From positions 1 through 54,605 of IMG/VR virus record IMGVR_UViG_3300036770_004582: 54,605 bases of DNA, one strand, 5' to 3'. Source of the stretch: a virus. Below the pieces are notes generated by a model. It saw nothing but the letters and a program-made list of their open reading frames with translations. It was not told the DNA's origin and ran no database searches. The position numbers were made by a program, and so were the translations under genes. This document shows positions 1 to 54,605 of this stretch, one piece after another; the first letter of the stretch is position 1, and each line of letters opens with the position of its first letter.

Positions 1-318
1 TCAGACGAGGACGGGAACCCAATGTATGTAAAAGTCTTGGGTGAGGTGGATGGTGAACCAGCAATGGTTGACTCTGCGGAACGGCTGGTGACTAAGGGCT
101 TAAAGTCTCAGTTCATTGCTCAAGCTAAAGACTCTGCTAACAAGGCATTGGCTGCTACAGACTGGGTAGTAGTGCGTAAGGCAGAGCGTGGCGTGGAAAT
201 CCCTGAAGCCATTGCCGCAGAACGAGCAAAGATCATTGCGGATACAGAGGCTAAAGAGGCAGCTATTGCGGCTTCCACGACGATTGAGGCGCTCATAGCG
301 GCAGTTCAAGGTGCTTAG
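1..318 (+). CDS. Tail-fibre-associated hypothetical protein, 5' end cut by window
   Basis: The frame is open from base 1 (reading SDEDGNP before the first ATG at 22), so the true start probably lies upstream of the window. The visible part is about 105 residues, with an Ala/Glu-rich helical C-terminal half (WVVRKAERG, then EIPEAIAAERAKIIA). The WxVRKxExGxEIP-xxxxxERAxI pattern resembles the C-terminal domain of small tail-fibre-assembly or DUF4376-like phage proteins; this is a family resemblance from memory, not proof. It ends in TAG overlapping the GTG of the next gene, so the two are translationally coupled. It lies next to the lysis genes and would follow the tail-fibre genes at the other end of the window if the genome is circularly permuted. 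Confidence 0.6.
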   Translation, partial: SDEDGNPMYVKVLGEVDGEPAMVDSAERLVTKGLKSQFIAQAKDSANKALAATDWVVVRKAERGVEIPEAIAAERAKIIADTEAKEAAIAASTTIEALIAAVQGA

Positions 319-839
319 TGGATCCAATAACCATCCTCGCCGCCTGTACTGCTGTATGGAACGGGATAAAAAAGGCTTCCGAGTTTGCTCAGGAGGCCGA
401 GGGCGTTTGGTCGCAACTTAGTAAATACGCAGGGCTAGCCGACCAGCTTGAGCAGCACATCACAACGGCTAAAAACAAGCCCCAGAAGCCCAAGCTCTTC
501 GGTAATTTAGAGTTTGGCAACGACACGCAAGAAGCCTTCAATGTCTTTGAGGCCGAGCACAAGCTCATGGAGATGGAGAAGGAAATTAGGCATGAGTTCT
601 TGTACGGTGCCTTTGCTGATCTTGAGGGTGGCTACGGAAGCCTGGATGGGTACCGCAAGTTCCTTGAAATGCGCAGGAAAATACGGGCAGACCGCATCCG
701 CATGAAGCAAGAGCAAGAGATGATGCAAAAGAAGTTCTGGAACGACATGCTTCTTTATGGTGGCAGTTCAACCGTCGTGGTGGTTGGGTGCCTGCTTCTG
801 TACATGGCAATTGACTTTATTTTTAGGTACGCAAAATGA
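318..839 (+). CDS. Membrane-anchored hypothetical protein of the lysis region
   Basis: The GTG start overlaps the upstream stop. The 173-residue product has an amphipathic, charged, largely helical body (residues about 15-145, including the run EAEHKLMEMEKEIRHEF) and one C-terminal hydrophobic segment at about 148-168 (VVVVGCLLLYMAIDFIF) followed by a short basic tail. This topology suggests a tail-anchored inner-membrane protein. It overlaps the holin-like gene by 4 bases. A role in lysis, or in membrane attachment of a virion component, is possible from position only. I do not recognise the family. Confidence 0.7.
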   Translation: MDPITILAACTAVWNGIKKASEFAQEAEGVWSQLSKYAGLADQLEQHITTAKNKPQKPKLFGNLEFGNDTQEAFNVFEAEHKLMEMEKEIRHEFLYGAFADLEGGYGSLDGYRKFLEMRRKIRADRIRMKQEQEMMQKKFWNDMLLYGGSSTVVVVGCLLLYMAIDFIFRYAK

Positions 840-1276
840 TTCCCTTAGCCGCAATTCTTTCGATTGGTGAGAAAGTCCTCGACAAAGTTCTCCCAGACCC
901 AGAGGCCAAGGCCAAAGCGCAGGCCAGTCTTATGGAGATGGCGCAGCGGGGTGAGCTTGCCCAGTTAGAGGCTCATGTTAAAGACATGCAGTCTGCCCGT
1001 GACCGGGAGGTTCAGATTACCACCAGCGAGTTTGCTCCAATGCTGAGCAAGATTGTCACGCCCTTGCTTGCGCTTGGTACGGTAGGGTTAACCTTTATTC
1101 TGTTCGGGGTCATCATCTTTGTGGATGTGGATGCCGACTCCAAGGACATTTTGATTTATGTACTGGGTGCGTTGACCTCTGCGGTCACAATGGTGTTGGG
1201 GTATTACTTTGGATCGTCGGCGGGCAGCAAGGAAAAGAGCGCCCAGCTTGATGAAATCATGGAAAAGAAAAAGTGA
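836..1276 (+). CDS. Holin-like protein (3TM/GTA-type holin family)
   Basis: The 146-residue protein has an N-terminal charged helix rich in Ala/Glu/Lys (AKAKAQASLMEMAQRGELAQ). Two strong membrane segments follow, at about 64-92 (ending FILFGVIIFV) and about 103-127 (YVLGALTSAVTMVLGYYFG). The tail is short and charged (SSAGSKEKSAQLDEIMEKKK). The order of cytoplasmic helix, two C-terminal membrane spans and SSxGSxxK motif is typical of the holin family also found in gene-transfer agents (Pfam 3TM holin). It overlaps the endolysin gene immediately downstream by 4 bases, the usual lysis-cassette arrangement. It should form inner-membrane lesions at the end of infection and release the endolysin. 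Confidence 0.85.
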   Translation: MIPLAAILSIGEKVLDKVLPDPEAKAKAQASLMEMAQRGELAQLEAHVKDMQSARDREVQITTSEFAPMLSKIVTPLLALGTVGLTFILFGVIIFVDVDADSKDILIYVLGALTSAVTMVLGYYFGSSAGSKEKSAQLDEIMEKKK

Positions 1277-1737
1277 ACCTGACCCCAAACTTCACCTTAT
1301 CCGAGATGACCAAGTCGGAGACCGCCTTGCGGTACGATCTTGACAACACACCCGGGGAGACCGAAATTGGCAACCTTACGATGCTTTGTGAAAAAGTGCT
1401 GCAGCCCGTCCGGGACTACTTCGGTATGGGTGTTAAGGTCAACTCCGGATTCCGGCACCCGCTGGTCAATGCTAAGGTGGGCGGCTCCGCGACCTCAGAT
1501 CATTGCAAAGGGTTCGCGGCGGATATTGAGATTCCGGGGATAGCCAACGCTCAACTCGCCGAATGGATCGAGTACAACTGTGACTTCACACAGTTGATTT
1601 TGGAGTTCTATACCCCTGGGATACCCGATTCGGGATGGGTCCACGTGTCCTATAATCCCGAGAACTTAAAGAAACAGGTATTAACCGCAGTCAAGCGGGA
1701 CGGGAAGACCGTTTACCTGCCCGGGCTAGAGGCTTAA
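1273..1737 (+). CDS. Endolysin, M15-type D-Ala-D-Ala peptidase
   Basis: The GTG start overlaps the holin stop. The 154-residue product is a single-domain zinc peptidase of the Peptidase_M15_3 family, which cuts peptide cross-links in peptidoglycan. Visible motifs are VNSGFRHPLVN at about 56-66, SDHCKGFAADI at 75-85 (His77 and Asp84 as zinc ligands), QLILE with Glu111 as the likely catalytic base, and WVHVSY with His124 as the third zinc ligand. There is no signal peptide, so export would depend on the holin. Length and motif spacing fit the family. Confidence 0.9.
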   Translation: MNLTPNFTLSEMTKSETALRYDLDNTPGETEIGNLTMLCEKVLQPVRDYFGMGVKVNSGFRHPLVNAKVGGSATSDHCKGFAADIEIPGIANAQLAEWIEYNCDFTQLILEFYTPGIPDSGWVHVSYNPENLKKQVLTAVKRDGKTVYLPGLEA

Positions 1738-1752
1738 AAAAGGAGCGTGGAT

Positions 1753-1914
1753 ATGGACAAGGTACAGCTTTCGACGGGGTTAGTGAACACTATCGTTCAA
1801 TACCTCGCTAATAGACCGTATATAGAGGTTGCTGGTATAATAGAACGTGTGCAACAGGAGCTAAAACCTAAGGAGGCCCCGGATGGCGGACAAGTGGATT
1901 CAGAAGGCAATTAA
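1753..1914 (+). CDS. Small hypothetical protein, 53 aa
   Basis: The ATG follows an AGGAGCG ribosome binding site (1740-1746) by about 6 bases. It encodes a 53-residue acidic, soluble peptide beginning MDKVQLSTGLVNTIVQYLAN. Its 3' end overlaps the next small gene by 32 bases in another frame. The good binding site and tight packing make it plausible. No family recognised. Confidence 0.55.
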   Translation: MDKVQLSTGLVNTIVQYLANRPYIEVAGIIERVQQELKPKEAPDGGQVDSEGN

Positions 1915-2056
1915 GAAACCGGGGGCGTTGCACCGCGCATTGGATGTCCCGATGGGGAAAAAGATTCCAGCGTCAAAATTGAATAAAGCGGCAAAAGCAC
2001 CAGGAAAGCTTGGACAACGGGCACGATTGGCCAAGACATTAAGGGGGTTCGACTAA
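1883..2056 (+). CDS. Small basic hypothetical protein, 57 aa
   Basis: The ATG is preceded by AAGGAGG (1869-1875), an excellent ribosome binding site. The 57-residue product is strongly basic (MADKWIQKAIKKPGALHRAL at the N-terminus, Lys/Arg-rich throughout). Its stop shares a base with the next ATG (TAATG). Very similar short lysine-rich proteins recur among virion genes of marine phages in my memory, with unknown function. A nucleic-acid or capsid-interior role would suit its charge. Confidence 0.65.
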   Translation: MADKWIQKAIKKPGALHRALDVPMGKKIPASKLNKAAKAPGKLGQRARLAKTLRGFD

Positions 2057-2235
2057 TGGAGCAGACCAGTAACTTGATGATCGAGGAGAGCATGGCTCGA
2101 ATCGACAAGCACGAGGCGATCTGCGAGATCCGGTATGACCAGATCAACGCACGCCTTAAACGCATTGAGCAGATCCTAATGGGATCGGTGGCCTTCTTGG
2201 TTACCATTCTGCTCACGCTCGTTTTAAAAATGTAA
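2056..2235 (+). CDS. Small coiled-coil membrane protein, 59 aa
   Basis: The product is 59 residues. The N-terminal part is a charged amphipathic helix (about 8-41, with IDKHEAICEIRYDQINARLK), followed by one C-terminal transmembrane segment (about 43-57, VAFLVTILLTLVL). This coiled coil plus tail anchor resembles XhlA-type haemolysin or lysis accessory proteins. Being four genes from the holin, it may assist lysis. The alternative is a structural membrane-contact peptide. The function is inferred from topology only. Confidence 0.6.
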   Translation: MEQTSNLMIEESMARIDKHEAICEIRYDQINARLKRIEQILMGSVAFLVTILLTLVLKM

Positions 2236-2246
2236 GGAGACCCATT

Positions 2247-2882
2247 ATGGTTGCCGCTGTGGTGATGACGTACGACTCGCTGGTAGCGGATATCGAGTCG
2301 TATTTGGAACGGACGGACGCCGCAACGGTGGACAAGATCCCGACTTTTATCATGCTCGCGGAACAACAGATCGCGACGCAGATAAAGTTTCTTGGAAACC
2401 TTACCGTAAACGAGAGCACGATGGTGCAGGGTGACCCAGTAATAGCCAAGCCCGCGCGGTGGCACAAATCTGTTTCCTTTAACGTGGTCGTGAATGGTGT
2501 CCGTCAGCCTGTGTTGTTGCGTAAGTACGAGTATATCCGTGAGTATTGGCCTAACGCCACACTAACCGATGTTCCTAAATTTTATTGCGACTACGACTAC
2601 GAGCACTGGCTTATCGGTCCTACGCCGGCCGATGACTACACTTTCGAAGTGCTCTACTACGAGCGCGTGCAACCGTTAGACTCTTCGAACCAGAGTAATT
2701 GGTTCACCCAGTATGCCCCTCAGGCATTGCTCTACGGGTCACTCCTGCAGGCAATGCCTTTCCTTAAAAATGATGAGCGCATCCCAATGTGGCGGGCTGA
2801 GTACGATATCGCTATGTCGTCACTCAAGACCGAAGACACACTCCGGATCGCTGATCGCCAAGCCATAGCGGTGGACTCATGA
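2247..2882 (+). CDS. Head-to-tail connector adaptor protein (SU10-like)
   Basis: This 211-residue protein starts behind AAGGAGA (2234-2240). An internal ATG at 2265 (MTYDSL) is a less supported alternative. It has the usual adaptor layout: an N-terminal helical part (DSLVADIESYLERTD and IPTFIMLAEQQIATQIK), a beta-rich middle (WHKSVSFNVVVNGVRQPVLL, YCDYDYEHWLIGPTP, FEVLYYERV), and a helical C-terminus (APQALLYGSLLQAMPFLK). The family sits between portal and nozzle in podoviruses of the SU10/phiEco32 and T7 gp11 type. Its stop overlaps the next start (ATGA). A second protein of similar plan lies at 49489-50562. Confidence 0.75.
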   Translation: MVAAVVMTYDSLVADIESYLERTDAATVDKIPTFIMLAEQQIATQIKFLGNLTVNESTMVQGDPVIAKPARWHKSVSFNVVVNGVRQPVLLRKYEYIREYWPNATLTDVPKFYCDYDYEHWLIGPTPADDYTFEVLYYERVQPLDSSNQSNWFTQYAPQALLYGSLLQAMPFLKNDERIPMWRAEYDIAMSSLKTEDTLRIADRQAIAVDS

Positions 2883-4126
2883 GCTACACTTCTCCTTTTA
2901 CCGGAAACGTCATCCAGCCCACGGATGTCTCCTATCGTGCGGTTACCCTTGCTGTAGATACGCAGCTAGAGTGGCCAGTCAATGGTACAGCCACCGACGA
3001 TTATGCCGCCCGAATTATGGATGTGGCGGCCACCACAACGGGGCTGGAGCTGCAGATGCCGCCGGCAAACCAGACCTCGGTGGGCAACGACGCCCTGATC
3101 CGCAATACCGGCGCGAACGCCTTCACGGTTACGGACTATGCCGGTGGCAACACGATCATCGCGGTCGGGGCCGGCGAGACCAAGTATATCTACATCACGG
3201 CCAATCCCGATGAGGAGGGTACTTGGGGGAACATCGCCTTTGGCGTTGGATCTTCGTCTGCTGATGCCGCGACCCTTGCCGGGTACGGATTGCTTGCGAC
3301 CTCCACGACCCTTAATCAGTCGCACCCCATTACGACTTTTTCGTCTAATGTCACCGCAACGGCGGCTTTCCGAGCGCAAGCCTACGTTTGGACGGGTGGC
3401 GCCGGCACGCTAACCCTTACCGCATCAAGTGCACTTGGTAACAACTGGTTCGTGCTACTTCGAAACGCAGGAAGTGGTAATTTAACGGTTGCCCCTTCCG
3501 GCGGTGACCTGATTAACGGTTCAGCATCCATCGACCTTGCGCCAACGGACTCATGTTTTGTGTGTTGCTCTGGAACGGCATTTTTCACCGTAGGTCTCGG
3601 AAAGTCCACCCAGTTCAACTTCACCCAGCTAACCAAGGCGGTAACCTCTGGCTCCGTGACTTTAACGGCTACTGAGGCCGCAAACGTCATTCAGAAGTAC
3701 ACCGGCACGCTCTCCGGCAATGTAACAGTCACGATTCCTCAGGTCATTCAGATCTACTACATTACGAACCAAACGGATGGAACCGGTGCGGGATATGACA
3801 TTTCGTTTACAACCGGTCTATCAGGCGCTACCAATGCAACAGTTCCAGCGGGTCAACAGGTAATCCTGCTGTGTGACTCGGTTAACGTCTTCAATGCCTC
3901 CACGGTAGCTGCCGGTGCTTCAACGCTCGCCCTGTCCAATGGTACGGTGAGCACCCCGTCGTTAAGCTTTGCAGCGGAGGGAAATACGGGCGTATATCGC
4001 CCAGCCTCTAATGAATTTGGCATCACGATTGCCGGAACTCAACGCGTCAATGTTACGGCAACAGGTATTGATGTGACGGGTACGGGCATCTTCTCGGGTG
4101 GTGTCTCAGGCGGCACATTTACATGA
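2879..4126 (+). CDS. Beta-rich fibre-like virion protein
   Basis: The 415-residue protein is rich in Thr, Ser, Gly, Ala and Val with few charges, the composition of trimeric fibres. Repeated short beta motifs (TLTASSALGNNWFVLLRNAGSG, then VTLTATEAANVIQKYTG) alternate with Gly-rich turns. The last 60 residues (FAAEGNTGVYRPASNEFGIT, QRVNVTATGIDVTGTGIFSG) look like the 'nTGiyrp.sn.igita' module seen just before the C-terminal knob or chaperone part of many tail fibres. It overlaps the nozzle gene by 4 bases. A tail spike, fibre or neck appendage is likely; the receptor is unknown. Confidence 0.65.
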   Translation: MSYTSPFTGNVIQPTDVSYRAVTLAVDTQLEWPVNGTATDDYAARIMDVAATTTGLELQMPPANQTSVGNDALIRNTGANAFTVTDYAGGNTIIAVGAGETKYIYITANPDEEGTWGNIAFGVGSSSADAATLAGYGLLATSTTLNQSHPITTFSSNVTATAAFRAQAYVWTGGAGTLTLTASSALGNNWFVLLRNAGSGNLTVAPSGGDLINGSASIDLAPTDSCFVCCSGTAFFTVGLGKSTQFNFTQLTKAVTSGSVTLTATEAANVIQKYTGTLSGNVTVTIPQVIQIYYITNQTDGTGAGYDISFTTGLSGATNATVPAGQQVILLCDSVNVFNASTVAAGASTLALSNGTVSTPSLSFAAEGNTGVYRPASNEFGITIAGTQRVNVTATGIDVTGTGIFSGGVSGGTFT

Positions 4127-6354
4127 CAAAGAAAGTATTCGCACTGGATACAAAACCCGGTATACAGCGGGATGGAACGGTGTTCGACAAGAGCTTCTAT
4201 ACCGCCGGCCGGTGGGTACGCTTTCAGCGCGGTCGACCAAGGAAGATCTTCGGGTATCGAGTGATTTCGAACCAAATGAGAGGACCGTCTCGCGGGATGT
4301 GGGTGTATCCACAAAATTTATTCAACGGCGTGTTTAGTGGTTACAGCGATGGGTTACAAGAACTCGTGATGGACGACAACGGTGTCGGCTCAGGGATTAC
4401 AGACTTCACACTTTCTAATTTTACCGCGAACTCAAATAATCTCTGGCAGTTCGACGGTTTCTTTAACGTTACCGGCGGAGTTCAAGATCTTGTAGCCCAC
4501 CCCGGTCAGAACCTCACGGCTATTGACAGTACGGTAAATACTTCAGTGTTGATCGGGGATATCAACGGATCAACGATGTCGAAGATCGGCGTTTTTACCG
4601 ATTCCGTTACCACCACAAATGGTTCGCCGGTCGTAACACTGGCGACGATAAATATTCGCATTGGCGCTGGACAGGTGGTGACTGGTACCGGTATTCCGGC
4701 CGACACCCGGGTCGAATCGGTGTCGGGTCTGAACGTAACGTTGACCGACAATGCCACGGCGAGTGCTACGGTGACCGCGACTTTCGACAACGAGGTGGAC
4801 GTCTCGGGTGGTATCGTAGCGCTCCACCCTTACGTTTTTGTCTTTGGTAATGACGGCCTGATTCGCAATTGTGCGGCAGGCGACCCTCTAGACTGGGTCT
4901 CCGCCGACGCCAATGCAGTGAACGTGGCTACGGGCAAGATCGTGCAGGGATTACCCGTTAGAGGCGGTTCGAACTCGCCTTCGGGGCTGTTCTGGAGCTT
5001 GGATTCGCTAATCCGTGTATCTTACGCACCACAGACGCTAGGAGTGTCTGGAACAGGTAATTTTGGTGCTACGAATTTTTGGCGTTACGACATCATATCC
5101 TCGCAGACTTCAATCCTTTCGTCCCAGTGTGTTATCGAGTACGACGGCATTTACTACTGGATCGGCGTTGACCGGTTCCTGCTTTACAACGGCGTAGTAA
5201 AAGAGATTCCGAACCCGATGAACCAGAATTATTTCTTCGATAACTTGAACTACACGCAGCGCCAAAAGGTCTGGGCAACCAAGGTCCCAAGGTTTGGTGA
5301 GATCTGGTGGTTCTACCCCCGTGGGGACTCGACCGAGTGCAATGACGCAATCATCTTTAATGTGCGCGAGAATACTTGGTATGACGCAGGAACAGCCATA
5401 GGGACCCGTAGAAGCGCTGGATACTTCTCGCAGGTGTTTGCCTACCCGGTAGCGGCCGGATGGGATGCGCAGGCCGCTGAGACGGTTACAACAGAGACCG
5501 CAACGGTAACTAATGGAAGCCCCTTCTTTTATCTGGCGGCCTATAACATCAACATCGCCCTGTCTCAGGTAGTCTCGGGAACGAACATTCCGGCGGGTAC
5601 TCTGGTCAACTCGATTACGTCGAGCAACATCAACGCGTTGACGAACCTTGTTGGCGGGTCGCTTTATATGGACGGGCCTTACACAGACGTACCACTCACA
5701 GGTGGTTCGGGGTTTGGTGCCACCGCAGACGTTACGGTCGCGGGTGGTGCGGTAACGGTCGTTACGATTGTCTTAAAAGGAGCCGGTTATGTCGCTGGGG
5801 ATAGTCTTTCTGCTGACGATTCTGATTTGGGTGGTGGCGGTGGGTCGGGGTTTTCAATAGACGTCGATACCATCTTCCCAATGGGCATTGAGATGTCGGC
5901 CAACGCCACGGGAACCGGGTCGGTAACGATCACCTTCTCGACGCAGGACGACATTATCAAGGTGTATCAGCACGAAATTGGCGTGGACGAGATCGACGGT
6001 CAGAGCGTAAACGCTATAGAATCTTCCATCGAGACCAACGACCTAGGGTGGGTCTCGGGTGGCCCCTCGGAAACTTTACCCATGGGTGAAAACCGGTGGG
6101 TGCGGCTGGAACGGGTGGAACCGGACTTCATCGTGTCGGGTGAGATGAACCTGTACATCACCGGACGCCCCTATGCACAGTCCCAAGATGCGACTTCTTC
6201 GGCCTACGTTTTTGACCAGAACACGAACAAGATTGATATGAAAGAGCAGCGGCGGGAGATGCGGCTGATCTTCGAATCAAACGAGGTAAATGGTGACTAC
6301 CAGATGGGTAAGGTTATTCTCAACGCCGATTTCGGCGACGTCCGAGGTTACTAA
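4123..6354 (+). CDS. Tail nozzle / stabilisation protein
   Basis: The 743-residue protein resembles the beta-propeller tail proteins that close the portal channel (P22 gp10 'stabilisation', T7 gp12, SU10 nozzle). The N-terminus has DTKPGIQRDGTVFDKSFYTAGRWVRF, typical of the family. Propeller-like strands such as WRYDIISSQTSILSSQCVIEYDGIYYWIGVDRFLLYNG and FGEIWWFYPRG follow (about 320-440). Two inserted Ig-like or jelly-roll segments (about 165-225 and 450-600, rich in GTGIPADTRVESVSG and GTNIPAGTLVNSI) interrupt the core and are similar to each other. The C-terminal strand set ends REMRLIFESNEVNGDYQMGK. It lies between adaptor, fibre and internal-protein genes. Confidence 0.75.
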   Translation: MTKKVFALDTKPGIQRDGTVFDKSFYTAGRWVRFQRGRPRKIFGYRVISNQMRGPSRGMWVYPQNLFNGVFSGYSDGLQELVMDDNGVGSGITDFTLSNFTANSNNLWQFDGFFNVTGGVQDLVAHPGQNLTAIDSTVNTSVLIGDINGSTMSKIGVFTDSVTTTNGSPVVTLATINIRIGAGQVVTGTGIPADTRVESVSGLNVTLTDNATASATVTATFDNEVDVSGGIVALHPYVFVFGNDGLIRNCAAGDPLDWVSADANAVNVATGKIVQGLPVRGGSNSPSGLFWSLDSLIRVSYAPQTLGVSGTGNFGATNFWRYDIISSQTSILSSQCVIEYDGIYYWIGVDRFLLYNGVVKEIPNPMNQNYFFDNLNYTQRQKVWATKVPRFGEIWWFYPRGDSTECNDAIIFNVRENTWYDAGTAIGTRRSAGYFSQVFAYPVAAGWDAQAAETVTTETATVTNGSPFFYLAAYNINIALSQVVSGTNIPAGTLVNSITSSNINALTNLVGGSLYMDGPYTDVPLTGGSGFGATADVTVAGGAVTVVTIVLKGAGYVAGDSLSADDSDLGGGGGSGFSIDVDTIFPMGIEMSANATGTGSVTITFSTQDDIIKVYQHEIGVDEIDGQSVNAIESSIETNDLGWVSGGPSETLPMGENRWVRLERVEPDFIVSGEMNLYITGRPYAQSQDATSSAYVFDQNTNKIDMKEQRREMRLIFESNEVNGDYQMGKVILNADFGDVRGY

Positions 6355-6602
6355 TGGCCGGTCCACTCGTTTACGATCCCCGGTACCACACCTTCGAGTC
6401 GTGGGCCGCGCTTATGGTCGAGCAGTACGGGGCGAACCAGTTGGAGATCCCTACGCCCTACACCGACTGGAAATCATGGGGGAACGGTCTGAAGGCCATC
6501 GACCTCTTCACTAACGAAGCGATACCCGACACGAACGGGTACGAAGATTGGCACGACTGGGCCGAGGCCCTACTTGCAGCGATGAACCCGAGGTCCGTAT
6601 AA
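6354..6602 (+). CDS. Hypothetical virion-region protein, 82 aa
   Basis: The ATG overlaps the nozzle stop (TAATG). The 82-residue product is acidic and aromatic-rich, with a repeated Trp pattern (FESWAALMVEQYG, DWKSWGNGLK, DWHDWAEALLAAM). The shape suggests a small helical protein with two copies of a W-x-x-W/A-L helix. Position between nozzle and internal virion protein implies a late structural or assembly role. Family not recognised. Confidence 0.65.
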   Translation: MAGPLVYDPRYHTFESWAALMVEQYGANQLEIPTPYTDWKSWGNGLKAIDLFTNEAIPDTNGYEDWHDWAEALLAAMNPRSV

Positions 6603-9600
6603 TGGCGTTAAATCTCTTCCCATCACTCAGTTTTGGAAATCAACCCTCGAACATCACATTACGGTCCGAACCACTGAATCTTGGGCTTTCGTTCGAAGAT
6701 CTGGTCGCTTCTTCTTCCCGTGCCGCGAGTTCACCACTACTGAGCGTTACGAACACAACGCCGGTCGAACTTCCGCCGGTCAATCGTTTCGATCCTGCGT
6801 CGATAGACCCAGCCTCATATGGCCCCTTTCTGCCTCAACCCGACGTAACGGGCGTACCTCCCGCACGGACCTCTACAACACCACCGTTGAGGTTAGTGGA
6901 CCCCGCCGAGTATGCTGTGTCCTCCCCGGGTGGAGTGGAAACGTTAACCATTAATCCCCGACCGGGCGCACTTACAACGGCGACCACACCCGCCACAACT
7001 CTGAATATCGCCGATTATCCTTTTGGCGAGGGTCCGACGATCAAAGAAACTGTAACGCCGGAAGAACAGGAACGAAGGCTCGAACTGGCATTAGGTGCCA
7101 CCGTGCGGCTTCCGACCCCGGAAGATATGGTACAAACAGCTGCATACTCAGCAGTCGGGGAGCCATTGGACCCCTCAGGGGTGGCCTATTACACCGAGAA
7201 ACTTCGCACGGGTGAACTCACCCCAGATAGCTTGGCGCGAGACATTGCTTTTGGAGCACAAAGCGAGACGCAACAACAGAAGGCTAATGATTTTCTGCGC
7301 GAAGAACTTGGGTATGATTATTACATGCTCGGCGGTAAGGACGATGTGGACCTCTCAAATTTTCCCGAAGAGACCGTGAACACGATTCAGAGTATGGCAA
7401 GATCGATTCTCGGGGAGGAGCTGCAGCTTGACCGGGTGGCGGTGTTGGCAGAAAAAATGGTCTCGGGTGAACTTACCGACCAGACGCTTGTAGGCGAACT
7501 CGTGTACAACGCCGTGGGTCCAGAGCAGCAGGCACGGGCGAATACCATCCTTGGATACAATTTGTACAACGTTGAACCCGTCGACCAGCTAGTGACACAA
7601 ATTTCGGATCAATACTCCAACATTAATGCTGGTGGGTATCGCTACGGGGGTCGCGGGTCGGAGCTGGATCGCATTTACCAGGGGCAGGCCAATAAACTTG
7701 CCGATATGGGTATCACTAGCATCTACGACCTCGGGTACGAAGAGATACCACAATCGGAAACGATATATGGTGCTATCCCCTACGAGGGTGGGTATTATTA
7801 TGAGGTGGAGCAAAGCGAGGGGCCGGCCGAGCGACGGTACATTGATAAGGATGACGTACTTGAAGCGGATTTTAAGCCTATTCAATATGTAGACTCCGGT
7901 GAGGGCCTTATCGCCCTGCCTCCACGTGTTCAAGTAACATACGCTACTGATCCGATAAAGTTCCTCACGAATAAACAAACCGGCGAACGACTTACTGACA
8001 GTCGTGGTCGCGAGGTGCCTATTGTTCGCCGCGAGGGCTACGAGCGATGGGGTTTTGATACCAGTGTAAAAGGAATGGCAGATTACGGTATTCAGTTTGA
8101 CAAGGACGGCAACGCCATACTCTTTCCGGTGTACAAGGACACGAGTGACACGGGCAAGCTTGCGATGGCCGCCGCAATCATTGCCACACCGTTCATCCCA
8201 CAGATTGGTGCCTTCCTTGGGCCGGGCTTCGCGCCGGCCACGCAAGCGGCGATCGGTGCCACCGCAGTCTCGGCGGGTACCCAACTGCTCGCTACCGGTA
8301 AAATTGACCCGCTGCGGACTGCAGTGTCAGCCGGGTTCGCGTACGTGGGCACCACCGGGAATTTAACCGGTGCGGACATAGCGGCAGAGGCAGCGGACCT
8401 CACCTCACGCGGGCTGGAGACCGCGCAAGTAGCCTCGACCTTGGAGTCTATGGGCGTGAACTCGGTGACTGCGAATCTCGCCTCTCAGTTCTCCGCTGCC
8501 GGAGTTCCGGTCGAATATGCCCCAATGCTTACCGCCGGTGTAACCAACGGCTCGCTGCTTGCACTTGATGCAATCAGCAACGAAGGTGACTGGTCCTCGG
8601 CATTCAGAAACGGGTTCCTTACTGGTGCCTCGGGTGAAGCATCGGCCTTCGCCGTAAGTAAACTAATTGGTGATGATGCTATTCGCGAATTAGCACGGGT
8701 GACGAATCTCACTCCAGCGCAGATAAACGGCATCGCCGCTCAAAGTGTGTCAAGCGCGATCAACGCCGAGGTGTTGAACACCGGTAACTTCTTTGATGTC
8801 CTTGGGACCACTGCGGTATCGCTCGGTGTTGGCCAGTCGGGTGCGAATGCTATCGTCCAAGCGTTCAGTGACAAACTTAGCCCCAAAGAGGTCGCCGGTA
8901 TGACCTCCGTCGCCCGCGACGTACTTACCACGGGCACCGCAGCTGTCTTAAACAATCGAGACCCGGGCGCGGCTGTAAATGCTAATCTGGTAAACACCGC
9001 CATCAATGCGATTTCAGAAGTAACCCGCGCGCCAAGTCAAGAGGCAGTGGACGAGAACCGGCAATCACGGATAGACGCTGAAGTCAGCAAGGTAGAAACG
9101 GGTGAACTTTCGGGCAATCCGGCCGCAGTGGAAGCTTACCAAAATGCGTTGGGTGAGGGCAAGACCCAAACGGAGGCGATTGACGCCGCGAAGCGAGTGG
9201 TGGCGACCGAGCGGGTAGACGCTGCCGTCGGAACGACTAGCACCACCGAACCCGTGATCATTAAAGACGAGACCGGCGCGGACGTCGAAGTGTTCAAGGT
9301 GCCATCATGGGACATTAAAGAGGGCAAGATCGACCCGAAGCCGATGGAGAACGTTTATCGTGACGCCAACGGCAACGTGTACGTAAATACGGTTACCGAG
9401 GACGGCACCTCCGTCACAGTGTCGGCCCCGCAATTTCTGTCCACTGCCCTCGGAATCGGCGTGCAATCCGCTACCGAACTGGTGTCGAATTTCTACAACG
9501 GCGTTCGTCTAATGGGCGGTGCAAGCCCCGACAGCGCCTTCAGCAAGATGCTGGACCAGATTAACGAGACCGGTGGGAAGATGGAGTCGCCGGAGATCCA

Positions 9601-11671
9601 GGCGGGTAAAGCGGATATCTCCCGTCGACTGAATGAGGCCGAGGGGTTCGATATTGTAACGGAGCTATTTAAGTCCGCCATTGATAATCCCTCCGCTGCA
9701 ATGTCGTATGTGGCTATTGAACTTCCTCAGGAGCTGGCCGTTATTGGTGTGGCTGCTAAGGTTTCCAAGGCCTTTGGTTTCCTTTATGGTTTAGGCGCTG
9801 ACGCTATGATGAATGCGGTTGATGCGGGTGGTGCAGATGGGAAGCAGGCATTCGACGAGGCAATCAAGGCAGGCAAGAGTCCCGAAGAGGCGATGGACGT
9901 GGCAATGAACGTGTTTACCACCTCGGCGGCGCTTTCCGGTGTAATCTCCCCTCTTATCGACGCTCCCTTCATTAAAGGAGCTGCCAAGGCAAACGTTCCT
10001 ACCACTGGGCGAACCGGCACGCAGATTGCTCAGGACGTACGCAATGCGGGTACGGCAACGGTGAAAGAAACAATCGAAGAGGGTGGCCAATCCTTTACCG
10101 TTGCTGGTATTACCGACTACTTGATTACCGGTGAGGTGGACTGGGGTGATGCGTTCCGGCAGGGTGCGACGAATTCTTTCTACGGCGGCCACACCGCCGG
10201 AGCGACTTCTGCTACTGTCTCGTCCATCAACACCTCGACCGGCCCAGTGGCAAACAACCTCTCGGTCGTGGACCCCTCGAATGCCTCCTCCCACCTGACG
10301 ATGATCAACGACACGCTTGCCTCCTCGCCCAGCACGAGTGCAGCGGCCACCACGATCTCCACGAATTTGCAGAATGGTGGGATGCCTGCGGCACAGGCCA
10401 ACAACATCGCCAACACCGCAATCGCCGAATCGGTCGTGGCCGACGTTAACGCCAACGCCGACGGCCAGTTCCAGATCGGCGACTTGAACACTGCAATCGG
10501 GGTCGATTCAAACGGTGATGCGGTGACGCTCGGCGACTATCTGGGGTCGAACTACACAAACCTCGGTTCCACTCAGGTCGCGATTAACCCAAGCGCGGTA
10601 ATCGGCACCGACGTGGATGGTACCCCGCTTACGATCCAAAATATCCAAGACCTGTCGACTTCCATTACCATCGACACCTCGGTGACGACCAACCCGAACA
10701 CGGGCGTGGTGACCGAAACGAAGACGGACGTGAACCCCGAGACGAACGTCGTGACCGAGACCAAGACGGATGTAGACCCGAACACGAACACTCAGACCGA
10801 GACCAAGACGGATGTAAACCCAAATACGAACACGGTGGTGGAGACCGACACTACTACCGATCCAAACACGAACGTCGTTACCGAAACCGAGACCTCGACG
10901 AATATAGAGACCGACATGCAGGTGGTAACTCGGACCGAAACCGACCCGGTTACGGGCGGCACCACGACGACGACCGAGGAGCGCAAGCCGGACGAGGAGG
11001 AGAAAGAAGAGAAAGAGGAAAAATTCCGCCGACTGTTGCAAGGCAGTGCCGCTGGTGCTACACTTTTGGCTGCAGCCTCCCCCGCGACCTCTAAAATCAT
11101 GCTGCCCGAGGAGACTTGGCTGGGTGGCAAGCCGCGAGTGACGCCCGAAATGCTTGACCTTTTTAAAATATTTGCTAAGGACACCCCTGAGATGCAAGAA
11201 CAGGAAATCTTCTCCGCCCTTCGCCGGGCCTCGGGTCTCGAAGACTCCCCCGGCCCTCGTCCCCTCATCTCGGAACCCTCCTACTATTCGTACGGCGCCG
11301 AGACCACCCCCGGGTCCGTCATCCGACCATTCCGGCGGGGTGGGACTGTACAAAACCCTATTTCGGATGATACAATGACGGGGTCACCACTGGCACGCGC
11401 GTCGGGGGGTGACGTCGGGCATAAGGGTACACACTACGTGCAGGGTGCCGGGGGCGGGCAGGATGACCTGATTCCGGCGAAGTTGGCCGACGGGGAGTAC
11501 GTTTTTGACGCCGAGATCGTTGCCGCACTCGGTGATGGTTCGAACAAAGAAGGTGCGAAGATCTTGGACAAGTTTCGCGAAGAAATACGGAAGCACAAAC
11601 GCGGGGGATCTACCAAGACCATCCCTCCGAAGGCTAAAAGCCCGCTGGCTTATTTAAGGAGTGTAACATGA
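6602..11671 (+). CDS. Giant internal virion / ejection-type protein, 1689 aa
   Basis: The start at 6602 overlaps the previous stop (TAATG); an in-frame ATG upstream at 6548 would lie inside the previous gene. Residues about 165-330 hold two DUF4214-like repeats (AYSAVGEPLDPSGVAYYTEK and the following LREELGYDYY block). Around 515-560 and 1030-1130 are Ala/Gly/Ile-rich hydrophobic helices that could enter membranes. Around 1360-1460 is a Thr/Glu/Asn repeat (see repeat entry). The C-terminal 90 residues carry a motif common in marine phage virion proteins (DDLIPAKLADGEYVFDAEIV, then ALGDGSNKEGAKILDKFREE). Size, hydrophobic patches and place after the nozzle suggest an internal core protein ejected with the DNA. 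No lytic-enzyme motif was seen. Confidence 0.7.
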   Translation: MALNLFPSLSFGNQPSNITLRSEPLNLGLSFEDLVASSSRAASSPLLSVTNTTPVELPPVNRFDPASIDPASYGPFLPQPDVTGVPPARTSTTPPLRLVDPAEYAVSSPGGVETLTINPRPGALTTATTPATTLNIADYPFGEGPTIKETVTPEEQERRLELALGATVRLPTPEDMVQTAAYSAVGEPLDPSGVAYYTEKLRTGELTPDSLARDIAFGAQSETQQQKANDFLREELGYDYYMLGGKDDVDLSNFPEETVNTIQSMARSILGEELQLDRVAVLAEKMVSGELTDQTLVGELVYNAVGPEQQARANTILGYNLYNVEPVDQLVTQISDQYSNINAGGYRYGGRGSELDRIYQGQANKLADMGITSIYDLGYEEIPQSETIYGAIPYEGGYYYEVEQSEGPAERRYIDKDDVLEADFKPIQYVDSGEGLIALPPRVQVTYATDPIKFLTNKQTGERLTDSRGREVPIVRREGYERWGFDTSVKGMADYGIQFDKDGNAILFPVYKDTSDTGKLAMAAAIIATPFIPQIGAFLGPGFAPATQAAIGATAVSAGTQLLATGKIDPLRTAVSAGFAYVGTTGNLTGADIAAEAADLTSRGLETAQVASTLESMGVNSVTANLASQFSAAGVPVEYAPMLTAGVTNGSLLALDAISNEGDWSSAFRNGFLTGASGEASAFAVSKLIGDDAIRELARVTNLTPAQINGIAAQSVSSAINAEVLNTGNFFDVLGTTAVSLGVGQSGANAIVQAFSDKLSPKEVAGMTSVARDVLTTGTAAVLNNRDPGAAVNANLVNTAINAISEVTRAPSQEAVDENRQSRIDAEVSKVETGELSGNPAAVEAYQNALGEGKTQTEAIDAAKRVVATERVDAAVGTTSTTEPVIIKDETGADVEVFKVPSWDIKEGKIDPKPMENVYRDANGNVYVNTVTEDGTSVTVSAPQFLSTALGIGVQSATELVSNFYNGVRLMGGASPDSAFSKMLDQINETGGKMESPEIQAGKADISRRLNEAEGFDIVTELFKSAIDNPSAAMSYVAIELPQELAVIGVAAKVSKAFGFLYGLGADAMMNAVDAGGADGKQAFDEAIKAGKSPEEAMDVAMNVFTTSAALSGVISPLIDAPFIKGAAKANVPTTGRTGTQIAQDVRNAGTATVKETIEEGGQSFTVAGITDYLITGEVDWGDAFRQGATNSFYGGHTAGATSATVSSINTSTGPVANNLSVVDPSNASSHLTMINDTLASSPSTSAAATTISTNLQNGGMPAAQANNIANTAIAESVVADVNANADGQFQIGDLNTAIGVDSNGDAVTLGDYLGSNYTNLGSTQVAINPSAVIGTDVDGTPLTIQNIQDLSTSITIDTSVTTNPNTGVVTETKTDVNPETNVVTETKTDVDPNTNTQTETKTDVNPNTNTVVETDTTTDPNTNVVTETETSTNIETDMQVVTRTETDPVTGGTTTTTEERKPDEEEKEEKEEKFRRLLQGSAAGATLLAAASPATSKIMLPEETWLGGKPRVTPEMLDLFKIFAKDTPEMQEQEIFSALRRASGLEDSPGPRPLISEPSYYSYGAETTPGSVIRPFRRGGTVQNPISDDTMTGSPLARASGGDVGHKGTHYVQGAGGGQDDLIPAKLADGEYVFDAEIVAALGDGSNKEGAKILDKFREEIRKHKRGGSTKTIPPKAKSPLAYLRSVT
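10689..10960 (+). repeat. Tandem TETKTD/NPNTN repeat inside the giant virion protein
   Basis: The translation contains about six imperfect copies of a 12-13 residue unit of the form T-E-T-K-T-D-V-N/D-P-N-T-N-x-V. The DNA keeps the repeat only loosely because different synonymous codons are used. The segment is acidic and polar, probably a flexible or beta-roll spacer between the body of the protein and its conserved C-terminal domain. Confidence 0.75.
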
Positions 11672-12666
11672 GTCTCACCCAAGGGGAAGCACTACCGGAT
11701 GTAGAAACGCTCAAGGAGGTAGAAACTACCGGCCCATCGTGGTATACGGACTATCTCGAGAACTTAGCTACCGCAGGCACGAAGTTCCTCGGTGTCCCTG
11801 ACCCCGTCACGGGTGAGGTGCCGGAGCAGGAGTTGGTAGCGGGTCTTACCGAAGCCCAAAAGTCAATGCTCGAAGGAGCCGCCACTGGACTGACTGGTTA
11901 CACGACACCACTGGGTGGTGCCGAAACAGGACTCGACCGCTTAACCAACATCGACCTGTATGGCGATTACATGACCGGGTTGATGGACAAGTACGAGGAG
12001 GATGTCATCAACGAGATGGCACGACAGCAGCAACAGGATCTGCAGCGTTACCTGCTGCCCTCACTCAAGGGTGGATTTGTTGGTGCTGGTGGCCTGGGCA
12101 GTCAGCGCTATGCAGGGGCCTTGGGTCAAATGGGTGGGGATATCGCTGCAAACCTCTACGGTCAACAGGCGAAGCTCCGACAGCAGGGGTTCCAAGACGT
12201 GATGGACGCAGCACTGAAGCAGGCCGAGATCGAGCGGGGTGCCAGCTCCGACCTTGCTTCGCTGGCCGCAATCGAGTCCCAAGCCGCCGAGCGTGGGTAC
12301 AAGACTTATTCGGACCTGTTGGAGCTGGAGCGCGGGATCGAGCAGCAAAAGCTGTTGGCACCGTTGGCGGCGTCCAAGCAGGCGGCGGATATATTCGCGA
12401 ATCTTAAAGTTCCCTCCACCGTTACCGAGGAATTCAAGGGGCCAATGCCCGGTGCCTACAGCACCTCGCCGCTGTCGCAGATCGCCGGATTAGGTACACT
12501 CTTCGCCTCGGGTGCCGGCGGTACTTCGGCTATTGAGGGTCTTGGTGACGTCTTCAGCGACGTCATCGGTGGGGTTAGAAAGTTCTTTCCTGATACAGGT
12601 ACCACCAACAACCAGTTGAGTTCAGACCAGCAGCTTGACTATCGAACTGGTTATGACATTGTCTAA
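11668..12666 (+). CDS. Helical internal virion protein
   Basis: The 332-residue product overlaps the previous gene by 4 bases. It is mainly helical and Gln/Ala-rich (MARQQQQDLQRYLLPSLKG, LGSQRYAGALGQMGGDIAAN, AAIESQAAERGYKTYSDLLE). A Gly/Ser-rich C-terminal part (SPLSQIAGLGTLFASGAGG) follows, as in proteins that insert into or cross membranes. Proteins of this plan occur beside nozzle genes in environmental podoviruses and are usually called virion or ejection proteins. No enzymatic motif seen. Confidence 0.65.
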   Translation: MSLTQGEALPDVETLKEVETTGPSWYTDYLENLATAGTKFLGVPDPVTGEVPEQELVAGLTEAQKSMLEGAATGLTGYTTPLGGAETGLDRLTNIDLYGDYMTGLMDKYEEDVINEMARQQQQDLQRYLLPSLKGGFVGAGGLGSQRYAGALGQMGGDIAANLYGQQAKLRQQGFQDVMDAALKQAEIERGASSDLASLAAIESQAAERGYKTYSDLLELERGIEQQKLLAPLAASKQAADIFANLKVPSTVTEEFKGPMPGAYSTSPLSQIAGLGTLFASGAGGTSAIEGLGDVFSDVIGGVRKFFPDTGTTNNQLSSDQQLDYRTGYDIV

Positions 12667-12684
12667 AGGCGATTGAGGCAATTT

Positions 12685-12766
12685 ATGGCGACTAAACCAA
12701 AGACCACTCGACCAGATGTCACAGGCGGAAATTGATCTTAATTACATCATCGACTCTGCAAACTAA
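12685..12766 (+). other. Two tiny overlapping ORFs, possibly one frameshifted small gene
   Basis: The 117-base gap between two virion genes holds an ATG at 12685 (behind GAGG) reading MATKPKTTRPDVTGGN-stop. In the next frame, an ATG at 12716 reads MSQAEIDLNYIIDSAN-stop. Joined by a frameshift near 12715 they would give one sensible basic-then-amphipathic peptide of about 27 residues. No slippery heptamer is obvious, so decay or chance is as likely as programmed shifting. Confidence 0.25.
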
Positions 12767-12783
12767 CAGCGAAAGAGTAAGAA

Positions 12784-14403
12784 ATGGATAACACCACTGG
12801 TACCTCGGACTCCTACAGCCCGTTTCTTGCTGAGTTACTCGACATTGAGACCAACTCGGGCATAACACTCTCGGAGATCGGCCGTCGGGTGTACGGCTCA
12901 AACCAGGAGTACCTCGCCAAGAAGCGTGCCGTGGACGAAGCGCGGGAGGCAATGCAGAACGCGCTGGCCGAACGCAAGGGTGGATTCCGGCTCGACCCCA
13001 AGATGCTAGCGTTGGCCCAGGGGTTCCTTGCCCCTACCCAGACCGGGTCTTTTGGTGAAAGCCTCAGCAAGGCCGCAGGTCTGTACTCCGAGGCACAGGT
13101 ACGGGATGACGCCCGGCTGCGAGAGTTGGCGCGGATGCGGTACGAACTGGCCCAATCAGGACTGGCCGAGGAGAAAGAGCTGGCAGGGCTAGGGTTGAAG
13201 GTGGCCTCGAAGATCACGCCGCAGATGACCGCGATCCAAAAGCAGATACTCTCGGAGGGTCTTAACCCCCGCTCACCCGAGGGACAAACGCGGGCCAAGG
13301 AGCTTTACGCGTTGTCGCAGGCCACGCCTGACATGAAAGAGTTCGCGGCACGTTCGGGCCTCGCACTTACCGCCCCTAATTTCGCCGATGCGTTCAAGCA
13401 ATCCCGTAGCCTCGAAGCCCTTCGACCCATCGCCACCCGACTCGGACTGGACCTCTCGGATCCCGCGCAGCTGGAGCGTGCACGAGGTGAAATGCAGCGC
13501 GAGACGCTTCGGACGCAAAAACCGGACGTGGCCAAGATGCTCGACAAGTTCGGTGGTGATATTCTTAATCCGCAGGACGTGCGGCGCGCCGAGCAGATGC
13601 TTACACGGGAACGGTCGCTCGAAGTAGAGGGCAAAGAGGTAAATATCGAATCGGCGAAGAATCAGATCTTACGGACCCAACAGGAGATCTTGGAGAACAC
13701 GCGTTCGGGGAACTACGGTGTGGTGCCGGAGCGCGCAGCGGAGCTGGGTGTGCCGATCGACCCGCTGACCAAGTATAAAGGGCTGTCGGTGAAAGAGGCC
13801 GCGAAGCAGCGGTCCGAGGACATTGATGAGGCCGAGAAGTTTATCAACGACAAAATTATTCCGGGACTGCAGAACGCAGACGTAGACATTAACAACCTGA
13901 CGCGGGCACTGGCCTTAAATCAGCAGATCCGGACCGGCATGACGCTCGGGTTGCCTTTCGGGGTGGGTACTGCGGTCAAGACCCTTTCGGGTGATAAAAA
14001 GCTCATCGACGAGTTCGAATCCCTCGCCGCACTCGCGGCCAAAGCGAACCGGATGCCGGGCGACTCGAACGTGTCGAATGCCGACCTGAAGTTCATGCAG
14101 CTCGGTACCTTCTCGGTGGACAAGCAGCCGGAGACAAACGAGACCATCATCTCCTTCATGCTCGAACAGCGCAAGCGTGATAAAGACTTCGCGCAGTTTA
14201 TGACCGATTACGCCGCAGTCAACGGCACGCTCGGTCCCAATGCGCAGTCCGCGTGGCGTGGTTACTTGGATGCAAACCCCATTATGATAACCGACGAGAA
14301 GACTGGGGTGGTGCGGCTGAATCCGAACCGAATGTCGCACCGCGAGTTCTTCAACGCCCCTCGGGTGCGGGTGGGTAAAGACGGCAAGGAGGCCGGACGA
14401 TGA
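12784..14403 (+). CDS. Large helical internal virion protein
   Basis: The 539-residue product is charged and almost wholly helical, rich in Arg, Glu, Ala and Leu (YLAKKRAVDEAREAMQNALA; ARLRELARMRYELAQSGLAE; ESAKNQILRTQQEILENTRS). The C-terminal half has a conserved-looking domain (KSAWRGYLDANP-like: QSAWRGYLDANPIMITDEKT; SHREFFNAPR). It overlaps the next gene by 4 bases (ATGA). Gene order and composition resemble the internal core proteins of T7-like and SU10-like phages, though no direct family match is claimed. Confidence 0.6.
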   Translation: MDNTTGTSDSYSPFLAELLDIETNSGITLSEIGRRVYGSNQEYLAKKRAVDEAREAMQNALAERKGGFRLDPKMLALAQGFLAPTQTGSFGESLSKAAGLYSEAQVRDDARLRELARMRYELAQSGLAEEKELAGLGLKVASKITPQMTAIQKQILSEGLNPRSPEGQTRAKELYALSQATPDMKEFAARSGLALTAPNFADAFKQSRSLEALRPIATRLGLDLSDPAQLERARGEMQRETLRTQKPDVAKMLDKFGGDILNPQDVRRAEQMLTRERSLEVEGKEVNIESAKNQILRTQQEILENTRSGNYGVVPERAAELGVPIDPLTKYKGLSVKEAAKQRSEDIDEAEKFINDKIIPGLQNADVDINNLTRALALNQQIRTGMTLGLPFGVGTAVKTLSGDKKLIDEFESLAALAAKANRMPGDSNVSNADLKFMQLGTFSVDKQPETNETIISFMLEQRKRDKDFAQFMTDYAAVNGTLGPNAQSAWRGYLDANPIMITDEKTGVVRLNPNRMSHREFFNAPRVRVGKDGKEAGR

Positions 14404-16451
14404 CAAGCCGAGTAATCGACGGGGTAATCTACGAGTTCGAGCCGGGTACCAGCGAGGCGACGATCCAGCGATTTGTAACCCGCAAGCAAGCCGAAGCCGC
14501 GCCGGCCGAATCCCCACCTCCCGCTGCCGCCCCCGCTCCCACCACTGCACGCGCCCCTGCACCAGCCGCACCTAAAGCACCGGCGGGGCCACCAATAGAA
14601 CCTTTTGCCCCTGGGTACCTGGGTCAAATGGCACAGGGCGCGACCTTCGGGTTCTCGGACGAGGCAATTGCCGCCGCCCGTGCCGCAATGGGGGAACGCA
14701 GCTACCCGGAGTATGTTGCTGCAGAACGCGAGGGGTTACGGAAGTTCCGTGAGGAGTCGCCCGTGTCCTCGACTGCAGCCGAACTTACCGGAACCGTGGC
14801 TCCCGCGCTGCTCACCGGCGGATACTCGCTACTACCACAAGCCGCGAAAGCTAGTACAGGGGCGTTGTCGCGATTGCCAAAGCTACTCTCGGGCGACAAG
14901 CCCACCATCGGGCGCACCACGGCCTTGGGTGCTGGTGCCGGCGGGGTGTCGGCTGTGGGTACCTCCGAGAAACCGCTCACCGAACAGTGGGAAGAGTTCT
15001 TAAAAGGTGCCGCTCTTGGCGGTGGTTCCACCCTTGGGCTTGGAGTGGTTACCAAGTACGCGGTCTCTCCCGCCTTCCAAGCGATCAAGAAGTCGCTCGG
15101 GTTTGGTGAGGAGAACCGGATGGCGGATCTGGCGATCGCGCAGGCGCTGGCGAAGGATGGGCTGTCACCGGAGCAGGCGGACGTAATGCTGCAAAAGATT
15201 AACCGGAACGAGTTGACGTTGGCCGACGTTGGGGAGAACACCCGGGCGCTGCTGCGTCGCGCCACGGCCGCACCGGGGATGGCCCGGATGGAGGCCAAGG
15301 GCGAACTCGCCGCGCGGGAAGCCGGACGGGTGGATCGGGTAAGTGACGACCTGCGCCAACTGATGTCGGGAAGCAAGGACTTTCACACGGACGTGCAGGA
15401 CCTGATTAAACAACGCCGCACTGACGCCGACGCGCTTTACGAAGCGGCCTATTCTAATCCGCCCACGTTCACTCCCGCCAATGCCCCACAGCTGATGCGG
15501 CTGCGTGAATATCCCGCATTCAAGACTGCAATGAAGAAGGCCGAGAAGGATTTGGCTAACCGTGGCATGGACCCGAAGGATCCGCAGTACGCGCTCCGAG
15601 GTCTGCACCATACAAAACTCGCACTGGACGACATGATTGGTGAGGCCATGCGCGCCGGGAAGAACAACGAGGCGGCGACCCTGATCGAGATGAAACGGAA
15701 GCTGCTGGAGGACCTGGAGAAAGCGTCACCCGCGTACAAGACCGCGCGGCTGGCCTACGCCGGGGACTCCGAGATGCTTACCGCGATGGAAGAAGGACGA
15801 AACGTCTACAAGATGTCCGAACCCGAACTGCGCAAATTCGTGAACCGGTTCAAGGACAACCCGTCCGAGATGGACTCTTTCCGAGCAGGAATCGCCCAAG
15901 GGATGCTGGAGAAGATCCGTGTGGCCGGTCCGGTGGCTGACCCCTTCAAGACGCTGCTGTCGCGTGACGCCGAAGCCAAGCTGCGCCGGGCGTTCCGGGA
16001 CGATGCGGCGTTCGACGAGTTCAAGAAGCGGTTGCTCACCGAACAGCGGATGCTGGAGACCGAAAAGACCGGATTCCGCCGTACACCAGCAGACACCGAC
16101 CTCGAACCTACCGCAGGTGGTGTTGGTGCCGCCCGGGCGTTCCTCTCCGGTGCTCCCGTAACCGGGATGATTGAGACCGCCCGGACCGCCTTTCCCACCA
16201 TAACCGGGATGCCGGCGCGGATCGCGCAGCCCACCACCGAACGACTCCTCACCCCGACCTCGCAGGTCTCGGACGTCATCGAAGGGATCATGTCGAGTTT
16301 GAAGTCCGAGGAGCAGAATTTGATGCGCCAGTCGGGCCTCGCTGGTGCCGGTGGAGTAATGGTAGGGCAGCAGGCCGGCGAACGTGACATTAAGCCCCAG
16401 AATATCCCGGGTCAGCCCGCACCACCGAGACCACCGTTGGCCCCTCGCTAA
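14400..16451 (+). CDS. Internal virion protein with Pro/Ala linker, 683 aa
   Basis: The N-terminus (VIDGVIYEFEPGTSEATIQR) matches a short domain common at the start of large phage and virion-associated proteins ('YEFPDGTSEATIQRF'). A 45-residue Ala/Pro linker follows (about 37-66). Then come Gly/Ala-rich hydrophobic stretches (TELTGTVAPALLTGGYSLL-like, about 125-200; GAALGGGSTLGLGVVTKYAV) and a long charged helical body to about 560. It ends the late operon: a perfect hairpin and a terminator follow directly. An ejected, membrane-interacting protein is the best guess. Confidence 0.65.
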   Translation: MTSRVIDGVIYEFEPGTSEATIQRFVTRKQAEAAPAESPPPAAAPAPTTARAPAPAAPKAPAGPPIEPFAPGYLGQMAQGATFGFSDEAIAAARAAMGERSYPEYVAAEREGLRKFREESPVSSTAAELTGTVAPALLTGGYSLLPQAAKASTGALSRLPKLLSGDKPTIGRTTALGAGAGGVSAVGTSEKPLTEQWEEFLKGAALGGGSTLGLGVVTKYAVSPAFQAIKKSLGFGEENRMADLAIAQALAKDGLSPEQADVMLQKINRNELTLADVGENTRALLRRATAAPGMARMEAKGELAAREAGRVDRVSDDLRQLMSGSKDFHTDVQDLIKQRRTDADALYEAAYSNPPTFTPANAPQLMRLREYPAFKTAMKKAEKDLANRGMDPKDPQYALRGLHHTKLALDDMIGEAMRAGKNNEAATLIEMKRKLLEDLEKASPAYKTARLAYAGDSEMLTAMEEGRNVYKMSEPELRKFVNRFKDNPSEMDSFRAGIAQGMLEKIRVAGPVADPFKTLLSRDAEAKLRRAFRDDAAFDEFKKRLLTEQRMLETEKTGFRRTPADTDLEPTAGGVGAARAFLSGAPVTGMIETARTAFPTITGMPARIAQPTTERLLTPTSQVSDVIEGIMSSLKSEEQNLMRQSGLAGAGGVMVGQQAGERDIKPQNIPGQPAPPRPPLAPR

Positions 16452-16469
16452 CGCTCCTGCCTAGGAGCG
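16452..16469 (+). other. Perfect hairpin at the end of the late operon
   Basis: CGCTCCT-GCCT-AGGAGCG forms a 7-bp perfect stem with a 4-base loop starting on the base after the stop codon. No T-run follows. It may protect the mRNA 3' end, or act with the terminator 40 bases downstream. Confidence 0.5.
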
Positions 16470-16507
16470 GGTATATCAATACCTTCCCGATATCAAAGAA
16501 GCCAAGG

Positions 16508-16532
16508 AAGAGGCCACGGAGGCCCTCTTTTA
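16508..16532 (+). terminator. Rho-independent terminator after the virion operon
   Basis: The arm AAGAGGCC (16508-16515) pairs with GGCCCTCTT (16521-16529, one bulged C) around an ACGGA loop and is followed by TTTTATT. It closes the structural gene run before the inverted repeat and the early promoter. Confidence 0.7.
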
Positions 16533-16541
16533 TTCCTGCTG

Positions 16542-16875
16542 CAATCGCGCACGTACGTGAGGAGTATAGAAGAGGGGACACTAATTATATCACCGGTAAT
16601 ACTTGGCGTCTAGAAGCACCTACTAACTGTTCCACCGTTCCATCTCTCGGTGCCGGTGATGGAACAGACTGACTGCCCGAAGAACCGCTTCCGAGGCCGA
16701 GCTTCGTGATTCTGTTCCATTGTTCCACCGTTCCATCACCCCGAAGATATCATAATTCCGTTGACAGGACCTCATGGGTGCGCGCATGGAACGCTGGAAC
16801 AATTCGGCCAGTGGCGGCTTGGGACGGGGTTCGTGGCTGTTCCATCTCTGTTCCATGACGGTGGAACGGTGGAAC
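16542..16875 (+). repeat. Inverted repeat copy 1 (R1), GTTCCA-rich non-coding junction
   Basis: This non-coding block matches the reverse complement of 36542-36878. Exact blocks: 16542-16562 with 36858-36878 (21 bp, containing the palindrome CACGTACGTG); 16598-16620 with 36800-36822 (23 bp); 16720-16738 with 36684-36702 (19 bp); 16836-16856 with 36561-36581 (21 bp); 16860-16875 with 36542-36557 (16 bp). It contains GTTCCA at 16629, 16637, 16714, 16722, 16730, 16839 and 16850, and TGGAAC at 16660, 16787, 16795, 16862 and 16870, placed so that they form hairpins. It sits just upstream of the early promoter and primase gene. An origin or regulatory boundary is inferred. Confidence 0.9.
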
Positions 16876-16885
16876 AAAAAGAGGG

Positions 16886-16915
16886 TTGAATCAGGTACTG
16901 CTCGTGTGGTAGAAT
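16886..16915 (+). promoter_or_regulatory. Early promoter upstream of primase (P1)
   Basis: TTGAAT (16886-16891), an 18-bp spacer and an extended -10 ending TAGAAT (16910-16915). The leader carries CGATAGTCTAACATAGAGGG, giving the ribosome binding site AGAGGG at 16966-16971, 7 bases before the primase ATG. It shares the CGTGTGG-TATAAT-like layout with the other early promoters and lies 11 bases beyond R1. Confidence 0.65.
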
Positions 16916-16978
16916 GTCGGGACGGGAAGGAGTCTTCACGATCCACCACACCGATAGTCTAACATAGAGGGATACTGG

Positions 16979-18538
16979 ATGGCAAGTAATAATCTTGTGC
17001 AGGACTACGCCGCGCTTTTCGCCGGCAACCTCCGCTCCTACGGCGAGTGGAACCCGGACACCGGGAACATGATCACCCATAAAGGGGAAGTACCGATCGA
17101 GGCCTACGAGGCCCACCTAGCAGGAACCCGGGGCTTGGGCATCGTGCCGATTACCGACGGCGGCACCTGCCTTTTTGGTGCCATCGACATCGACAAGCAC
17201 GAGTCACCCGAGGACGTGGACTTCGCCGCGCTGGCGGCCAAGATCCGCGAGTACCGACTCCCGCTGGTTATGTGCCGCACCAAGCGTGGTGGTGCCCACC
17301 TGTATCTTTTTGGGTCCGATTACTTGAATGCGCGGCAGGTGCGGCGGATTCTCGCTTCGTGGCGCGATGTGCTGCAGATCCCGTACAAGACCGAGATCTT
17401 CCCGAAACAGGACTCGCTGACCACCGCCTCGGGAGAGCGTGCGCTTGGCAACTGGATAAACCTCTGCTATTTCGACTGTGAGAACTCGCTGCGGTACGGG
17501 TTCGATGATTCCGGCGAGCCGACCTCCTTCGAGCTCTTCATCCGGCTGGCACAGAACAAGCGGATCTCGGCCGAGGATTTAAACGAACTCTTTCAGCGTG
17601 AGCACTTGGAGGCACCGCCCTGCATCCAGAAAATGATTCACTCGGGTGTGGAGTCCGGCGCGCGAAACGATGCCATGTACAACGTGGTCGTGTACCTCAA
17701 ACGGGCGCGACCCGAGTCGTTCTTCGATGATGCCTTGGAGCTGAACCGCACGATGTTCGACAAGCCACTGGCGCCGGCCGAGGCTAAAAAGGTAATCCGC
17801 TCGGCCTCTCGCCGCGACTACCTGTACAAGTGCAACGAGGAGCCGTGCAAGTCGTTGTGCGACCGCAAGACCTGTGTGACTCGGGAGTTCGGGATCTCGA
17901 TGGACGAGTTAAAAGACCTCGACGCCCACGACTCGCTACCACAGTTCACTGAACTTATCGAGTACCGGTCCGAGCCACCCCGGTGGGGGTTGCACGTCAA
18001 CGGGACGCTCATCCCGAACATTCCGACGGCGGTGTTGCGGGATCCAAGCCTGATGGGAACGCTGATCTTCGAGCAGCTTAAGATAAACATTCCGAAGATG
18101 ACACAGGAGACGTGGCGAAAACGGATCTTGGACCCGTTGGTGCCGGGGCTGCGAGTGATCGAGGTACCAAAGGAGGCGTCGGCATCGGGTGTGATCCAGT
18201 CGAAGTTCACCGAGTTTGTGCAGAAGGCGGACCTGACGCGCGATGGGCGAGACCCGCAGGACCGAAAGGCGCTGCTGCGCAACATCCCGGTGGTGCAGGA
18301 GATAAACGGGCAGCGACATATATTGTTTCGTGGTACCGCCTTCTCGGAGTTCCTCAAGCGCAACAAGGCCGAGGTGCTCACCGGCATGGACTTGTGGACT
18401 TGCCTGCGGCGCGACTGCAACGCGGACCACGACAAAATTCGGATCCCCGGCGGCAAGACGCTGAACGTGTGGATGGCTCCCTTAACCGACGATTATGAGG
18501 TAAAGCTCGATGAACCCGAGTTCACAACAGAATTCTAA
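16979..18538 (+). CDS. Archaeo-eukaryotic-type primase / primase-polymerase
   Basis: The 519-residue protein has an N-terminal AEP catalytic domain of the kind found next to helicases in TOTE-type systems and in phage primase-polymerases. The catalytic Asp pair is in CLFGAIDIDKHE (about 56-67); KRGGAHLYLF (about 102-111) holds the family's conserved His. ERALGNWINLCYF (about 153-165) is the usual third motif region. A Cys cluster (CNEEPCKSLCDRKTC, about 282-296) is a probable zinc site. It should synthesise primers, and perhaps DNA, at replication start. It is the first gene after the GTTCCA-rich repeat and overlaps the helicase gene by 29 bases. Confidence 0.85.
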   Translation: MASNNLVQDYAALFAGNLRSYGEWNPDTGNMITHKGEVPIEAYEAHLAGTRGLGIVPITDGGTCLFGAIDIDKHESPEDVDFAALAAKIREYRLPLVMCRTKRGGAHLYLFGSDYLNARQVRRILASWRDVLQIPYKTEIFPKQDSLTTASGERALGNWINLCYFDCENSLRYGFDDSGEPTSFELFIRLAQNKRISAEDLNELFQREHLEAPPCIQKMIHSGVESGARNDAMYNVVVYLKRARPESFFDDALELNRTMFDKPLAPAEAKKVIRSASRRDYLYKCNEEPCKSLCDRKTCVTREFGISMDELKDLDAHDSLPQFTELIEYRSEPPRWGLHVNGTLIPNIPTAVLRDPSLMGTLIFEQLKINIPKMTQETWRKRILDPLVPGLRVIEVPKEASASGVIQSKFTEFVQKADLTRDGRDPQDRKALLRNIPVVQEINGQRHILFRGTAFSEFLKRNKAEVLTGMDLWTCLRRDCNADHDKIRIPGGKTLNVWMAPLTDDYEVKLDEPEFTTEF

Positions 18539-20249
18539 AGTATGGATCGGCCATGACCCGAAATCTAGCCGTTTTGTTATCATGTGTCCTTCTTGGCTCG
18601 TTGATCGAGTACGTAAGATCCCGAACCGGCGATGGGATTCTCGTCGCAGCCTCTGGACTGCTCCTGTTCTTCGGGCGAACAGCGATTACCTTTTGTCTGC
18701 GTTCCATAAGGACTCGTTTGATCCGCAAGCGTACGAGTGTGCGATAAAGTCGTTAGAACGAAGGCCAGCCGCCGAATACCAGTTCCCCTACCAGTATCGG
18801 TTCCAGACCGAGCCGCGCCCCTACCAGTTTCGGGCGTTGCAGGCGGCATGGGGCAAGACCGCGTTTGCCTACCATATGGACATGGGAACGGGCAAGACCA
18901 AGGTGTCACTCGACCTGTTCTCGGCTTATTTCCAGGACGGCAAGATCGACCGGCTGCTCGTGGTGACCAAGTTCTCGACGCGCAAGAACTGGGAGCGCGA
19001 GATTGGTATCCATATGCCACACCCGGCGGATGTGATGATACTGAACACGCAAAAGCCAAAAGTGTTCGAGGACTGGAACACCGAGGACACCCCACAGTTG
19101 AAGGTGCTGATTGTGGGCACCGAGTCGCTCGCAGCGGGGAATGCGATCCTGTATGCCGAGAAGTTCGTAAATGTGTCCACACGGGTGGGGATGGTAGTGG
19201 ACGAAGCACACATGATAAAGAACCACTCGGCGGTGCGGGCCAAGGCGTGCGTGAAGCTTGGCAAGTCCGCTTCCTACCGAGTCGCTATGACCGGCACGCC
19301 CGTGGCCAACGGGCCAATGGACCTGTACATGCAGTTCGAGTACCTCGACCCTGACATCCTTGGCATCGGCGACTACTACTCGTTCCGAAACCGGTACGCG
19401 GTGATGGGCGGATTCGAGAACAAGGAGATCGTGGGGTACCAGAACATGGAAGAACTGATCGAACTGGTCTCGCCTTTCGTCTTTCAAGTTCGCAAGTCCG
19501 AGGTCCTCACCGAGCTGCCACCGAAGGTGTTCGAGACGCGCGAGGTGCAAATGACCGAGGAGCAGCGGCGGCTGTACAAGGACATTGCCAAGCGAGACGC
19601 GACCACGATGGGGGATCGAGGGATAACCGTAAAATCGGTGTTGGAGCGGATGCTGCGACTGCAGGAGATCACCGGAGGGATCATTACTTTCGAACGCAAC
19701 CCGGACCTGTTCAACAAGGCGAAGTTCGAGCACTCGCGAATCCCGGGCAAGAATCCGAAGGTCGAGGAACTGCTCGCCATCGCCGAGGAGGTCGAGGGGT
19801 CAGTCATCGTTTGGTGCCGGTTCATCGAGGAGATCCGGGCAGTGTCCACCGCGCTGCGTGAGCGATTCGGCGATGCGGAAGTGGTGGAGATTCACGGGGC
19901 TATATCCGAGACCGACCGTGACCGGAACGTGCAGGAGATCTTCCAGCAGGGTCGCGCCCGATTCCTCGTCGGGAACGCCGCCACCGGTGGGGTGGGGCTA
20001 AATATGACGCGGGCCGAAACGGTGGTGTACTTCTCCAATTCGTTCTCCTTTACCGATCGGGAACAGTCGGAGGACCGCGCACACCGAATCGGGCAGACGC
20101 GGTCGGTGACCTACATCGATTTGGTGGCCGAGGGCACGGTGGACGCGACTGTCACCGGTGCATTACGTGAGAAGAAAGACGTATCGGAGTTCGTGCGCAC
20201 CTCGATAAACGAGAAGTCGCCGAATACCTTATTCGGACAGGTCTCCTGA
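18510..20249 (+). CDS. SNF2-family superfamily 2 helicase / translocase
   Basis: The 579-residue protein shows the full SF2/SNF2 motif set: PYQFRALQAAW (Q-motif region), MDMGTGKT (Walker A, about 126-133), VVDEAHMIKNH (DEAH box, about 230), AMTGTPVANGPMDLY (motif III, about 260), VIVWCRFIEEI (motif IV), VGNAATGGVGLNMTRA (motif V) and EDRAHRIGQT (motif VI, the SNF2 hallmark). It lacks an obvious nuclease domain. Coupled to the AEP primase, it probably remodels or unwinds DNA at the fork. The start at 18510 lies inside the primase end; no later start has better support. Confidence 0.9.
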   Translation: MNPSSQQNSKVWIGHDPKSSRFVIMCPSWLVDRVRKIPNRRWDSRRSLWTAPVLRANSDYLLSAFHKDSFDPQAYECAIKSLERRPAAEYQFPYQYRFQTEPRPYQFRALQAAWGKTAFAYHMDMGTGKTKVSLDLFSAYFQDGKIDRLLVVTKFSTRKNWEREIGIHMPHPADVMILNTQKPKVFEDWNTEDTPQLKVLIVGTESLAAGNAILYAEKFVNVSTRVGMVVDEAHMIKNHSAVRAKACVKLGKSASYRVAMTGTPVANGPMDLYMQFEYLDPDILGIGDYYSFRNRYAVMGGFENKEIVGYQNMEELIELVSPFVFQVRKSEVLTELPPKVFETREVQMTEEQRRLYKDIAKRDATTMGDRGITVKSVLERMLRLQEITGGIITFERNPDLFNKAKFEHSRIPGKNPKVEELLAIAEEVEGSVIVWCRFIEEIRAVSTALRERFGDAEVVEIHGAISETDRDRNVQEIFQQGRARFLVGNAATGGVGLNMTRAETVVYFSNSFSFTDREQSEDRAHRIGQTRSVTYIDLVAEGTVDATVTGALREKKDVSEFVRTSINEKSPNTLFGQVS

Positions 20250-20258
20250 TGTTATAAT
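20250..20258 (+). promoter_or_regulatory. Extended -10 promoter (P2)
   Basis: TGTTATAAT is a perfect extended -10. No good -35 lies 17-18 bases upstream (TTATTC at 20229). The leader has the shared cassette ending GATAGAGGGACA before the ATG at 20300. Confidence 0.5.
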
Positions 20259-20299
20259 CGGGGGTCGATTAATTCAAGTGGATAGAGGGACACGAAGAG

Positions 20300-20641
20300 A
20301 TGCAGTTACCTAGAGTGTTTATAACGCAAGAAGTACCAACGGCGAATTACACCACCGCCGAGAACTTTGGACGGGTCGAGGTGCTCACCGCCTCGGAGCT
20401 GTCGCACATTCGGAACAGTGCACATAACCGCAAATTGGTAGGGCTTCTGCGTGAGCGGCTGGCGGACTTCAACCCGTCGATCGACTTCATCGCTCCGAGT
20501 GGGTCGCCAATCATCACCGGGATCGTGTTCGCGATTCTGCATGAGAAGAGCGACGAGTTCAACGTGCTGAAATGGAACTCACGCGACCGCATGTACGTCC
20601 CGATCTACGTCAATATAGAGGAGCAGCAAGATGTCGAATGA
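20300..20641 (+). CDS. Hypothetical early protein, 113 aa
   Basis: The start follows an AGAGGG/GAAGAG leader. The 113-residue mixed alpha/beta protein begins PRVFITQEVPTANYTTAENF and contains a motif around SIDFIAPSGSPIITGIVFA and NVLKWNSRDRMYVPI. Similar proteins occur in the replication regions of environmental phages in my memory, without known function. It overlaps the next gene by 11 bases. Confidence 0.7.
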   Translation: MQLPRVFITQEVPTANYTTAENFGRVEVLTASELSHIRNSAHNRKLVGLLRERLADFNPSIDFIAPSGSPIITGIVFAILHEKSDEFNVLKWNSRDRMYVPIYVNIEEQQDVE

Positions 20642-21077
20642 GCAAGAGCCAAAGAGCGAGAAATTCGCCAAGTACGACGATCTACCTCTAGTAGAGCTTG
20701 TGCACGAGATGGCTAACATTCGCGCTAAAAAGGACTCGCTGGAGGCAGCACTGAAAGAGATGAACGAGGAATTTGATTTCTTGCGCATCACCAAGATCCC
20801 GACCGTGATGAATGACGAGGGTGTCGACCGGATCTCGGTCTCGGGCGTCGGGCGTGTGTCGCTTACCGCCGATCTGCATGTTTCGGTTAAGGCCGACCGG
20901 AAGGAGGCCTTCTACGAGTGGCTCCGCGACAACGGCCGGGCCGACTTGATCGCCGAGACCGTAAACGCGAGCACGCTCAAAGCTACCGTGAAGAATATGT
21001 ACAAGACGGGTGAGCAGGTACCCGAGGAACTGTTGAATGTATCGCCCTTCGAGCGTGCTAGCATTACGAAGGGCTAG
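20631..21077 (+). CDS. Hypothetical early protein with helical N-terminus, 148 aa
   Basis: Residues 1-50 form a charged helix (VELVHEMANIRAKKDSLEAA). A compact alpha/beta part follows (DRISVSGVGRVSLTADLHVS; EAFYEWLRDNGRADLIAETV). It has the same overall plan as the protein at 31836-32126, a coiled coil and then a small beta/alpha domain with a conserved WxxxxxRxDLI or WIATHS stretch. Function unknown; DNA binding or nuclease inhibition cannot be told apart. A terminator follows. Confidence 0.65.
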   Translation: MSNEQEPKSEKFAKYDDLPLVELVHEMANIRAKKDSLEAALKEMNEEFDFLRITKIPTVMNDEGVDRISVSGVGRVSLTADLHVSVKADRKEAFYEWLRDNGRADLIAETVNASTLKATVKNMYKTGEQVPEELLNVSPFERASITKG

Positions 21078-21105
21078 AAGAATTCGGCCATCGAGCCGTG
21101 GAACC

Positions 21106-21128
21106 GGCATGCTTGGGCATGTCTTTTT
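21106..21128 (+). terminator. Rho-independent terminator
   Basis: GGCATGC-TTGG-GCATGTC (7 pairs with one G-U) is followed by TTTTT. It separates the two small early genes from the 21155-23316 pair. Confidence 0.7.
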
Positions 21129-21154
21129 AACTTGTAACTAGGAGCATTTTTATT

Positions 21155-21901
21155 ATGGCTAAGAACCAACTTGCAGTGAAGGAATCAACCGATCTCGTCT
21201 TTATGGATGCTGTACCCGAGTACATGCGGCAGGGTAACCGGGGTGCGGAGAACGTTGGGAACGAGGATCTTGTAATCCCACGCATCGAGCTGGTCCAGGC
21301 ACTCTCACCCGCACGCAAGAAGTCAGATGCGGCGTACATCGAGGGGGCCGAGGAGGGGATGTTGTTCAATAACGTCACCCGTGCGCTCTACGGCACCGAA
21401 GTCACCGTGGTGCCGGTGTATTACACCAAACAGTACCTCGTCTGGAAGGATCGTAAGACCGGGGGCGGTGGTAGTAACGGCTTCCGGGGTGCGTTCAATA
21501 CCAAAGCCGAGGCGGATGCCGCGATCGCGGCGTTGGGTGAAGAGGGGCTGGAAGCGGTGGATACGGCGCAGCATTTCGTGCTCGTTCACCACGATGGCGC
21601 TTGGCAGGAAGCGGTGCTCTCGATGTCGAAGTCCAAGATGAAGGTGAGCAAGCGTTGGAACTCGCTCATGCGGTTGACCAACACCGATTCCTTTTCGCGA
21701 GCCTACAAGCTCTCGTCCGTGACCGAGACGAATGCACGGAACGAGAGTTATTTCAACTACGGCATCACCGCCTTGGGGTTCATCCCGAAGGAGGTGTACG
21801 AGCGCGCGGAGAAGCTGTACGAAACCGTGCGTGCCGGTACGGTCAAGGTCTCCTCGGACTTTGATGGTGAACCCACTCCTGCTGAAGACACCGAGTATTA
21901 A
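21155..21901 (+). CDS. Probable replication-associated DNA-binding protein, 248 aa
   Basis: The start follows AGGAGC. The protein resembles a family of phage early proteins encoded beside helicase and polymerase genes, with N-terminal NEDLVIPRIELVQALSP, a beta-rich centre (GTEVTVVPVYYTKQYLVW), a KSKMKVSKRWNSLMRL region and FNYGITALGFIP. The C-terminal tail is acidic (DFDGEPTPAEDTEY), as in many single-strand-binding proteins. An OB-fold SSB or recombination mediator is possible; this is an inference from composition and neighbourhood. Its stop overlaps the helicase start. Confidence 0.55.
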   Translation: MAKNQLAVKESTDLVFMDAVPEYMRQGNRGAENVGNEDLVIPRIELVQALSPARKKSDAAYIEGAEEGMLFNNVTRALYGTEVTVVPVYYTKQYLVWKDRKTGGGGSNGFRGAFNTKAEADAAIAALGEEGLEAVDTAQHFVLVHHDGAWQEAVLSMSKSKMKVSKRWNSLMRLTNTDSFSRAYKLSSVTETNARNESYFNYGITALGFIPKEVYERAEKLYETVRAGTVKVSSDFDGEPTPAEDTEY

Positions 21902-23316
21902 TGCGGGTTGAGGCGGTTTACGGACCGCCCGGCACCGGTAAAACTACCGAGCTGCTGCGGCGAGTCCAAGAAGCGCGCGAGGCAGGAGTGCAGGCGGAAC
22001 GGGTGGCATTTGTATCGTTCACCCGAGCCGCCGCCCATGAGGCACTCTTCCGACTAGGCCTAAAACGGTCTGATAACGTCAGCACCATTCACTCGATGGC
22101 GTTTCGGCAGCTGCGGCTCCGGCAGGCGCAGGTGGTGGACACGGCCAAGCTTCGCGAATTCTCAACTATCCTTGGGATCCCGGTGGTAGGAAAATCACCG
22201 GAGGACGACGAGGAGCGGGCAGATGGAGACTTTTACCTTGACATCCTTAACAACGCACGAGCTACCTTTACAAATCCCGCCATGGCTTACGACCTCTCGG
22301 ATCGTCCGGGAACGCGGGCCGAGTTCGATCTATTCGTACGGTCTTACGCTGATTGGAAATCTACCTACGGTTACTATGACTTCTCCGACATGCTCGAACG
22401 AGCCGTTCAGCGTCGGGTCTCGCTGGATGCGGAAGTTATCTTTGTCGACGAAGCTCAAGACCTATCACCTCTTCAGTGGCAGGTTGTCGACCACTTCTGC
22501 CGACGCTCGGATGAAGTGCACATTGCGGGGGACGATGACCAAGCGATCTACACTTGGGCGGGGGCAGATCCTCATGGTATGGCCTCTTTTTGCGAAAAAC
22601 ATGGCGGTCATAGCCAAGTGTTATCAGTCTCACATCGACTTCCTGTTGCTGTCTACGAAAAGTCTCAAGCCCTCATCCGTCGAGTCCTGCGCCGAGTCGA
22701 TAAGAAGTTTAGTTCCAAGGGACATCTGGGACTGGTGCGCTTACATGGCTCGATCAATTCAGTGGACATCGACCCGGCGACCGATACGCTTCTTTTGGCA
22801 CGGACGCACTCGGTGCTTCGCGAGGTCGAACGGGCGCTCATTGACAAACGAGTACCGTATCTGCGGGAATCGGGCCGTCCCGGGATGTATCAGAACAAGA
22901 TTGCAAATGCCATCCGGGCTTTCAATAAACTTGTGGACGGTCAACGCCTGACCGATGGTGAACGCAATTCGCTCTGGACGCAGGCGCTCCCCGAGGTGAA
23001 ACGGGCGCTGGATTCGGGCGATACCAAGTCTGTGGTGGCACGCCCGTTCTACATGCAGCTCGACATCCCGGCGCGGGTGGTGGACTTCTACATGGACGCG
23101 GACCTGCACGCCACGCCGCAGTTGCGACTGTCCACGATTCACTCGGCAAAAGGGATGGAAGCCGAACACGTGGTGTTGCTTACCGACTTGACGACGCGGG
23201 TGCAGCAGACAGCGGAGGCGTCGCCGGACGACGAGGTGCGGGTGTTTTACGTGGGACTGACCCGGAGCAAAAACGTGCTGGATATTGTGGAGGGCTACAA
23301 CGGCTATAAATTGTAG
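21901..23316 (+). CDS. UvrD/RecB-type superfamily 1 helicase
   Basis: The 471-residue protein has the SF1A motifs in order: YGPPGTGKTTEL (about 6-17), FVSFTRAAAHEAL (Ia), VSTIHSMAFR (Ib-like), IFVDEAQDLSPLQW (II, about 180), GDDDQAIYTWAGADP (III, about 205), VLSVSHRLP (IV region), STIHSAKGMEAEHVVLL (V, about 410) and VFYVGLTRSKN (VI). It is shorter than UvrD, having lost most of the accessory 1B/2B regions, as in phage Dda-like enzymes. It probably unwinds DNA 3'-5' in replication or recombination. Confidence 0.9.
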   Translation: MRVEAVYGPPGTGKTTELLRRVQEAREAGVQAERVAFVSFTRAAAHEALFRLGLKRSDNVSTIHSMAFRQLRLRQAQVVDTAKLREFSTILGIPVVGKSPEDDEERADGDFYLDILNNARATFTNPAMAYDLSDRPGTRAEFDLFVRSYADWKSTYGYYDFSDMLERAVQRRVSLDAEVIFVDEAQDLSPLQWQVVDHFCRRSDEVHIAGDDDQAIYTWAGADPHGMASFCEKHGGHSQVLSVSHRLPVAVYEKSQALIRRVLRRVDKKFSSKGHLGLVRLHGSINSVDIDPATDTLLLARTHSVLREVERALIDKRVPYLRESGRPGMYQNKIANAIRAFNKLVDGQRLTDGERNSLWTQALPEVKRALDSGDTKSVVARPFYMQLDIPARVVDFYMDADLHATPQLRLSTIHSAKGMEAEHVVLLTDLTTRVQQTAEASPDDEVRVFYVGLTRSKNVLDIVEGYNGYKL

Positions 23317-23319
23317 GAC

Positions 23320-23349
23320 TTGACGCGATAGTAGGACGGGCGATATAAT
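23320..23349 (+). promoter_or_regulatory. Promoter of the Z-DNA operon (P3)
   Basis: TTGACG (23320-23325), an 18-bp spacer and TATAAT (23344-23349), immediately after the helicase stop. The leader (AGAGGTACCGATTAAC, then CATAGAGGACA) is the shared cassette. No other convincing promoter appears before 28679, so it likely drives ssb, polymerase, purZ, mazZ, datZ and the following small genes together. Confidence 0.75.
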
Positions 23350-23388
23350 AGAGGTACCGATTAACAGACATAGAGGACACTAAAGCAA

Positions 23389-23658
23389 ATGTACGATAAT
23401 ACCAACACCGGTATGATGATGCGCAACGAGAACCGCGAACACGACAAGCAGCCGGAGTTCAAGGGGTCGTTGAATGTAGACGGTCGGGACTTTTGGATCT
23501 CGGCTTGGGTGAACACCGGGAAGGAAGGCTCCAAGATCGAGGGCAAGAAGTACTTCTCGATCAAGCTTACCGCGAAGGATGCACCAAAGGACACCAAGCC
23601 AGCGGCCAAGGCTCGCGTCGGGTTCGAGCGCGATCTTGACGACGAAATCCCCTTCTAG
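23389..23658 (+). CDS. Small SSB-like protein with DDEIPF tail
   Basis: The 89-residue protein begins with a polar disordered stretch. A short beta-rich core follows (EFKGSLNVDGRDFWISAWV, YFSIKLTAKDAP), like the DUF736/small OB-fold proteins. It ends in an acidic tip, DLDDEIPF, which matches the C-terminal protein-interaction tail of bacterial and phage single-strand-binding proteins. Directly upstream of the polymerase, it may coat template DNA or recruit the replisome. Confidence 0.65.
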   Translation: MYDNTNTGMMMRNENREHDKQPEFKGSLNVDGRDFWISAWVNTGKEGSKIEGKKYFSIKLTAKDAPKDTKPAAKARVGFERDLDDEIPF

Positions 23659-23659
23659 T

Positions 23660-25492
23660 ATGTTCCCACGGGTAGATTCCCCGGTCACTGCCGTGATCGA
23701 CTGCGAGACCACCGGGCTGCGGTGGTGGAAGGACCGCGTGTTCGGCGTGGCACTGTTGCTGCCCGGCGCAGACCCCTACTACTGGGACCTGCGGCAGACG
23801 CCCGGGGCGGTAGATTTCCTGCGGGATCTCGCCGGGTCGCCACACGTGGTGCGGTGGGTGAATCATAATTTGAAGTTCGACTATCACTTCCTGCGCGAAG
23901 CGGGCGTGGTGCTCCCGGTCGAGCGGCTACACTGCACGATGGTGCGGGCCGCGCTGATCAACGAGAATGAACCGGTTTACGAGCTGGACTTCTTGGCGCG
24001 CAAGTACGCGAACCAACGGAAAGAATCGGAGATTTACACGCAGCTGGCCGAGATCTTCGGGGGGCGGGCGACGCGCAACGCGCAGATGCCAAATCTGTCA
24101 AAGGCGCCGGCGCAGATCGTGGCACCCTATGCCAAGCAGGACGTGGTGGCGGCGCACGAATTGTACCTGTGGCAGGAGGGCGAGATCGAAAAGCAGGGCC
24201 TGCACCGGGTGTACGAACTTGAGTGCCGGCTAATGCCGGTCATCATCGATATGGAAGAGCAGGGCGTGCGGGTGGACGTGGACCGGGCCGAAGGGGCCGT
24301 TCGTGACCTTACCACGCGGATCGAGCGGATGCAGCGGGAGCTGAATGCGCAGGCGGGATTCGAAGTGAACCCGAACCCCTCGGGGTCGATCGCGCAGCTG
24401 TTCGAACCGAAGCTCGGCGAGGACAACGAGTGGTACCTGATCGACGGGACGCGTGCCGAGAAGACCGAAGGAGGGAAGGCCTCGATCAACGCCGATTGCC
24501 TGCGGCGGATGCGGCACCCGGCGGCAAAAATGATCCTGGATCTGCGCAAGATGCTCAAGACCCGTGATACTTTTCTTTCCGGTCACATCCTTGGGCACCA
24601 CGAGGACGGTGTAATTCATTGCAATTACAACCAGACCAAGAACGACTCGGAGGCCGGGACCGGCACCGGGCGGCTCTCGGTTACAAACCCGGCGCTGCAG
24701 CAGATCCCGTCGCGCGACAAGGACATCAAGGCGCTGATCCGCCCGATTTTTTTGCCCGACCATGGCGCCCGCTGGTTAGGACTTGATTGGTCGCAGTTCG
24801 AGTTCCGGGTGGCGAACCACTATGGCAACGTGCCCGCGATCTTGCGGGCGTACGCGGACAACCCGAATCTGGACTTCCACCAGTTGGTCTCCGATATGAC
24901 CGGGATCCCGAGGAATGCGGAGTACGCCGGTGGTCCTTCCTCTAAGGCCATAAATCTTGGGCTTGCATTCAACATGGGGTCGGGAAAGCTGGCGCAAGAG
25001 TGTGGGCTTCCCTTTACCGAGGAGTCGGGGCCGAACGGGAACGTCTACCTGCGTGCCGGACCCGAGGCGATGGAGCTGTTCGAGCGTTACCACGCTGCGA
25101 ACCCCGGGATGCGGAACATGGCACAAAAAGCGTCAAGTATCGCCAAGGAGCGCGGATTCGTGCATTCGGTGATGGGCCGGCACCTGCGATTCCCGGGCGG
25201 GCAGTTCGTGCACAAAGCTTCGGGGCTAATTTACCAAGCCACCTCGGCCGACTGCATGAAGCAGAAGCTGATCGAGTTGCACGAATACCTGCAGCACCAC
25301 GCCTGCGGGCGGTTGCTGTTGACCATTCACGACGAGGTGGGAATCTCGCTCGATAATGATTCGCCGGAGCACGCCGATGAGGTGGCCCGGATCTATACGA
25401 CTTTTGATGGTATAAAATGCCCAATTGCACTTCGTGTACCAATTACGTGCGAATGGGGTCTGGGTGAAAATTGGTACGAAGCGAAAGGATAA
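23660..25492 (+). CDS. dpoZ: Family A DNA polymerase with 3'-5' exonuclease (DpoZ-like)
   Basis: The 610-residue protein starts at the ATG right after the SSB-like gene. The exonuclease domain shows IDCETTG (Asp14, Glu16), NHNLKFDYHFL (about 68-78) and YAKQDVVAAHELY (about 156-168). The polymerase domain shows motif A LGLDWSQFEFRV (about 372-383), motif B KAINLGLAFNMG (about 429-440) and motif C LTIHDEVGISL (about 553-563). There is no 5'-3' exonuclease domain. The gene abuts purZ, mazZ and datZ, the arrangement described for DpoZ of aminoadenine phages, so it is presumed to copy Z-DNA. Base preference cannot be read from the sequence. No clear ribosome binding site precedes the start, so coupling is likely. 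Confidence 0.9.
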   Translation: MFPRVDSPVTAVIDCETTGLRWWKDRVFGVALLLPGADPYYWDLRQTPGAVDFLRDLAGSPHVVRWVNHNLKFDYHFLREAGVVLPVERLHCTMVRAALINENEPVYELDFLARKYANQRKESEIYTQLAEIFGGRATRNAQMPNLSKAPAQIVAPYAKQDVVAAHELYLWQEGEIEKQGLHRVYELECRLMPVIIDMEEQGVRVDVDRAEGAVRDLTTRIERMQRELNAQAGFEVNPNPSGSIAQLFEPKLGEDNEWYLIDGTRAEKTEGGKASINADCLRRMRHPAAKMILDLRKMLKTRDTFLSGHILGHHEDGVIHCNYNQTKNDSEAGTGTGRLSVTNPALQQIPSRDKDIKALIRPIFLPDHGARWLGLDWSQFEFRVANHYGNVPAILRAYADNPNLDFHQLVSDMTGIPRNAEYAGGPSSKAINLGLAFNMGSGKLAQECGLPFTEESGPNGNVYLRAGPEAMELFERYHAANPGMRNMAQKASSIAKERGFVHSVMGRHLRFPGGQFVHKASGLIYQATSADCMKQKLIELHEYLQHHACGRLLLTIHDEVGISLDNDSPEHADEVARIYTTFDGIKCPIALRVPITCEWGLGENWYEAKG

Positions 25493-25494
25493 GC

Positions 25495-26613
25495 ATGGAA
25501 CATATAGATGTAGTGTTGGACTTGCAGTACGGGAGCACCGGCAAAGGGCTGCTCGTCGGGTGGTTGGCCCAACGCCGCAGGTACGACACGGTCGTGACGA
25601 CTTGGGCACCGAACGCGGGCCACACATTGATCGACGACACCGGGCGCAAGTTCGTACACACGCAGCTGGCGCTCGGCATCGTTTCGCCGTTGTGCAAGCG
25701 CGTGTTGCTTGGGCCGGGGTCGGTGATTGACCCCGTGAAGCTGCTCGATGAAATTGCCAGCTGTGCGGACCTGATCACCGCGAACAACATCCGAATCGCG
25801 ATTCACCCACATGCGGCAGTGGTGCAGGACGGACACCGCGAGGAGGAGGGCGCTAACCCCGGACAAATCGGCTCCACTCGCAAGGGCGTGGGTGCGGCGT
25901 TGATCGACCGGATTCGACGGCGGCTCAACGGTAATGTCGCCATAAACGATGACCGACTCGTTGACTACGTGGTCTCACCCGAACAGTACCGGGAGTTGCT
26001 GCGGCAGTCGTGCTCGGTGTTGGTCGAGGGCGCGCAAGGGTATTCACTTTCGATGTACCATGGCTTCTACCCGTTTACTACCTCGCGGGATGTGAGTACG
26101 TGGCAGATTCTCGCGGATTCGGGTATTCCGTTCAATGAATGCAAGCGGGCAACGTTCGAAGTGTACGGGACCGCGCGGACCTTCCCGATTCGGGTGGCGC
26201 ACCGGTTCGACGATGCGGGGCGGCAGACCGAGAACAGCGGGCCGTTCTACACGGACCAGCACGAGATCTCGTTCGAATCGATTGGACAGCAGCAGGAGCT
26301 GACCACCGTGACGCAGTTGCCGCGCCGGCTGTTTACCTTTTCGGCCAAGCAGATTCAAGAGGCCATCCAGTACAACGGTGCACGCAAGGTGTTCTTGAAC
26401 TTCTGCAACTACGTGCAGCACTTGGGTACCCTGTTGGACATCGTGGATGCGATCGAGAAAGGCGGCGAAGCTCGGGTAGCAGTGATCGGGTTCGGGCCTA
26501 CCACTCGGGATCTGGTCGACATTGACAACTTCTCGGAATTCGCGACCTTGAACGGCTCGCAACGCAGGGCTAAAATTCTTAACGCTTGGAAGGACTATCA
26601 TGCCAAAATATGA
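25495..26613 (+). CDS. purZ: PurZ: 2-aminodeoxyadenylosuccinate synthetase (PurA homologue)
   Basis: The 372-residue protein (start at 25495, behind AAAGGA) is an adenylosuccinate-synthetase homologue. P-loop QYGSTGKG (11-18) replaces WGDEGKG of PurA: Ser14 stands where the catalytic Asp13 of E. coli PurA is, a change reported as a hallmark of phage PurZ. NAGHT (40-44, catalytic His43), GSTRKGVGAAL (126-136, PurA GTTGRGIGPAY), and VEGAQGYSLSMYHGFYPF (177-194) with TTSRDVST are all present. PurZ condenses dGMP and aspartate, ATP-dependently, to the precursor that host PurB converts to dZMP. It is shorter than PurA (about 430). It overlaps mazZ by 14 bases. Confidence 0.92.
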   Translation: MEHIDVVLDLQYGSTGKGLLVGWLAQRRRYDTVVTTWAPNAGHTLIDDTGRKFVHTQLALGIVSPLCKRVLLGPGSVIDPVKLLDEIASCADLITANNIRIAIHPHAAVVQDGHREEEGANPGQIGSTRKGVGAALIDRIRRRLNGNVAINDDRLVDYVVSPEQYRELLRQSCSVLVEGAQGYSLSMYHGFYPFTTSRDVSTWQILADSGIPFNECKRATFEVYGTARTFPIRVAHRFDDAGRQTENSGPFYTDQHEISFESIGQQQELTTVTQLPRRLFTFSAKQIQEAIQYNGARKVFLNFCNYVQHLGTLLDIVDAIEKGGEARVAVIGFGPTTRDLVDIDNFSEFATLNGSQRRAKILNAWKDYHAKI

Positions 26614-27079
26614 ATCGGATTTTCACACCACCGACCGTGCACCGCTCCCTTGGAAGGCGCGCGATACCGAATTGCTCGACGCCAACGGCGCGATGATCGC
26701 TACCTTCGAGGTACGACACACGACCAAAGGCCTGCTTGCCGGCGCCTACAAGAACTGCCAGTGGGCGGCGGACGCGGCGAACCACTACGAACACGACGGG
26801 CTGTTGGCGATGCAAGAGCGCGTGGCGATGTGGGCCGACAAGCAGTTCCCAAACCGGACCACAGCCGATGTGCTTCTGAAGCTTTACGAGGAACTGGGTG
26901 AGTACGCTCGGAACCCGAAGGCGGAGCTGGAATTCGCCGACGTGATGGTGCTGCTGCTGGATGCGGCGCATATGAACGATATTAACATCGCGAAGGCAGT
27001 GGACGAAAAAATGACAATTAATGAGGAGCGAAAATGGCAAGTGGACCCCAACACCCGTATTATGAGGCACGTACCATGA
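26600..27079 (+). CDS. mazZ: MazZ: MazG-like (d)GTP pyrophosphohydrolase
   Basis: The 159-residue protein starts behind GGAAGGA. Residues about 88-145 form an all-alpha MazG/dUTPase-like core with the metal-binding pair KLYEELGEY (Glu97, Glu98, Glu101) and ELEFADVM (Glu111, Asp114). A conserved tail, KMTINEERKW, is typical of the phage MazG-like group. The N-terminal 80 residues are an extension (WADAANHYEHDG-like helix, about 54-70). In aminoadenine phages MazZ turns dGTP into dGMP, the PurZ substrate. The position between purZ and datZ makes that assignment strong. Confidence 0.88.
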   Translation: MPKYESDFHTTDRAPLPWKARDTELLDANGAMIATFEVRHTTKGLLAGAYKNCQWAADAANHYEHDGLLAMQERVAMWADKQFPNRTTADVLLKLYEELGEYARNPKAELEFADVMVLLLDAAHMNDINIAKAVDEKMTINEERKWQVDPNTRIMRHVP

Positions 27080-27342
27080 CCGAGGAGAAGATGATCGAAG
27101 TGGATCCTCGGCACGTGGAGTTCAATCAATGGTTCAACGTACTGTTTCCTGACCAGTCACCCGAGATGCGGTTCCGACTTGTCGCCTCCACCGTGGCCAC
27201 TTGGAACGCGGCACTCACCGTTGCTGCGACGAAGTTCCACATGATGGCACAGGAGGAGGGGTACGACAAACAGCTCACGCCGGACCAAGTGGCGGACTTG
27301 GTAGAACGAATGAAAGTGTCGGAATATGTTAACGTTAACTGA
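27034..27342 (+). CDS. Hypothetical protein between mazZ and datZ
   Basis: The ATG at 27034 has an excellent ribosome binding site (GAGGAGCG, 27022-27029) and gives 102 residues overlapping mazZ by 46 bases. An alternative start at 27076 (ATGA overlapping the mazZ stop) gives 88 residues. The protein is helical (HVEFNQWFNVLFPDQSPEMR, WNAALTVAATKFHMMAQEEG). It overlaps datZ by 17 bases. Not recognised; its place inside the pathway cassette suggests a helper or regulatory role, unproven. Confidence 0.65.
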   Translation: MASGPQHPYYEARTMTEEKMIEVDPRHVEFNQWFNVLFPDQSPEMRFRLVASTVATWNAALTVAATKFHMMAQEEGYDKQLTPDQVADLVERMKVSEYVNVN

Positions 27343-27886
27343 TCAATTACGGGCGGGCCACGTCAACCGGTGGCAAATCGTGCAGACGGCACGGCCGCAG
27401 ACGCTGGCCGAGCATTCGTTCCACGTCTGTGCGCTTGCCGGCGAACTCGCGCTGCTAGCGCAATGGCCGGGGCTGGATGATCCGCACCAGCGGTTAGAAC
27501 TGATCTTTTGGGCCATGTACCACGACTTGATCGAAGTCAAGACCGGGGATTTGGCCACGCCGTTCAAGGAATGCCTACGGCAGGCGGGTGGGGCCGAGAT
27601 CGTGCAAGAGGCCGAGCGGATTGCGGACGAGGAGTACTCGGAGATGCACGCCCGGGTGCGGGGCACCCCAATCGGGGCGATAGTGAAGATCGCCGACATG
27701 ATTGAGGCGGCGTACTTCCTGCAGGACAATGGCTTGGGGTCGCACGCGCAAGAGGTACTTGCGAACATCTACCGCTCGATCCGCGAACTTGCTAACGATT
27801 CGGTCGAGGACTTCCCCGATCTGCATTTGTACCACGCCGCGCAGCTGGTCTGCGAGCGCGTGATCCGTGAAAGGGTATTTCTATGA
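27326..27886 (+). CDS. datZ: DatZ: HD-domain dATP triphosphohydrolase
   Basis: The 186-residue HD-domain phosphohydrolase belongs to the YfbR-like group. Metal ligands are His30 in TLAEHSF, His66-Asp67 in AMYHDLIEV and Asp124 in VKIADMIEA. The N-terminus HVNRWQIV contains a Trp-x-Ile pair (Trp16, Ile18). From memory, this corresponds to the residues lining the adenine pocket in S-2L DatZ. The enzyme removes dATP (to deoxyadenosine and triphosphate), leaving dZTP as the only partner for T. It is coupled by 17-base overlap to the upstream gene. Confidence 0.9.
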   Translation: MLTLTDQLRAGHVNRWQIVQTARPQTLAEHSFHVCALAGELALLAQWPGLDDPHQRLELIFWAMYHDLIEVKTGDLATPFKECLRQAGGAEIVQEAERIADEEYSEMHARVRGTPIGAIVKIADMIEAAYFLQDNGLGSHAQEVLANIYRSIRELANDSVEDFPDLHLYHAAQLVCERVIRERVFL

Positions 27887-28095
27887 AGTGTCCAAAGTGT
27901 GAAGGGGTAACGCGTGTTACGACTACTTACCAGAATAAGGCGAACACTACTCGACGGCGTCGCGAGTGTACGGTATGCAATTACCGATTCACGACCCGGG
28001 AGAGTGCTGAAACGGCGTTGGAGACGTTGGAGGATGAGCGGCAGATGATGCTGGAACTGCGCGAGGAGAAGGACGATGCCGGCGACGCGATTTGA
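27883..28095 (+). CDS. NrdR-like zinc-ribbon protein lacking the ATP-cone
   Basis: The 70-residue protein starts with KCPKCEGVTRVTTTYQNKAN, then RRRRECTVCNYRFTTRES. This matches the N-terminal zinc ribbon of NrdR (CPxC...RRRRxCxxCxxRFTTxE), the repressor of ribonucleotide reductase genes. The ATP-cone that follows in NrdR (about 150 residues in all) is missing, replaced by an acidic helix (ETLEDERQMMLELREEKDD). It overlaps datZ by 4 bases. A decoy or modulator of host nucleotide-reductase control would make sense beside a dNTP-remodelling pathway, but this is inference. Confidence 0.75.
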   Translation: MKCPKCEGVTRVTTTYQNKANTTRRRRECTVCNYRFTTRESAETALETLEDERQMMLELREEKDDAGDAI

Positions 28096-28339
28096 GTGTA
28101 CAACGAGTGGGTACGCCAAACGGCACAAGGTAACGCAGACGTACGCGAAGCGGCTGTTGGACCGGATGGTGGCCGATGGGTACGCCGAAAAGCTGGCCGG
28201 TGACGGTCGGGGGTCGCGGTCACGCTATCGAGTGCTGCTGCCGGGCAACTGGTACCACGACCCGTTTAACCTGTGCCCGAAGCCGGACGTGATTGTAGAG
28301 GTCGACGATTTAGATGCCATAGAGGAGAAGAACTCATGA
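28076..28339 (+). CDS. Small winged-helix-like DNA-binding protein
   Basis: The 87-residue protein has a helix-turn-helix-like stretch (YAKRHKVTQTYAKRLLDRMV, about 13-32). A probable beta wing follows (GYAEKLAGDGRGSRSRYRVL). It overlaps the zinc-ribbon gene by 20 bases and the next gene by 4. Likely a DNA-binding regulator; its targets could be the repeated early promoters, but nothing in the sequence proves it. Confidence 0.6.
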   Translation: MPATRFECTTSGYAKRHKVTQTYAKRLLDRMVADGYAEKLAGDGRGSRSRYRVLLPGNWYHDPFNLCPKPDVIVEVDDLDAIEEKNS

Positions 28340-28575
28340 TTGAGGAGAAATTCGCGCTTTGGACGCTCGGTTGGACCATGGGTATCATGACCGTCATCGC
28401 GGGCGACAAGCTAATGGATCGGAACGGGTATTCGGCGCCGACCGACACTGAGTTGGTAAGGGCCGAAACACTAATCGAGATGTACAACCGGGGGAAAGAG
28501 GACGTGCTGCGGCTGAATCCCGTGTCGCCCGAGTTGGACGCCGCGTGTCTGGAGCTGTGGACGCGCCGGCAGTGA
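28336..28575 (+). CDS. Hypothetical protein, 79 aa
   Basis: I chose the ATG at 28336 because it overlaps the previous stop (ATGA) and follows GAGGAGAAG; an upstream in-frame start at 28273 would lie deep in the previous gene. Residues about 6-30 are hydrophobic (FALWTLGWTMGIMTVIAG) and may span the membrane. The rest is a charged helix. Family not recognised. Confidence 0.6.
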   Translation: MIEEKFALWTLGWTMGIMTVIAGDKLMDRNGYSAPTDTELVRAETLIEMYNRGKEDVLRLNPVSPELDAACLELWTRRQ

Positions 28576-28682
28576 AACGGCGCTGGATGCAGTGCAAGCG
28601 GTGCGCGTCCAAATGTCTGTGGAAGCCCGCCCGGCGTTACTGTACGAAATGCGAAAAGCTGTTTAAGGCCATCAGCCATTGA
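28572..28682 (+). CDS. Tiny zinc-finger-like protein, 36 aa
   Basis: The GTG start overlaps the previous stop (GTGA), the coupling pattern used all through this operon. The 36 residues include CKRCASKC and CTKC (Cys at 8, 11, 15, 24 and 27) with many Lys/Arg and aromatics, so a zinc-knuckle peptide able to contact nucleic acid is likely. It ends on the -35 of the next promoter. It is short, but the Cys pairs and coupling support it. Confidence 0.55.
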   Translation: MKRRWMQCKRCASKCLWKPARRYCTKCEKLFKAISH

Positions 28683-28708
28683 CTCGAGTATGCAACCCGT
28701 GTTATAAT
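28679..28708 (+). promoter_or_regulatory. Early promoter upstream of deacetylase gene (P4)
   Basis: TTGACT (28679-28684), an 18-bp spacer containing ACCCGTG, and extended -10 TGTTATAAT ending at 28708. The leader ends TTATAGAGGACACA, 11 bases before the ATG at 28747. Confidence 0.7.
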
Positions 28709-28746
28709 TGGGCATTCATCAACACTTATAGAGGACACACCCGACC

Positions 28747-29595
28747 ATGACCCCGCTCTACTTCTCCCCTAAGCAACGCACGACCTACGACTTCGTGTCG
28801 TTGAGCAAGATCCCGCTTTTCGTCGAGCAGTCCGGACGCGAGCCGATCACCGACTTCGAGCCGTTCGAGGACCGACATTTCCACCGTGCGCACTCCCCGA
28901 ACTACGTGGCGGATGTCTTTAGCCTGCGCCGCGTCAACGGCTTCGGCAACCGCAACGCCACCGTGAACGAGTCGCTGCGGTACTCCAACGCCGGGTTCCT
29001 CGCGGCCGCGCTGGATGTGCTGGAGCACGGTGGCATTGCCTGCTCGGCCACGCAGGGGTTCCACCACGCGCACTACGACAACGGGTACGGGTACTGTACC
29101 TTCAACGGCCTGATGATCGCGGCGACGCAGGTGATGGAGCGCTGCGGCAAGGTGCTGATCCTGGACGGCGACGGCCACCTCGGGGACGGGACGGACGACA
29201 TCACCGACGTGCTGGGGCTGGAGCGGTACGTGGTGAACGTCACCCGGGGCCGGGGGTTCGCCTCGAACATGGAGCACTGGAATCAAAACATGTGGGACAA
29301 CTGGGTCTGGGGATTGATTCAGCGGCACAAGCCGGGTATAATATTCTATCAGGCCGGCGCAGATGCGTGGATCGAGGATCCCTACAACGCCGGGTACCTA
29401 TCACTCGAAGGGTTAGCATGCAGAGACCGGGCGATATTCAAGGTGGCGCTGGAGGAGAAGATCCCGGTGGTGTGGAATCTCGCCGGCGGCTACTCGACGC
29501 CCATGCAGCAGGTGGTGGACATCCATCTGCAGACCCTACGAATCTCGGACGAGGTGTTGAATGAGCAAAAGCAAAGTAGCGCTCTCCCTGTTTGA
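28747..29595 (+). CDS. Histone-deacetylase-like amidohydrolase
   Basis: The 282-residue protein has the arginase/deacetylase fold signatures of the HDAC, AcuC and acetylpolyamine amidohydrolase superfamily. They are GFHHAHYDNGYGYCTFNGL (His106-His107 dyad), ILDGDGHLGDGT (zinc ligands Asp142, His144), QAGADAWIEDP (third ligand Asp206) and LAGGYS (Tyr249, transition-state Tyr). All catalytic positions are kept. It is shorter than most family members (about 300-380). Substrate unknown: acetyl-lysine on host proteins, acetylpolyamines, or another acyl amide. Its 3' end overlaps the next gene by 35 bases, and both sit behind P4. Confidence 0.85.
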   Translation: MTPLYFSPKQRTTYDFVSLSKIPLFVEQSGREPITDFEPFEDRHFHRAHSPNYVADVFSLRRVNGFGNRNATVNESLRYSNAGFLAAALDVLEHGGIACSATQGFHHAHYDNGYGYCTFNGLMIAATQVMERCGKVLILDGDGHLGDGTDDITDVLGLERYVVNVTRGRGFASNMEHWNQNMWDNWVWGLIQRHKPGIIFYQAGADAWIEDPYNAGYLSLEGLACRDRAIFKVALEEKIPVVWNLAGGYSTPMQQVVDIHLQTLRISDEVLNEQKQSSALPV

Positions 29596-31006
29596 TCTTC
29601 TGCGCGGGATCGGCAAGACCGAGGAGAAGCTCGTGGAGAAGATTCCCGAGGCGGCTAAGGTACCGGTAGCTAAACGCCGGTTGACCGAGGGGATGCTGCC
29701 GCAGGAGATCGTCGATTTTTACAATCGTGAGGGGATGCTTGGGCGCTACCGCACCGGGGCGCCCGCCGTGGCGGATATTGTAAGTCGCTCGCGCGTCCCG
29801 GGTACGCAGTACGGGATGAAGACCGCGCCGGTGGAGACGTCCAGCTTGCCTAAAAACGCCGAGATCCGATTTATGACGCCCGAGGAGTTGGCCAAGCCCG
29901 TGGAACGGCGGACTCCTACCGGTAAGTTTTCGATCGAGCAGGACGAACAGCTAGAGGGAGCGCTTAATATGTACCCCTCAATCGAGTACCTGCTTAAACA
30001 GGCAGAGAAGTCGCCGACGATAGCACAGCGAACACTCGGACGAGGGCCGGTGACTCGGCACCTGACCACGACGCAGGCACCACCCGATATCGGAGCACAG
30101 GGATATCAGCTGGCATACGACATGACCCGAGGGCAAGGGGACGTGAACGTGGCCGACATCCTGACTTCGCGCAACGTCCTGCGCCGCCCGCTGAACGCGG
30201 CGAACTACGGGATCGCCCGGGGCGATTTTCGCAACGTGATGCCAATGTCGGACAAAGGTATCGGGGTGTCGAGCGAGCAGATCGGGCAGAGGGTTTTAGG
30301 CGGTCGGGGACTGGACACTTCGGACCTGCAGCTGGAGTACTTGACTCAACTGCTCGGCGACCGGGATTTGGCCTCGCAGGCGATGAATTTCGACGCGCTC
30401 CAACTGGCCAAAACCGGCGTTGGCGACCCTTCGGTTGCGACCGGGTACTTGGGGCTTACCAACGCTATGCGCTCGGCGTTGCTGGGACCCGACGCCTACG
30501 CGGCGCTGAAGAACACCGTGCATCCGGGCGACCTGAGTATGCTGCGCAAGATCATCTCGGCCGAGGACCTGCGAGAACTTGATAAGGCCTCGAACGTCAA
30601 AGGCGCTTTCGGTCCCGGTGCACTGGGCCGGGCGCGGACGGTGGAGGCGGCGGTCGAGGGGCTGAAGCAGCAGATGACGCCGGACGAGATCGTGGAGGAG
30701 ATCACAAAGGGTGTTGACCCCTCAGGCTTTTTTGGACGATACAAGCATGGAGGCGGGGTACGCAAGTACAAAGCCGGTGGACTTTCCGCCATCCGGCCAC
30801 CAACACCCACGCCGGTCGAGGCACCCACGCCGGACCCGCTGGTCGAGATGATCATGCGGCAGCTCGGGGTGCCGGCCGGGGGGTCGCCCTCACCGGAACA
30901 GCTCGAGCAGTTCAACGAGATGTACAATCGAATGCTTGAGCAGCGCCGACTGCGAGAGGAGACGTACGACTACCCGTTCCGGGAGCACGACGCAGCATTA
31001 GGGTAG
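29561..31006 (+). CDS. Virion-like protein encoded in the early arm, 481 aa
   Basis: The 481-residue protein is helical with Pro-rich linkers (IRPPTPTPVEAPTPDP, about 408-423). A GGG/AGG basic motif (YKHGGGVRKYKAGG) resembles motifs in the phage's virion proteins at 47291 and at the end of 6602-11671. A large middle domain includes LGLTNAMRSALLGPDAYAAL. It follows the deacetylase gene with overlap. A protein packaged with the DNA, or a host-takeover factor, could explain its early position. No family recognised. Confidence 0.6.
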   Translation: MSKSKVALSLFDLLRGIGKTEEKLVEKIPEAAKVPVAKRRLTEGMLPQEIVDFYNREGMLGRYRTGAPAVADIVSRSRVPGTQYGMKTAPVETSSLPKNAEIRFMTPEELAKPVERRTPTGKFSIEQDEQLEGALNMYPSIEYLLKQAEKSPTIAQRTLGRGPVTRHLTTTQAPPDIGAQGYQLAYDMTRGQGDVNVADILTSRNVLRRPLNAANYGIARGDFRNVMPMSDKGIGVSSEQIGQRVLGGRGLDTSDLQLEYLTQLLGDRDLASQAMNFDALQLAKTGVGDPSVATGYLGLTNAMRSALLGPDAYAALKNTVHPGDLSMLRKIISAEDLRELDKASNVKGAFGPGALGRARTVEAAVEGLKQQMTPDEIVEEITKGVDPSGFFGRYKHGGGVRKYKAGGLSAIRPPTPTPVEAPTPDPLVEMIMRQLGVPAGGSPSPEQLEQFNEMYNRMLEQRRLREETYDYPFREHDAALG

Positions 31007-31020
31007 TGTGTGGTAGTTCG

Positions 31021-31103
31021 CCCGGCTCGTGGGTATAGAGCCGGGTATAGAGATGGGTATAGAGGTATATTTTAACGTTTCGAGTATAGAAAGGGGTATA
31101 GAG
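31021..31103 (+). repeat. Leader with hairpin and GGGTATAGAG tandem repeats
   Basis: CCCGGCTC (31021-31028) pairs perfectly with GAGCCGGG (31038-31045). Overlapping it, GGGTATAGAG occurs at 31031, 31043 and 31055 with an exact 12-base period and again at 31094, just before the ATG at 31104. The unit contains TATAGAGG, as in the leaders of the early promoters. It may be a terminator-like hairpin plus repeated ribosome-binding or regulator sites. Confidence 0.6.
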
Positions 31104-31478
31104 ATGGGTACAGATATAGGTACGATACTTGCCGAGCGCGGGGCGCGCTACGGAGACTTTGCGGAGCAAGCAAAGATCGCGCAACGGCTCAAGACCGTGC
31201 TGCGGTCAGCGGAACGCGATGTGGCGGAACTCGTGGCGATGCAGGACTACCAGCGCGAGGCGATCGAGATGATTTGTCATAAACTCGCCCGCATCGTCAA
31301 CGGCGACCCGTACTACGCGGACTCCTGGACCGATATCGCCGGGTATGCAAAGCTTGTGGCCGACCAGCTGCAGCGAGTGGACGAGGACCAGGTGGAGGCC
31401 TCGGCGCGCGAGTACCGGACGGTCATGGAGCAGGAAGACGCATTCCGCAACACGAAACCCATTCAACGATTCGATTAA
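31104..31478 (+). CDS. DUF6378-like early protein
   Basis: I chose the ATG at 31104 because AAGGGG lies 7 bases upstream; in-frame starts from 31029 fall in the tandem repeat. The 124-residue product has the pattern RGARYGDFAEQAKIAQRLK ... YQREAIEMICHKLARIVNGD ... DSWTDIAGYAKLVADQL. This fits the small phage family called DUF6378 (nucleotide-pool or MazG-adjacent, function unknown). All-helical. It is followed closely by the lipoprotein gene. Confidence 0.7.
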   Translation: MGTDIGTILAERGARYGDFAEQAKIAQRLKTVLRSAERDVAELVAMQDYQREAIEMICHKLARIVNGDPYYADSWTDIAGYAKLVADQLQRVDEDQVEASAREYRTVMEQEDAFRNTKPIQRFD

Positions 31479-31490
31479 GGAGAACGAAAA

Positions 31491-31763
31491 ATGCGAGGCC
31501 GATCAATGTTTACATTTCTTTTTGCTTGCAGCATGGGCTGGATCACCACCGGGTGCAGCACCTTCTCGAAGGACGAACCCCGGGCAGACCAGAAGTTGGT
31601 GATTGACAGCAAGATCCAGCCGATGTCACGCAACGAGGTGATTTACGCGGTAAAAGAGTGCGAGTCCAACGGGCTGCGCGCCGCTATGATCTACGGCAAG
31701 CGCCGGGTGAACGGGTATACGAGCGAAATAGTGCTTGATGTGTCCTGTGCGCCTAAATGGTAG
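31491..31763 (+). CDS. Phage lipoprotein, 90 aa
   Basis: The N-terminus is a signal peptide (FTFLFACSMGWI) with the lipobox ITTGCS, Cys22 being the predicted lipid site. The mature part is a small soluble domain (RNEVIYAVKECESNGLRAAM; VNGYTSEIVLDVSC) with two further Cys that may pair. The start has GGAG (31480-31483) upstream. An envelope lipoprotein expressed early suggests superinfection exclusion or membrane modification; this is inferred from location signals only. Confidence 0.7.
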   Translation: MRGRSMFTFLFACSMGWITTGCSTFSKDEPRADQKLVIDSKIQPMSRNEVIYAVKECESNGLRAAMIYGKRRVNGYTSEIVLDVSCAPKW

Positions 31764-31769
31764 GGGTAC

Positions 31770-31799
31770 TTGACAGAATTGTACGACCCGTGCTATAAT
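31770..31799 (+). promoter_or_regulatory. Early promoter (P5)
   Basis: TTGACA, an 18-bp spacer with GACCCGTG, and TATAAT at 31794-31799. The leader GGGGTTCTTTTTAAC...CGATAGAGGACA precedes the ATG at 31836. Confidence 0.85.
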
Positions 31800-31835
31800 T
31801 GGGGTTCTTTTTAACAACCGATAGAGGACAAAGAG

Positions 31836-32126
31836 ATGACCAAGAAAGCTAAAGTACCCGTGATCACCGAAGCCATGGTGGACGAACTCGCCGCAATCCG
31901 CGACCAGCTGAAATCGCTGAACGCACGCGAGAAGGTCCTAAAAGAGGCGTTTCGCGCCAATGGCGCCGGGATCTACGCCGGGGAGTTTAACCAGATCGAG
32001 GTGGTGTTCACCACGCGACCGCAGGTCGACATGGACCAAGTCCGGGACCTGCTTGGTGCCGAATGGATCGCCACGCACTCGCGCGAAGTCGAGATCATGA
32101 ACCTGCGACAGATGGAGCTGGTGTAA
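31836..32126 (+). CDS. Hypothetical early protein, 96 aa
   Basis: The N-terminal helix (DELAAIRDQLKSLNAREKVL) is followed by a small alpha/beta part (NQIEVVFTTRPQVDMDQVRD, WIATHSREVEI). The plan mirrors the protein at 20631-21077, suggesting the two are distant paralogues. It has its own promoter. Function unknown. Confidence 0.7.
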   Translation: MTKKAKVPVITEAMVDELAAIRDQLKSLNAREKVLKEAFRANGAGIYAGEFNQIEVVFTTRPQVDMDQVRDLLGAEWIATHSREVEIMNLRQMELV

Positions 32127-32137
32127 TCAGACGACGC

Positions 32138-32167
32138 TTGACAGCCACCCCTCGTGGGTGGTATAAT
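32138..32167 (+). promoter_or_regulatory. Early promoter with palindromic spacer (P6)
   Basis: TTGACA (32138-32143), an 18-bp spacer and TATAAT (32162-32167). CCACCC (32145-32150) and GGGTGG (32156-32161) form a perfect inverted repeat filling the spacer. That is an operator-like placement not shared by the other cassettes. The leader AGAGGTTCTTTTTAATAAC...TATAGAGGAAAC precedes the ATG at 32206. Confidence 0.85.
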
Positions 32168-32205
32168 AGAGGTTCTTTTTAATAACTTATAGAGGAAACG
32201 TACAA

Positions 32206-33189
32206 ATGGCACACGAACTAGCATTCAAAGCAAACGGTGAAGCAGCAATGGCCTACACCGGGCAGTTGCCTTGGCATGGACTTGGACAGGCACTCGACGC
32301 GGACGCACCGCTTGAGACCTGGATCGAGGGAGCGGGCTTTAATTGGGATGTGAAACGCGCCCCGGTCTTTTTTGAGCAGCGCGACGAGGAGGACCACCCG
32401 GTCGCTACCCGTCGAGTGCCGAACCGGTGGGCGCTGTACCGGTCGGACAACGGTTGCCCGCTTTCGGTGATGAGCAGCAATTACAACATCACGCAGCCCC
32501 GGCAGGTGATGGAGTTCTTCCGCGAGTTGATCGAAATCGGTGGGTTCCGGATGGAGACCGCCGGGCAGCTGCGTGGTGGTGCCACCTATTGGGCGTTGGC
32601 CAAGGCGGACGACTCATTCGATGTCGGCGGCGGTGACCGCGTGCTGCCCTACGTGCTGCTGGCGTCATCGTGCGACGGCTCGCTTTCGAACCTCGCCCAA
32701 TTCACCACCGTGCGGGTGGTGTGCAACAATACGCTGACCATGGCCACCGGCAACGCCGAGGGGCAGGTGCGAATCCCGCATTCCACCCAGTTCAACCCCG
32801 AGCGGATCAAAACGCAACTCGGGCTGATCGGCGGTTCGTGGGATGCATTCAAGAAGGACGCCGTGGAGTTGTCCAAGCGTCACGTATCGAAAGAGGAGGC
32901 CACGCGGTTCTTCCTCGACGTGCTCTACCCGAACGAGGACACGATCGACTTGGAGGCCCACCGCCCAATGTTGAAGCTCGTGACCGAAATTTACTTGAAC
33001 GGCGTGGGCCAAAGCACCAAAACGGCCACCGGCACCGCTTGGGGACTGGTGAATGCCTTCACCCGGGTGGTGGACCACGAGCGCAAGGCGGCGTCGAACG
33101 ACTCGCGGTTGCAATCCGCGTGGTTCGGGTCGGGTGCACGGTTAAAAGACCGCGCATTGACGAAAGCGCTGGAGCTGCTGGCCGCATAA
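32206..33189 (+). CDS. DUF932 family phage/plasmid-like protein
   Basis: The 327-residue protein has the DUF932 (TIGR03299) signature: AYTGQLPWHGLGQAL near the N-terminus, LSVMSSNYNITQPRQVMEFF, FTTVRVVCNNTLTMAT in the middle, and the C-terminal helix set with GTAWGLVNAFTRVVDHER. Members are common on phages and plasmids, and their role is unknown; some are thought to assist replication or recombination. It stands alone behind P6, and a folded RNA element follows it. Confidence 0.88.
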   Translation: MAHELAFKANGEAAMAYTGQLPWHGLGQALDADAPLETWIEGAGFNWDVKRAPVFFEQRDEEDHPVATRRVPNRWALYRSDNGCPLSVMSSNYNITQPRQVMEFFRELIEIGGFRMETAGQLRGGATYWALAKADDSFDVGGGDRVLPYVLLASSCDGSLSNLAQFTTVRVVCNNTLTMATGNAEGQVRIPHSTQFNPERIKTQLGLIGGSWDAFKKDAVELSKRHVSKEEATRFFLDVLYPNEDTIDLEAHRPMLKLVTEIYLNGVGQSTKTATGTAWGLVNAFTRVVDHERKAASNDSRLQSAWFGSGARLKDRALTKALELLAA

Positions 33190-33201
33190 ACGCTTTCCCC
33201 G

Positions 33202-33293
33202 GTGTCGTGGGCGAGGTCCGGAGGCCGGACGGTCACATCCTCTCCCCCGAGTCCTTTTCCCGGACTCGCTATCCGCCCGCGACACGCCTTTTT
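33202..33293 (+). ncRNA. Folded RNA element: closed three-way junction plus T-run
   Basis: Bases 33202-33213 (GTGTCGTGGGCG) pair with 33274-33285 (CGCCCGCGACAC), 12 pairs with one G-U. Inside are two perfect hairpins: GTCCGG-AGG-CCGGAC (33216-33230) and CGAGTCC-loop-GGACTCG (33248-33268). GCC and TTTTT follow the closing stem. It is not a tRNA (no T-arm or CCA). It may be the DUF932 terminator in an elaborate form, or a small stable RNA. Confidence 0.6.
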
Positions 33294-33303
33294 AAAAGGG
33301 TAC

Positions 33304-33333
33304 TTGACAAAATGGTAGCACCCGTGTTATAAT
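33304..33333 (+). promoter_or_regulatory. Early promoter (P7)
   Basis: TTGACA, an 18-bp spacer with GCACCCGTG, and extended -10 TGTTATAAT. The leader AGAGGTTCGTTAATC...AATAGAGGACA precedes the ATG at 33369. Confidence 0.85.
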
Positions 33334-33368
33334 AGAGGTTCGTTAATCACAAAATAGAGGACAAAGCA

Positions 33369-33683
33369 ATGAGAGATATGCACATCACCCAGCACATGAC
33401 GATCCACGTTCGACGTGAGCGATTCGAGGGGGACAGTATATACACACTTCACCCGTACGGCGCCGGACTGCGAGACTCGGAGAACGTACAGCCAAATATC
33501 GTTTTTCGCCTCCGTCGCGAGGGACGCCGTGCGTGGTCCCTGTACAGCACGACGGCGGACACGAACCATATGGATCGTGTTGAGCTAATGCGCGACGAGA
33601 CCGCCACCGCTATCATCGAGGCGGTGAAGAGCTACGACTGCGCGGGTATTTTGTCCCTTCACCACCAAGAGGAGCGCGTATAA
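33369..33683 (+). CDS. Hypothetical early protein, 104 aa
   Basis: A basic alpha/beta protein (ITQHMTIHVRRERFEGDSIY, IVFRLRREGRRAWSLYSTTA) ending in a short helix. It is the first gene behind P7. Its stop shares a base with the next start. Not recognised. Confidence 0.65.
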   Translation: MRDMHITQHMTIHVRRERFEGDSIYTLHPYGAGLRDSENVQPNIVFRLRREGRRAWSLYSTTADTNHMDRVELMRDETATAIIEAVKSYDCAGILSLHHQEERV

Positions 33684-34090
33684 TGGGACAGATTCACCGA
33701 TACCAAGCCATGCAACGGATCGTGCAGGCGGCAGAGGTTTGGAACCGCAACGCGTACGTGGAGGACGTGATCGAAACCATGCTCGGCGAGGAGATCCTGC
33801 CGCTGTTGCTGCGGTACCAAGAGGTCTTCCCCGAGGAAAACATCGGCATTTGGGGCGGGACGCACGACGCTTTCGTGCAGCACCACCCGAGGGCCTGGAA
33901 CGAAATCCTTCGAACGGTCGCCTCCGAGTACGTGATCGATGGCTACTACACCGACCGTAAGGACCTCGTGGACGTGCTGGTGGGCAAGCAACCCCGCATC
34001 TGCGATTGGGATCCCGAAGAGGTGGTGCGCCACTGGTTGAATAATTACTCGGACGCCGAGATCGACTTTACGACAGAGGAGACAAAATAA
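33683..34090 (+). CDS. Hypothetical early protein, 135 aa
   Basis: An acidic helical protein (AAEVWNRNAYVEDVIETMLG; VASEYVIDGYYTDRKDLVDV; CDWDPEEVVRHWLNNYSDAE). It starts on the previous stop (TAATG) after GAGGAG. Acidic helical proteins of this size in phage early regions often inhibit host enzymes or mimic DNA, but no family match supports that here. Confidence 0.65.
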   Translation: MGQIHRYQAMQRIVQAAEVWNRNAYVEDVIETMLGEEILPLLLRYQEVFPEENIGIWGGTHDAFVQHHPRAWNEILRTVASEYVIDGYYTDRKDLVDVLVGKQPRICDWDPEEVVRHWLNNYSDAEIDFTTEETK

Positions 34091-34263
34091 TGGCGACGAT
34101 TTGGCTCCTCGGGCAGAACACCCGTACTCCACACCCTCGGACCTTCAAGACGAAGGCGGCGGCGATCGCCTTCGCCCGCACCGTTTATCCCGGGCAAGTA
34201 TATTTTGTATGGAAGCAAAAGAGGGGGGTACTTGACAAGTGTATCCCACCTGTGGTACAATAG
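34090..34263 (+). CDS. Small basic hypothetical protein, 57 aa
   Basis: The start overlaps the previous stop (TAATG) and has AGAGGAGAC about 7 bases upstream. The 57 residues are basic (ATIWLLGQNTRTPHPRTFKT; KAAAIAFARTVYPGQVYFVW). The last 11 codons overlap promoter P8, so the C-terminus is encoded by promoter sequence. This is odd and suggests that the promoter cassette was inserted or that the tail is dispensable. Confidence 0.55.
   Translation: MATIWLLGQNTRTPHPRTFKTKAAAIAFARTVYPGQVYFVWKQKRGVLDKCIPPVVQ
34232..34261 (+). promoter_or_regulatory. Early promoter (P8)
   Basis: TTGACA, an 18-bp spacer with CCCACCTGTG, and TACAAT at 34256-34261. The leader AGAGGTTCGG...CGATAGAGGACA precedes the ATG at 34309. 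It overlaps the end of the upstream gene. Confidence 0.8.
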
Positions 34264-34308
34264 AGGTTCGGTAGTTTTCCATTCACAACACGATAGAGGA
34301 CATTAAAG

Positions 34309-34857
34309 ATGAACACTGAATACGTAAAGCTTACACTCACCGGCACCACCCACAAAATCGCTGAGCGTCGTGGCGCTTGGGTCCGCGTTTTCATGGGCGA
34401 CGGCACGATCAAATCCTTCCGTGGCGCGCAGTTCACCTACGTGGACGCACCCGATACGGCCGTGACCGCAGAGGAGGCCTTCGGTGCCGCCAACGCACGC
34501 CGCCCGGCACCAGTGCCCGCATCAGCGGCGTCAGCCCCAAAGAAGACCGGCGAGACGGCTCCACGGGCACCCCGTGCACGCAAGCCACTCTCGGAGCGCA
34601 AGAACGGCAAGGTCGACGCGCTTTACCTGCAGTTCTACAAGCAGTACCGCCGCCAGGATGGCGTGCTGTCGGTCGACAACGGCGACGACGTCGCGGCAAA
34701 GCTGCGCGGCATGGACCTCACCCGCGTTTACGCCTACGCCGCCGGCGTGCTGAACGAGTCGGTCGAGGGCTTGAAGGCCCGGTACGAGCACCTGAACCCC
34801 GGTATGCAGCGCATGAACCTCGGCAACCGGGTGCGCGCCTTCTTGAAAGGGCAGTAA
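34309..34857 (+). CDS. Basic early protein with flexible linker, 182 aa
   Basis: Residues 1-45 form a small beta domain (YVKLTLTGTTHKIAERRGAW). A 60-residue Ala/Pro/Lys/Arg linker follows (about 62-100, APKKTGETAPRAPRARKPLS). The C-terminal helical domain (about 103-182) includes KVDALYLQFYKQYRRQDGVL and MNLGNRVRAFLKG. The charge suggests nucleic-acid or nucleoid binding. It is a single-gene unit behind P8. Not recognised. Confidence 0.65.
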   Translation: MNTEYVKLTLTGTTHKIAERRGAWVRVFMGDGTIKSFRGAQFTYVDAPDTAVTAEEAFGAANARRPAPVPASAASAPKKTGETAPRAPRARKPLSERKNGKVDALYLQFYKQYRRQDGVLSVDNGDDVAAKLRGMDLTRVYAYAAGVLNESVEGLKARYEHLNPGMQRMNLGNRVRAFLKGQ

Positions 34858-34878
34858 CACACAGGCCGGGTGGGGTAC

Positions 34879-34907
34879 TTGACAAAATGCCCCACCTGTG
34901 CTATAAT
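34879..34907 (+). promoter_or_regulatory. Early promoter (P9)
   Basis: TTGACA, a 17-bp spacer with CCCACCTGTG, and extended -10 TGCTATAAT. The leader ends CGATAGAGGACACC before the ATG at 34944. Confidence 0.85.
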
Positions 34908-34943
34908 TGTATTTCGATCAACCGATAGAGGACACCACACAAA

Positions 34944-35291
34944 ATGCACTACATGAACGACACCCTAACACCTAGTGACATCGAAATCACCCGTGTGATG
35001 CGGTTGGATCTGACCGCCGACCAATGGGGTCTGTTCTTCGACGAGGACGTGCCGGCCACGCAGTCGGGTGGTCCGGGACGAAACGAAATCGCCCGAATCC
35101 TGAATCTCGAAGTCGCGCAGGCGTTCAACTACCACGAGCAGGAACCGGCGCTTGCGCTGCAGTTCGCGCACCTAGTGCTCGAGCGATTCCAGGTCTACGG
35201 CGCGGCAGACACCGAAGGCTACATGACCGTGGATGCGATCGCCGGGGTGTTCTTCGGCGAGGACGCCGTGCTTCACTACAAAGGACGATAA
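34944..35291 (+). CDS. Acidic hypothetical early protein, 115 aa
   Basis: An acidic mixed protein (MRLDLTADQWGLFFDEDVPA; FNYHEQEPALALQFAHLVLE; AIAGVFFGEDAVLHYKG). It is the first gene behind P9. Not recognised. Confidence 0.65.
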   Translation: MHYMNDTLTPSDIEITRVMRLDLTADQWGLFFDEDVPATQSGGPGRNEIARILNLEVAQAFNYHEQEPALALQFAHLVLERFQVYGAADTEGYMTVDAIAGVFFGEDAVLHYKGR

Positions 35292-35293
35292 TC

Positions 35294-35536
35294 GTGGACA
35301 CACCAAATAGGCTTGAATACGAAATGCCCACCCTGTACGACGAGGCCCGGGATCGGGCCGCGAAGGGCCTTGCGCAGGCATGGCACGACCAATGGTGCCG
35401 GTACCAGTCCGGGACGCTCTCGGAGGCCATGTACGGCGTGGGCAAACGGTACGCACGCAAGGAGCTGCAGCGGCTCGGGCACCACCGGGTGGCGGTGGAC
35501 CGGCTCGGACGGGTGATCGAAAAGGTCCGCGTATAG
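35294..35536 (+). CDS. Hypothetical early protein, 80 aa, GTG start
   Basis: A GTG at 35294 with AGGA (35282-35285) upstream gives 80 residues: YEMPTLYDEARDRAAKGLAQ, WHDQWCRYQSGTLSEAMYGV, RLGHHRVAVDRLGRVIEKVR. It is basic and helical. A longer frame upstream lies inside the previous gene and is rejected. It ends just before P10. Confidence 0.6.
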   Translation: MDTPNRLEYEMPTLYDEARDRAAKGLAQAWHDQWCRYQSGTLSEAMYGVGKRYARKELQRLGHHRVAVDRLGRVIEKVRV

Positions 35537-35540
35537 GTAC

Positions 35541-35569
35541 TTGACAAAATGTTCCACCCGTGTTATAAT
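35541..35569 (+). promoter_or_regulatory. Early promoter (P10)
   Basis: TTGACA, a 17-bp spacer containing GTTCCACCCGTG, and extended -10 TGTTATAAT. The spacer carries the same GTTCCA hexamer as the inverted repeats. The leader AGAGGTTCTTTTAACC...CGATAGAGGACA precedes the ATG at 35606. Confidence 0.85.
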
Positions 35570-35605
35570 AGAGGTTCTTTTAACCAAACGATAGAGGACA
35601 GACAG

Positions 35606-36025
35606 ATGAACAAGCCCAATTACAAAGACTACTACGTGTTTCAGCTCCAGGACAACGCCGACTACCGCGAAAACCACAGCGCGGTCCGTGAGTTCACCAA
35701 CTCGCTCGCTGAGGTGATGTACGACCGATCGATTCACGAGGACGAGCGGCAGGAAAAGCTCGACGCCGCTTTCGCTGATTTCAACCGCCGGATGGGCATG
35801 GCCTTTACGCTGGTTGGTGTAATCAGTGCACAGTCGCTCGACGGCGTGTACGAGATCGGCAACGTCGGACCCGAGTCGCACATCAAGCGCTACCCGGGCC
35901 GCTCAATGGTCTCGGTCTCGGTCGGCGACCTGATCTTGACGCCTGCCAGTCGTATCGCAATGGTGCTTCCCATCGGATTCGCCGAGTTCAACCCGCCCGC
36001 CGAGGGCATGCAGATGGCCGCATAA
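35606..36025 (+). CDS. Hypothetical early protein, 139 aa
   Basis: I chose the ATG at 35606 because it follows the standard leader; an in-frame ATG at 35549 lies in the promoter. The protein is alpha/beta (DYRENHSAVREFTNSLAEVM, KLDAAFADFNRRMGMAFTLV) with a beta C-terminus (VSVSVGDLILTPASRIAMVL). Its stop overlaps the nuclease start. Not recognised. Confidence 0.65.
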   Translation: MNKPNYKDYYVFQLQDNADYRENHSAVREFTNSLAEVMYDRSIHEDERQEKLDAAFADFNRRMGMAFTLVGVISAQSLDGVYEIGNVGPESHIKRYPGRSMVSVSVGDLILTPASRIAMVLPIGFAEFNPPAEGMQMAA

Positions 36026-36465
36026 TGCGACTCCCGGAGCAACGGCTTTGGGACCGCCTCTCGCACCTGATGTCCGGGGTGTGGGTGGCGACTCGCATCG
36101 AAAACCGGGTCGAGAAATCCTCGCCCGACGTCTTTTTCGCCCACCCCGAGATCCACGGGTGGGTGGAGCTTAAAGTCTACAACCCGCCGCTGCGGCTCGA
36201 AACCCCGTGGCGGCTCTCGAACTGGACCGCCGGGCAGCAGGACTGGGCGCGCAGGTACACGGCCGCCGGAGTCCCGGTCTGGGTCGTCGTCCACTTCACC
36301 GGTACCGACCGCATCTACGTGCTCGACGCCCGGGAGGCGCTGGAGGCACAAAATACAGCTTCGCTCTTTCACTTTCGGCGTCGGTACGACTGGTGTTCGG
36401 TGTCGTGGAAACACGGGACCGGGCAGGAGATACTTGACCGGCTGAAGGAGTCGTGGTACACTTGA
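36025..36465 (+). CDS. PD-(D/E)XK nuclease, resolvase/VRR-NUC-like
   Basis: The 146-residue protein has the compact PD-(D/E)XK layout. Glu26 is in RIENRVEK, then SSPDVFFA (Asp35) and GWVELKV (Glu48-x-Lys50). A downstream Gln-rich helix follows (TAGQQDWARRYTAAGVPVWV), as in VRR-NUC and resolvase-like phage enzymes. It is the last gene of the early arm, directly before the second inverted repeat. It could resolve branched replication or recombination intermediates formed at those repeats; that link is inference. Confidence 0.75.
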   Translation: MRLPEQRLWDRLSHLMSGVWVATRIENRVEKSSPDVFFAHPEIHGWVELKVYNPPLRLETPWRLSNWTAGQQDWARRYTAAGVPVWVVVHFTGTDRIYVLDAREALEAQNTASLFHFRRRYDWCSVSWKHGTGQEILDRLKESWYT

Positions 36466-36475
36466 ATCTGTGGTC

Positions 36476-36507
36476 TTGTGGCGCCCGCCGCGAGGAACGC
36501 GCCACAA
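36476..36507 (+). other. Hairpin after the early arm
   Basis: TTGTGGCGC (36476-36484) pairs perfectly with GCGCCACAA (36499-36507). No T-run follows, so it is a terminator only if Rho or another factor helps. Confidence 0.5.
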
Positions 36508-36541
36508 AATGCAGTACGTAGTCGAGCAGCACCCGCAAAGC

Positions 36542-36878
36542 GTTCCACCGTTCCACCTTGATGGAACAGAGATGGAACAGCGAAACCCCCCGTCAAAAAA
36601 GAAGCTTCGGACAGTTGTTCCTTTGTTACATGCGCACGCGGGTATGATCCTGTCGCAAAGCTGCGACAGATATATGGGGGTAATGATGGAACGGTGGAAC
36701 AACGGAACAATTTCCGAAAAAGCCCGTCGGAAGCCGAGCTTCGAGCAGTGGTCTGTTCCATTGCTGTTCCATCATTGTGGAACACAAGAGGCACGCCGGG
36801 GTGCTTCTAGACGCCAAGTATTGTCTCTCTCTTATAACCCCACCTCTCCTACAATCCCCTCACGTACGTGCGCGATTG
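36542..36878 (-). repeat. Inverted repeat copy 2 (R2), GTTCCA-rich non-coding junction
   Basis: This is the reverse-complement counterpart of 16542-16875 (block coordinates given there). It holds GTTCCA at 36542, 36550, 36755 and 36766 and TGGAAC at 36562, 36573, 36687, 36695 and 36778, with several degenerate copies. The remaining 36879-37008 carries ACTATCG/CGATAGT motifs (36891, 36908 and 36956) also seen just after R1, and no gene. Confidence 0.9.
36650..36669 (+). other. Perfect hairpin inside R2
   Basis: CTGTCGCA-AAGC-TGCGACAG, an 8-bp stem with a 4-base loop. The corresponding part of R1 (around 16761-16780) lacks it, so the two repeat copies differ here. Confidence 0.6.
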
Positions 36879-37008
36879 TTATTAACTCGAACTATCGAAT
36901 CTTCCCACCCGATAGTCTCTACTTTTATCGATCCTCCGGTGCGTTTGGTGTTGCAACTATCGCCCCGCCTCTTCTTATAGCTCTCGACTATGACCTCTTG
37001 CCGGCCAG

Positions 37009-37038
37009 TTGACACCTGTTGCTCCGCTGTGGTACCAT
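37009..37038 (+). promoter_or_regulatory. Late promoter before terminase (P11)
   Basis: TTGACA (37009-37014), an 18-bp spacer and TACCAT (37033-37038), with GTGG before the -10 as in P8. The expected start of transcription, 7 bases after the -10, is the A of the ATG at 37045, so the message may have no leader. Confidence 0.65.
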
Positions 37039-37044
37039 CCGTGC

Positions 37045-37725
37045 ATGGTTACTGGACACTTTAACGATGGTTACATTTCCATCGAGGAACTCGGACCCGA
37101 GACCGTCGCCGAATACGAGCGGCGCGCCGGGTGCTCACTGCAAGTGCTACTGGACGAAATTCGCCGGACTCGTGCGAGGATCCCTGAAAGCTCCTCGTGC
37201 TTGGACGCTTCCTCGCTGACGTGCAACCAGCCGTCGGCGGTAGCAAAAGGTCGACTCAAGCAGTACGAGGAGACAAAGGCCTGGAAGATGCTGGTCTTTT
37301 TGGCCGAGTTTCGCGATGGACAGGACGAGCGGTTCTCGATGCGGTACGCTTACCAAAAGGCCAACGTGGCTCGGACTACGATGCAGACTTGGAGACACGA
37401 CCACCCGCTGTTCGACGCGATGGTGAACTCGGTGTCGGACGAAATGGTCGACGTGATGCGTGCCGAGGCCTTTCGTCGTTCGGTGGTGGGCATTGATGAG
37501 CCGATTTTCTATCAGGGCAACGACACCGGGCATCGGATCAAAAAATACTCGGACTCGCTGCTGCAGTTCACGCTTATGGGGTACGACTCGCGGTTCCGTG
37601 CCAAAGACGTCAATATGAATGTGTCGGGATCACTGGACACGAACGTAAACATTGAGGGATTGCGTGATCAACTTGCCCGTCGGCTCAACGCGAAATCAAA
37701 GACGCAAGAATCGGCTGACTCCTGA
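37045..37725 (+). CDS. terS: Terminase small subunit
   Basis: The ATG at 37045 gives 226 residues; a TTG at 37009 is the promoter -35 and is rejected. Residues about 70-120 form a helix-turn-helix-like DNA-binding part (MRYAYQKANVARTTMQTWRH). The C-terminal portion has the signature of phage small terminases: AEAFRRSVVGIDEPIFYQGN, then IKKYSDSLLQFTLMGYDSRF. It recognises phage DNA for packaging and overlaps the large subunit. No ribosome binding site precedes the start. Confidence 0.85.
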   Translation: MVTGHFNDGYISIEELGPETVAEYERRAGCSLQVLLDEIRRTRARIPESSSCLDASSLTCNQPSAVAKGRLKQYEETKAWKMLVFLAEFRDGQDERFSMRYAYQKANVARTTMQTWRHDHPLFDAMVNSVSDEMVDVMRAEAFRRSVVGIDEPIFYQGNDTGHRIKKYSDSLLQFTLMGYDSRFRAKDVNMNVSGSLDTNVNIEGLRDQLARRLNAKSKTQESADS

Positions 37726-39097
37726 GTCCGAGCACTGGGACCAGTTCGTCGCCGACCTCTCGGGTCCCGAGGTCGTGGAGCTTTACTACGATTGGCCAAC
37801 GTGGGCACGCCCGAACCAGACGATCCCGGAGGAGGACTGGTGGGTCACGTGGCTCATCCTCGCCGGCCGTGGGTGGGGCAAGACCCGCTGCGGTGCCGAG
37901 TTCGTCCGCTACCACGTCGAGAACAAGCTGGCCGGCCGCATCGCGCTGATCGCCGAGGACGCAGGCGACGCCCGGGACGTGATGGTCGAGGGTGAGTCGG
38001 GGATCTTGGCGATCTCGCACCCAAAATGCAAGCCGACGTTCGTACCATCGAAACGCCGCTTGGAGTGGCCCAACGGTGCGATTGCCACCATCTACTCGGA
38101 CAATGACCCCGAGACGCTGCGAGGCCCGCAGCACGACCTTTTTTGGTGTGATGAGTTGGCCAAGTTCCGCAACCCCGAGGAGATGTGGTCGAACCTGATG
38201 TTCGGACTGCGCCTCGGTGTGCACCCACGCGGTGTGGTCACCACCACGCCCAAGCCCATTCCCATCGTGCGTCGGCTGATGGAGGACGAGCGCACGTACA
38301 TGACGACCGGCACGACGCACGAAAATTTCGTGAATCTCGCACCTTCCTTTCGCGACGAAATTATCGCGCAGTACGAGGGCACCCGAATCGGACGCCAGGA
38401 GCTGTACGCCGAGGTGATTGACCCCGAGGACTACGGCATCATCAAACGCGACTGGTTCCGGCTGTGGCCCGCCGAGCGCGAATTCCCCGAGTTCGTGTAC
38501 GTGCTGCAGTCCTACGACTGCGCCTACACGGAAAAGACGATCAACGACCCGACCGCCTGCTCGGTCTGGGGCATCTTCCGACCGGACGACGACTCGCCCT
38601 TTTGTGCCATGTTGCTCGACTGCTGGGAGGATTTCCTGGCTTACCCCGATCTTCGCCCCAAAATCATCGACGAGTACCAGTCGATCTACGGCGAGCCGGG
38701 CAAAAAGGTCGACATGGTGCTGGTCGAGGACAAGGCCGCAGGCATCTCGATCATCCAAGACCTGCAGCGCGCAGGCATCCCGTGCCGCGCCTACAACCCG
38801 GGCCGAGCGGACAAGGTCCAGCGGCTGCACCTCGTGGCCAACATCATCGCCCGAGGCCGCGTCTACATTCCCGAGTCCACCGTGCACCCGGGGCAGCCAC
38901 GCGATTGGGCGGATCTGCTGGTCTCGCAGGTCTGCTCCTTCCCTGAGTCGCAGCGCGACGACCTGACCGACACGACCTCGCAGGCGCTGCGGCTGTTGCG
39001 CGACCTGACTTTCCTTTCCATTGACCCCGCGCCCGTCGAGGACGAGTACTACGACGAGGACGAGCAACGCACGAAGGTGAACCCTTATGCAGTATGA
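37664..39097 (+). CDS. terL: Terminase large subunit (ATPase/nuclease)
   Basis: The start is uncertain: GTG at 37664 has GAGGGA just upstream, while TTG at 37652 has none. The product is about 477 residues. The ATPase domain shows Walker A LAGRGWGKTRCG, Walker B DLFWCDELAK, and coupling motif GVVTTTPKP. The RNase H-like nuclease shows LQSYDCAYTE, then VEDKAAGISIIQDLQ and a C-terminal DLTDTTSQAL. It moves DNA into the prohead and cuts concatemers. It overlaps the small subunit by about 60 bases and the next gene by 11. Confidence 0.92.
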   Translation: MINLPVGSTRNQRRKNRLTPESEHWDQFVADLSGPEVVELYYDWPTWARPNQTIPEEDWWVTWLILAGRGWGKTRCGAEFVRYHVENKLAGRIALIAEDAGDARDVMVEGESGILAISHPKCKPTFVPSKRRLEWPNGAIATIYSDNDPETLRGPQHDLFWCDELAKFRNPEEMWSNLMFGLRLGVHPRGVVTTTPKPIPIVRRLMEDERTYMTTGTTHENFVNLAPSFRDEIIAQYEGTRIGRQELYAEVIDPEDYGIIKRDWFRLWPAEREFPEFVYVLQSYDCAYTEKTINDPTACSVWGIFRPDDDSPFCAMLLDCWEDFLAYPDLRPKIIDEYQSIYGEPGKKVDMVLVEDKAAGISIIQDLQRAGIPCRAYNPGRADKVQRLHLVANIIARGRVYIPESTVHPGQPRDWADLLVSQVCSFPESQRDDLTDTTSQALRLLRDLTFLSIDPAPVEDEYYDEDEQRTKVNPYAV

Positions 39098-39806
39098 TCC
39101 CCTTGAACTCGCATTGCTTTACGAGCAAAATGGCTACTCGAAAGGCGGCAAGGTCGTCGATTTTCTGGTCGAGGTGCTCAAAGGCGGCAGCAAGCCGACC
39201 GATACGAAACGCCGCGCCGCGATGGGGCTGCCCAAGGACCTGACACCCAAGCCCGGTGAGGTCGTGGTCAAGGAGGAGGTTAAGACCGCGCCGAAGAAGG
39301 GCGAAACGTCGGTCTCCATGACCGAGGCTATGAACATCCCGATGTCGCGTCGTGACGTATTGCGTGCCGGTGCAGGGCAGGCAGCAAACGCCATGGCACC
39401 GCGCGGTGCGTTGGGTTCGCTCATGCAGATGGCCAGCTCGCCCATGAATCTTGCGCGCAGCATCGCACCACCCGCCGGTTCTTCCACACTGCAAGGTCTG
39501 ATCGCTCAGGCACTCGCTCGTGGGATGAGCGAGGAGGATTTGGTAAAGCTCGCCGCCGGTGTCCGTCCGGATCTACAGGATTTCGAGGTGTTGTACCTGT
39601 CGGACCTGATGCGTGCACCTACCGATTTTATGCATGAGTTCGCGGATCAAGCCGGACCGTTGGCCAATATGCGCTCGATGCTCAACGTGCCGGAAGGCAC
39701 GGGTATTAAATCGGCACTACGTGAAATTCGGGGTGCCGATCCTAAAATGTACGAAGGATTAAAACAGGCCGCGCGAGACATCAGCGACCTTTCAATGGAA
39801 CCTTAA
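39087..39806 (+). CDS. Virion/assembly-region protein with twin-Arg-like motif
   Basis: The 239-residue protein has KGGKVVDFLVEVLKGGSK near the N-terminus. An internal SRRDVLRAGAGQAANAMAPR (about 87-106) resembles a twin-arginine motif followed by a weakly hydrophobic stretch, and a helical C-terminal domain follows. Similar proteins sit between terminase and portal in environmental phages in my memory. It is not at the N-terminus, so export by Tat is unlikely. Function unknown. Confidence 0.65.
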   Translation: MQYDPLELALLYEQNGYSKGGKVVDFLVEVLKGGSKPTDTKRRAAMGLPKDLTPKPGEVVVKEEVKTAPKKGETSVSMTEAMNIPMSRRDVLRAGAGQAANAMAPRGALGSLMQMASSPMNLARSIAPPAGSSTLQGLIAQALARGMSEEDLVKLAAGVRPDLQDFEVLYLSDLMRAPTDFMHEFADQAGPLANMRSMLNVPEGTGIKSALREIRGADPKMYEGLKQAARDISDLSMEP

Positions 39807-39809
39807 ATT

Positions 39810-42347
39810 ATGGCAATCGAATTTCCCCAACCACAAATGCCTGAGGACGAGCAGTTCGACCCGATGCAGCAGGGTGCGCCCGAGGAGGACGACGGCGGCA
39901 TGATGGTCGACATCGAGGAGGAGTTCGCCGAGGTCGAAGAGCAGCCGGATGGATCCGCGATTGTGCGGATGGAGGAGTTCAAGGGGCCAACCGATGACCA
40001 GGACTTTTACCAGAATCTCGCCGACACGTTGCCCGAGCACGAACTCAAAAGTCTTGCAATGCGGTACCTGCAGCTGATCGACAAGGACCACGAAGCACGC
40101 AAGCAGCGCGACAAGCAGTACGAGGAGGGCATTCGCCGCACGGGTCTGGGTAACGACGCCCCGGGTGGTGCCGACTTCCAAGGGGCCAGCAAGGTGGTAC
40201 ACCCGGTAATGGCCGAGGCCTGTGTGGACTTCGAGGCACGGGCGATCCGGGAGCTTTTCCCACCCGATGGGCCGGTGCGAACGCAGATCCTCGGGGAGTC
40301 GAACGAGGAACTTACGCGGCGGGCCGAGCGCAAGCGGGATTTCATGAACTGGCAGTTGACCGAGCAGATCCCCGAGTTCCGGGACGAGCAGGAGCAGATG
40401 CTGACGCAGTTGCCGCTGGGTGGTTCGCAGTTCTTGAAGGTCTGGTTCGATGAGCGGCTCAAGCGCCCTTGCGTCGAGTTCATCCCAATCGACAACGTGC
40501 TGCTGCCTTTTGCCGCGACAAACTTTTACTCCGCGCAGCGCGCCACCGAGATTCACGACATCACGCAGTTCACGTTCGAGGAGCGCATCTCGTCGGGCCT
40601 CTACCGTGACGTTTCGATCATTCGGGCCACGATGGAGCCGGAGCTGTCGGAAGCGCAAAAGGCAACGGACAAGGTCGAGGGGAAATCGCCGAATGAAAAC
40701 GAAGATGGCGTGCGTCGTGTTTACCATATTTACACTTATCTGGAGCTGGAGGACGATTCGCATTCGAAGGGGGATTACGCGCCTTACATCCTGATGATTG
40801 ATGAGTTGGACACCGAGGTGGTGGGCCTGTACCGCAACTGGGAGATGGGCGACGCGACGATGCGCAAGCTCGACTGGGTGGTCGAGTTCAAGTTCATCCC
40901 GTGGCGTGGTGCCTACGCCATTGGGTTACCACACCTGATAGGAGGTCTTTCGGCTGCATTGACCGGTGCGTTACGTGCGCTGCTCGATACCGCGCACATC
41001 AATAATTCGGCAACGATGCTCAAGCTCAAAGGAGCGAAGATTTCGGGCCAATCCCAATCGGTGGACGTTACGCAGGTGACCGAAATCGAAGGGGCGCCGG
41101 GCGTGGACGACATCCGCAAGATCGCCATGCCGATGCCATTCAATCCTCCGAGCGAAACGCTCTTCAAGCTGCTCGGCTGGTTGTCGAATGCAGCCAAAGG
41201 CGTGGTGACGACCTCGGAGGAAAAGATCGCCGACATCACCTCAAACGCGCCGGTAGGCACGACGCAGGCGTTGATCGAGCAGGGCGCGGCGGTGTTCTCC
41301 GCCATTCACGCCCGGTTGCACGACTCGCAGCGCCGGGTGCTGATGATCCTGCAGCGGATTGACCGGTGGTACTTGGACGAGATGGTCGGACCCGACATGC
41401 CGACGCAGTTGGAAATCCGGCGCGAGGACTTTAACCGTTCGACCGACGTGATCCCGGTGTCCGATCCGCACATCTTCTCCGAGACGCAGCGGATGGCGCA
41501 GAATCAGGCGGTGATGGCGTACATGAAAGAGTACCCGCAGCTGTTCGACCAGCGGGCGGTGGTGTACCGGGCGCTGAAGCAAATGAAGATTCCGAATATC
41601 ACCGAACTGATGCCGGCGGTGTCGGAGCCGATGGAGATAAACGCCGCTGAGGAAAACGCGGCGATGTCGATTGGTCGCGCCGCATACGCGTACCCACACC
41701 AGAACCAGTTGGCACACATCCAGGCGCACTTGGACTACGCGCTCAACCCGATGCTGGGGTCGAACCTGATTATCGCCAGGACTTTCCTGCCGATGTGCTT
41801 GGAGCACCTCAAGCAGCACCTGATGCTCTGGTACATGAACCACATGAACGGGTACGTCGAGGAGTCGCTCGGTGGCAAGGTCAAGGACTACCATGTCGCC
41901 GGCATCACGGGCGACATCGACAAGCTCTACGCGCTCGCCTCGCAGCACACGATCATGGACGTGCAGGAGTCGTTCGCCAAGGTTATGCCGGCGCTGCAGC
42001 AACTGCAGCAGGTGTTGCAGTCGTTTGCGCCGAAGCCACAGATGGACGGGGGCGATCAGGTGATCCTGCAGACGTCGATGGCCGAGACGCAACGGCGGGC
42101 GGCAAAAGATCAGACCGACGCGCAGCTGAAAGCCGAGGAGCTGCGGCAGCGGGCGCTGAATGAGAACCGCGAGCAGCAGATCAAGATTGCGCTGAACGCG
42201 GCCGATAACCTTACCGACGAACGGATTAAGACTGCGGAGATCACACGGGACACCATGGCTCTGCAGCAGGAGCAGCAACAGGCTGCGGTAACCGCCCTGC
42301 AAGGGGCAACTGACCTATTAAGGAGGCCACCAAATGGCAACGTCTGA
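39810..42347 (+). CDS. Portal protein
   Basis: The 845-residue protein resembles the large portals of SU10/phiEco32 and P22-like podoviruses. The acidic N-terminus is followed by the core motif ADFQGASKVVHPVMAEACVD (about 120-139), FEARAIRELFPPDGPVRTQI, and the wing and stem region (YAIGLPHLIGGLSAALTGAL, about 370). The long C-terminal helical barrel has Gln-rich coiled coil (about 700-845, LQQLQQVLQSFAPKPQ). It forms the dodecameric DNA channel and binds terminase and the adaptor. Confidence 0.9.
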   Translation: MAIEFPQPQMPEDEQFDPMQQGAPEEDDGGMMVDIEEEFAEVEEQPDGSAIVRMEEFKGPTDDQDFYQNLADTLPEHELKSLAMRYLQLIDKDHEARKQRDKQYEEGIRRTGLGNDAPGGADFQGASKVVHPVMAEACVDFEARAIRELFPPDGPVRTQILGESNEELTRRAERKRDFMNWQLTEQIPEFRDEQEQMLTQLPLGGSQFLKVWFDERLKRPCVEFIPIDNVLLPFAATNFYSAQRATEIHDITQFTFEERISSGLYRDVSIIRATMEPELSEAQKATDKVEGKSPNENEDGVRRVYHIYTYLELEDDSHSKGDYAPYILMIDELDTEVVGLYRNWEMGDATMRKLDWVVEFKFIPWRGAYAIGLPHLIGGLSAALTGALRALLDTAHINNSATMLKLKGAKISGQSQSVDVTQVTEIEGAPGVDDIRKIAMPMPFNPPSETLFKLLGWLSNAAKGVVTTSEEKIADITSNAPVGTTQALIEQGAAVFSAIHARLHDSQRRVLMILQRIDRWYLDEMVGPDMPTQLEIRREDFNRSTDVIPVSDPHIFSETQRMAQNQAVMAYMKEYPQLFDQRAVVYRALKQMKIPNITELMPAVSEPMEINAAEENAAMSIGRAAYAYPHQNQLAHIQAHLDYALNPMLGSNLIIARTFLPMCLEHLKQHLMLWYMNHMNGYVEESLGGKVKDYHVAGITGDIDKLYALASQHTIMDVQESFAKVMPALQQLQQVLQSFAPKPQMDGGDQVILQTSMAETQRRAAKDQTDAQLKAEELRQRALNENREQQIKIALNAADNLTDERIKTAEITRDTMALQQEQQQAAVTALQGATDLLRRPPNGNV

Positions 42348-42516
42348 CCAGGAGCAAATGTCTGAAGCCGTCCCTTACCACAAGCGGATGGCAATGGGTG
42401 CAAAAGTGGACGGTTCGTCCATGCAAGCACGCGGTGAATCGGCGACTAAAAACCGTTCGAACAACCGTGAGAAGTCGTCTTCGGGTGCTCTCGCCCGCAT
42501 GAAGACATCCAAGTAG
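42334..42516 (+). CDS. Small basic hypothetical protein, 60 aa
   Basis: The start has AAGGAGG 8 bases upstream, inside the portal 3' end. The 60 residues are polar and basic, disordered-looking (MSEAVPYHKRMAMGAKVDGS; NRSNNREKSSSGALARMKTS). Likely a head-assembly accessory. Family not recognised. Confidence 0.6.
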   Translation: MATSDQEQMSEAVPYHKRMAMGAKVDGSSMQARGESATKNRSNNREKSSSGALARMKTSK

Positions 42517-42517
42517 T

Positions 42518-42706
42518 ATGGTGCGCTCAACCTCGGATTTCATCGGTATGTGCAAAGCCGAGCAGGCGCGTATTTCGCAGTCACTCGTCGAGGGCCACGC
42601 GGTCAATTTCGAGACGTACCAACGGCTCGTGGGCCAGTATCAAGGGCTTGAGAAAGCTCTGGATATACTCGACAATATCTTAAAGGAACCCAATGAAGAT
42701 GAATGA
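42518..42706 (+). CDS. Small helical hypothetical protein, 62 aa
   Basis: The 62-residue helical protein (FIGMCKAEQARISQSLVEGH; NFETYQRLVGQYQGLEKALD) resembles the small helical proteins found between portal and scaffold in podoviruses (P22 and T7 neighbourhoods). It overlaps the co-chaperonin gene by 14 bases. Function unknown. Confidence 0.6.
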   Translation: MVRSTSDFIGMCKAEQARISQSLVEGHAVNFETYQRLVGQYQGLEKALDILDNILKEPNEDE

Positions 42707-43127
42707 ACCGGTTGCTTCGAATGAAGCTGCGTTGCAGGATGCATTTCCTGCGGTAGACCCGGGTGCTGTACCTGTCGGTGGACGGATTTTGGTACAGTGG
42801 AGACAAACGATCAAGAAGACTACGAACTCGGGAATTGTTCTCGTCGAAGAGACTAAAGAGACCGAGAAGTGGAACAATCAGGTCGCGAGGGTGATCGCGC
42901 TGGGGCCGTTGGCCTTCAAGAAGCGAGACACCCTTGAACCCTGGCCCGAGGGCAGTTGGGTGCAGGTCGGCGACTTTGTTCGACTTCCGAAGTGGGGTGG
43001 AGACCGGTGGGAGGTGCCCTTTGGGGACCCCAACGAGGGCGAGACCGCACTCTTTTCAGTATTCAACGACCATGAGGTGATCGCGAAGGTCACCGGAGAC
43101 CCATTGAAAGTGAGGGCATTCCTATGA
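42693..43127 (+). CDS. GroES-like co-chaperonin
   Basis: The 144-residue protein has the GroES (Cpn10) fold order. PVGGRILVQWRQTIKKT corresponds to the first strand. A mobile-loop-like TTNSGIVLVEE, ARVIALGP, VQVGDFVRLPKWGGDRWEVP and the closing DHEVIAKVTG follow. It has a 25-residue N-terminal extension and an insertion of about 20 residues, so it is longer than GroES (97). Phage co-chaperonins such as T4 gp31 help host GroEL fold the capsid protein. The placement just before scaffold and capsid fits. Confidence 0.8.
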   Translation: MKMNEPVASNEAALQDAFPAVDPGAVPVGGRILVQWRQTIKKTTNSGIVLVEETKETEKWNNQVARVIALGPLAFKKRDTLEPWPEGSWVQVGDFVRLPKWGGDRWEVPFGDPNEGETALFSVFNDHEVIAKVTGDPLKVRAFL

Positions 43128-44113
43128 CGGACCAAGACAAAACGTTAGAAGTGGCCGAGGAGCGGGACGGCTCGGCTGTAGTGCAACTTCCGGAGGGTGA
43201 GAAATCCCCTCAGGGCACTCGGGAAGACTTTTCGAAGGACTCGGACGATTCGGACGACCGCGACGAGGGGTCGGAAGATAGTTCCGAGGGGGTTTCGGAC
43301 AGCGATCCGGACCGGGAAGCGATTCGAGCGGCGCGTCGGGAGGAGCGACAGCTCAAGAAGCAGCTCCAGCGCGCCCGTCAAACCGAGTCGACGCAGCTGA
43401 TAAACTCGCTGAAACGCCAGAACGAGCAGATGGCGGAGCGGCTGGCCGTCTTGGAAAAGCGGACGGCGGGTTCGGATATGGCTCGACTGGACAAGGCGAT
43501 CGAAGACGGGCATTTGAAGCTGCAGTACGCCAAAATGCAGATCAAGAAATCTACCGAGGTGGCCGACGGGACCGGTTTGGCCGAGGCGCAGGAGCAGTGG
43601 TACGAGGCTCGGCGCCAGATCGAGGCGCTCGAATCCCTCAAGAAAAAGGCAGTAAGCAATCAGGAGGCTTCCTCGGTCCCGAAAGCACCCGACCCCCGGC
43701 TCAAACGGTTAGCTTCCGACTGGATGGCCCGGAATGACTGGTACGACCCCCAGGGAAAGGATATGGACTCCCAAGTCACGGTCAAGATCGACGAGGCCCT
43801 TACGGCCGAAGGATGGGATCCGACCACCGAGGATTACTGGGAGGAGTTAGACAATAGATTGACAAAATACCTCCCGCACCGTTATAATACGCGGAATGAT
43901 GAGAAATCATCGTCTTCACCAAGGAGACCTCGCCAAGTGGTTACAGGGTCAGGAAGGGAAAGCTCAAGATCTGCCGGCGGCAACGAATTCAGGTTGTCAC
44001 CCGAGCGTGTTCGCGCCATCAAAGATGCGGGGCGATGGGAGAACATGGAAGAGCGCCAAAAGATGATCCGTAAGTACATGGAATACGACCGCATGAACAC
44101 GACGAGGGGATAA
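43124..44113 (+). CDS. Head scaffolding protein
   Basis: The 329-residue protein has a very acidic, Ser/Asp-rich N-terminus (about 30-65, SKDSDDSDDRDEGSEDSSEG). A charged coiled coil (about 68-180, REERQLKKQLQRARQTESTQ) and a C-terminal helical domain rich in Arg follow. Composition, length and placement before the capsid gene match phage scaffolds. An internal promoter lies in its 3' half (43859-43888). Confidence 0.75.
   Translation: MTDQDKTLEVAEERDGSAVVQLPEGEKSPQGTREDFSKDSDDSDDRDEGSEDSSEGVSDSDPDREAIRAARREERQLKKQLQRARQTESTQLINSLKRQNEQMAERLAVLEKRTAGSDMARLDKAIEDGHLKLQYAKMQIKKSTEVADGTGLAEAQEQWYEARRQIEALESLKKKAVSNQEASSVPKAPDPRLKRLASDWMARNDWYDPQGKDMDSQVTVKIDEALTAEGWDPTTEDYWEELDNRLTKYLPHRYNTRNDEKSSSSPRRPRQVVTGSGRESSRSAGGNEFRLSPERVRAIKDAGRWENMEERQKMIRKYMEYDRMNTTRG
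43859..43888 (+). promoter_or_regulatory. Internal promoter in the scaffold gene (P12)
   Basis: TTGACA, an 18-bp spacer (AAATACCTCCCGCACCGT) and TATAAT, all consensus. It lies inside the scaffold coding region about 800 bases before the capsid gene, so it may raise capsid-gene expression over portal and scaffold. Confidence 0.75.
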
Positions 44114-44117
44114 GGAA

Positions 44118-44657
44118 ATGAAAGACGATCGAATCAAAAAAGATTTATCAGTAGGTGGCCGGGAGTCCCGCGCATCGCAGGACGTAAGTTTACGTGGTGC
44201 AGCTACTGATGATATGGCAAGCGCACAGGAGCGTCGTAGGATGTTCCGCAGTGAGTGGATTCAAGAATCCCTCCCTAAACCACCGGACATTCCGGGGTTC
44301 CATCTGTGCTGGCTTTCAACCACGAATGGGTATGACCCCATTCACAAGCGTATGCGTATGGGCTATCAGCCGGTCCGAATCGAGGAAGTGCCGGGCTTTG
44401 AGAACTACAAAGTTAAAGCCGGGGAGCACGAAGGGTTCGTAGCCTGCAATGAAATGTTACTCTATAAACTACCGGAAGACGTTTACCAGTCGATTATGGA
44501 AGAGCTTCACCACTACGCTCCTCAGGACGAGGCCGATAAAATTCGGGTTCAAGCTGAGAACCTACCGCGCGACTCCCGTGGGCGACCGCTGGGAATGGTT
44601 GAAGGCGAAGGCATTGAAGAGATGGATCGACCCAAACCCGCACCGGCCTTCACATGA
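44118..44657 (+). CDS. Head-region hypothetical protein, 179 aa
   Basis: The start follows AAGGAA. The N-terminus is polar and basic. The centre has PKPPDIPGFHLCWLSTTNGY, DPIHKRMRMGYQPVRIEEVP and FVACNEMLLYKLPEDVYQSI, a pattern I associate with small conserved proteins next to the capsid gene of environmental podoviruses. Role unknown; possibly a head-completion or minor capsid protein. Confidence 0.65.
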   Translation: MKDDRIKKDLSVGGRESRASQDVSLRGAATDDMASAQERRRMFRSEWIQESLPKPPDIPGFHLCWLSTTNGYDPIHKRMRMGYQPVRIEEVPGFENYKVKAGEHEGFVACNEMLLYKLPEDVYQSIMEELHHYAPQDEADKIRVQAENLPRDSRGRPLGMVEGEGIEEMDRPKPAPAFT

Positions 44658-44699
44658 AGACGGTAGCGATCATGTACACTTTACCTAAGGAGAAAAGCT

Positions 44700-45302
44700 A
44701 TGTCTGCGACTAGCGCTCCGTTCGGTTTGCGCCCTGCGTTCCACCCTACTGGTCTGGACCGCGCTCAAGCGCTTGCTAACGGAATTCAAGCCGTTTCCAC
44801 TACCGGAAACGTTTCGGCAGGTTATGCCACCACCATTTTGAAGGGGCAACCCGTCAAGATGGACACCGCCGGTTATATTGTTGTAGCCGGTGCCAGTGAC
44901 CCCTTCCTCGGTGCCTTTGCGGGCGTTGAGTGGACGGATTCAACTGGTCGTCGTCGAGTATCCAACTATTGGCCCGCCAATGAGTCTTTCCAGACGGGTT
45001 CCGTAGTCGCTTACTACTACAGCGACCCCATGATCGTCTACGAGATCCAAACCGACGGGACACTGTCCCAACTCGCAATCGGTGATGAATTCGATTTCAG
45101 CAACGTTACCGCTGGATCGACCACCACAGGATTGTCTCAGGCGACATTAAGTATTACCCCCGCAGGTGCAGGAAATGCAGCGGTCATGCGTATCGTTGAC
45201 CTTGCTCCATATCCTGACAATGCATGGGGCGATCCTTTTGTCATTGTTCGTGCTCAAATCGCCGAATACCAGTTCGCTGGTGTTGCCGGCACAGCCGTGT
45301 AA
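44700..45302 (+). CDS. Probable capsid decoration protein
   Basis: The 200-residue, beta-rich Gly/Thr/Ala protein begins SAPFGLRPAFHPTGLDRAQA and contains LKGQPVKMDTAGYIVVAGAS and DPFLGAFAGVEWTDSTGRRR. Small beta proteins of this kind occur directly upstream of the major capsid gene and are thought to decorate or stabilise the shell. The ribosome binding site is AAGGAGA. Confidence 0.7.
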   Translation: MSATSAPFGLRPAFHPTGLDRAQALANGIQAVSTTGNVSAGYATTILKGQPVKMDTAGYIVVAGASDPFLGAFAGVEWTDSTGRRRVSNYWPANESFQTGSVVAYYYSDPMIVYEIQTDGTLSQLAIGDEFDFSNVTAGSTTTGLSQATLSITPAGAGNAAVMRIVDLAPYPDNAWGDPFVIVRAQIAEYQFAGVAGTAV

Positions 45303-45316
45303 GGAGGGCATAAAAA

Positions 45317-46231
45317 ATGGCAGCCCCGATGCGCAGTACCGACTTTAGAAGTATTGTTGAACCAATCCTCAACGAATGCTTCGACGGAGTCTATGATCAA
45401 CGTAAAGACGAATGGTCCCGAGTGTTCCGTGAGGAGCAAGGGATCCCCCGCAACTACCACGAAGAGCCAGTGCTTTACGGCTTTGGCGCCGCACCTCAAC
45501 TGCCCGACGGAACCCCTGTTTCGTACCAGCAGGGTGGTGTACTCTTCCTCAAGCGCTACGTCTACAATGTGTATGGCCTCGCCTTCGCATTGACCAAAGT
45601 GCTTGTTGAGGACGGCGACCACATCCGTATTGGTCAGGTTTATGCGAAGCACCTCGCCCAGTCTCTGATCGAGACCAAGGAAACGCTAGCGGCTAACGTT
45701 TTGAACCGTGCGTTTAACTCGTCCTACCCCGGCGGTGATGGTGTCCAGCTGAACTCGGCTTCTCACCCCATCGTGAATGGTACCTTCAGCAACCTGTTGA
45801 CCACCCCCGCAAACCTGTCCCAGACCTCGCTTGAGCAAATGCTCATTCAGATCCGACAGGCCGTGGACAACAACCAGAAGAAGATTCGCTTGGTTCCCCG
45901 ACAGCTCGTCGTGGCCCCCGGCAACGTCTTCCAGGCAGAAGTGTTGCTCAAGTCCGTTCTCCGTGCTGGTAACGCCAACAACGACATCAACCCGATCAAG
46001 TCAATCGGCTTGCTCGACGAGGGTGCCGCTGTTCTTTCCCGTCTTACCTCCGCCAACGCTTGGTGGGTGCAGACCGACGCTCCTGAGGGCATGAAGCTCA
46101 TGATGCGCCGTGGTCTGGAGAAGACGATGGAAGGCGATTTCGAAACTGACTCGATGCGCTACAAGGCCACCGAGCGTTACGATCTCGGCTTTACCGACCC
46201 CCGTGCCATATACGGCACACCCGGCGTTTAA
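45317..46231 (+). CDS. Major capsid protein (Mu gpT-like HK97 fold)
   Basis: The 304-residue protein starts with a helical N-arm (TDFRSIVEPILNECFDGVYD). The core follows, with YNVYGLAFALTKVLVEDGDH, NVLNRAFNSSYPGGDGVQLN, QKKIRLVPRQLVVAPGNVFQ, WVQTDAPEGMKLMMRRGLEK and the C-terminal DSMRYKATERYDLGFTDPRA. This motif set fits the Mu gpT-like branch of HK97-fold capsids seen in many environmental phages. The strong AAGGAGG site suggests high translation. Confidence 0.88.
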   Translation: MAAPMRSTDFRSIVEPILNECFDGVYDQRKDEWSRVFREEQGIPRNYHEEPVLYGFGAAPQLPDGTPVSYQQGGVLFLKRYVYNVYGLAFALTKVLVEDGDHIRIGQVYAKHLAQSLIETKETLAANVLNRAFNSSYPGGDGVQLNSASHPIVNGTFSNLLTTPANLSQTSLEQMLIQIRQAVDNNQKKIRLVPRQLVVAPGNVFQAEVLLKSVLRAGNANNDINPIKSIGLLDEGAAVLSRLTSANAWWVQTDAPEGMKLMMRRGLEKTMEGDFETDSMRYKATERYDLGFTDPRAIYGTPGV

Positions 46232-46243
46232 AGGAGAACGACC

Positions 46244-47275
46244 ATGTCCCTGACTAACTTCCCCAACGGGATTACTAGCTTCGGGGTGCCGGTTCTTGGA
46301 ACTATCGGCGGCTTGCCGTTCACGGGTAATTACTACTTTGTAGATCCCGTGAATGGTGCCGACGGTAATGAGGGCAGCGTTGAGCTGCCCCTCAAGACCC
46401 TTTATGGCGCTCTCGCAAAATGCACGGCAGGCAACAACGACGTCGTGGTTCTTATTGGCAATGGTGCAGCCTCTGGCTCCGCCCGTCTTTCGACGGCGCT
46501 GGCGCAGGGGATCGATTCTACAGCCACCACGGGTACACTGAACTGGAATAAAGACGCTACGCACTTGATCGGCGTCTGTGCTCCCACTGCAGTGGCCCAG
46601 CGTGCTCGTATTGCTCCTCCCTCGGGTACCTACACCGCCGCGACCTTCAACGCAACCGCGTTTGTAAATGTGACCGCCTCGGGTTGTTACTTTGCGAACT
46701 TCTCGGTCTTCTGTGGATTCTCCACGGGCAACGCCGCGATGATCGCTTGGACCGACTCGGGTTCGCGTAACGCTTACTCGAACGTTAACCTTTACGGTAT
46801 GGCCGATGCTGCCTCTGCAGGCGGTGCCAACGCTCGTACCTTGAAGCTCGACGGTGGTGGTGAGCACTCGTTCATTAACTGCACGTTGGGTGGTGATACG
46901 GTTACCCGTAGTGCGGCGAACGCGACGGTTGAGCTTGCTGGTGGCACGACTCGTAACTCCTTTGTTGATTGCATCTTTCCGTTTCAAACGGACGACGCAA
47001 CGGTTCTGGGTGTTGTGGCTTCGGCCGCTTCCGCGATAGATCGTTGGACGCTCTTTAAAGGGTGTACCTTCATCAATAACGTTGAATCGACCTCCACTAC
47101 GATGTCTGCTCTTGCCACGCTCGCGGCTTCAGCCGGCGGCATGCTGATGTTCCAAAAGTCAACCACGGTCGGGATCACCGAGTTCGGCAGCGATGCGAAC
47201 TCTTTGGGCCAGATCTACGTTGACATGGAGGCCCCATCTGCTTCTGCCGGCGGTATCGCGGTTAACCCGTCCTAA
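46244..47275 (+). CDS. Beta-helix-like virion protein
   Basis: The 343-residue protein has the repeating Gly/Asn/Ala-rich strands of a right-handed beta-helix (YYFVDPVNGADGNEGSVELP; NASGCYFANFSVFCGFSTG-like; SFINCTLGGDTVTRSAANAT; WTLFKGCTFINNVES). The opening 'FVDpvNGaDgn.Gs...PlkTl..Al' is a known start of beta-helix proteins. It follows the capsid gene with its own AAGGAGA site. A head fibre or decoration protein is likely. Confidence 0.7.
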   Translation: MSLTNFPNGITSFGVPVLGTIGGLPFTGNYYFVDPVNGADGNEGSVELPLKTLYGALAKCTAGNNDVVVLIGNGAASGSARLSTALAQGIDSTATTGTLNWNKDATHLIGVCAPTAVAQRARIAPPSGTYTAATFNATAFVNVTASGCYFANFSVFCGFSTGNAAMIAWTDSGSRNAYSNVNLYGMADAASAGGANARTLKLDGGGEHSFINCTLGGDTVTRSAANATVELAGGTTRNSFVDCIFPFQTDDATVLGVVASAASAIDRWTLFKGCTFINNVESTSTTMSALATLAASAGGMLMFQKSTTVGITEFGSDANSLGQIYVDMEAPSASAGGIAVNPS

Positions 47276-47290
47276 TAGGAGGTCATCACC

Positions 47291-48103
47291 ATGCCCGGAT
47301 TCAAACCGATGGTAAAGATGATGACCACCGAACCCTCAGTCGAACTGAAGCTGAAGAAGGGTGGCTCTGCCTCCCATAAGCGGCTGATGAAAGAGGGTTC
47401 GGGCGATGGGTTCAAGCCAATGAAGAAGCAGACGGGTGGTGCTATAGACGCCATGGCCCGGGAACCTATGCCGACGACCCCTATGGGGAACCCGGCTGCA
47501 GCCCGTGCTATGGCTACTCGCCGTATGGCGAAGAAGCCCACTCCGATGCCTCGTGGCACCCCTTCGATAGGTCGTCCTAAGGCACCCCCGATGATGCCCC
47601 CAATGGCCGCCGCTCCCCGCCCCGCTGGCGCTGGAATGGCTACCCCGATGATGAAGAAGGGTGGGAGCACGGCGAAGAAGCTAGAGAAGCACGCTTCGAT
47701 GCCCGCCTCCAAGGCGCACAAGGGTCTCAAGACTGGTGGTATCGCGAAGTCTCCTAAGCCCGCGCAGTACAAGACCGGTGGTGTAGTCGATGGTCAGGGT
47801 GGTTACAAGGCAGGTGGTATCATCAAGACCACCGCCAAAAAGACCACCAAGATGAACACGGCGCACGTGGACCACAATTCCGCGCCTACCGGTGACGTAA
47901 AACTTGGAAATGCTGGCGGCTACAAAGTAGGTGGCTCTGCAAAAAAGCATTTCGCTACGGGGGGAGTTGTTGACTCTGGCCATCCCGTAGCTATGCCTCA
48001 GGGTCATAAGCCTCCGTCAACGCCGGTGTCGATTAATCGACTCTCGGGAACGTTCAAGACGGGCGGCGGTGTAAAGTCGAAGAGAGCCAAAAGCTCTTGT
48101 TAA
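47291..48103 (+). CDS. Lys/Gly/Met-rich low-complexity virion protein
   Basis: The 270-residue protein is very basic and low complexity. It contains repeated K(K/T)GG(V/I/S) units (at least nine, for example MKKGGSTAKK, LKTGGIAKSP, YKTGGVVDGQ, YKAGGIIKTT) and a Met/Pro-rich centre. This style is frequent in marine phage virion proteins. It probably binds packaged DNA or acts as a flexible internal component. A clear terminator follows. Confidence 0.65.
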   Translation: MPGFKPMVKMMTTEPSVELKLKKGGSASHKRLMKEGSGDGFKPMKKQTGGAIDAMAREPMPTTPMGNPAAARAMATRRMAKKPTPMPRGTPSIGRPKAPPMMPPMAAAPRPAGAGMATPMMKKGGSTAKKLEKHASMPASKAHKGLKTGGIAKSPKPAQYKTGGVVDGQGGYKAGGIIKTTAKKTTKMNTAHVDHNSAPTGDVKLGNAGGYKVGGSAKKHFATGGVVDSGHPVAMPQGHKPPSTPVSINRLSGTFKTGGGVKSKRAKSSC

Positions 48104-48108
48104 TCCGG

Positions 48109-48135
48109 ATGGGGGCCTCGTGCCCCCATTCTTTT
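48109..48135 (+). terminator. Rho-independent terminator after the basic protein gene
   Basis: ATGGGGGC (48109-48116) pairs perfectly with GCCCCCAT (48122-48129) around CTCGT and is followed by TCTTTT. It splits the late genes into capsid and tail parts. No good promoter was found just downstream, so it may only reduce transcription. Confidence 0.85.
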
Positions 48136-48145
48136 GGAGAATTAT

Positions 48146-48937
48146 ATGGCGACCACGATTTCTTCGATCACACGGCAGGGTGCCTTCGAGCCGTTTGGTC
48201 TTCAAGTAGCGCGAAATCAGATTCAAGGGCATGAAGGCATTATTGTTTTCGGCTACAACCCTGATGTAGATACATCGGAAGAGTCCGTTTGGCCCGACGG
48301 CGGCGAGGTTCCTCATCCTACGGTGGCGTCGGTGCTTAAGATCAGCTCCAGTAGCACAGATGACGACGGCGATCCCGTTGGCACAGGCGCACGAACCGTA
48401 TTTATTGAGGGCCTAGACGGCGACTACAACGTGGTCAGCGAGACGGTGATACTCAACGGGCAAAACGCCGTTAATACCGATAATTCGTACCTCTACGTCA
48501 ACCAGTTCTACGTCCTAACGGTAGGCTCGGGTGGCAAGAATGCAGGGATCATTTACGCCGGTACCGGTGATGTCACTACTGGCGTTCCCGCCGTGATTTA
48601 CGACCTTATTGCGGCAGGCTACAACAACCGCACAACGGGTCACTATTGCGTGCCCGCTGGGTACACGGGCTACATGGTTGAGGGCCTGTTTTCTGCTGGT
48701 CAGGCGAGCGGATCTACGGCTGTCACCGGGTTCTTAAAACAACATGGCCCCGACAACATTCTGCGTGTTGGAGCGGTATCAACGGTAAACAATAACGCCG
48801 CTGTGTTTATGTTCGACCCACCCTACGTGATCCCCGAGAAGAATTGTGTAGGTGCAAGCGCGATTGGGAGTGCCAACAACAACGCGGTGTCGTCTTACTT
48901 CAATATCATTCTGATCAAGAACGACGGGGAGGCATAA
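48146..48937 (+). CDS. Conserved marine-phage virion structural protein
   Basis: The ATG at 48146 is 6 bases after GGAGA; a TTG 12 bases upstream is rejected. The 263-residue, beta-rich protein begins SSITRQGAFEPFGLQVARNQ and contains VFGYNPDVDTSEESVWPDGG and GTGARTVFIEGLDGDYN. This is a family I recall in many pelagic phages as a virion protein of unknown place. Its stop overlaps the next start. Confidence 0.7.
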   Translation: MATTISSITRQGAFEPFGLQVARNQIQGHEGIIVFGYNPDVDTSEESVWPDGGEVPHPTVASVLKISSSSTDDDGDPVGTGARTVFIEGLDGDYNVVSETVILNGQNAVNTDNSYLYVNQFYVLTVGSGGKNAGIIYAGTGDVTTGVPAVIYDLIAAGYNNRTTGHYCVPAGYTGYMVEGLFSAGQASGSTAVTGFLKQHGPDNILRVGAVSTVNNNAAVFMFDPPYVIPEKNCVGASAIGSANNNAVSSYFNIILIKNDGEA

Positions 48938-49488
48938 TGCCGGCGAAGAGTCAGGCGCAATTCCGCTTGATGAAGGCGGTAGAACACTCACCGAAATTCG
49001 CTAAGAAGGTCGGGATCAAGCCGTCGGTAGGGAAAGAGTATACTACCGGTAATACAGGCAAAAAAGCTTATGCCAAACTCCCGGTGAAGGCAAAATCAGG
49101 GGGGCTGTACGAGAACATTAACGCGAAACGGGAACGGATTGAAGCGGGGTCGAAAGAAAAGATGCGGAAACCCGGCGCCCCCGGGGCACCTACGGACCTC
49201 GCGTTCAAGCAGTCAGTCAAGACCGCAAAGAAAATGGCCAAGGGCGGCACGTCTCTGGCTCTGGGCCGAGGCGAGAAGCTGCCGGTGTCGAAGGGGGCGG
49301 GGTTGACAGAGAAGGGTCGAGCAAAGTATAATCGTGAGACAGGCAGTAACCTTAAACCACCTCAACCCGAAGGCGGTCCGCGAAAAAGATCGTTCTGCGC
49401 AAGAATGAGTGGCATGCCCGGTCCGATGAAGGATGAGAAGGGACGTCCGACCCGCAAGGCGGCGTCACTCGCAAGATGGAAATGTTAA
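48937..49488 (+). CDS. Basic protein with DUF3008-like start and DUF6321-like end
   Basis: The ATG at 48937 overlaps the previous stop; upstream in-frame starts lie in the other gene. The 183-residue product starts MPAKSQAQFRLMKAVEHSPK (DUF3008-like 'MPAKSxAQxRLM'). It ends with SLALGRGEKLPVSKGAGLTE ... YNRETGSNLKPPQPEGGPRK ... FCARMSGMPGPMKDEKGRPT, a strongly conserved stretch of marine phages (DUF6321). Very basic; function unknown, but conservation suggests an essential virion or DNA-related role. Confidence 0.7.
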   Translation: MPAKSQAQFRLMKAVEHSPKFAKKVGIKPSVGKEYTTGNTGKKAYAKLPVKAKSGGLYENINAKRERIEAGSKEKMRKPGAPGAPTDLAFKQSVKTAKKMAKGGTSLALGRGEKLPVSKGAGLTEKGRAKYNRETGSNLKPPQPEGGPRKRSFCARMSGMPGPMKDEKGRPTRKAASLARWKC

Positions 49489-50562
49489 ATGGCCACATCG
49501 GGTACGGTAGGACAGACGGTAATAAATGTTCAGACGCTGATTGACCATGGCGCGCGTCGCTGTGGAAAGTTAGCCGAGGAACTAACCTCCGAACAATTAA
49601 TTTCGGCAAAGCAGAGCCTTTACTACGTCCTCTCGAACCTAATTAACAAGGGCATCCAGTACTGGGCGATTAGCAAGACCGTCATTGGCCTGTCCGCCGA
49701 TAAATACATCTACACGCTTCCCGTCGGGTCGGTCGACGCGCTGAACGTCCTTTATCGCACCCTCAACCGCCCGACCGGCACCTATTCCACTTCGGCTGGT
49801 GGTACGGTCGAGAACGCCTTCGATAACGACATCGACACGGCTTGCATCCAGACCTCGGCCAACGGTAACATCGGCGTGTTCTACGGCACCGGGAACCCCG
49901 TCTACGTGGGCTCCGTGGGTATCCTTCCTTATGTAGCCGGCGGCGGTAGCGCCTCCTGGACGTTGGCGTTACAGTATTCGACCGACAACAGCAACTGGAA
50001 CACGCTCTACGATATCGGCACCGTAACGGTTACCGACAACCAGTGGTTGTGGTACGACATCGACCCGGGGCAGGACGTGGTCGCGTACCGGTTGGTCGCT
50101 TCCGGGGGCACGACGTTGGCGCTACGGGAGCTGTATTTTGGAAATAACTCGCGCGAAATCCAAATGGCGCGGCTCAACCGGGACGACTACACGAACCTGC
50201 CCAATAAGAACTTCACGGCAAACCAGCCGTACCAGTTTTGGTTTAACCGCACGATCCCGCAGCCCGAGATCTACCTTTGGCCAGTACCGTCTGACCCTTT
50301 CGTCCAGATGACCGTCTGGTACTCGCGGCAGATTCAGGACGTGGGGGACCTTACCGATGAGTTGGAGATCCCGCAGCGCTGGTACTTGGCCGTCCAGAAC
50401 ATGCTTGCACACCAAATGTCTATGGAACTGCCGGCGGTAGCCGTGGACCGGATTCGGTACTTGGAGGAACAGGCCGGCAAGACGCTCTACGAGGTGGAGC
50501 AGGAGGAGCGCGACAAGTCCCCGATCTACTGGGCGCCTAACATTTCGGTGTACACCCGCTGA
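49489..50562 (+). CDS. Second adaptor-like connector with inserted discoidin-like domain
   Basis: The 357-residue protein has the adaptor plan split by an insertion. N-terminal helices (HGARRCGKLAEELTSEQLIS; KQSLYYVLSNLINKGIQYWA) and the strand ADKYIYTLPVGSVDALNVLY precede a beta domain at about 105-215. That domain (NAFDNDIDTACIQTSANGNI; ALQYSTDNSNWNTLYDIG; VVAYRLVASGGTTLALREL) reads like an F5/8-type C (discoidin) sugar-binding fold. The adaptor part then resumes (FWFNRTIPQPEIYLWPVPSD; IPQRWYLAVQNMLAHQMSME). It probably sits at the neck with an outward binding domain. Confidence 0.7.
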   Translation: MATSGTVGQTVINVQTLIDHGARRCGKLAEELTSEQLISAKQSLYYVLSNLINKGIQYWAISKTVIGLSADKYIYTLPVGSVDALNVLYRTLNRPTGTYSTSAGGTVENAFDNDIDTACIQTSANGNIGVFYGTGNPVYVGSVGILPYVAGGGSASWTLALQYSTDNSNWNTLYDIGTVTVTDNQWLWYDIDPGQDVVAYRLVASGGTTLALRELYFGNNSREIQMARLNRDDYTNLPNKNFTANQPYQFWFNRTIPQPEIYLWPVPSDPFVQMTVWYSRQIQDVGDLTDELEIPQRWYLAVQNMLAHQMSMELPAVAVDRIRYLEEQAGKTLYEVEQEERDKSPIYWAPNISVYTR

Positions 50563-50897
50563 TGCCTATTTTTCTCGATACTCGCGGCTACTCTTCCATC
50601 GCCATTGCCGTCTGCGACCGGTGCAAGATGAAGCGACCCTATTCGGTGATGCGCAACGACCCGAACTTCCCCGGCCTGCGCGTCTGCGACCAAGGGTGCG
50701 CAGACCAGAAAGACCCGTACCGGTTACCCGCCCGCAAGACCGAACGGATCGCGCTGCGGTTTCCGCGCCCGGACCTTTCTATCGCTGTCGATGACAATAA
50801 TCTTATCACCACCGGGTACGCGGGCTACGTGGTATCTACTCAACAGAATACCAGCAACCCGAGTAACAACGGGAACCTGGACGGTATCGAGGTTTAA
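50562..50897 (+). CDS. Zinc-ribbon-like conserved virion-region protein
   Basis: The 111-residue protein has CDRCKMKRPYSVMRNDPNFP, then CDQGCADQKDPYRLPARKTE, giving Cys pairs at about 18/21 and 44/48, likely a zinc site. The start overlaps the adaptor stop. Proteins with this pattern follow adaptor genes in many environmental phages in my memory. Function unknown; a tail or neck structural role is likely. Confidence 0.65.
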   Translation: MPIFLDTRGYSSIAIAVCDRCKMKRPYSVMRNDPNFPGLRVCDQGCADQKDPYRLPARKTERIALRFPRPDLSIAVDDNNLITTGYAGYVVSTQQNTSNPSNNGNLDGIEV

Positions 50898-52904
50898 ATG
50901 GCAAACGTAACGATTACCCAACTACCGCAAGCAGGCGCAATTACCGGTCAGGAACTGGTCCCTGTTGTTCAGAACGGGCAGACTGTTCAGACGACAACGG
51001 CGGCCATCTCGGCGTCGCCCTCGCAGACTCAGACTTTTATCACGGTCAATCAGGAAACGACGCTGCCGAACTCCCGCTCCCTCTCCGGTTCGACTGGTGT
51101 CGGGCTGGTAGATGGCGGCGCTCAAAGTAACATCGAAATCACGCTAAACGGCGTCTCAGGCAGTCTTGAGTCCTCTAATGTAGGGTTGATCGCCAAGACG
51201 GGTGGTAGCGTCACAGGCAGGCAAATAGTGGCCGGCACGGCGGGTGTGCAGATCACCAACGGCAACGGCGTAGCAGGCAACCCCTCCATTGAGCTTATTG
51301 GCACCGTCGGATCTCTTGCCGGGTTAAGCGGCGTTGGAATTCTCGGCTTAAACGGCACGAATCTGACTGGCCTCGCTATCTTAGGCACCGCAAGCCAGAT
51401 CAATGTGGCGAACGGCACCGGACCAAGCGATCCGACCATTTCGATCGCCGACAACCCCACGCTACCCGGCACGGGCGCGGTTCTCATGCCCGGTGGTACA
51501 ACGGCTGAGCGACCTGGAGGCACGGCAGGGCAGGTGCGCTTCAACTCCGATTCAGGCTTTATGGAGTATTACACCGGGTCAATGTGGGCAAACCTTTCTG
51601 CAGGTGCTTCAATTGCCAACAACATTGGCGGCGGACTTGCTAACGAGATCCTCGTTCAAAGCGGACCAAGCTCAACGTCCTTTATTGCCGCGCCAACAGT
51701 TGCCAATACCTTCCTCGAGTGGGATGGCGCAACCTTTACATGGTCAGCCAATCCTCTAGGAACCGTGACATCGGTGGACGTTTCAGGTGGAACGACAGGA
51801 TTGACCTATTCCGGTGGTCCTATCACGTCCTCTGGCACGATTACGATGGCAGGCACCTTGATCACCTCAAACGGTGGCACCGGGCTGACAACTTACACGG
51901 CAGGCGACATTACCTATTACGCCTCCGGAACCGCCCTATCGAAGCTCGGAATCGGCTCCTCGACCTTTATTTTGACGTCCTCAGGAACGGCCCCTCAGTG
52001 GACGGATCCGGCCTCGATCTCGGTCAACACCGCAACGAACGTCGCAGGCGGTACGGCAAATCAGATCGTCTTCAATACCGCCGCAGGCACGACGTCGTTT
52101 GTTGCGGCACCAACCGTGGCAAACACCTATTTGGAGTGGTCAGGAAGCGCCTTTCAATGGTCTGCAAACCCGCTCGGTACGGTGACCTCAGTCGATGTTT
52201 CGGGAGGCACTACAGGGCTTACAACGAGTGGTGGACCGATCACGTCTTCGGGGACGATCACGCTGGCTGGGACCCTCGCAGTTGCGAACGGCGGTACGGG
52301 ACAGACCTCTTATACAGATGGTGAGTTGCTCATTGGAAATACCACCGGCAACACCCTGGCGAAAGCCACGCTCACCGCAGGCACCGGGATCTCGGTCACT
52401 AACGGATCGGGGTCAATTACGATTGCTTCAACGGTAACTGGCACCGTAACTTCAGTTGACGTCTCTGGTGGGACCACGGGCCTCACGACCTCAGGCGGTC
52501 CAGTAACGTCCAGCGGAACAATTACGTTAGCCGGGACGTTAATTACATCCAACGGCGGTACGGGATTAACGACCTACACCGCCGGTGACTTGGTGTATTA
52601 CGCAACCGGCACGGCACTAAGCAAGCTAGGAATTGGCTCAAACACCTACATTCTGACCTCAAGTGGAACTGCTCCTCAGTGGTCGGACCCTACAAATGTG
52701 ACGGTAGGAAACGCCACGAATGCCGATAACGTTGCAGTGGCCGCTACATCAACGAATGCAACCTACTACCCGACATTTGTAGACGCAACGACTGGCGACA
52801 ATGCAATTGAGGTGGATACCGATTTAACTTACAACCCATCGACCAACACCCTGACGGTGCCCACTCTCGTGGCGACCACAGGCATTTCAGGAGGTACCTT
52901 CTAA
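50898..52904 (+). CDS. Long tail-fibre protein with beta repeats, 668 aa
   Basis: Gly/Thr/Ser-rich throughout. The N-terminus (NVTITQLPQAGAITGQELVP) is a common phage tail-fibre start ('ITxLPxAxxltGxElvPvvQnG'). From about residue 285 a module of roughly 80-140 residues recurs: GTVTSVDVSGGTTGLTTSGG, then GTLITSNGGTGLTTYTAGDL, ALSKLGIGSNTYILTSSGTA. There are three copies, starting at 51759, 52176 and 52440. The end (PTLVATTGISGGTF) is cut-like, as in fibres assembled from several chains. It is coupled to the next fibre gene by TAATG. Confidence 0.8.
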   Translation: MANVTITQLPQAGAITGQELVPVVQNGQTVQTTTAAISASPSQTQTFITVNQETTLPNSRSLSGSTGVGLVDGGAQSNIEITLNGVSGSLESSNVGLIAKTGGSVTGRQIVAGTAGVQITNGNGVAGNPSIELIGTVGSLAGLSGVGILGLNGTNLTGLAILGTASQINVANGTGPSDPTISIADNPTLPGTGAVLMPGGTTAERPGGTAGQVRFNSDSGFMEYYTGSMWANLSAGASIANNIGGGLANEILVQSGPSSTSFIAAPTVANTFLEWDGATFTWSANPLGTVTSVDVSGGTTGLTYSGGPITSSGTITMAGTLITSNGGTGLTTYTAGDITYYASGTALSKLGIGSSTFILTSSGTAPQWTDPASISVNTATNVAGGTANQIVFNTAAGTTSFVAAPTVANTYLEWSGSAFQWSANPLGTVTSVDVSGGTTGLTTSGGPITSSGTITLAGTLAVANGGTGQTSYTDGELLIGNTTGNTLAKATLTAGTGISVTNGSGSITIASTVTGTVTSVDVSGGTTGLTTSGGPVTSSGTITLAGTLITSNGGTGLTTYTAGDLVYYATGTALSKLGIGSNTYILTSSGTAPQWSDPTNVTVGNATNADNVAVAATSTNATYYPTFVDATTGDNAIEVDTDLTYNPSTNTLTVPTLVATTGISGGTF

Positions 52905-53190
52905 TGGCTCAGGCAGGCTTTACCCCAATCATTACTTACCACTCCACCACGGGGTCGGCGGTACCAAGTAACGCAAACCTGTCGCCGGGAGAGTTGGCGT
53001 TGAACATCGCCGACATGAAGCTCTATTGTGAAAATAGTTCAGGCGTCGTGACATTGCTTGCAGATGCGGCGGCACAAGGAACTGTAACTTCCGTAGACGT
53101 TTCGGGCGGCACGACGGGTTTAACGACCTCAGGTGGCCCGGTTACAGGATCGGGAACAATTACTCTTGCTGGAACGCTCGCAGTCGCTAA
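51759..53190 (+). repeat. Four protein-level repeats in two fibre genes, synonymously diverged
   Basis: The segment encoding GTVTSVDVSGGTTGLT and about 16 further residues occurs at 51759, 52176, 52440 and 53078. The protein copies are almost identical, while the DNA differs at nearly every third codon position. Confidence 0.85.
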
Positions 53191-53665
53191 CGGCGGCACT
53201 GGCATCACATCGTTTGGCACGGGCGTGGCGACATGGTTGGGTACCCCATCGTCTTCTAATCTTGCGGCAGCGGTAACGGATGAGACCGGATCAGGTGCGC
53301 TTGTTTTTGGTACGACACCAACGCTGACCGGGTACCGTGAGGCTTACTCGGCAGTCACATCGTCATCGAATACTGCGACATTAGACTTTAGTGCGGCAAC
53401 TGTATTTCAGCTAACCCTTTCTGAGGACGTATCAACCTTTACTTGGAGTAACGCACCCTCGTCTGGAACGGCGTTTGGATTCACGTTACGGGTTATTCAG
53501 GACTCAACCGCTCGAACGATCACATGGCCTGCGGCGGTGGATTGGCCCGGTGCAAGCGCACCAATACTCTCAACAGGAAGCGGTGATGTGGATGTATTCA
53601 CCTTCTTCACGACGGATGGTGGGACCACCTACTACGGCTTTACTGCCGGACAGGACCTAAGCTAA
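52904..53665 (+). CDS. Second tail-fibre protein, 253 aa
   Basis: The N-terminus ITYHSTTGSAVPSNANLSPG, then ELALNIADMKLYCENSSG, is the 'GELAiNtaDgkLy' motif typical of phage fibre starts. It carries one copy of the VTSVDVSGGTTGLT module and a C-terminal beta domain (TLDFSAATVFQLTLSEDVST; GTTYYGFTAGQDLS) common at the ends of marine fibre proteins. It overlaps both neighbours by one base. Confidence 0.8.
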   Translation: MAQAGFTPIITYHSTTGSAVPSNANLSPGELALNIADMKLYCENSSGVVTLLADAAAQGTVTSVDVSGGTTGLTTSGGPVTGSGTITLAGTLAVANGGTGITSFGTGVATWLGTPSSSNLAAAVTDETGSGALVFGTTPTLTGYREAYSAVTSSSNTATLDFSAATVFQLTLSEDVSTFTWSNAPSSGTAFGFTLRVIQDSTARTITWPAAVDWPGASAPILSTGSGDVDVFTFFTTDGGTTYYGFTAGQDLS

Positions 53666-54605
53666 TGAGCATCGCACGCCTAATGCAGATGGCTGCCGCA
53701 GGACAGGCAGGCGACTACCAAATCTCACGCTCTCTGCGGTTTAACTCTGCTGACTCTGCGTATCTGAGTAGGACTTTTGGTAGTGGAGACAGGCAAAAAT
53801 TTACATGGTCTGGATGGGTAAAGTTAGGCAAGGTTCCTTTTTCTGCCTTGGGATATATTTTTAGTTCAAGACAAGCAGCGTCAGATAATTTTGGAATAGG
53901 TTTTACAACTGCATCTGCAATTCAAATTGATGGGGCAGTAAGTAGCAGTGGTTTTCAATTAACAACTACGCCACTATATCGTGACCCATCTGCTTGGTAT
54001 CACATTGTTTTGGCTGTTGATACAACTCAAGCAACAGCATCAAATAGATTCAAATTGTATGTAAATGGATCACAGATCACTACATTTTCTTCATCAACAT
54101 ACCCAGGACAAAATGACAACTTAGCGGTAAATCTAAGCACAGCCGTTCACAATATAGGGGCATATAATGCTTCGGGTAATTATTTTGACGGCTATCAAAC
54201 AGAGTGTTACTTCATAGACGGTCAAGCACTAACCCCATCATCTTTCGGTGAGATAAACGCAGACACAGGTGTATGGTCGCCTATCCGCTACGCTGGCACA
54301 TACGGCACTAACGGGTTTTATCTGAACTTCTCTGACAATACCTCGACCACCACGCTTGGCTATGATGCGGCTGGTTCTAACGACTGGACGCTGAACAACT
54401 TCTCTGTAACTGCGGGTGCTGGTAACGATTCTCTTGTGGACTCACCTACAAGGTATGGAACAGACACAGGTGCGGGTGGAGAGGTTAGGGGGAATTACTG
54501 TACGCTGAATCCTTTGGACGCAGGAACCAATTTAACATTTTCACAAGGAAACTTGCAGACTAGCAGTTCAACTAACCCAAATAACAATTGCCGAGGAACA
54601 CTTGG
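53665..54605 (+). CDS. LamG/concanavalin-like tail adhesin, 3' end cut by window
   Basis: The ATG overlaps the previous stop and the frame stays open to the last base, giving 313 residues so far. After a short helix (SIARLMQMAAAGQAGDYQIS) comes a LamG-like beta-sandwich (RFNSADSAYLSRTFGSGDRQ; FTWSGWVKLG; AWYHIVLAVDTTQATASNRF; KLYVNGSQITTFSSS; FDGYQTECYFIDGQALTPSS), then FGEINADTGVWSPIRYAG and a second beta part. This is a carbohydrate-binding host-recognition module. The DNA is clearly more AT-rich than the fibre genes before it, suggesting recent exchange. Confidence 0.8.
   Translation, partial: MSIARLMQMAAAGQAGDYQISRSLRFNSADSAYLSRTFGSGDRQKFTWSGWVKLGKVPFSALGYIFSSRQAASDNFGIGFTTASAIQIDGAVSSSGFQLTTTPLYRDPSAWYHIVLAVDTTQATASNRFKLYVNGSQITTFSSSTYPGQNDNLAVNLSTAVHNIGAYNASGNYFDGYQTECYFIDGQALTPSSFGEINADTGVWSPIRYAGTYGTNGFYLNFSDNTSTTTLGYDAAGSNDWTLNNFSVTAGAGNDSLVDSPTRYGTDTGAGGEVRGNYCTLNPLDAGTNLTFSQGNLQTSSSTNPNNNCRGTL

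Follow-up and report, generated by a model that had tools for sequence, protein, structure and literature searches.

Phages whose DNA carries 2-aminoadenine (Z) in place of adenine have been described several times, and the published examples encode variants of DpoZ, PurZ, DatZ and MazZ (PMC8342488, PMC8599892, PMC8515928). A 2026 survey of 53,887 NCBI viruses counted 147 phage PurZ sequences and at least seven groups of Z phages, with MazZ of either the MazZ-2 or the DUF550 type, the latter often fused to DUF5664 (PMC12884076). The polymerase of Vibrio phage phiVC8 shows a preference for Z that is graded (PMC8599892).

Here we analyze the 54,605-base virus record IMGVR_UViG_3300036770_004582 (the window), read as one strand, which represents nearly all of the genome of an uncultured tailed phage. 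A near-identity DNA search with 24 kb of the window found nothing among 50,697 phage records. From its gene content, this phage very probably makes DNA in which Z takes the place of adenine. An earlier note on this DNA had listed genes for an SSB-like protein, a family A polymerase, a PurA homologue, a MazG-like protein and a YfbR-like HD protein at 23320-27886; profile and structure matches placed all five there, although a sixth open reading frame (ORF) between mazZ and datZ had been overlooked. The Z cluster lies on the plus strand in the order promoter, SSB, DpoZ, PurZ, MazZ, small ORF, DatZ, with all genes on one strand and neighbors separated by a few bases or overlapping, and overlapping genes run on past datZ as far as 28339. 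Upstream of the cluster is a sigma-70-type promoter, TTGACG-18-TATAAT (23320-23349, plus strand). The pattern TTGAC-N17-19-TATAAT occurs at nine sites in the window, all on the plus strand, compared with 0.03 expected from shuffling, indicating a genuine signal class in this genome, and it is plausible that the Z cluster forms a single operon driven from this one predicted promoter. Similar promoters are found at 28679, 31770, 33304, 34879, 35541 and elsewhere, several of them sharing a CCCGTGTTATAAT-like extended -10 region.

The gene encoding PurZ (predicted 2-aminodeoxyadenylosuccinate synthetase, 372 aa; 25495-26613, plus strand) matches model NF038379 with 316.7 bits (1.3e-94; cut-off 300) and scores well under the PurA equivalog cut-offs, and its best solved structure is S-2L PurZ (7odx, 7e-83). 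Determinant residues for S-2L PurZ and MazZ were taken from PMC8342488. In the GSTGKG motif of the window protein, Ser14 stands at the position of the catalytic Asp13 of PurA, and Ser is present in 42 of 42 lineage members; S14, N40, H43, T44, T128, R142, Q181, R233, V234 and R277 are kept, as is the aspartate loop TTVT. The earlier wording "PurZ P-loop" is loose; the hallmark of PurZ is GSTGKG, with Ser14 where PurA has Asp. In a PurZ/PurA tree of 68 rows (62 of them PurZ, with a PurA outgroup of three sequences, one of which came from a printed PDB alignment), the window groups with the phiVC8, S-2L and SH-Ab proteins within the clade of phage PurZ (100/99), while PurA and PurZ0 are both separate from it. 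Within that clade it belongs to a 19-row group (100/98) that otherwise contains only IMG/VR contigs. Grouping within cellular PurA, named beforehand as an outcome that would tell against a Z pathway, did not occur, and a PurA-like origin of PurZ was ruled out by the tree placement and by the Ser replacing Asp in the active site. As a separate observation, PurZ-like genes with GSTGKG were also seen in two proteobacterial metagenome contigs (L103, DJLZ01000001.1, a 994 kb contig, at 6001-6990; and L104, at 6001-6987), near which matches to DpoZ, DatZ and MazZ were not found.

Immediately upstream of purZ lie genes for an SSB-like protein (89 aa; 23389-23658, plus strand; phrog_18154, 5.9e-14), which is kept in the lineage, and for DpoZ (610 aa; 23660-25492, plus strand), a predicted aminoadenine-incorporating family A DNA polymerase with a 3'-5' exonuclease. 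DpoZ matches NF038380 with 799.8 bits (1.5e-240; model cut-off 500) and a second DpoZ model with only 23.5 bits; its region also matches PF00476 (2e-47), and the best solved structure is phiVC8 DpoZ (7pbk, 1.2e-135). Using the phiVC8 determinants in PMC8599892, we found that L433, F437 and G522 correspond to phiVC8 L455, F459 and G548, and that the helix-O insertion is also present, whereas in E. coli Pol I and in two non-Z phage polymerases the F459 position is occupied by Tyr and the G548 position by Asn. Residue mapping also located the exonuclease residues. In a polymerase tree, the window clusters with DpoZ, separate from the two non-Z phage polymerases, and ten lineage sequences form one group (100/100) that belongs to neither the SH-Ab nor the phiVC8 group.

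MazZ, a predicted MazZ-1 type (d)GTP pyrophosphohydrolase of 159 aa (26600-27079, plus strand), has a weaker family match than the other Z enzymes (PF04447, 5.4e-10), with S-2L MazZ as its best solved structure (7ody, 4e-11). K94, E97, E98, E101, E111, D114, L118, D121, K137, N141, R144 and W146 are kept, including all of the metal ligands E35, E38, E50, D53 and R83 and the guanine-side D60 in S-2L numbering; at the position of S-2L I56 the window has Val, while all 41 other lineage members have Ile. The protein consists of DUF550 plus an unfamiliar N-terminal extension of roughly 65 aa, for which a Pfam search gave no match. The overlooked 102-aa ORF (27034-27342, plus strand) overlaps both mazZ and datZ, and its clear homologues are confined to the two nearest contigs, L020 and L021 (55-61%); those in L032 and L034 are weak (36%).

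DatZ is a 186-aa HD-domain protein (27326-27886, plus strand) predicted to be a dATP triphosphohydrolase. It matches phrog_7076, the family of that name, at 6e-32, and the structure of S-2L DatZ (6zpa) at 5.3e-18 compared with 9e-9 for YfbR. The HMM searches that the earlier note had suggested scored above the cut-offs for DpoZ and PurZ and found this family for DatZ. Kept residues are R15, W16, I18, Q25, A28, H30, H66, D67, E70, G74, P79, K81, K121 and D124; all of the determinants given for S-2L in PMC8065100 (R19, W20, I22, K81, K116, Q29, A32 and G74 in S-2L numbering) are present along with the HD metal ligands, although the alignment places Glu at the K116 position in 7 of 41 lineage members. 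As E. coli YfbR has the same determinants except I22, Q29 and A32, the catalytic residues, those for metal and phosphate included, are largely common to both and are by themselves no proof of a triphosphatase; the prediction that DatZ hydrolyzes dATP in this way is drawn from its family score and its context. In the DatZ tree, lineage members group together (98/99), but the deeper branches are long, few are supported, and the split between YfbR and DatZ is poorly resolved. A tblastn search with DatZ matched 60 phage records; the host genera listed for them all fall within those of the PurZ search.

Could these be ordinary nucleotide enzymes, with PurZ a cellular-type PurA acquired for host purine synthesis, the hydrolases general nucleotide-pool enzymes and the DNA unmodified? 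Other phages also have PurA, MazG and YfbR homologues, and a DUF550 protein matching MazZ occurs in many Klebsiella phages. Against this stand the Ser at the catalytic Asp position, the nesting of the protein among phage PurZ sequences, the DpoZ signature residues, and a gene set and order kept in about 40 contigs, and we regard such an origin as highly improbable. Published determinants in all four enzymes, together with the placement of PurZ, instead support a Z-genome pathway, as had been proposed.

From the characterized homologues we infer each enzyme activity, the flow of the pathway and the full replacement of A by Z in the virion. MazZ would convert (d)GTP to (d)GMP, and PurZ would join dGMP to aspartate. 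Host PurB and nucleotide kinases, enzymes that we assume to be present, would then complete dZTP; in phiVC8, host PurB and nucleotide kinases have reportedly been established as performing this final step. DatZ would destroy dATP, and DpoZ with SSB would copy the genome, preferring Z opposite T. The Z polymerases known so far are selective rather than exclusive, which counts against full replacement, and the genes could be intact yet the DNA a mixture of A and Z, if DatZ and MazZ acted incompletely or DpoZ tolerated dATP. In keeping with such a mixture, the S-2L Z cluster gave only partial replacement in E. coli (PMC8342488), and phiVC8 DpoZ has a graded preference (PMC8599892). However, the window encodes DpoZ, DatZ and MazZ, the full set seen in complete-replacement phages, with their determinants kept, and partial substitution therefore appears unlikely compared with the complete replacement that we favor.

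An alignment search of IMG/VR with PurZ returned at least 396 related loci, 80 of which were kept. Gene order was compared in forty loci (L020-L059) plus L002. The order SNF2 helicase, Pam3 gp32/gp33/gp34-like genes, UvrD, SSB, DpoZ, PurZ, MazZ, DatZ, zinc ribbon and HDAC-like protein, followed by further ORFs, holds in nearly all of these loci where flanking sequence reaches, and the mapped active-site residues of PurZ, MazZ, DatZ and DpoZ are nearly all invariant in 35-42 lineage members. In the window, this conserved replication module includes a UvrD-like helicase (21901-23316; PF00580, 4.6e-27) in the same order as across the lineage and, in its upstream part, an SNF2 helicase (18510-20249; PF00176, 7.5e-33) and an AEP primase (16979-18538; PF22548, 2.8e-11; PF08708; phrog_21866), all on the plus strand. 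The primase has AEP-TOTE and PriCT_1 domains, and Pfam places it among AEP primases, making this a Z phage with an AEP primase in addition to DpoZ; a comparison with solved structures gave no usable match. Kinship with the PrimPol of S-2L was considered and dropped, as BLAST similarity between the two was absent despite the AEP label that Pfam gives the window primase.

Among lineage pairs with dS of 0.15-1.0, median dN/dS was 0.04 for DpoZ, 0.08 for DatZ, 0.09 for PurZ, 0.11 for MazZ, 0.12 for the zinc ribbon and 0.16 for both SSB and HDAC, indicating that all of these genes are maintained by purifying selection. The lineage is apparently sizeable and uncultured; it is without a relative among deposited phages at the DNA level and is new here. 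A PurZ search of genome contigs returned seven contigs assembled from metagenomes, in which PurZ was distant, and pointed to no clear host of the lineage.

Two further genes travel with the cluster. The first encodes an NrdR-like zinc ribbon protein (70 aa; 27883-28095, plus strand; PF22811, 3.4e-9) that overlaps the datZ stop in an ATGA and is present in 40 lineage contigs; an ATP-cone search gave no match. The second, with its own promoter at 28679, encodes an HDAC-fold zinc hydrolase (282 aa; 28747-29595, plus strand; PF00850, 7e-28; 9gkv, 1e-21) whose motifs FHH, DGDxH, AGAD and GGY are intact and kept across the lineage, and which by tblastn matched only 6 of 50,697 phage records. Among the other Z phages and contigs examined, neither gene turned up close to PurZ, and the literature library searched yielded no publication describing an NrdR-like zinc ribbon from Z phages. 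Viral deacetylases acting on polyamines have been reported from giant viruses (PMC9992855). The zinc ribbon may be a candidate binder of NrdR boxes at host ribonucleotide reductase genes, and a Z-linked role for either protein is speculative. We give a low, though appreciable, probability to the idea that they are two further parts of the Z system: as dATP is being destroyed, the zinc ribbon would reprogram the ribonucleotide reductase genes of the host, and the HDAC-fold protein would be a deacylase of polyamines or of some other substrate that is linked to nucleic acid and suits Z-DNA.

The head module (37652-46231) encodes a terminase (37652-39097), a portal (39810-42347) and a capsid protein (45317-46231), and an SU10-type adaptor is encoded at 2247-2882 (PF24175, 6.9e-25; 89.1 bits, cut-off 27), all on the plus strand. 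As SU10 has a short tail (PMC9509320), this adaptor homologue predicts a short tail here as well, but the nearest capsid relative, Caudoviricetes sp. ctpbd312 (MW202545, a complete environmental genome), was deposited as Siphoviridae. The capsid and portal of ctpbd312 are 89% and 63% identical to those of the window, and it also has the terminase, the adaptor and several other structural and tail genes, but DpoZ, PurZ, MazZ, DatZ, SSB and UvrD were not found in it. Caulobacter phage RW (Riverwalk) likewise has the terminase, adaptor and several tail genes in common with the window, with a 46% identical portal; none of DpoZ, PurZ, MazZ and DatZ was found within the 49.9 of its 62.4 kb examined. 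A 1,689-aa protein (6602-11671), for which Pfam and PHROG matches were absent, has only short stretches in common with ctpbd312 and RW proteins. The protein at 49489-50562 matches the SU10 adaptor family weakly and below the cut-off, contains an F5/8 type C-like stretch and shares 62% identity with what is annotated in ctpbd312 as a tail adaptor.

That the closest deposited capsid relative lacks any Z gene is what one would see if the cluster were an assembly chimera joined onto an unrelated phage contig. We consider the probability of this negligible: long lineage contigs (47-59 kb) encode homologous portals and SU10-type adaptors, and fourteen of them, with different IMG record numbers, combine the same Z module with the portal (70-85%) and adaptor (70-85%), so that independent contigs refute a chimeric join. 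In one long contig the portal is split across both ends, as a circularly permuted or terminally redundant genome would give. The simplest reading is that the whole replication/Z module has been exchanged on one virion type. With the capsid set common to ctpbd312, which lacks Z genes, the lineage allows genomes of A-DNA and of Z-DNA to be compared as they naturally occur in closely related shells.

With this lineage, the phages that use an altered genetic alphabet gain a group that is apparently uncultured, and its conserved accessory genes are new testable candidates. Set against the 147 PurZ sequences of the NCBI survey (PMC12884076), the at least 396 PurZ-related loci in IMG/VR suggest that Z genomes are probably undercounted. 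The earlier note had expected the window to widen the range of Z-genome phages; podoviruses among them, namely phiVC8, VP2, VP5 and ZP6, were already published (PMC8599892, PMC8515928), whereas the capsid module and the lineage are new.

The window resembles different known Z phages in different respects. Cyanophage S-2L has the same purZ-mazZ-datZ order and a MazZ of the MazZ-1 type, and its PurZ is the nearest among deposited phages (45%), but it has a PrimPol instead of DpoZ, whereas the window has DpoZ and an AEP-family primase. The short-tailed phiVC8 (Vibrio) and ZP6 (Alteromonas) have DpoZ of the same class, PurZ (43% and 39% identical) and DatZ as in the window; unlike it, they have MazZ-2, a primase gene between DpoZ and PurZ, and genomes of about 39 kb, and their PurZ forms its own well-supported clade, separate from that of the window. 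In the group of SH-Ab 15497 (Acinetobacter), PMBT28 (Salmonella) and PSA28 (Pseudomonas), UvrD, SSB, DpoZ, PurZ (41-44% identical), a DUF550-type MazZ and DatZ are found in near-identical order, except that SSB follows DpoZ, whereas in the window it precedes it. Their MazZ has a long N-terminal part (a DUF5664 fusion, PMC12884076) where the window protein has a short, unrelated extension, and their virion genes were absent from the portal and terminase search matches. As the pathway itself was already known from these phages, what the window adds is the lineage, the capsid combination, the MazZ extension and the two accessory genes.

Follow-up and report, generated by a model that had tools for sequence, protein, structure and literature searches.

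Histone deacetylases (HDACs) of class IV, the HDAC11-like enzymes, comprise clades A and B. In clade B a glutamate (Glu94), which is implicated in placing peptide substrates, is combined with a Phe/Tyr gatekeeper, and the enzymes act on acyl-lysine peptides; in clade A the corresponding residues are Gly and Thr/Ser, and the enzymes tested yielded no peptide activity (PMC13325672). The structures of Vibrio cholerae HdaH (VcHdaH; 9GKY/9GKV; cluster 5b, Graf et al. 2024, PMC11532494) and of L. interrogans HDAC11 (liHDAC11) are class IV (PMC11532494, PMC13325672). Deacetylases and polyamine deacetylases carry the motifs RPPGHH and EGGY; the RPP is replaced in long-chain deacylases (PMC11532494).

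Viruses also encode deacylases of the HDAC superfamily. The giant-virus acetylspermidine amidohydrolases, for which polyamine substrates have been shown, differ from the enzyme considered here in being of the acetylpolyamine amidohydrolase (APAH) type, with RPPGHH and a dimer loop, and in having been found, in the study that describes them, in the Imitervirales only (PMC9992855). Acyl chemistry in phage takeover has precedent as well, since phages use GNATs on host polymerase (PMC7824862). A search of the literature on phage HDACs turned up nothing specific. Phages go unmentioned in the main text of a 2024 survey of bacterial classical deacylases and of a 2026 class IV study (word searches), and deacetylases in a 2026 paper about the nucleotide enzymes of Z-phages.

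The gene described here lies in a virus record from IMG/VR that is 54,605 bp long (the whole of this stretch is referred to as the window). Its product appears to be a class IV-like deacylase, and its constant neighbour is a second gene that overlaps its end (Table 1).

Table 1. Features of the window at and around the deacylase gene
Feature	Position	Strand	Basis
DpoZ, 2-aminoadenine DNA polymerase	23579..25492	+	NCBIfam phage_DpoZ_1, 1.7e-240
PurZ, 2-aminodeoxyadenylosuccinate synthetase	25495..26613	+	NCBIfam amino_Aden_PurZ, 316.7 bits (cut-off 300); PHROG 1211
MazZ-like dATP/dGTP pyrophosphohydrolase	26600..27079	+	Pfam PF04447, 5.4e-10
DatZ, dATP triphosphohydrolase	27326..27886	+	PHROG 7076, 6e-32
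Stand-alone NrdR-like zinc ribbon	27883..28095	+	Pfam Zn_ribbon_NrdR, 3.4e-9; synteny
Predicted sigma-70 promoter for the deacylase and partner genes: TTGACT and TATAAT spaced by 18 nt, -10 preceded by TG	28679..28708	+	near-consensus match
Putative class IV (HDAC11-like) zinc deacylase, 282 aa, ATG start	28747..29595	+	Pfam, PDB matches, AF2 model, conservation
Deacylase residues H106, H107, D140, D142, H144, D147, D206, Y249	ORF 28747-29595	+	alignments
Deacylase viral signatures N64-G65-F66, T102-Q103-G104-F105, C117-T-F-N-G121	ORF 28747-29595	+	alignments
Obligate partner, 481 aa; GNAT-like fold suggested for ~48-239, helical second domain, RYK.GGL motif towards C-terminus	29561..31006	+	co-occurrence; AF2

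The deacylase and its class

The deacylase ORF matches Pfam Hist_deacetyl (PF00850) at 7.4e-28 (98.2 bits, above the cut-off of 27.9 bits), and its AF2 model (pLDDT 85.6, pTM 0.88) and PDB matches point to the arginase-deacetylase fold. Between homologues dN/dS is ~0.06-0.23, implying purifying selection and a functional gene rather than a chance ORF. Residues H106, H107, D140, D142, H144, D206 and Y249 (and with them the D/H/D zinc ligands, the tandem His and the catalytic Tyr) do not vary among 11 aligned homologues or among the 54 sequences of the Z clade, 53 of which also keep Asp147. An earlier note on this DNA had claimed a catalytically intact HDAC-like enzyme with His106-His107, Asp142/His144/Asp206 and Tyr249; the residues are all at the positions that it named, and the protein can be regarded as an HDAC-superfamily member with an apparently intact catalytic site.

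The best PDB sequence matches are VcHdaH (9gkv, 1e-21) and C. reinhardtii HDAC11-1 (9rje, 3e-16), followed by class II enzymes at 8e-11. VcHdaH is also the best structural match of the AF2 model (Z 30.9, rmsd 2.5, 268 residues aligned, 27% structural identity), followed by liHDAC11 (Z 29.0), with all other structures at or below 25.7. These matches place the predicted enzyme nearest class IV (HDAC11-like), closer than to class I/II structures. VcHdaH and the phage protein are alike in their zinc and catalytic residues and in a foot-pocket motif that is free of RPP, but the phage has TQGFHH in place of SGGYHH, and a different L1 loop. The catalytic core is likewise common to the phage protein and to HDAC11 clades A and B (9RJE, 9GZ5/9RJD; PMC13325672), but the phage protein has neither full signature set and no HPFD-type L1, and in the pairwise alignment with 9rje Ser76 and Ser80 are aligned with the Arg-Glu foot-pocket pair of clade A.

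A tree of 65 rows puts the viral deacylases, with a few plasmid and bacterial rows, on one branch (support 97/87) that stands apart from the bacterial clade-A-type rows and the class I/II rows sampled. Among these rows, none of which is from clade B, the viral branch sits beside the bacterial rows of clade A type; of the latter, L102 matches 9rje at 5.5e-56. The viral deacylases appear to constitute a separate branch nearest the class IV enzymes, and the signatures of the window protein's own viral branch are NGFG, TQGFHH and GYCTFNG. The earlier note had named AcuC, APAHs and HDACs as enzymes for comparison. Its description of the enzyme as HDAC-like stands and can be made more precise as nearest class IV; the other two assignments were rejected. 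AcuC, or class I/II more generally, was rejected on the lack of RPPGHH and EGGY, on the lack of grouping with class I/II rows, and on a structure ranking topped by class IV entries; APAH (cluster 4) was rejected on TQGFHH in place of RPPGHH and on a short L2 with no extended dimer loop.

Rhodococcus phage E3 gp202, its megaphage homologues and the deacylases of a set of other phages (L086-L093) belong to the same broad viral branch, most of them with GFHH- and CTFNG-type motifs, but are only 22-42% identical and have tail tube, HNH and tail fibre genes as neighbours; the Z gene set and a homologue of the partner were not seen near those examined. (In L086-L093 the neighbours, named from sequence, are tail sheath, tail tube, HNH or DnaB-like genes.) The L086 contig also carries, at 14344-15453 on the minus strand, a PurA-type synthetase with GDEGKGK (Asp kept), which could be PurA or a PurZ0-like form.

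Two bacterial relatives may be mentioned separately. A betaproteobacterial MAG gene (L016), 52% identical to the window protein, is nested inside the Z-phage clade of the tree and is therefore probably phage-derived; its 7268 bp contig has transposase genes of the IS21 type, and phage genes could not be recognised on it. In a relative of the viral branch from a bacterial genome (L167, genome G214, match 1501-2235) the tandem catalytic His are replaced (SGFNRAGY), so the protein is probably a pseudoenzyme.

Z-gene context, promoter and distribution

Because DpoZ, PurZ, MazZ-like, DatZ and NrdR-like genes lie, in that order, upstream of the deacylase, the window very probably derives from a 2-aminoadenine (Z) phage. 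The location of the deacylase gene directly after the Z operon, as claimed from the sequence at the outset, is borne out, with DpoZ and PurZ above their NCBIfam cut-offs and MazZ and DatZ supported. In most relatives the NrdR-like gene directly precedes the deacylase; two small ORFs lie between them in the window.

The same note had given the deacylase gene its own promoter, and this too holds: an equivalent near-consensus promoter (matching at 10 to 12 of the 12 hexamer positions) is found upstream of the gene in 32/32 homologous loci compared. In the window the promoter is followed by the leader TATAGAGGAC; the window has 6 occurrences of the motif CCGTGNTATAAT, where 0.41 would be expected. 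The type of promoter and its place make early expression of the deacylase gene likely. The window has further sigma-70 promoters that are near-perfect and carry TG ahead of the -10 element, at 31770, 32138, 33304, 34232, 34879 and 35541; this array (31.7 to 35.6 kb) precedes small genes, mostly of unknown function, and has the look of an early region. The stretch 31031-31127, around the start of ORF 31029, contains short imperfect tandem repeats of 12 bases (GGGTATAGAGAC type) that resemble the TATAGAGGAC leader.

That such enzymes are rare in phages, as also claimed, is true of named phages, since a deacylase match was found in 6 of 50,697 named-phage records, but does not extend to IMG/VR, which holds at least 72 contigs of the deacylase-carrying Z clade plus other phages. 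The named PurZ/DpoZ phages examined, including phiVC8 and S-2L, are not among the six, and a nucleotide search with the window against named phages gave no match. A sister Z-phage lineage (L135-L147, L157, L161), with DpoZ 71-77% and PurZ 41-44% identical, is without the deacylase and its partner, and has a 31029-like gene directly after the NrdR-like gene. PurZ of this lineage was probably swapped or is evolving fast, coinciding with the missing gene pair.

A part in Z synthesis, as a tie implied by the earlier note, was rejected: the deacylase is absent from 13 of 54 testable DpoZ-anchored loci, from the sister lineage and from the named Z-phages examined, and the distant phage homologues sit in other neighbourhoods. 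The deacylase and its partner are, on this distribution, an add-on of one 2-aminoadenine phage clade, unneeded to make or use Z.

The overlapping partner gene

The partner ORF, which the earlier note had overlooked, overlaps the deacylase gene by 35 bp in the window and usually overlaps it in relatives. Every Z-clade deacylase locus with enough contig has a homologue of it downstream. Sampling was anchored on DpoZ to avoid bias, and among the 54 loci long enough to be tested 41 have both genes, 13 have neither, and none has one without the other. Reciprocally, a search starting from the partner recovered the deacylase in 55 of 59 newly fetched loci, and the remaining 4 are truncated, the contig edge falling within the partner gene or shortly ahead of it. 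On the DpoZ tree the presence of the pair is explained by two events: a gain or loss close to the base, and a loss in L159, which lies inside the deacylase clade and has lost both genes together. (Such co-absence is weaker than two independent events, because one deletion can remove adjacent overlapping genes.) Deacylase and partner appear to form a conserved adjacent two-gene unit; the pattern supports the unit and is no proof of joint function.

The partner evolves fast, its homologues being mostly 24-29% identical to the window protein. One locus (L068) has two tandem partner copies, at 8752-10074 and 10379-11647, behind one deacylase. Elsewhere in the window, KGG/KTGG-rich stretches in ORFs 39087-39806 and 47291-48103 recall the RYK.GGL motif of the partner. 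Membership of a known defence system was considered and rejected, PADLOC giving no match for the deacylase, the partner or the neighbours of L016.

Sequence comparison says little about the fold of the partner: there is no match in PHROG, PDB sequences or named phages, and Pfam LPD37 matches weakly (best 0.0074) in 5 of 40 members. A GNAT fold had been guessed from secondary structure and conserved sequence before the structure-search results were in hand. In VIA-align of the AF2 model (pLDDT 82.3), ranks 1-38 are all GNAT-fold entries (Hat1, Gna1, NatD, AAC, GCN5, NAT10 and others) with Z from 6.5 to 3.5, each below the level that counts alone (8); the first non-GNAT fold follows at Z 3.1. 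Foldseek of the same model gave no significant match (E at least 0.18, the hits not agreeing on a family), and the hhalign score of the partner profile against GNAT, 15.0, did not beat its controls (shuffles up to 14.4, reversed profile 15.4), the stretch aligned being the GNAT beta4-alpha3 motif. A GNAT-like fold of the partner is thus moderately supported by the model. The acyl-CoA motif Q/RxxGxG/A is mostly lost, only Gly178 being kept (40/40), with the Q/R and the second G/A gone. The invariant residues Y182, D187, T202, N205, R208, R209 and N212 suggest a functional site of another kind. The partner may share a fold with phage GNATs such as phiKMV Rac (described in PMC7824862), but sequence similarity to these was not detected.

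Function of the gene pair

The best explanation overall, to which we give a little better than an even chance, is that the zinc deacylase and its partner make up a two-gene acyl-modification module. The deacylase gene would be the first cistron of the unit, driven by its own strong host-type promoter, and the overlapping partner would be co-translated with it. Both proteins would most likely act on the same pathway: the partner would bind or modify an amine on some component of the host or the phage. There the deacylase, hydrolysing an acyl-amide by the usual Zn/His-His/Tyr mechanism, would strip an acyl group as a takeover or counter-defence step. That the pair is an acyl writer-eraser module (or an acyltransferase-like effector with a deacylase) acting on one substrate, and a new takeover or counter-defence unit long kept by one Z-phage clade, the relatives that lack it having the same Z chemistry, is a more speculative proposal that we hold to be doubtful.

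Some indication of the substrate comes from the rim and foot pocket, read by mapping the rules of PMC13325672 and PMC11532494 onto the alignment. The Z-clade deacylases have T/S-Q-G-F-H-H and LAGGY, so that RPP no longer precedes the tandem His and the XGGY motif lacks its Glu. The enzyme seems to mix the marks of the two class IV clades: Gly65, at the position of Glu94, is clade A-like and the Phe105 gatekeeper is clade B-like (not the Thr/Ser of clade A), each in 54/54 Z-clade sequences. Gln103 is equally constant in the Z clade (54/54); most other phages have Ser at this position, and bacteria of the clade A type have Gly. Gly121 corresponds to Asp in clade-A-type bacterial enzymes. Gly65 for Glu94, the polar Thr102/Gln103 and the Phe105 gatekeeper together tip the balance slightly from long-chain acyl-lysine in protein towards an amine that is small or not part of a peptide and bears a short or polar acyl group. 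On the other hand, Phe105 is a gatekeeper of the clade B (protein defatty-acylase) kind, and as such argues against a purely small-molecule substrate.

It is this gatekeeper, as in those class IV relatives of clade B that use acyl-lysine peptides (PMC13325672), together with the strong promoter of the gene, that makes a protein lysine deacylase for takeover possible, though not probable. Such an enzyme would strip acetyl or acyl marks from proteins of the host (RNA polymerase, nucleoid or metabolic ones), with the partner as no more than its targeting or regulatory subunit; but the residue implicated in positioning peptides in clade B is replaced by Gly65 throughout, and the nearest sequence matches are of the clade A type, whose tested members are without peptide activity (PMC13325672).

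A modification-antidote pair is unlikely. In such a pair an acyltransferase-like partner would be harmful or defensive, and what it does to phage components would be limited or reversed by the deacylase. The overlap of the genes, the fast evolution of the partner relative to the deacylase (24-29% against about 53-55% identity) and its tandem duplication behind one deacylase in L068 would fit, but no known defence-system model matches either protein, and the acyl-CoA motif is poorly kept. Improbable to a like degree is an acetylpolyamine deacetylase that frees spermidine from N-acetylspermidine for phage replication or packaging. In its favour, acetylspermidine amidohydrolases of the HDAC superfamily are encoded by giant viruses and spermidine acetyltransferases by phages (PMC9992855), and the partner could be a GNAT; against this stand the replacement of RPPGHH by TQGFHH, a short L2 that is without the polyamine-specificity loop that builds the APAH dimer, structural matches that clearly favour class IV, and the finding of APAH homologues in Imitervirales only (PMC9992855). 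Action on polyamines had been suggested at the outset, and is weakened by the first two of these. Least probable is a Z-related role, namely deacylation of a modified purine nucleotide or of 2-aminoadenine DNA (to undo a defence or Mom-like mark, for instance), which has in its favour the constant place of the gene behind DatZ and the NrdR-like gene within the clade and the precedent of GNAT-fold Mom enzymes that acylate adenine N6 in phage DNA (PMC7824862), but against it a sister lineage and named Z-phages examined that do without the deacylase, and related enzymes in phages with no Z genes nearby.

Returning to the two-gene acyl-modification module, its interest lies partly in the enzyme class: class IV is the least understood branch of the HDACs, and the substrates of clade A are unknown. 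A compact phage deacylase with a constant partner and a conserved promoter offers a small system in which to hunt for a substrate. Should the partner prove to be an enzyme of the GNAT fold, one phage transcript would encode two acyl enzymes of opposite action. These phages may control acyl groups on some component of the cell during infection.
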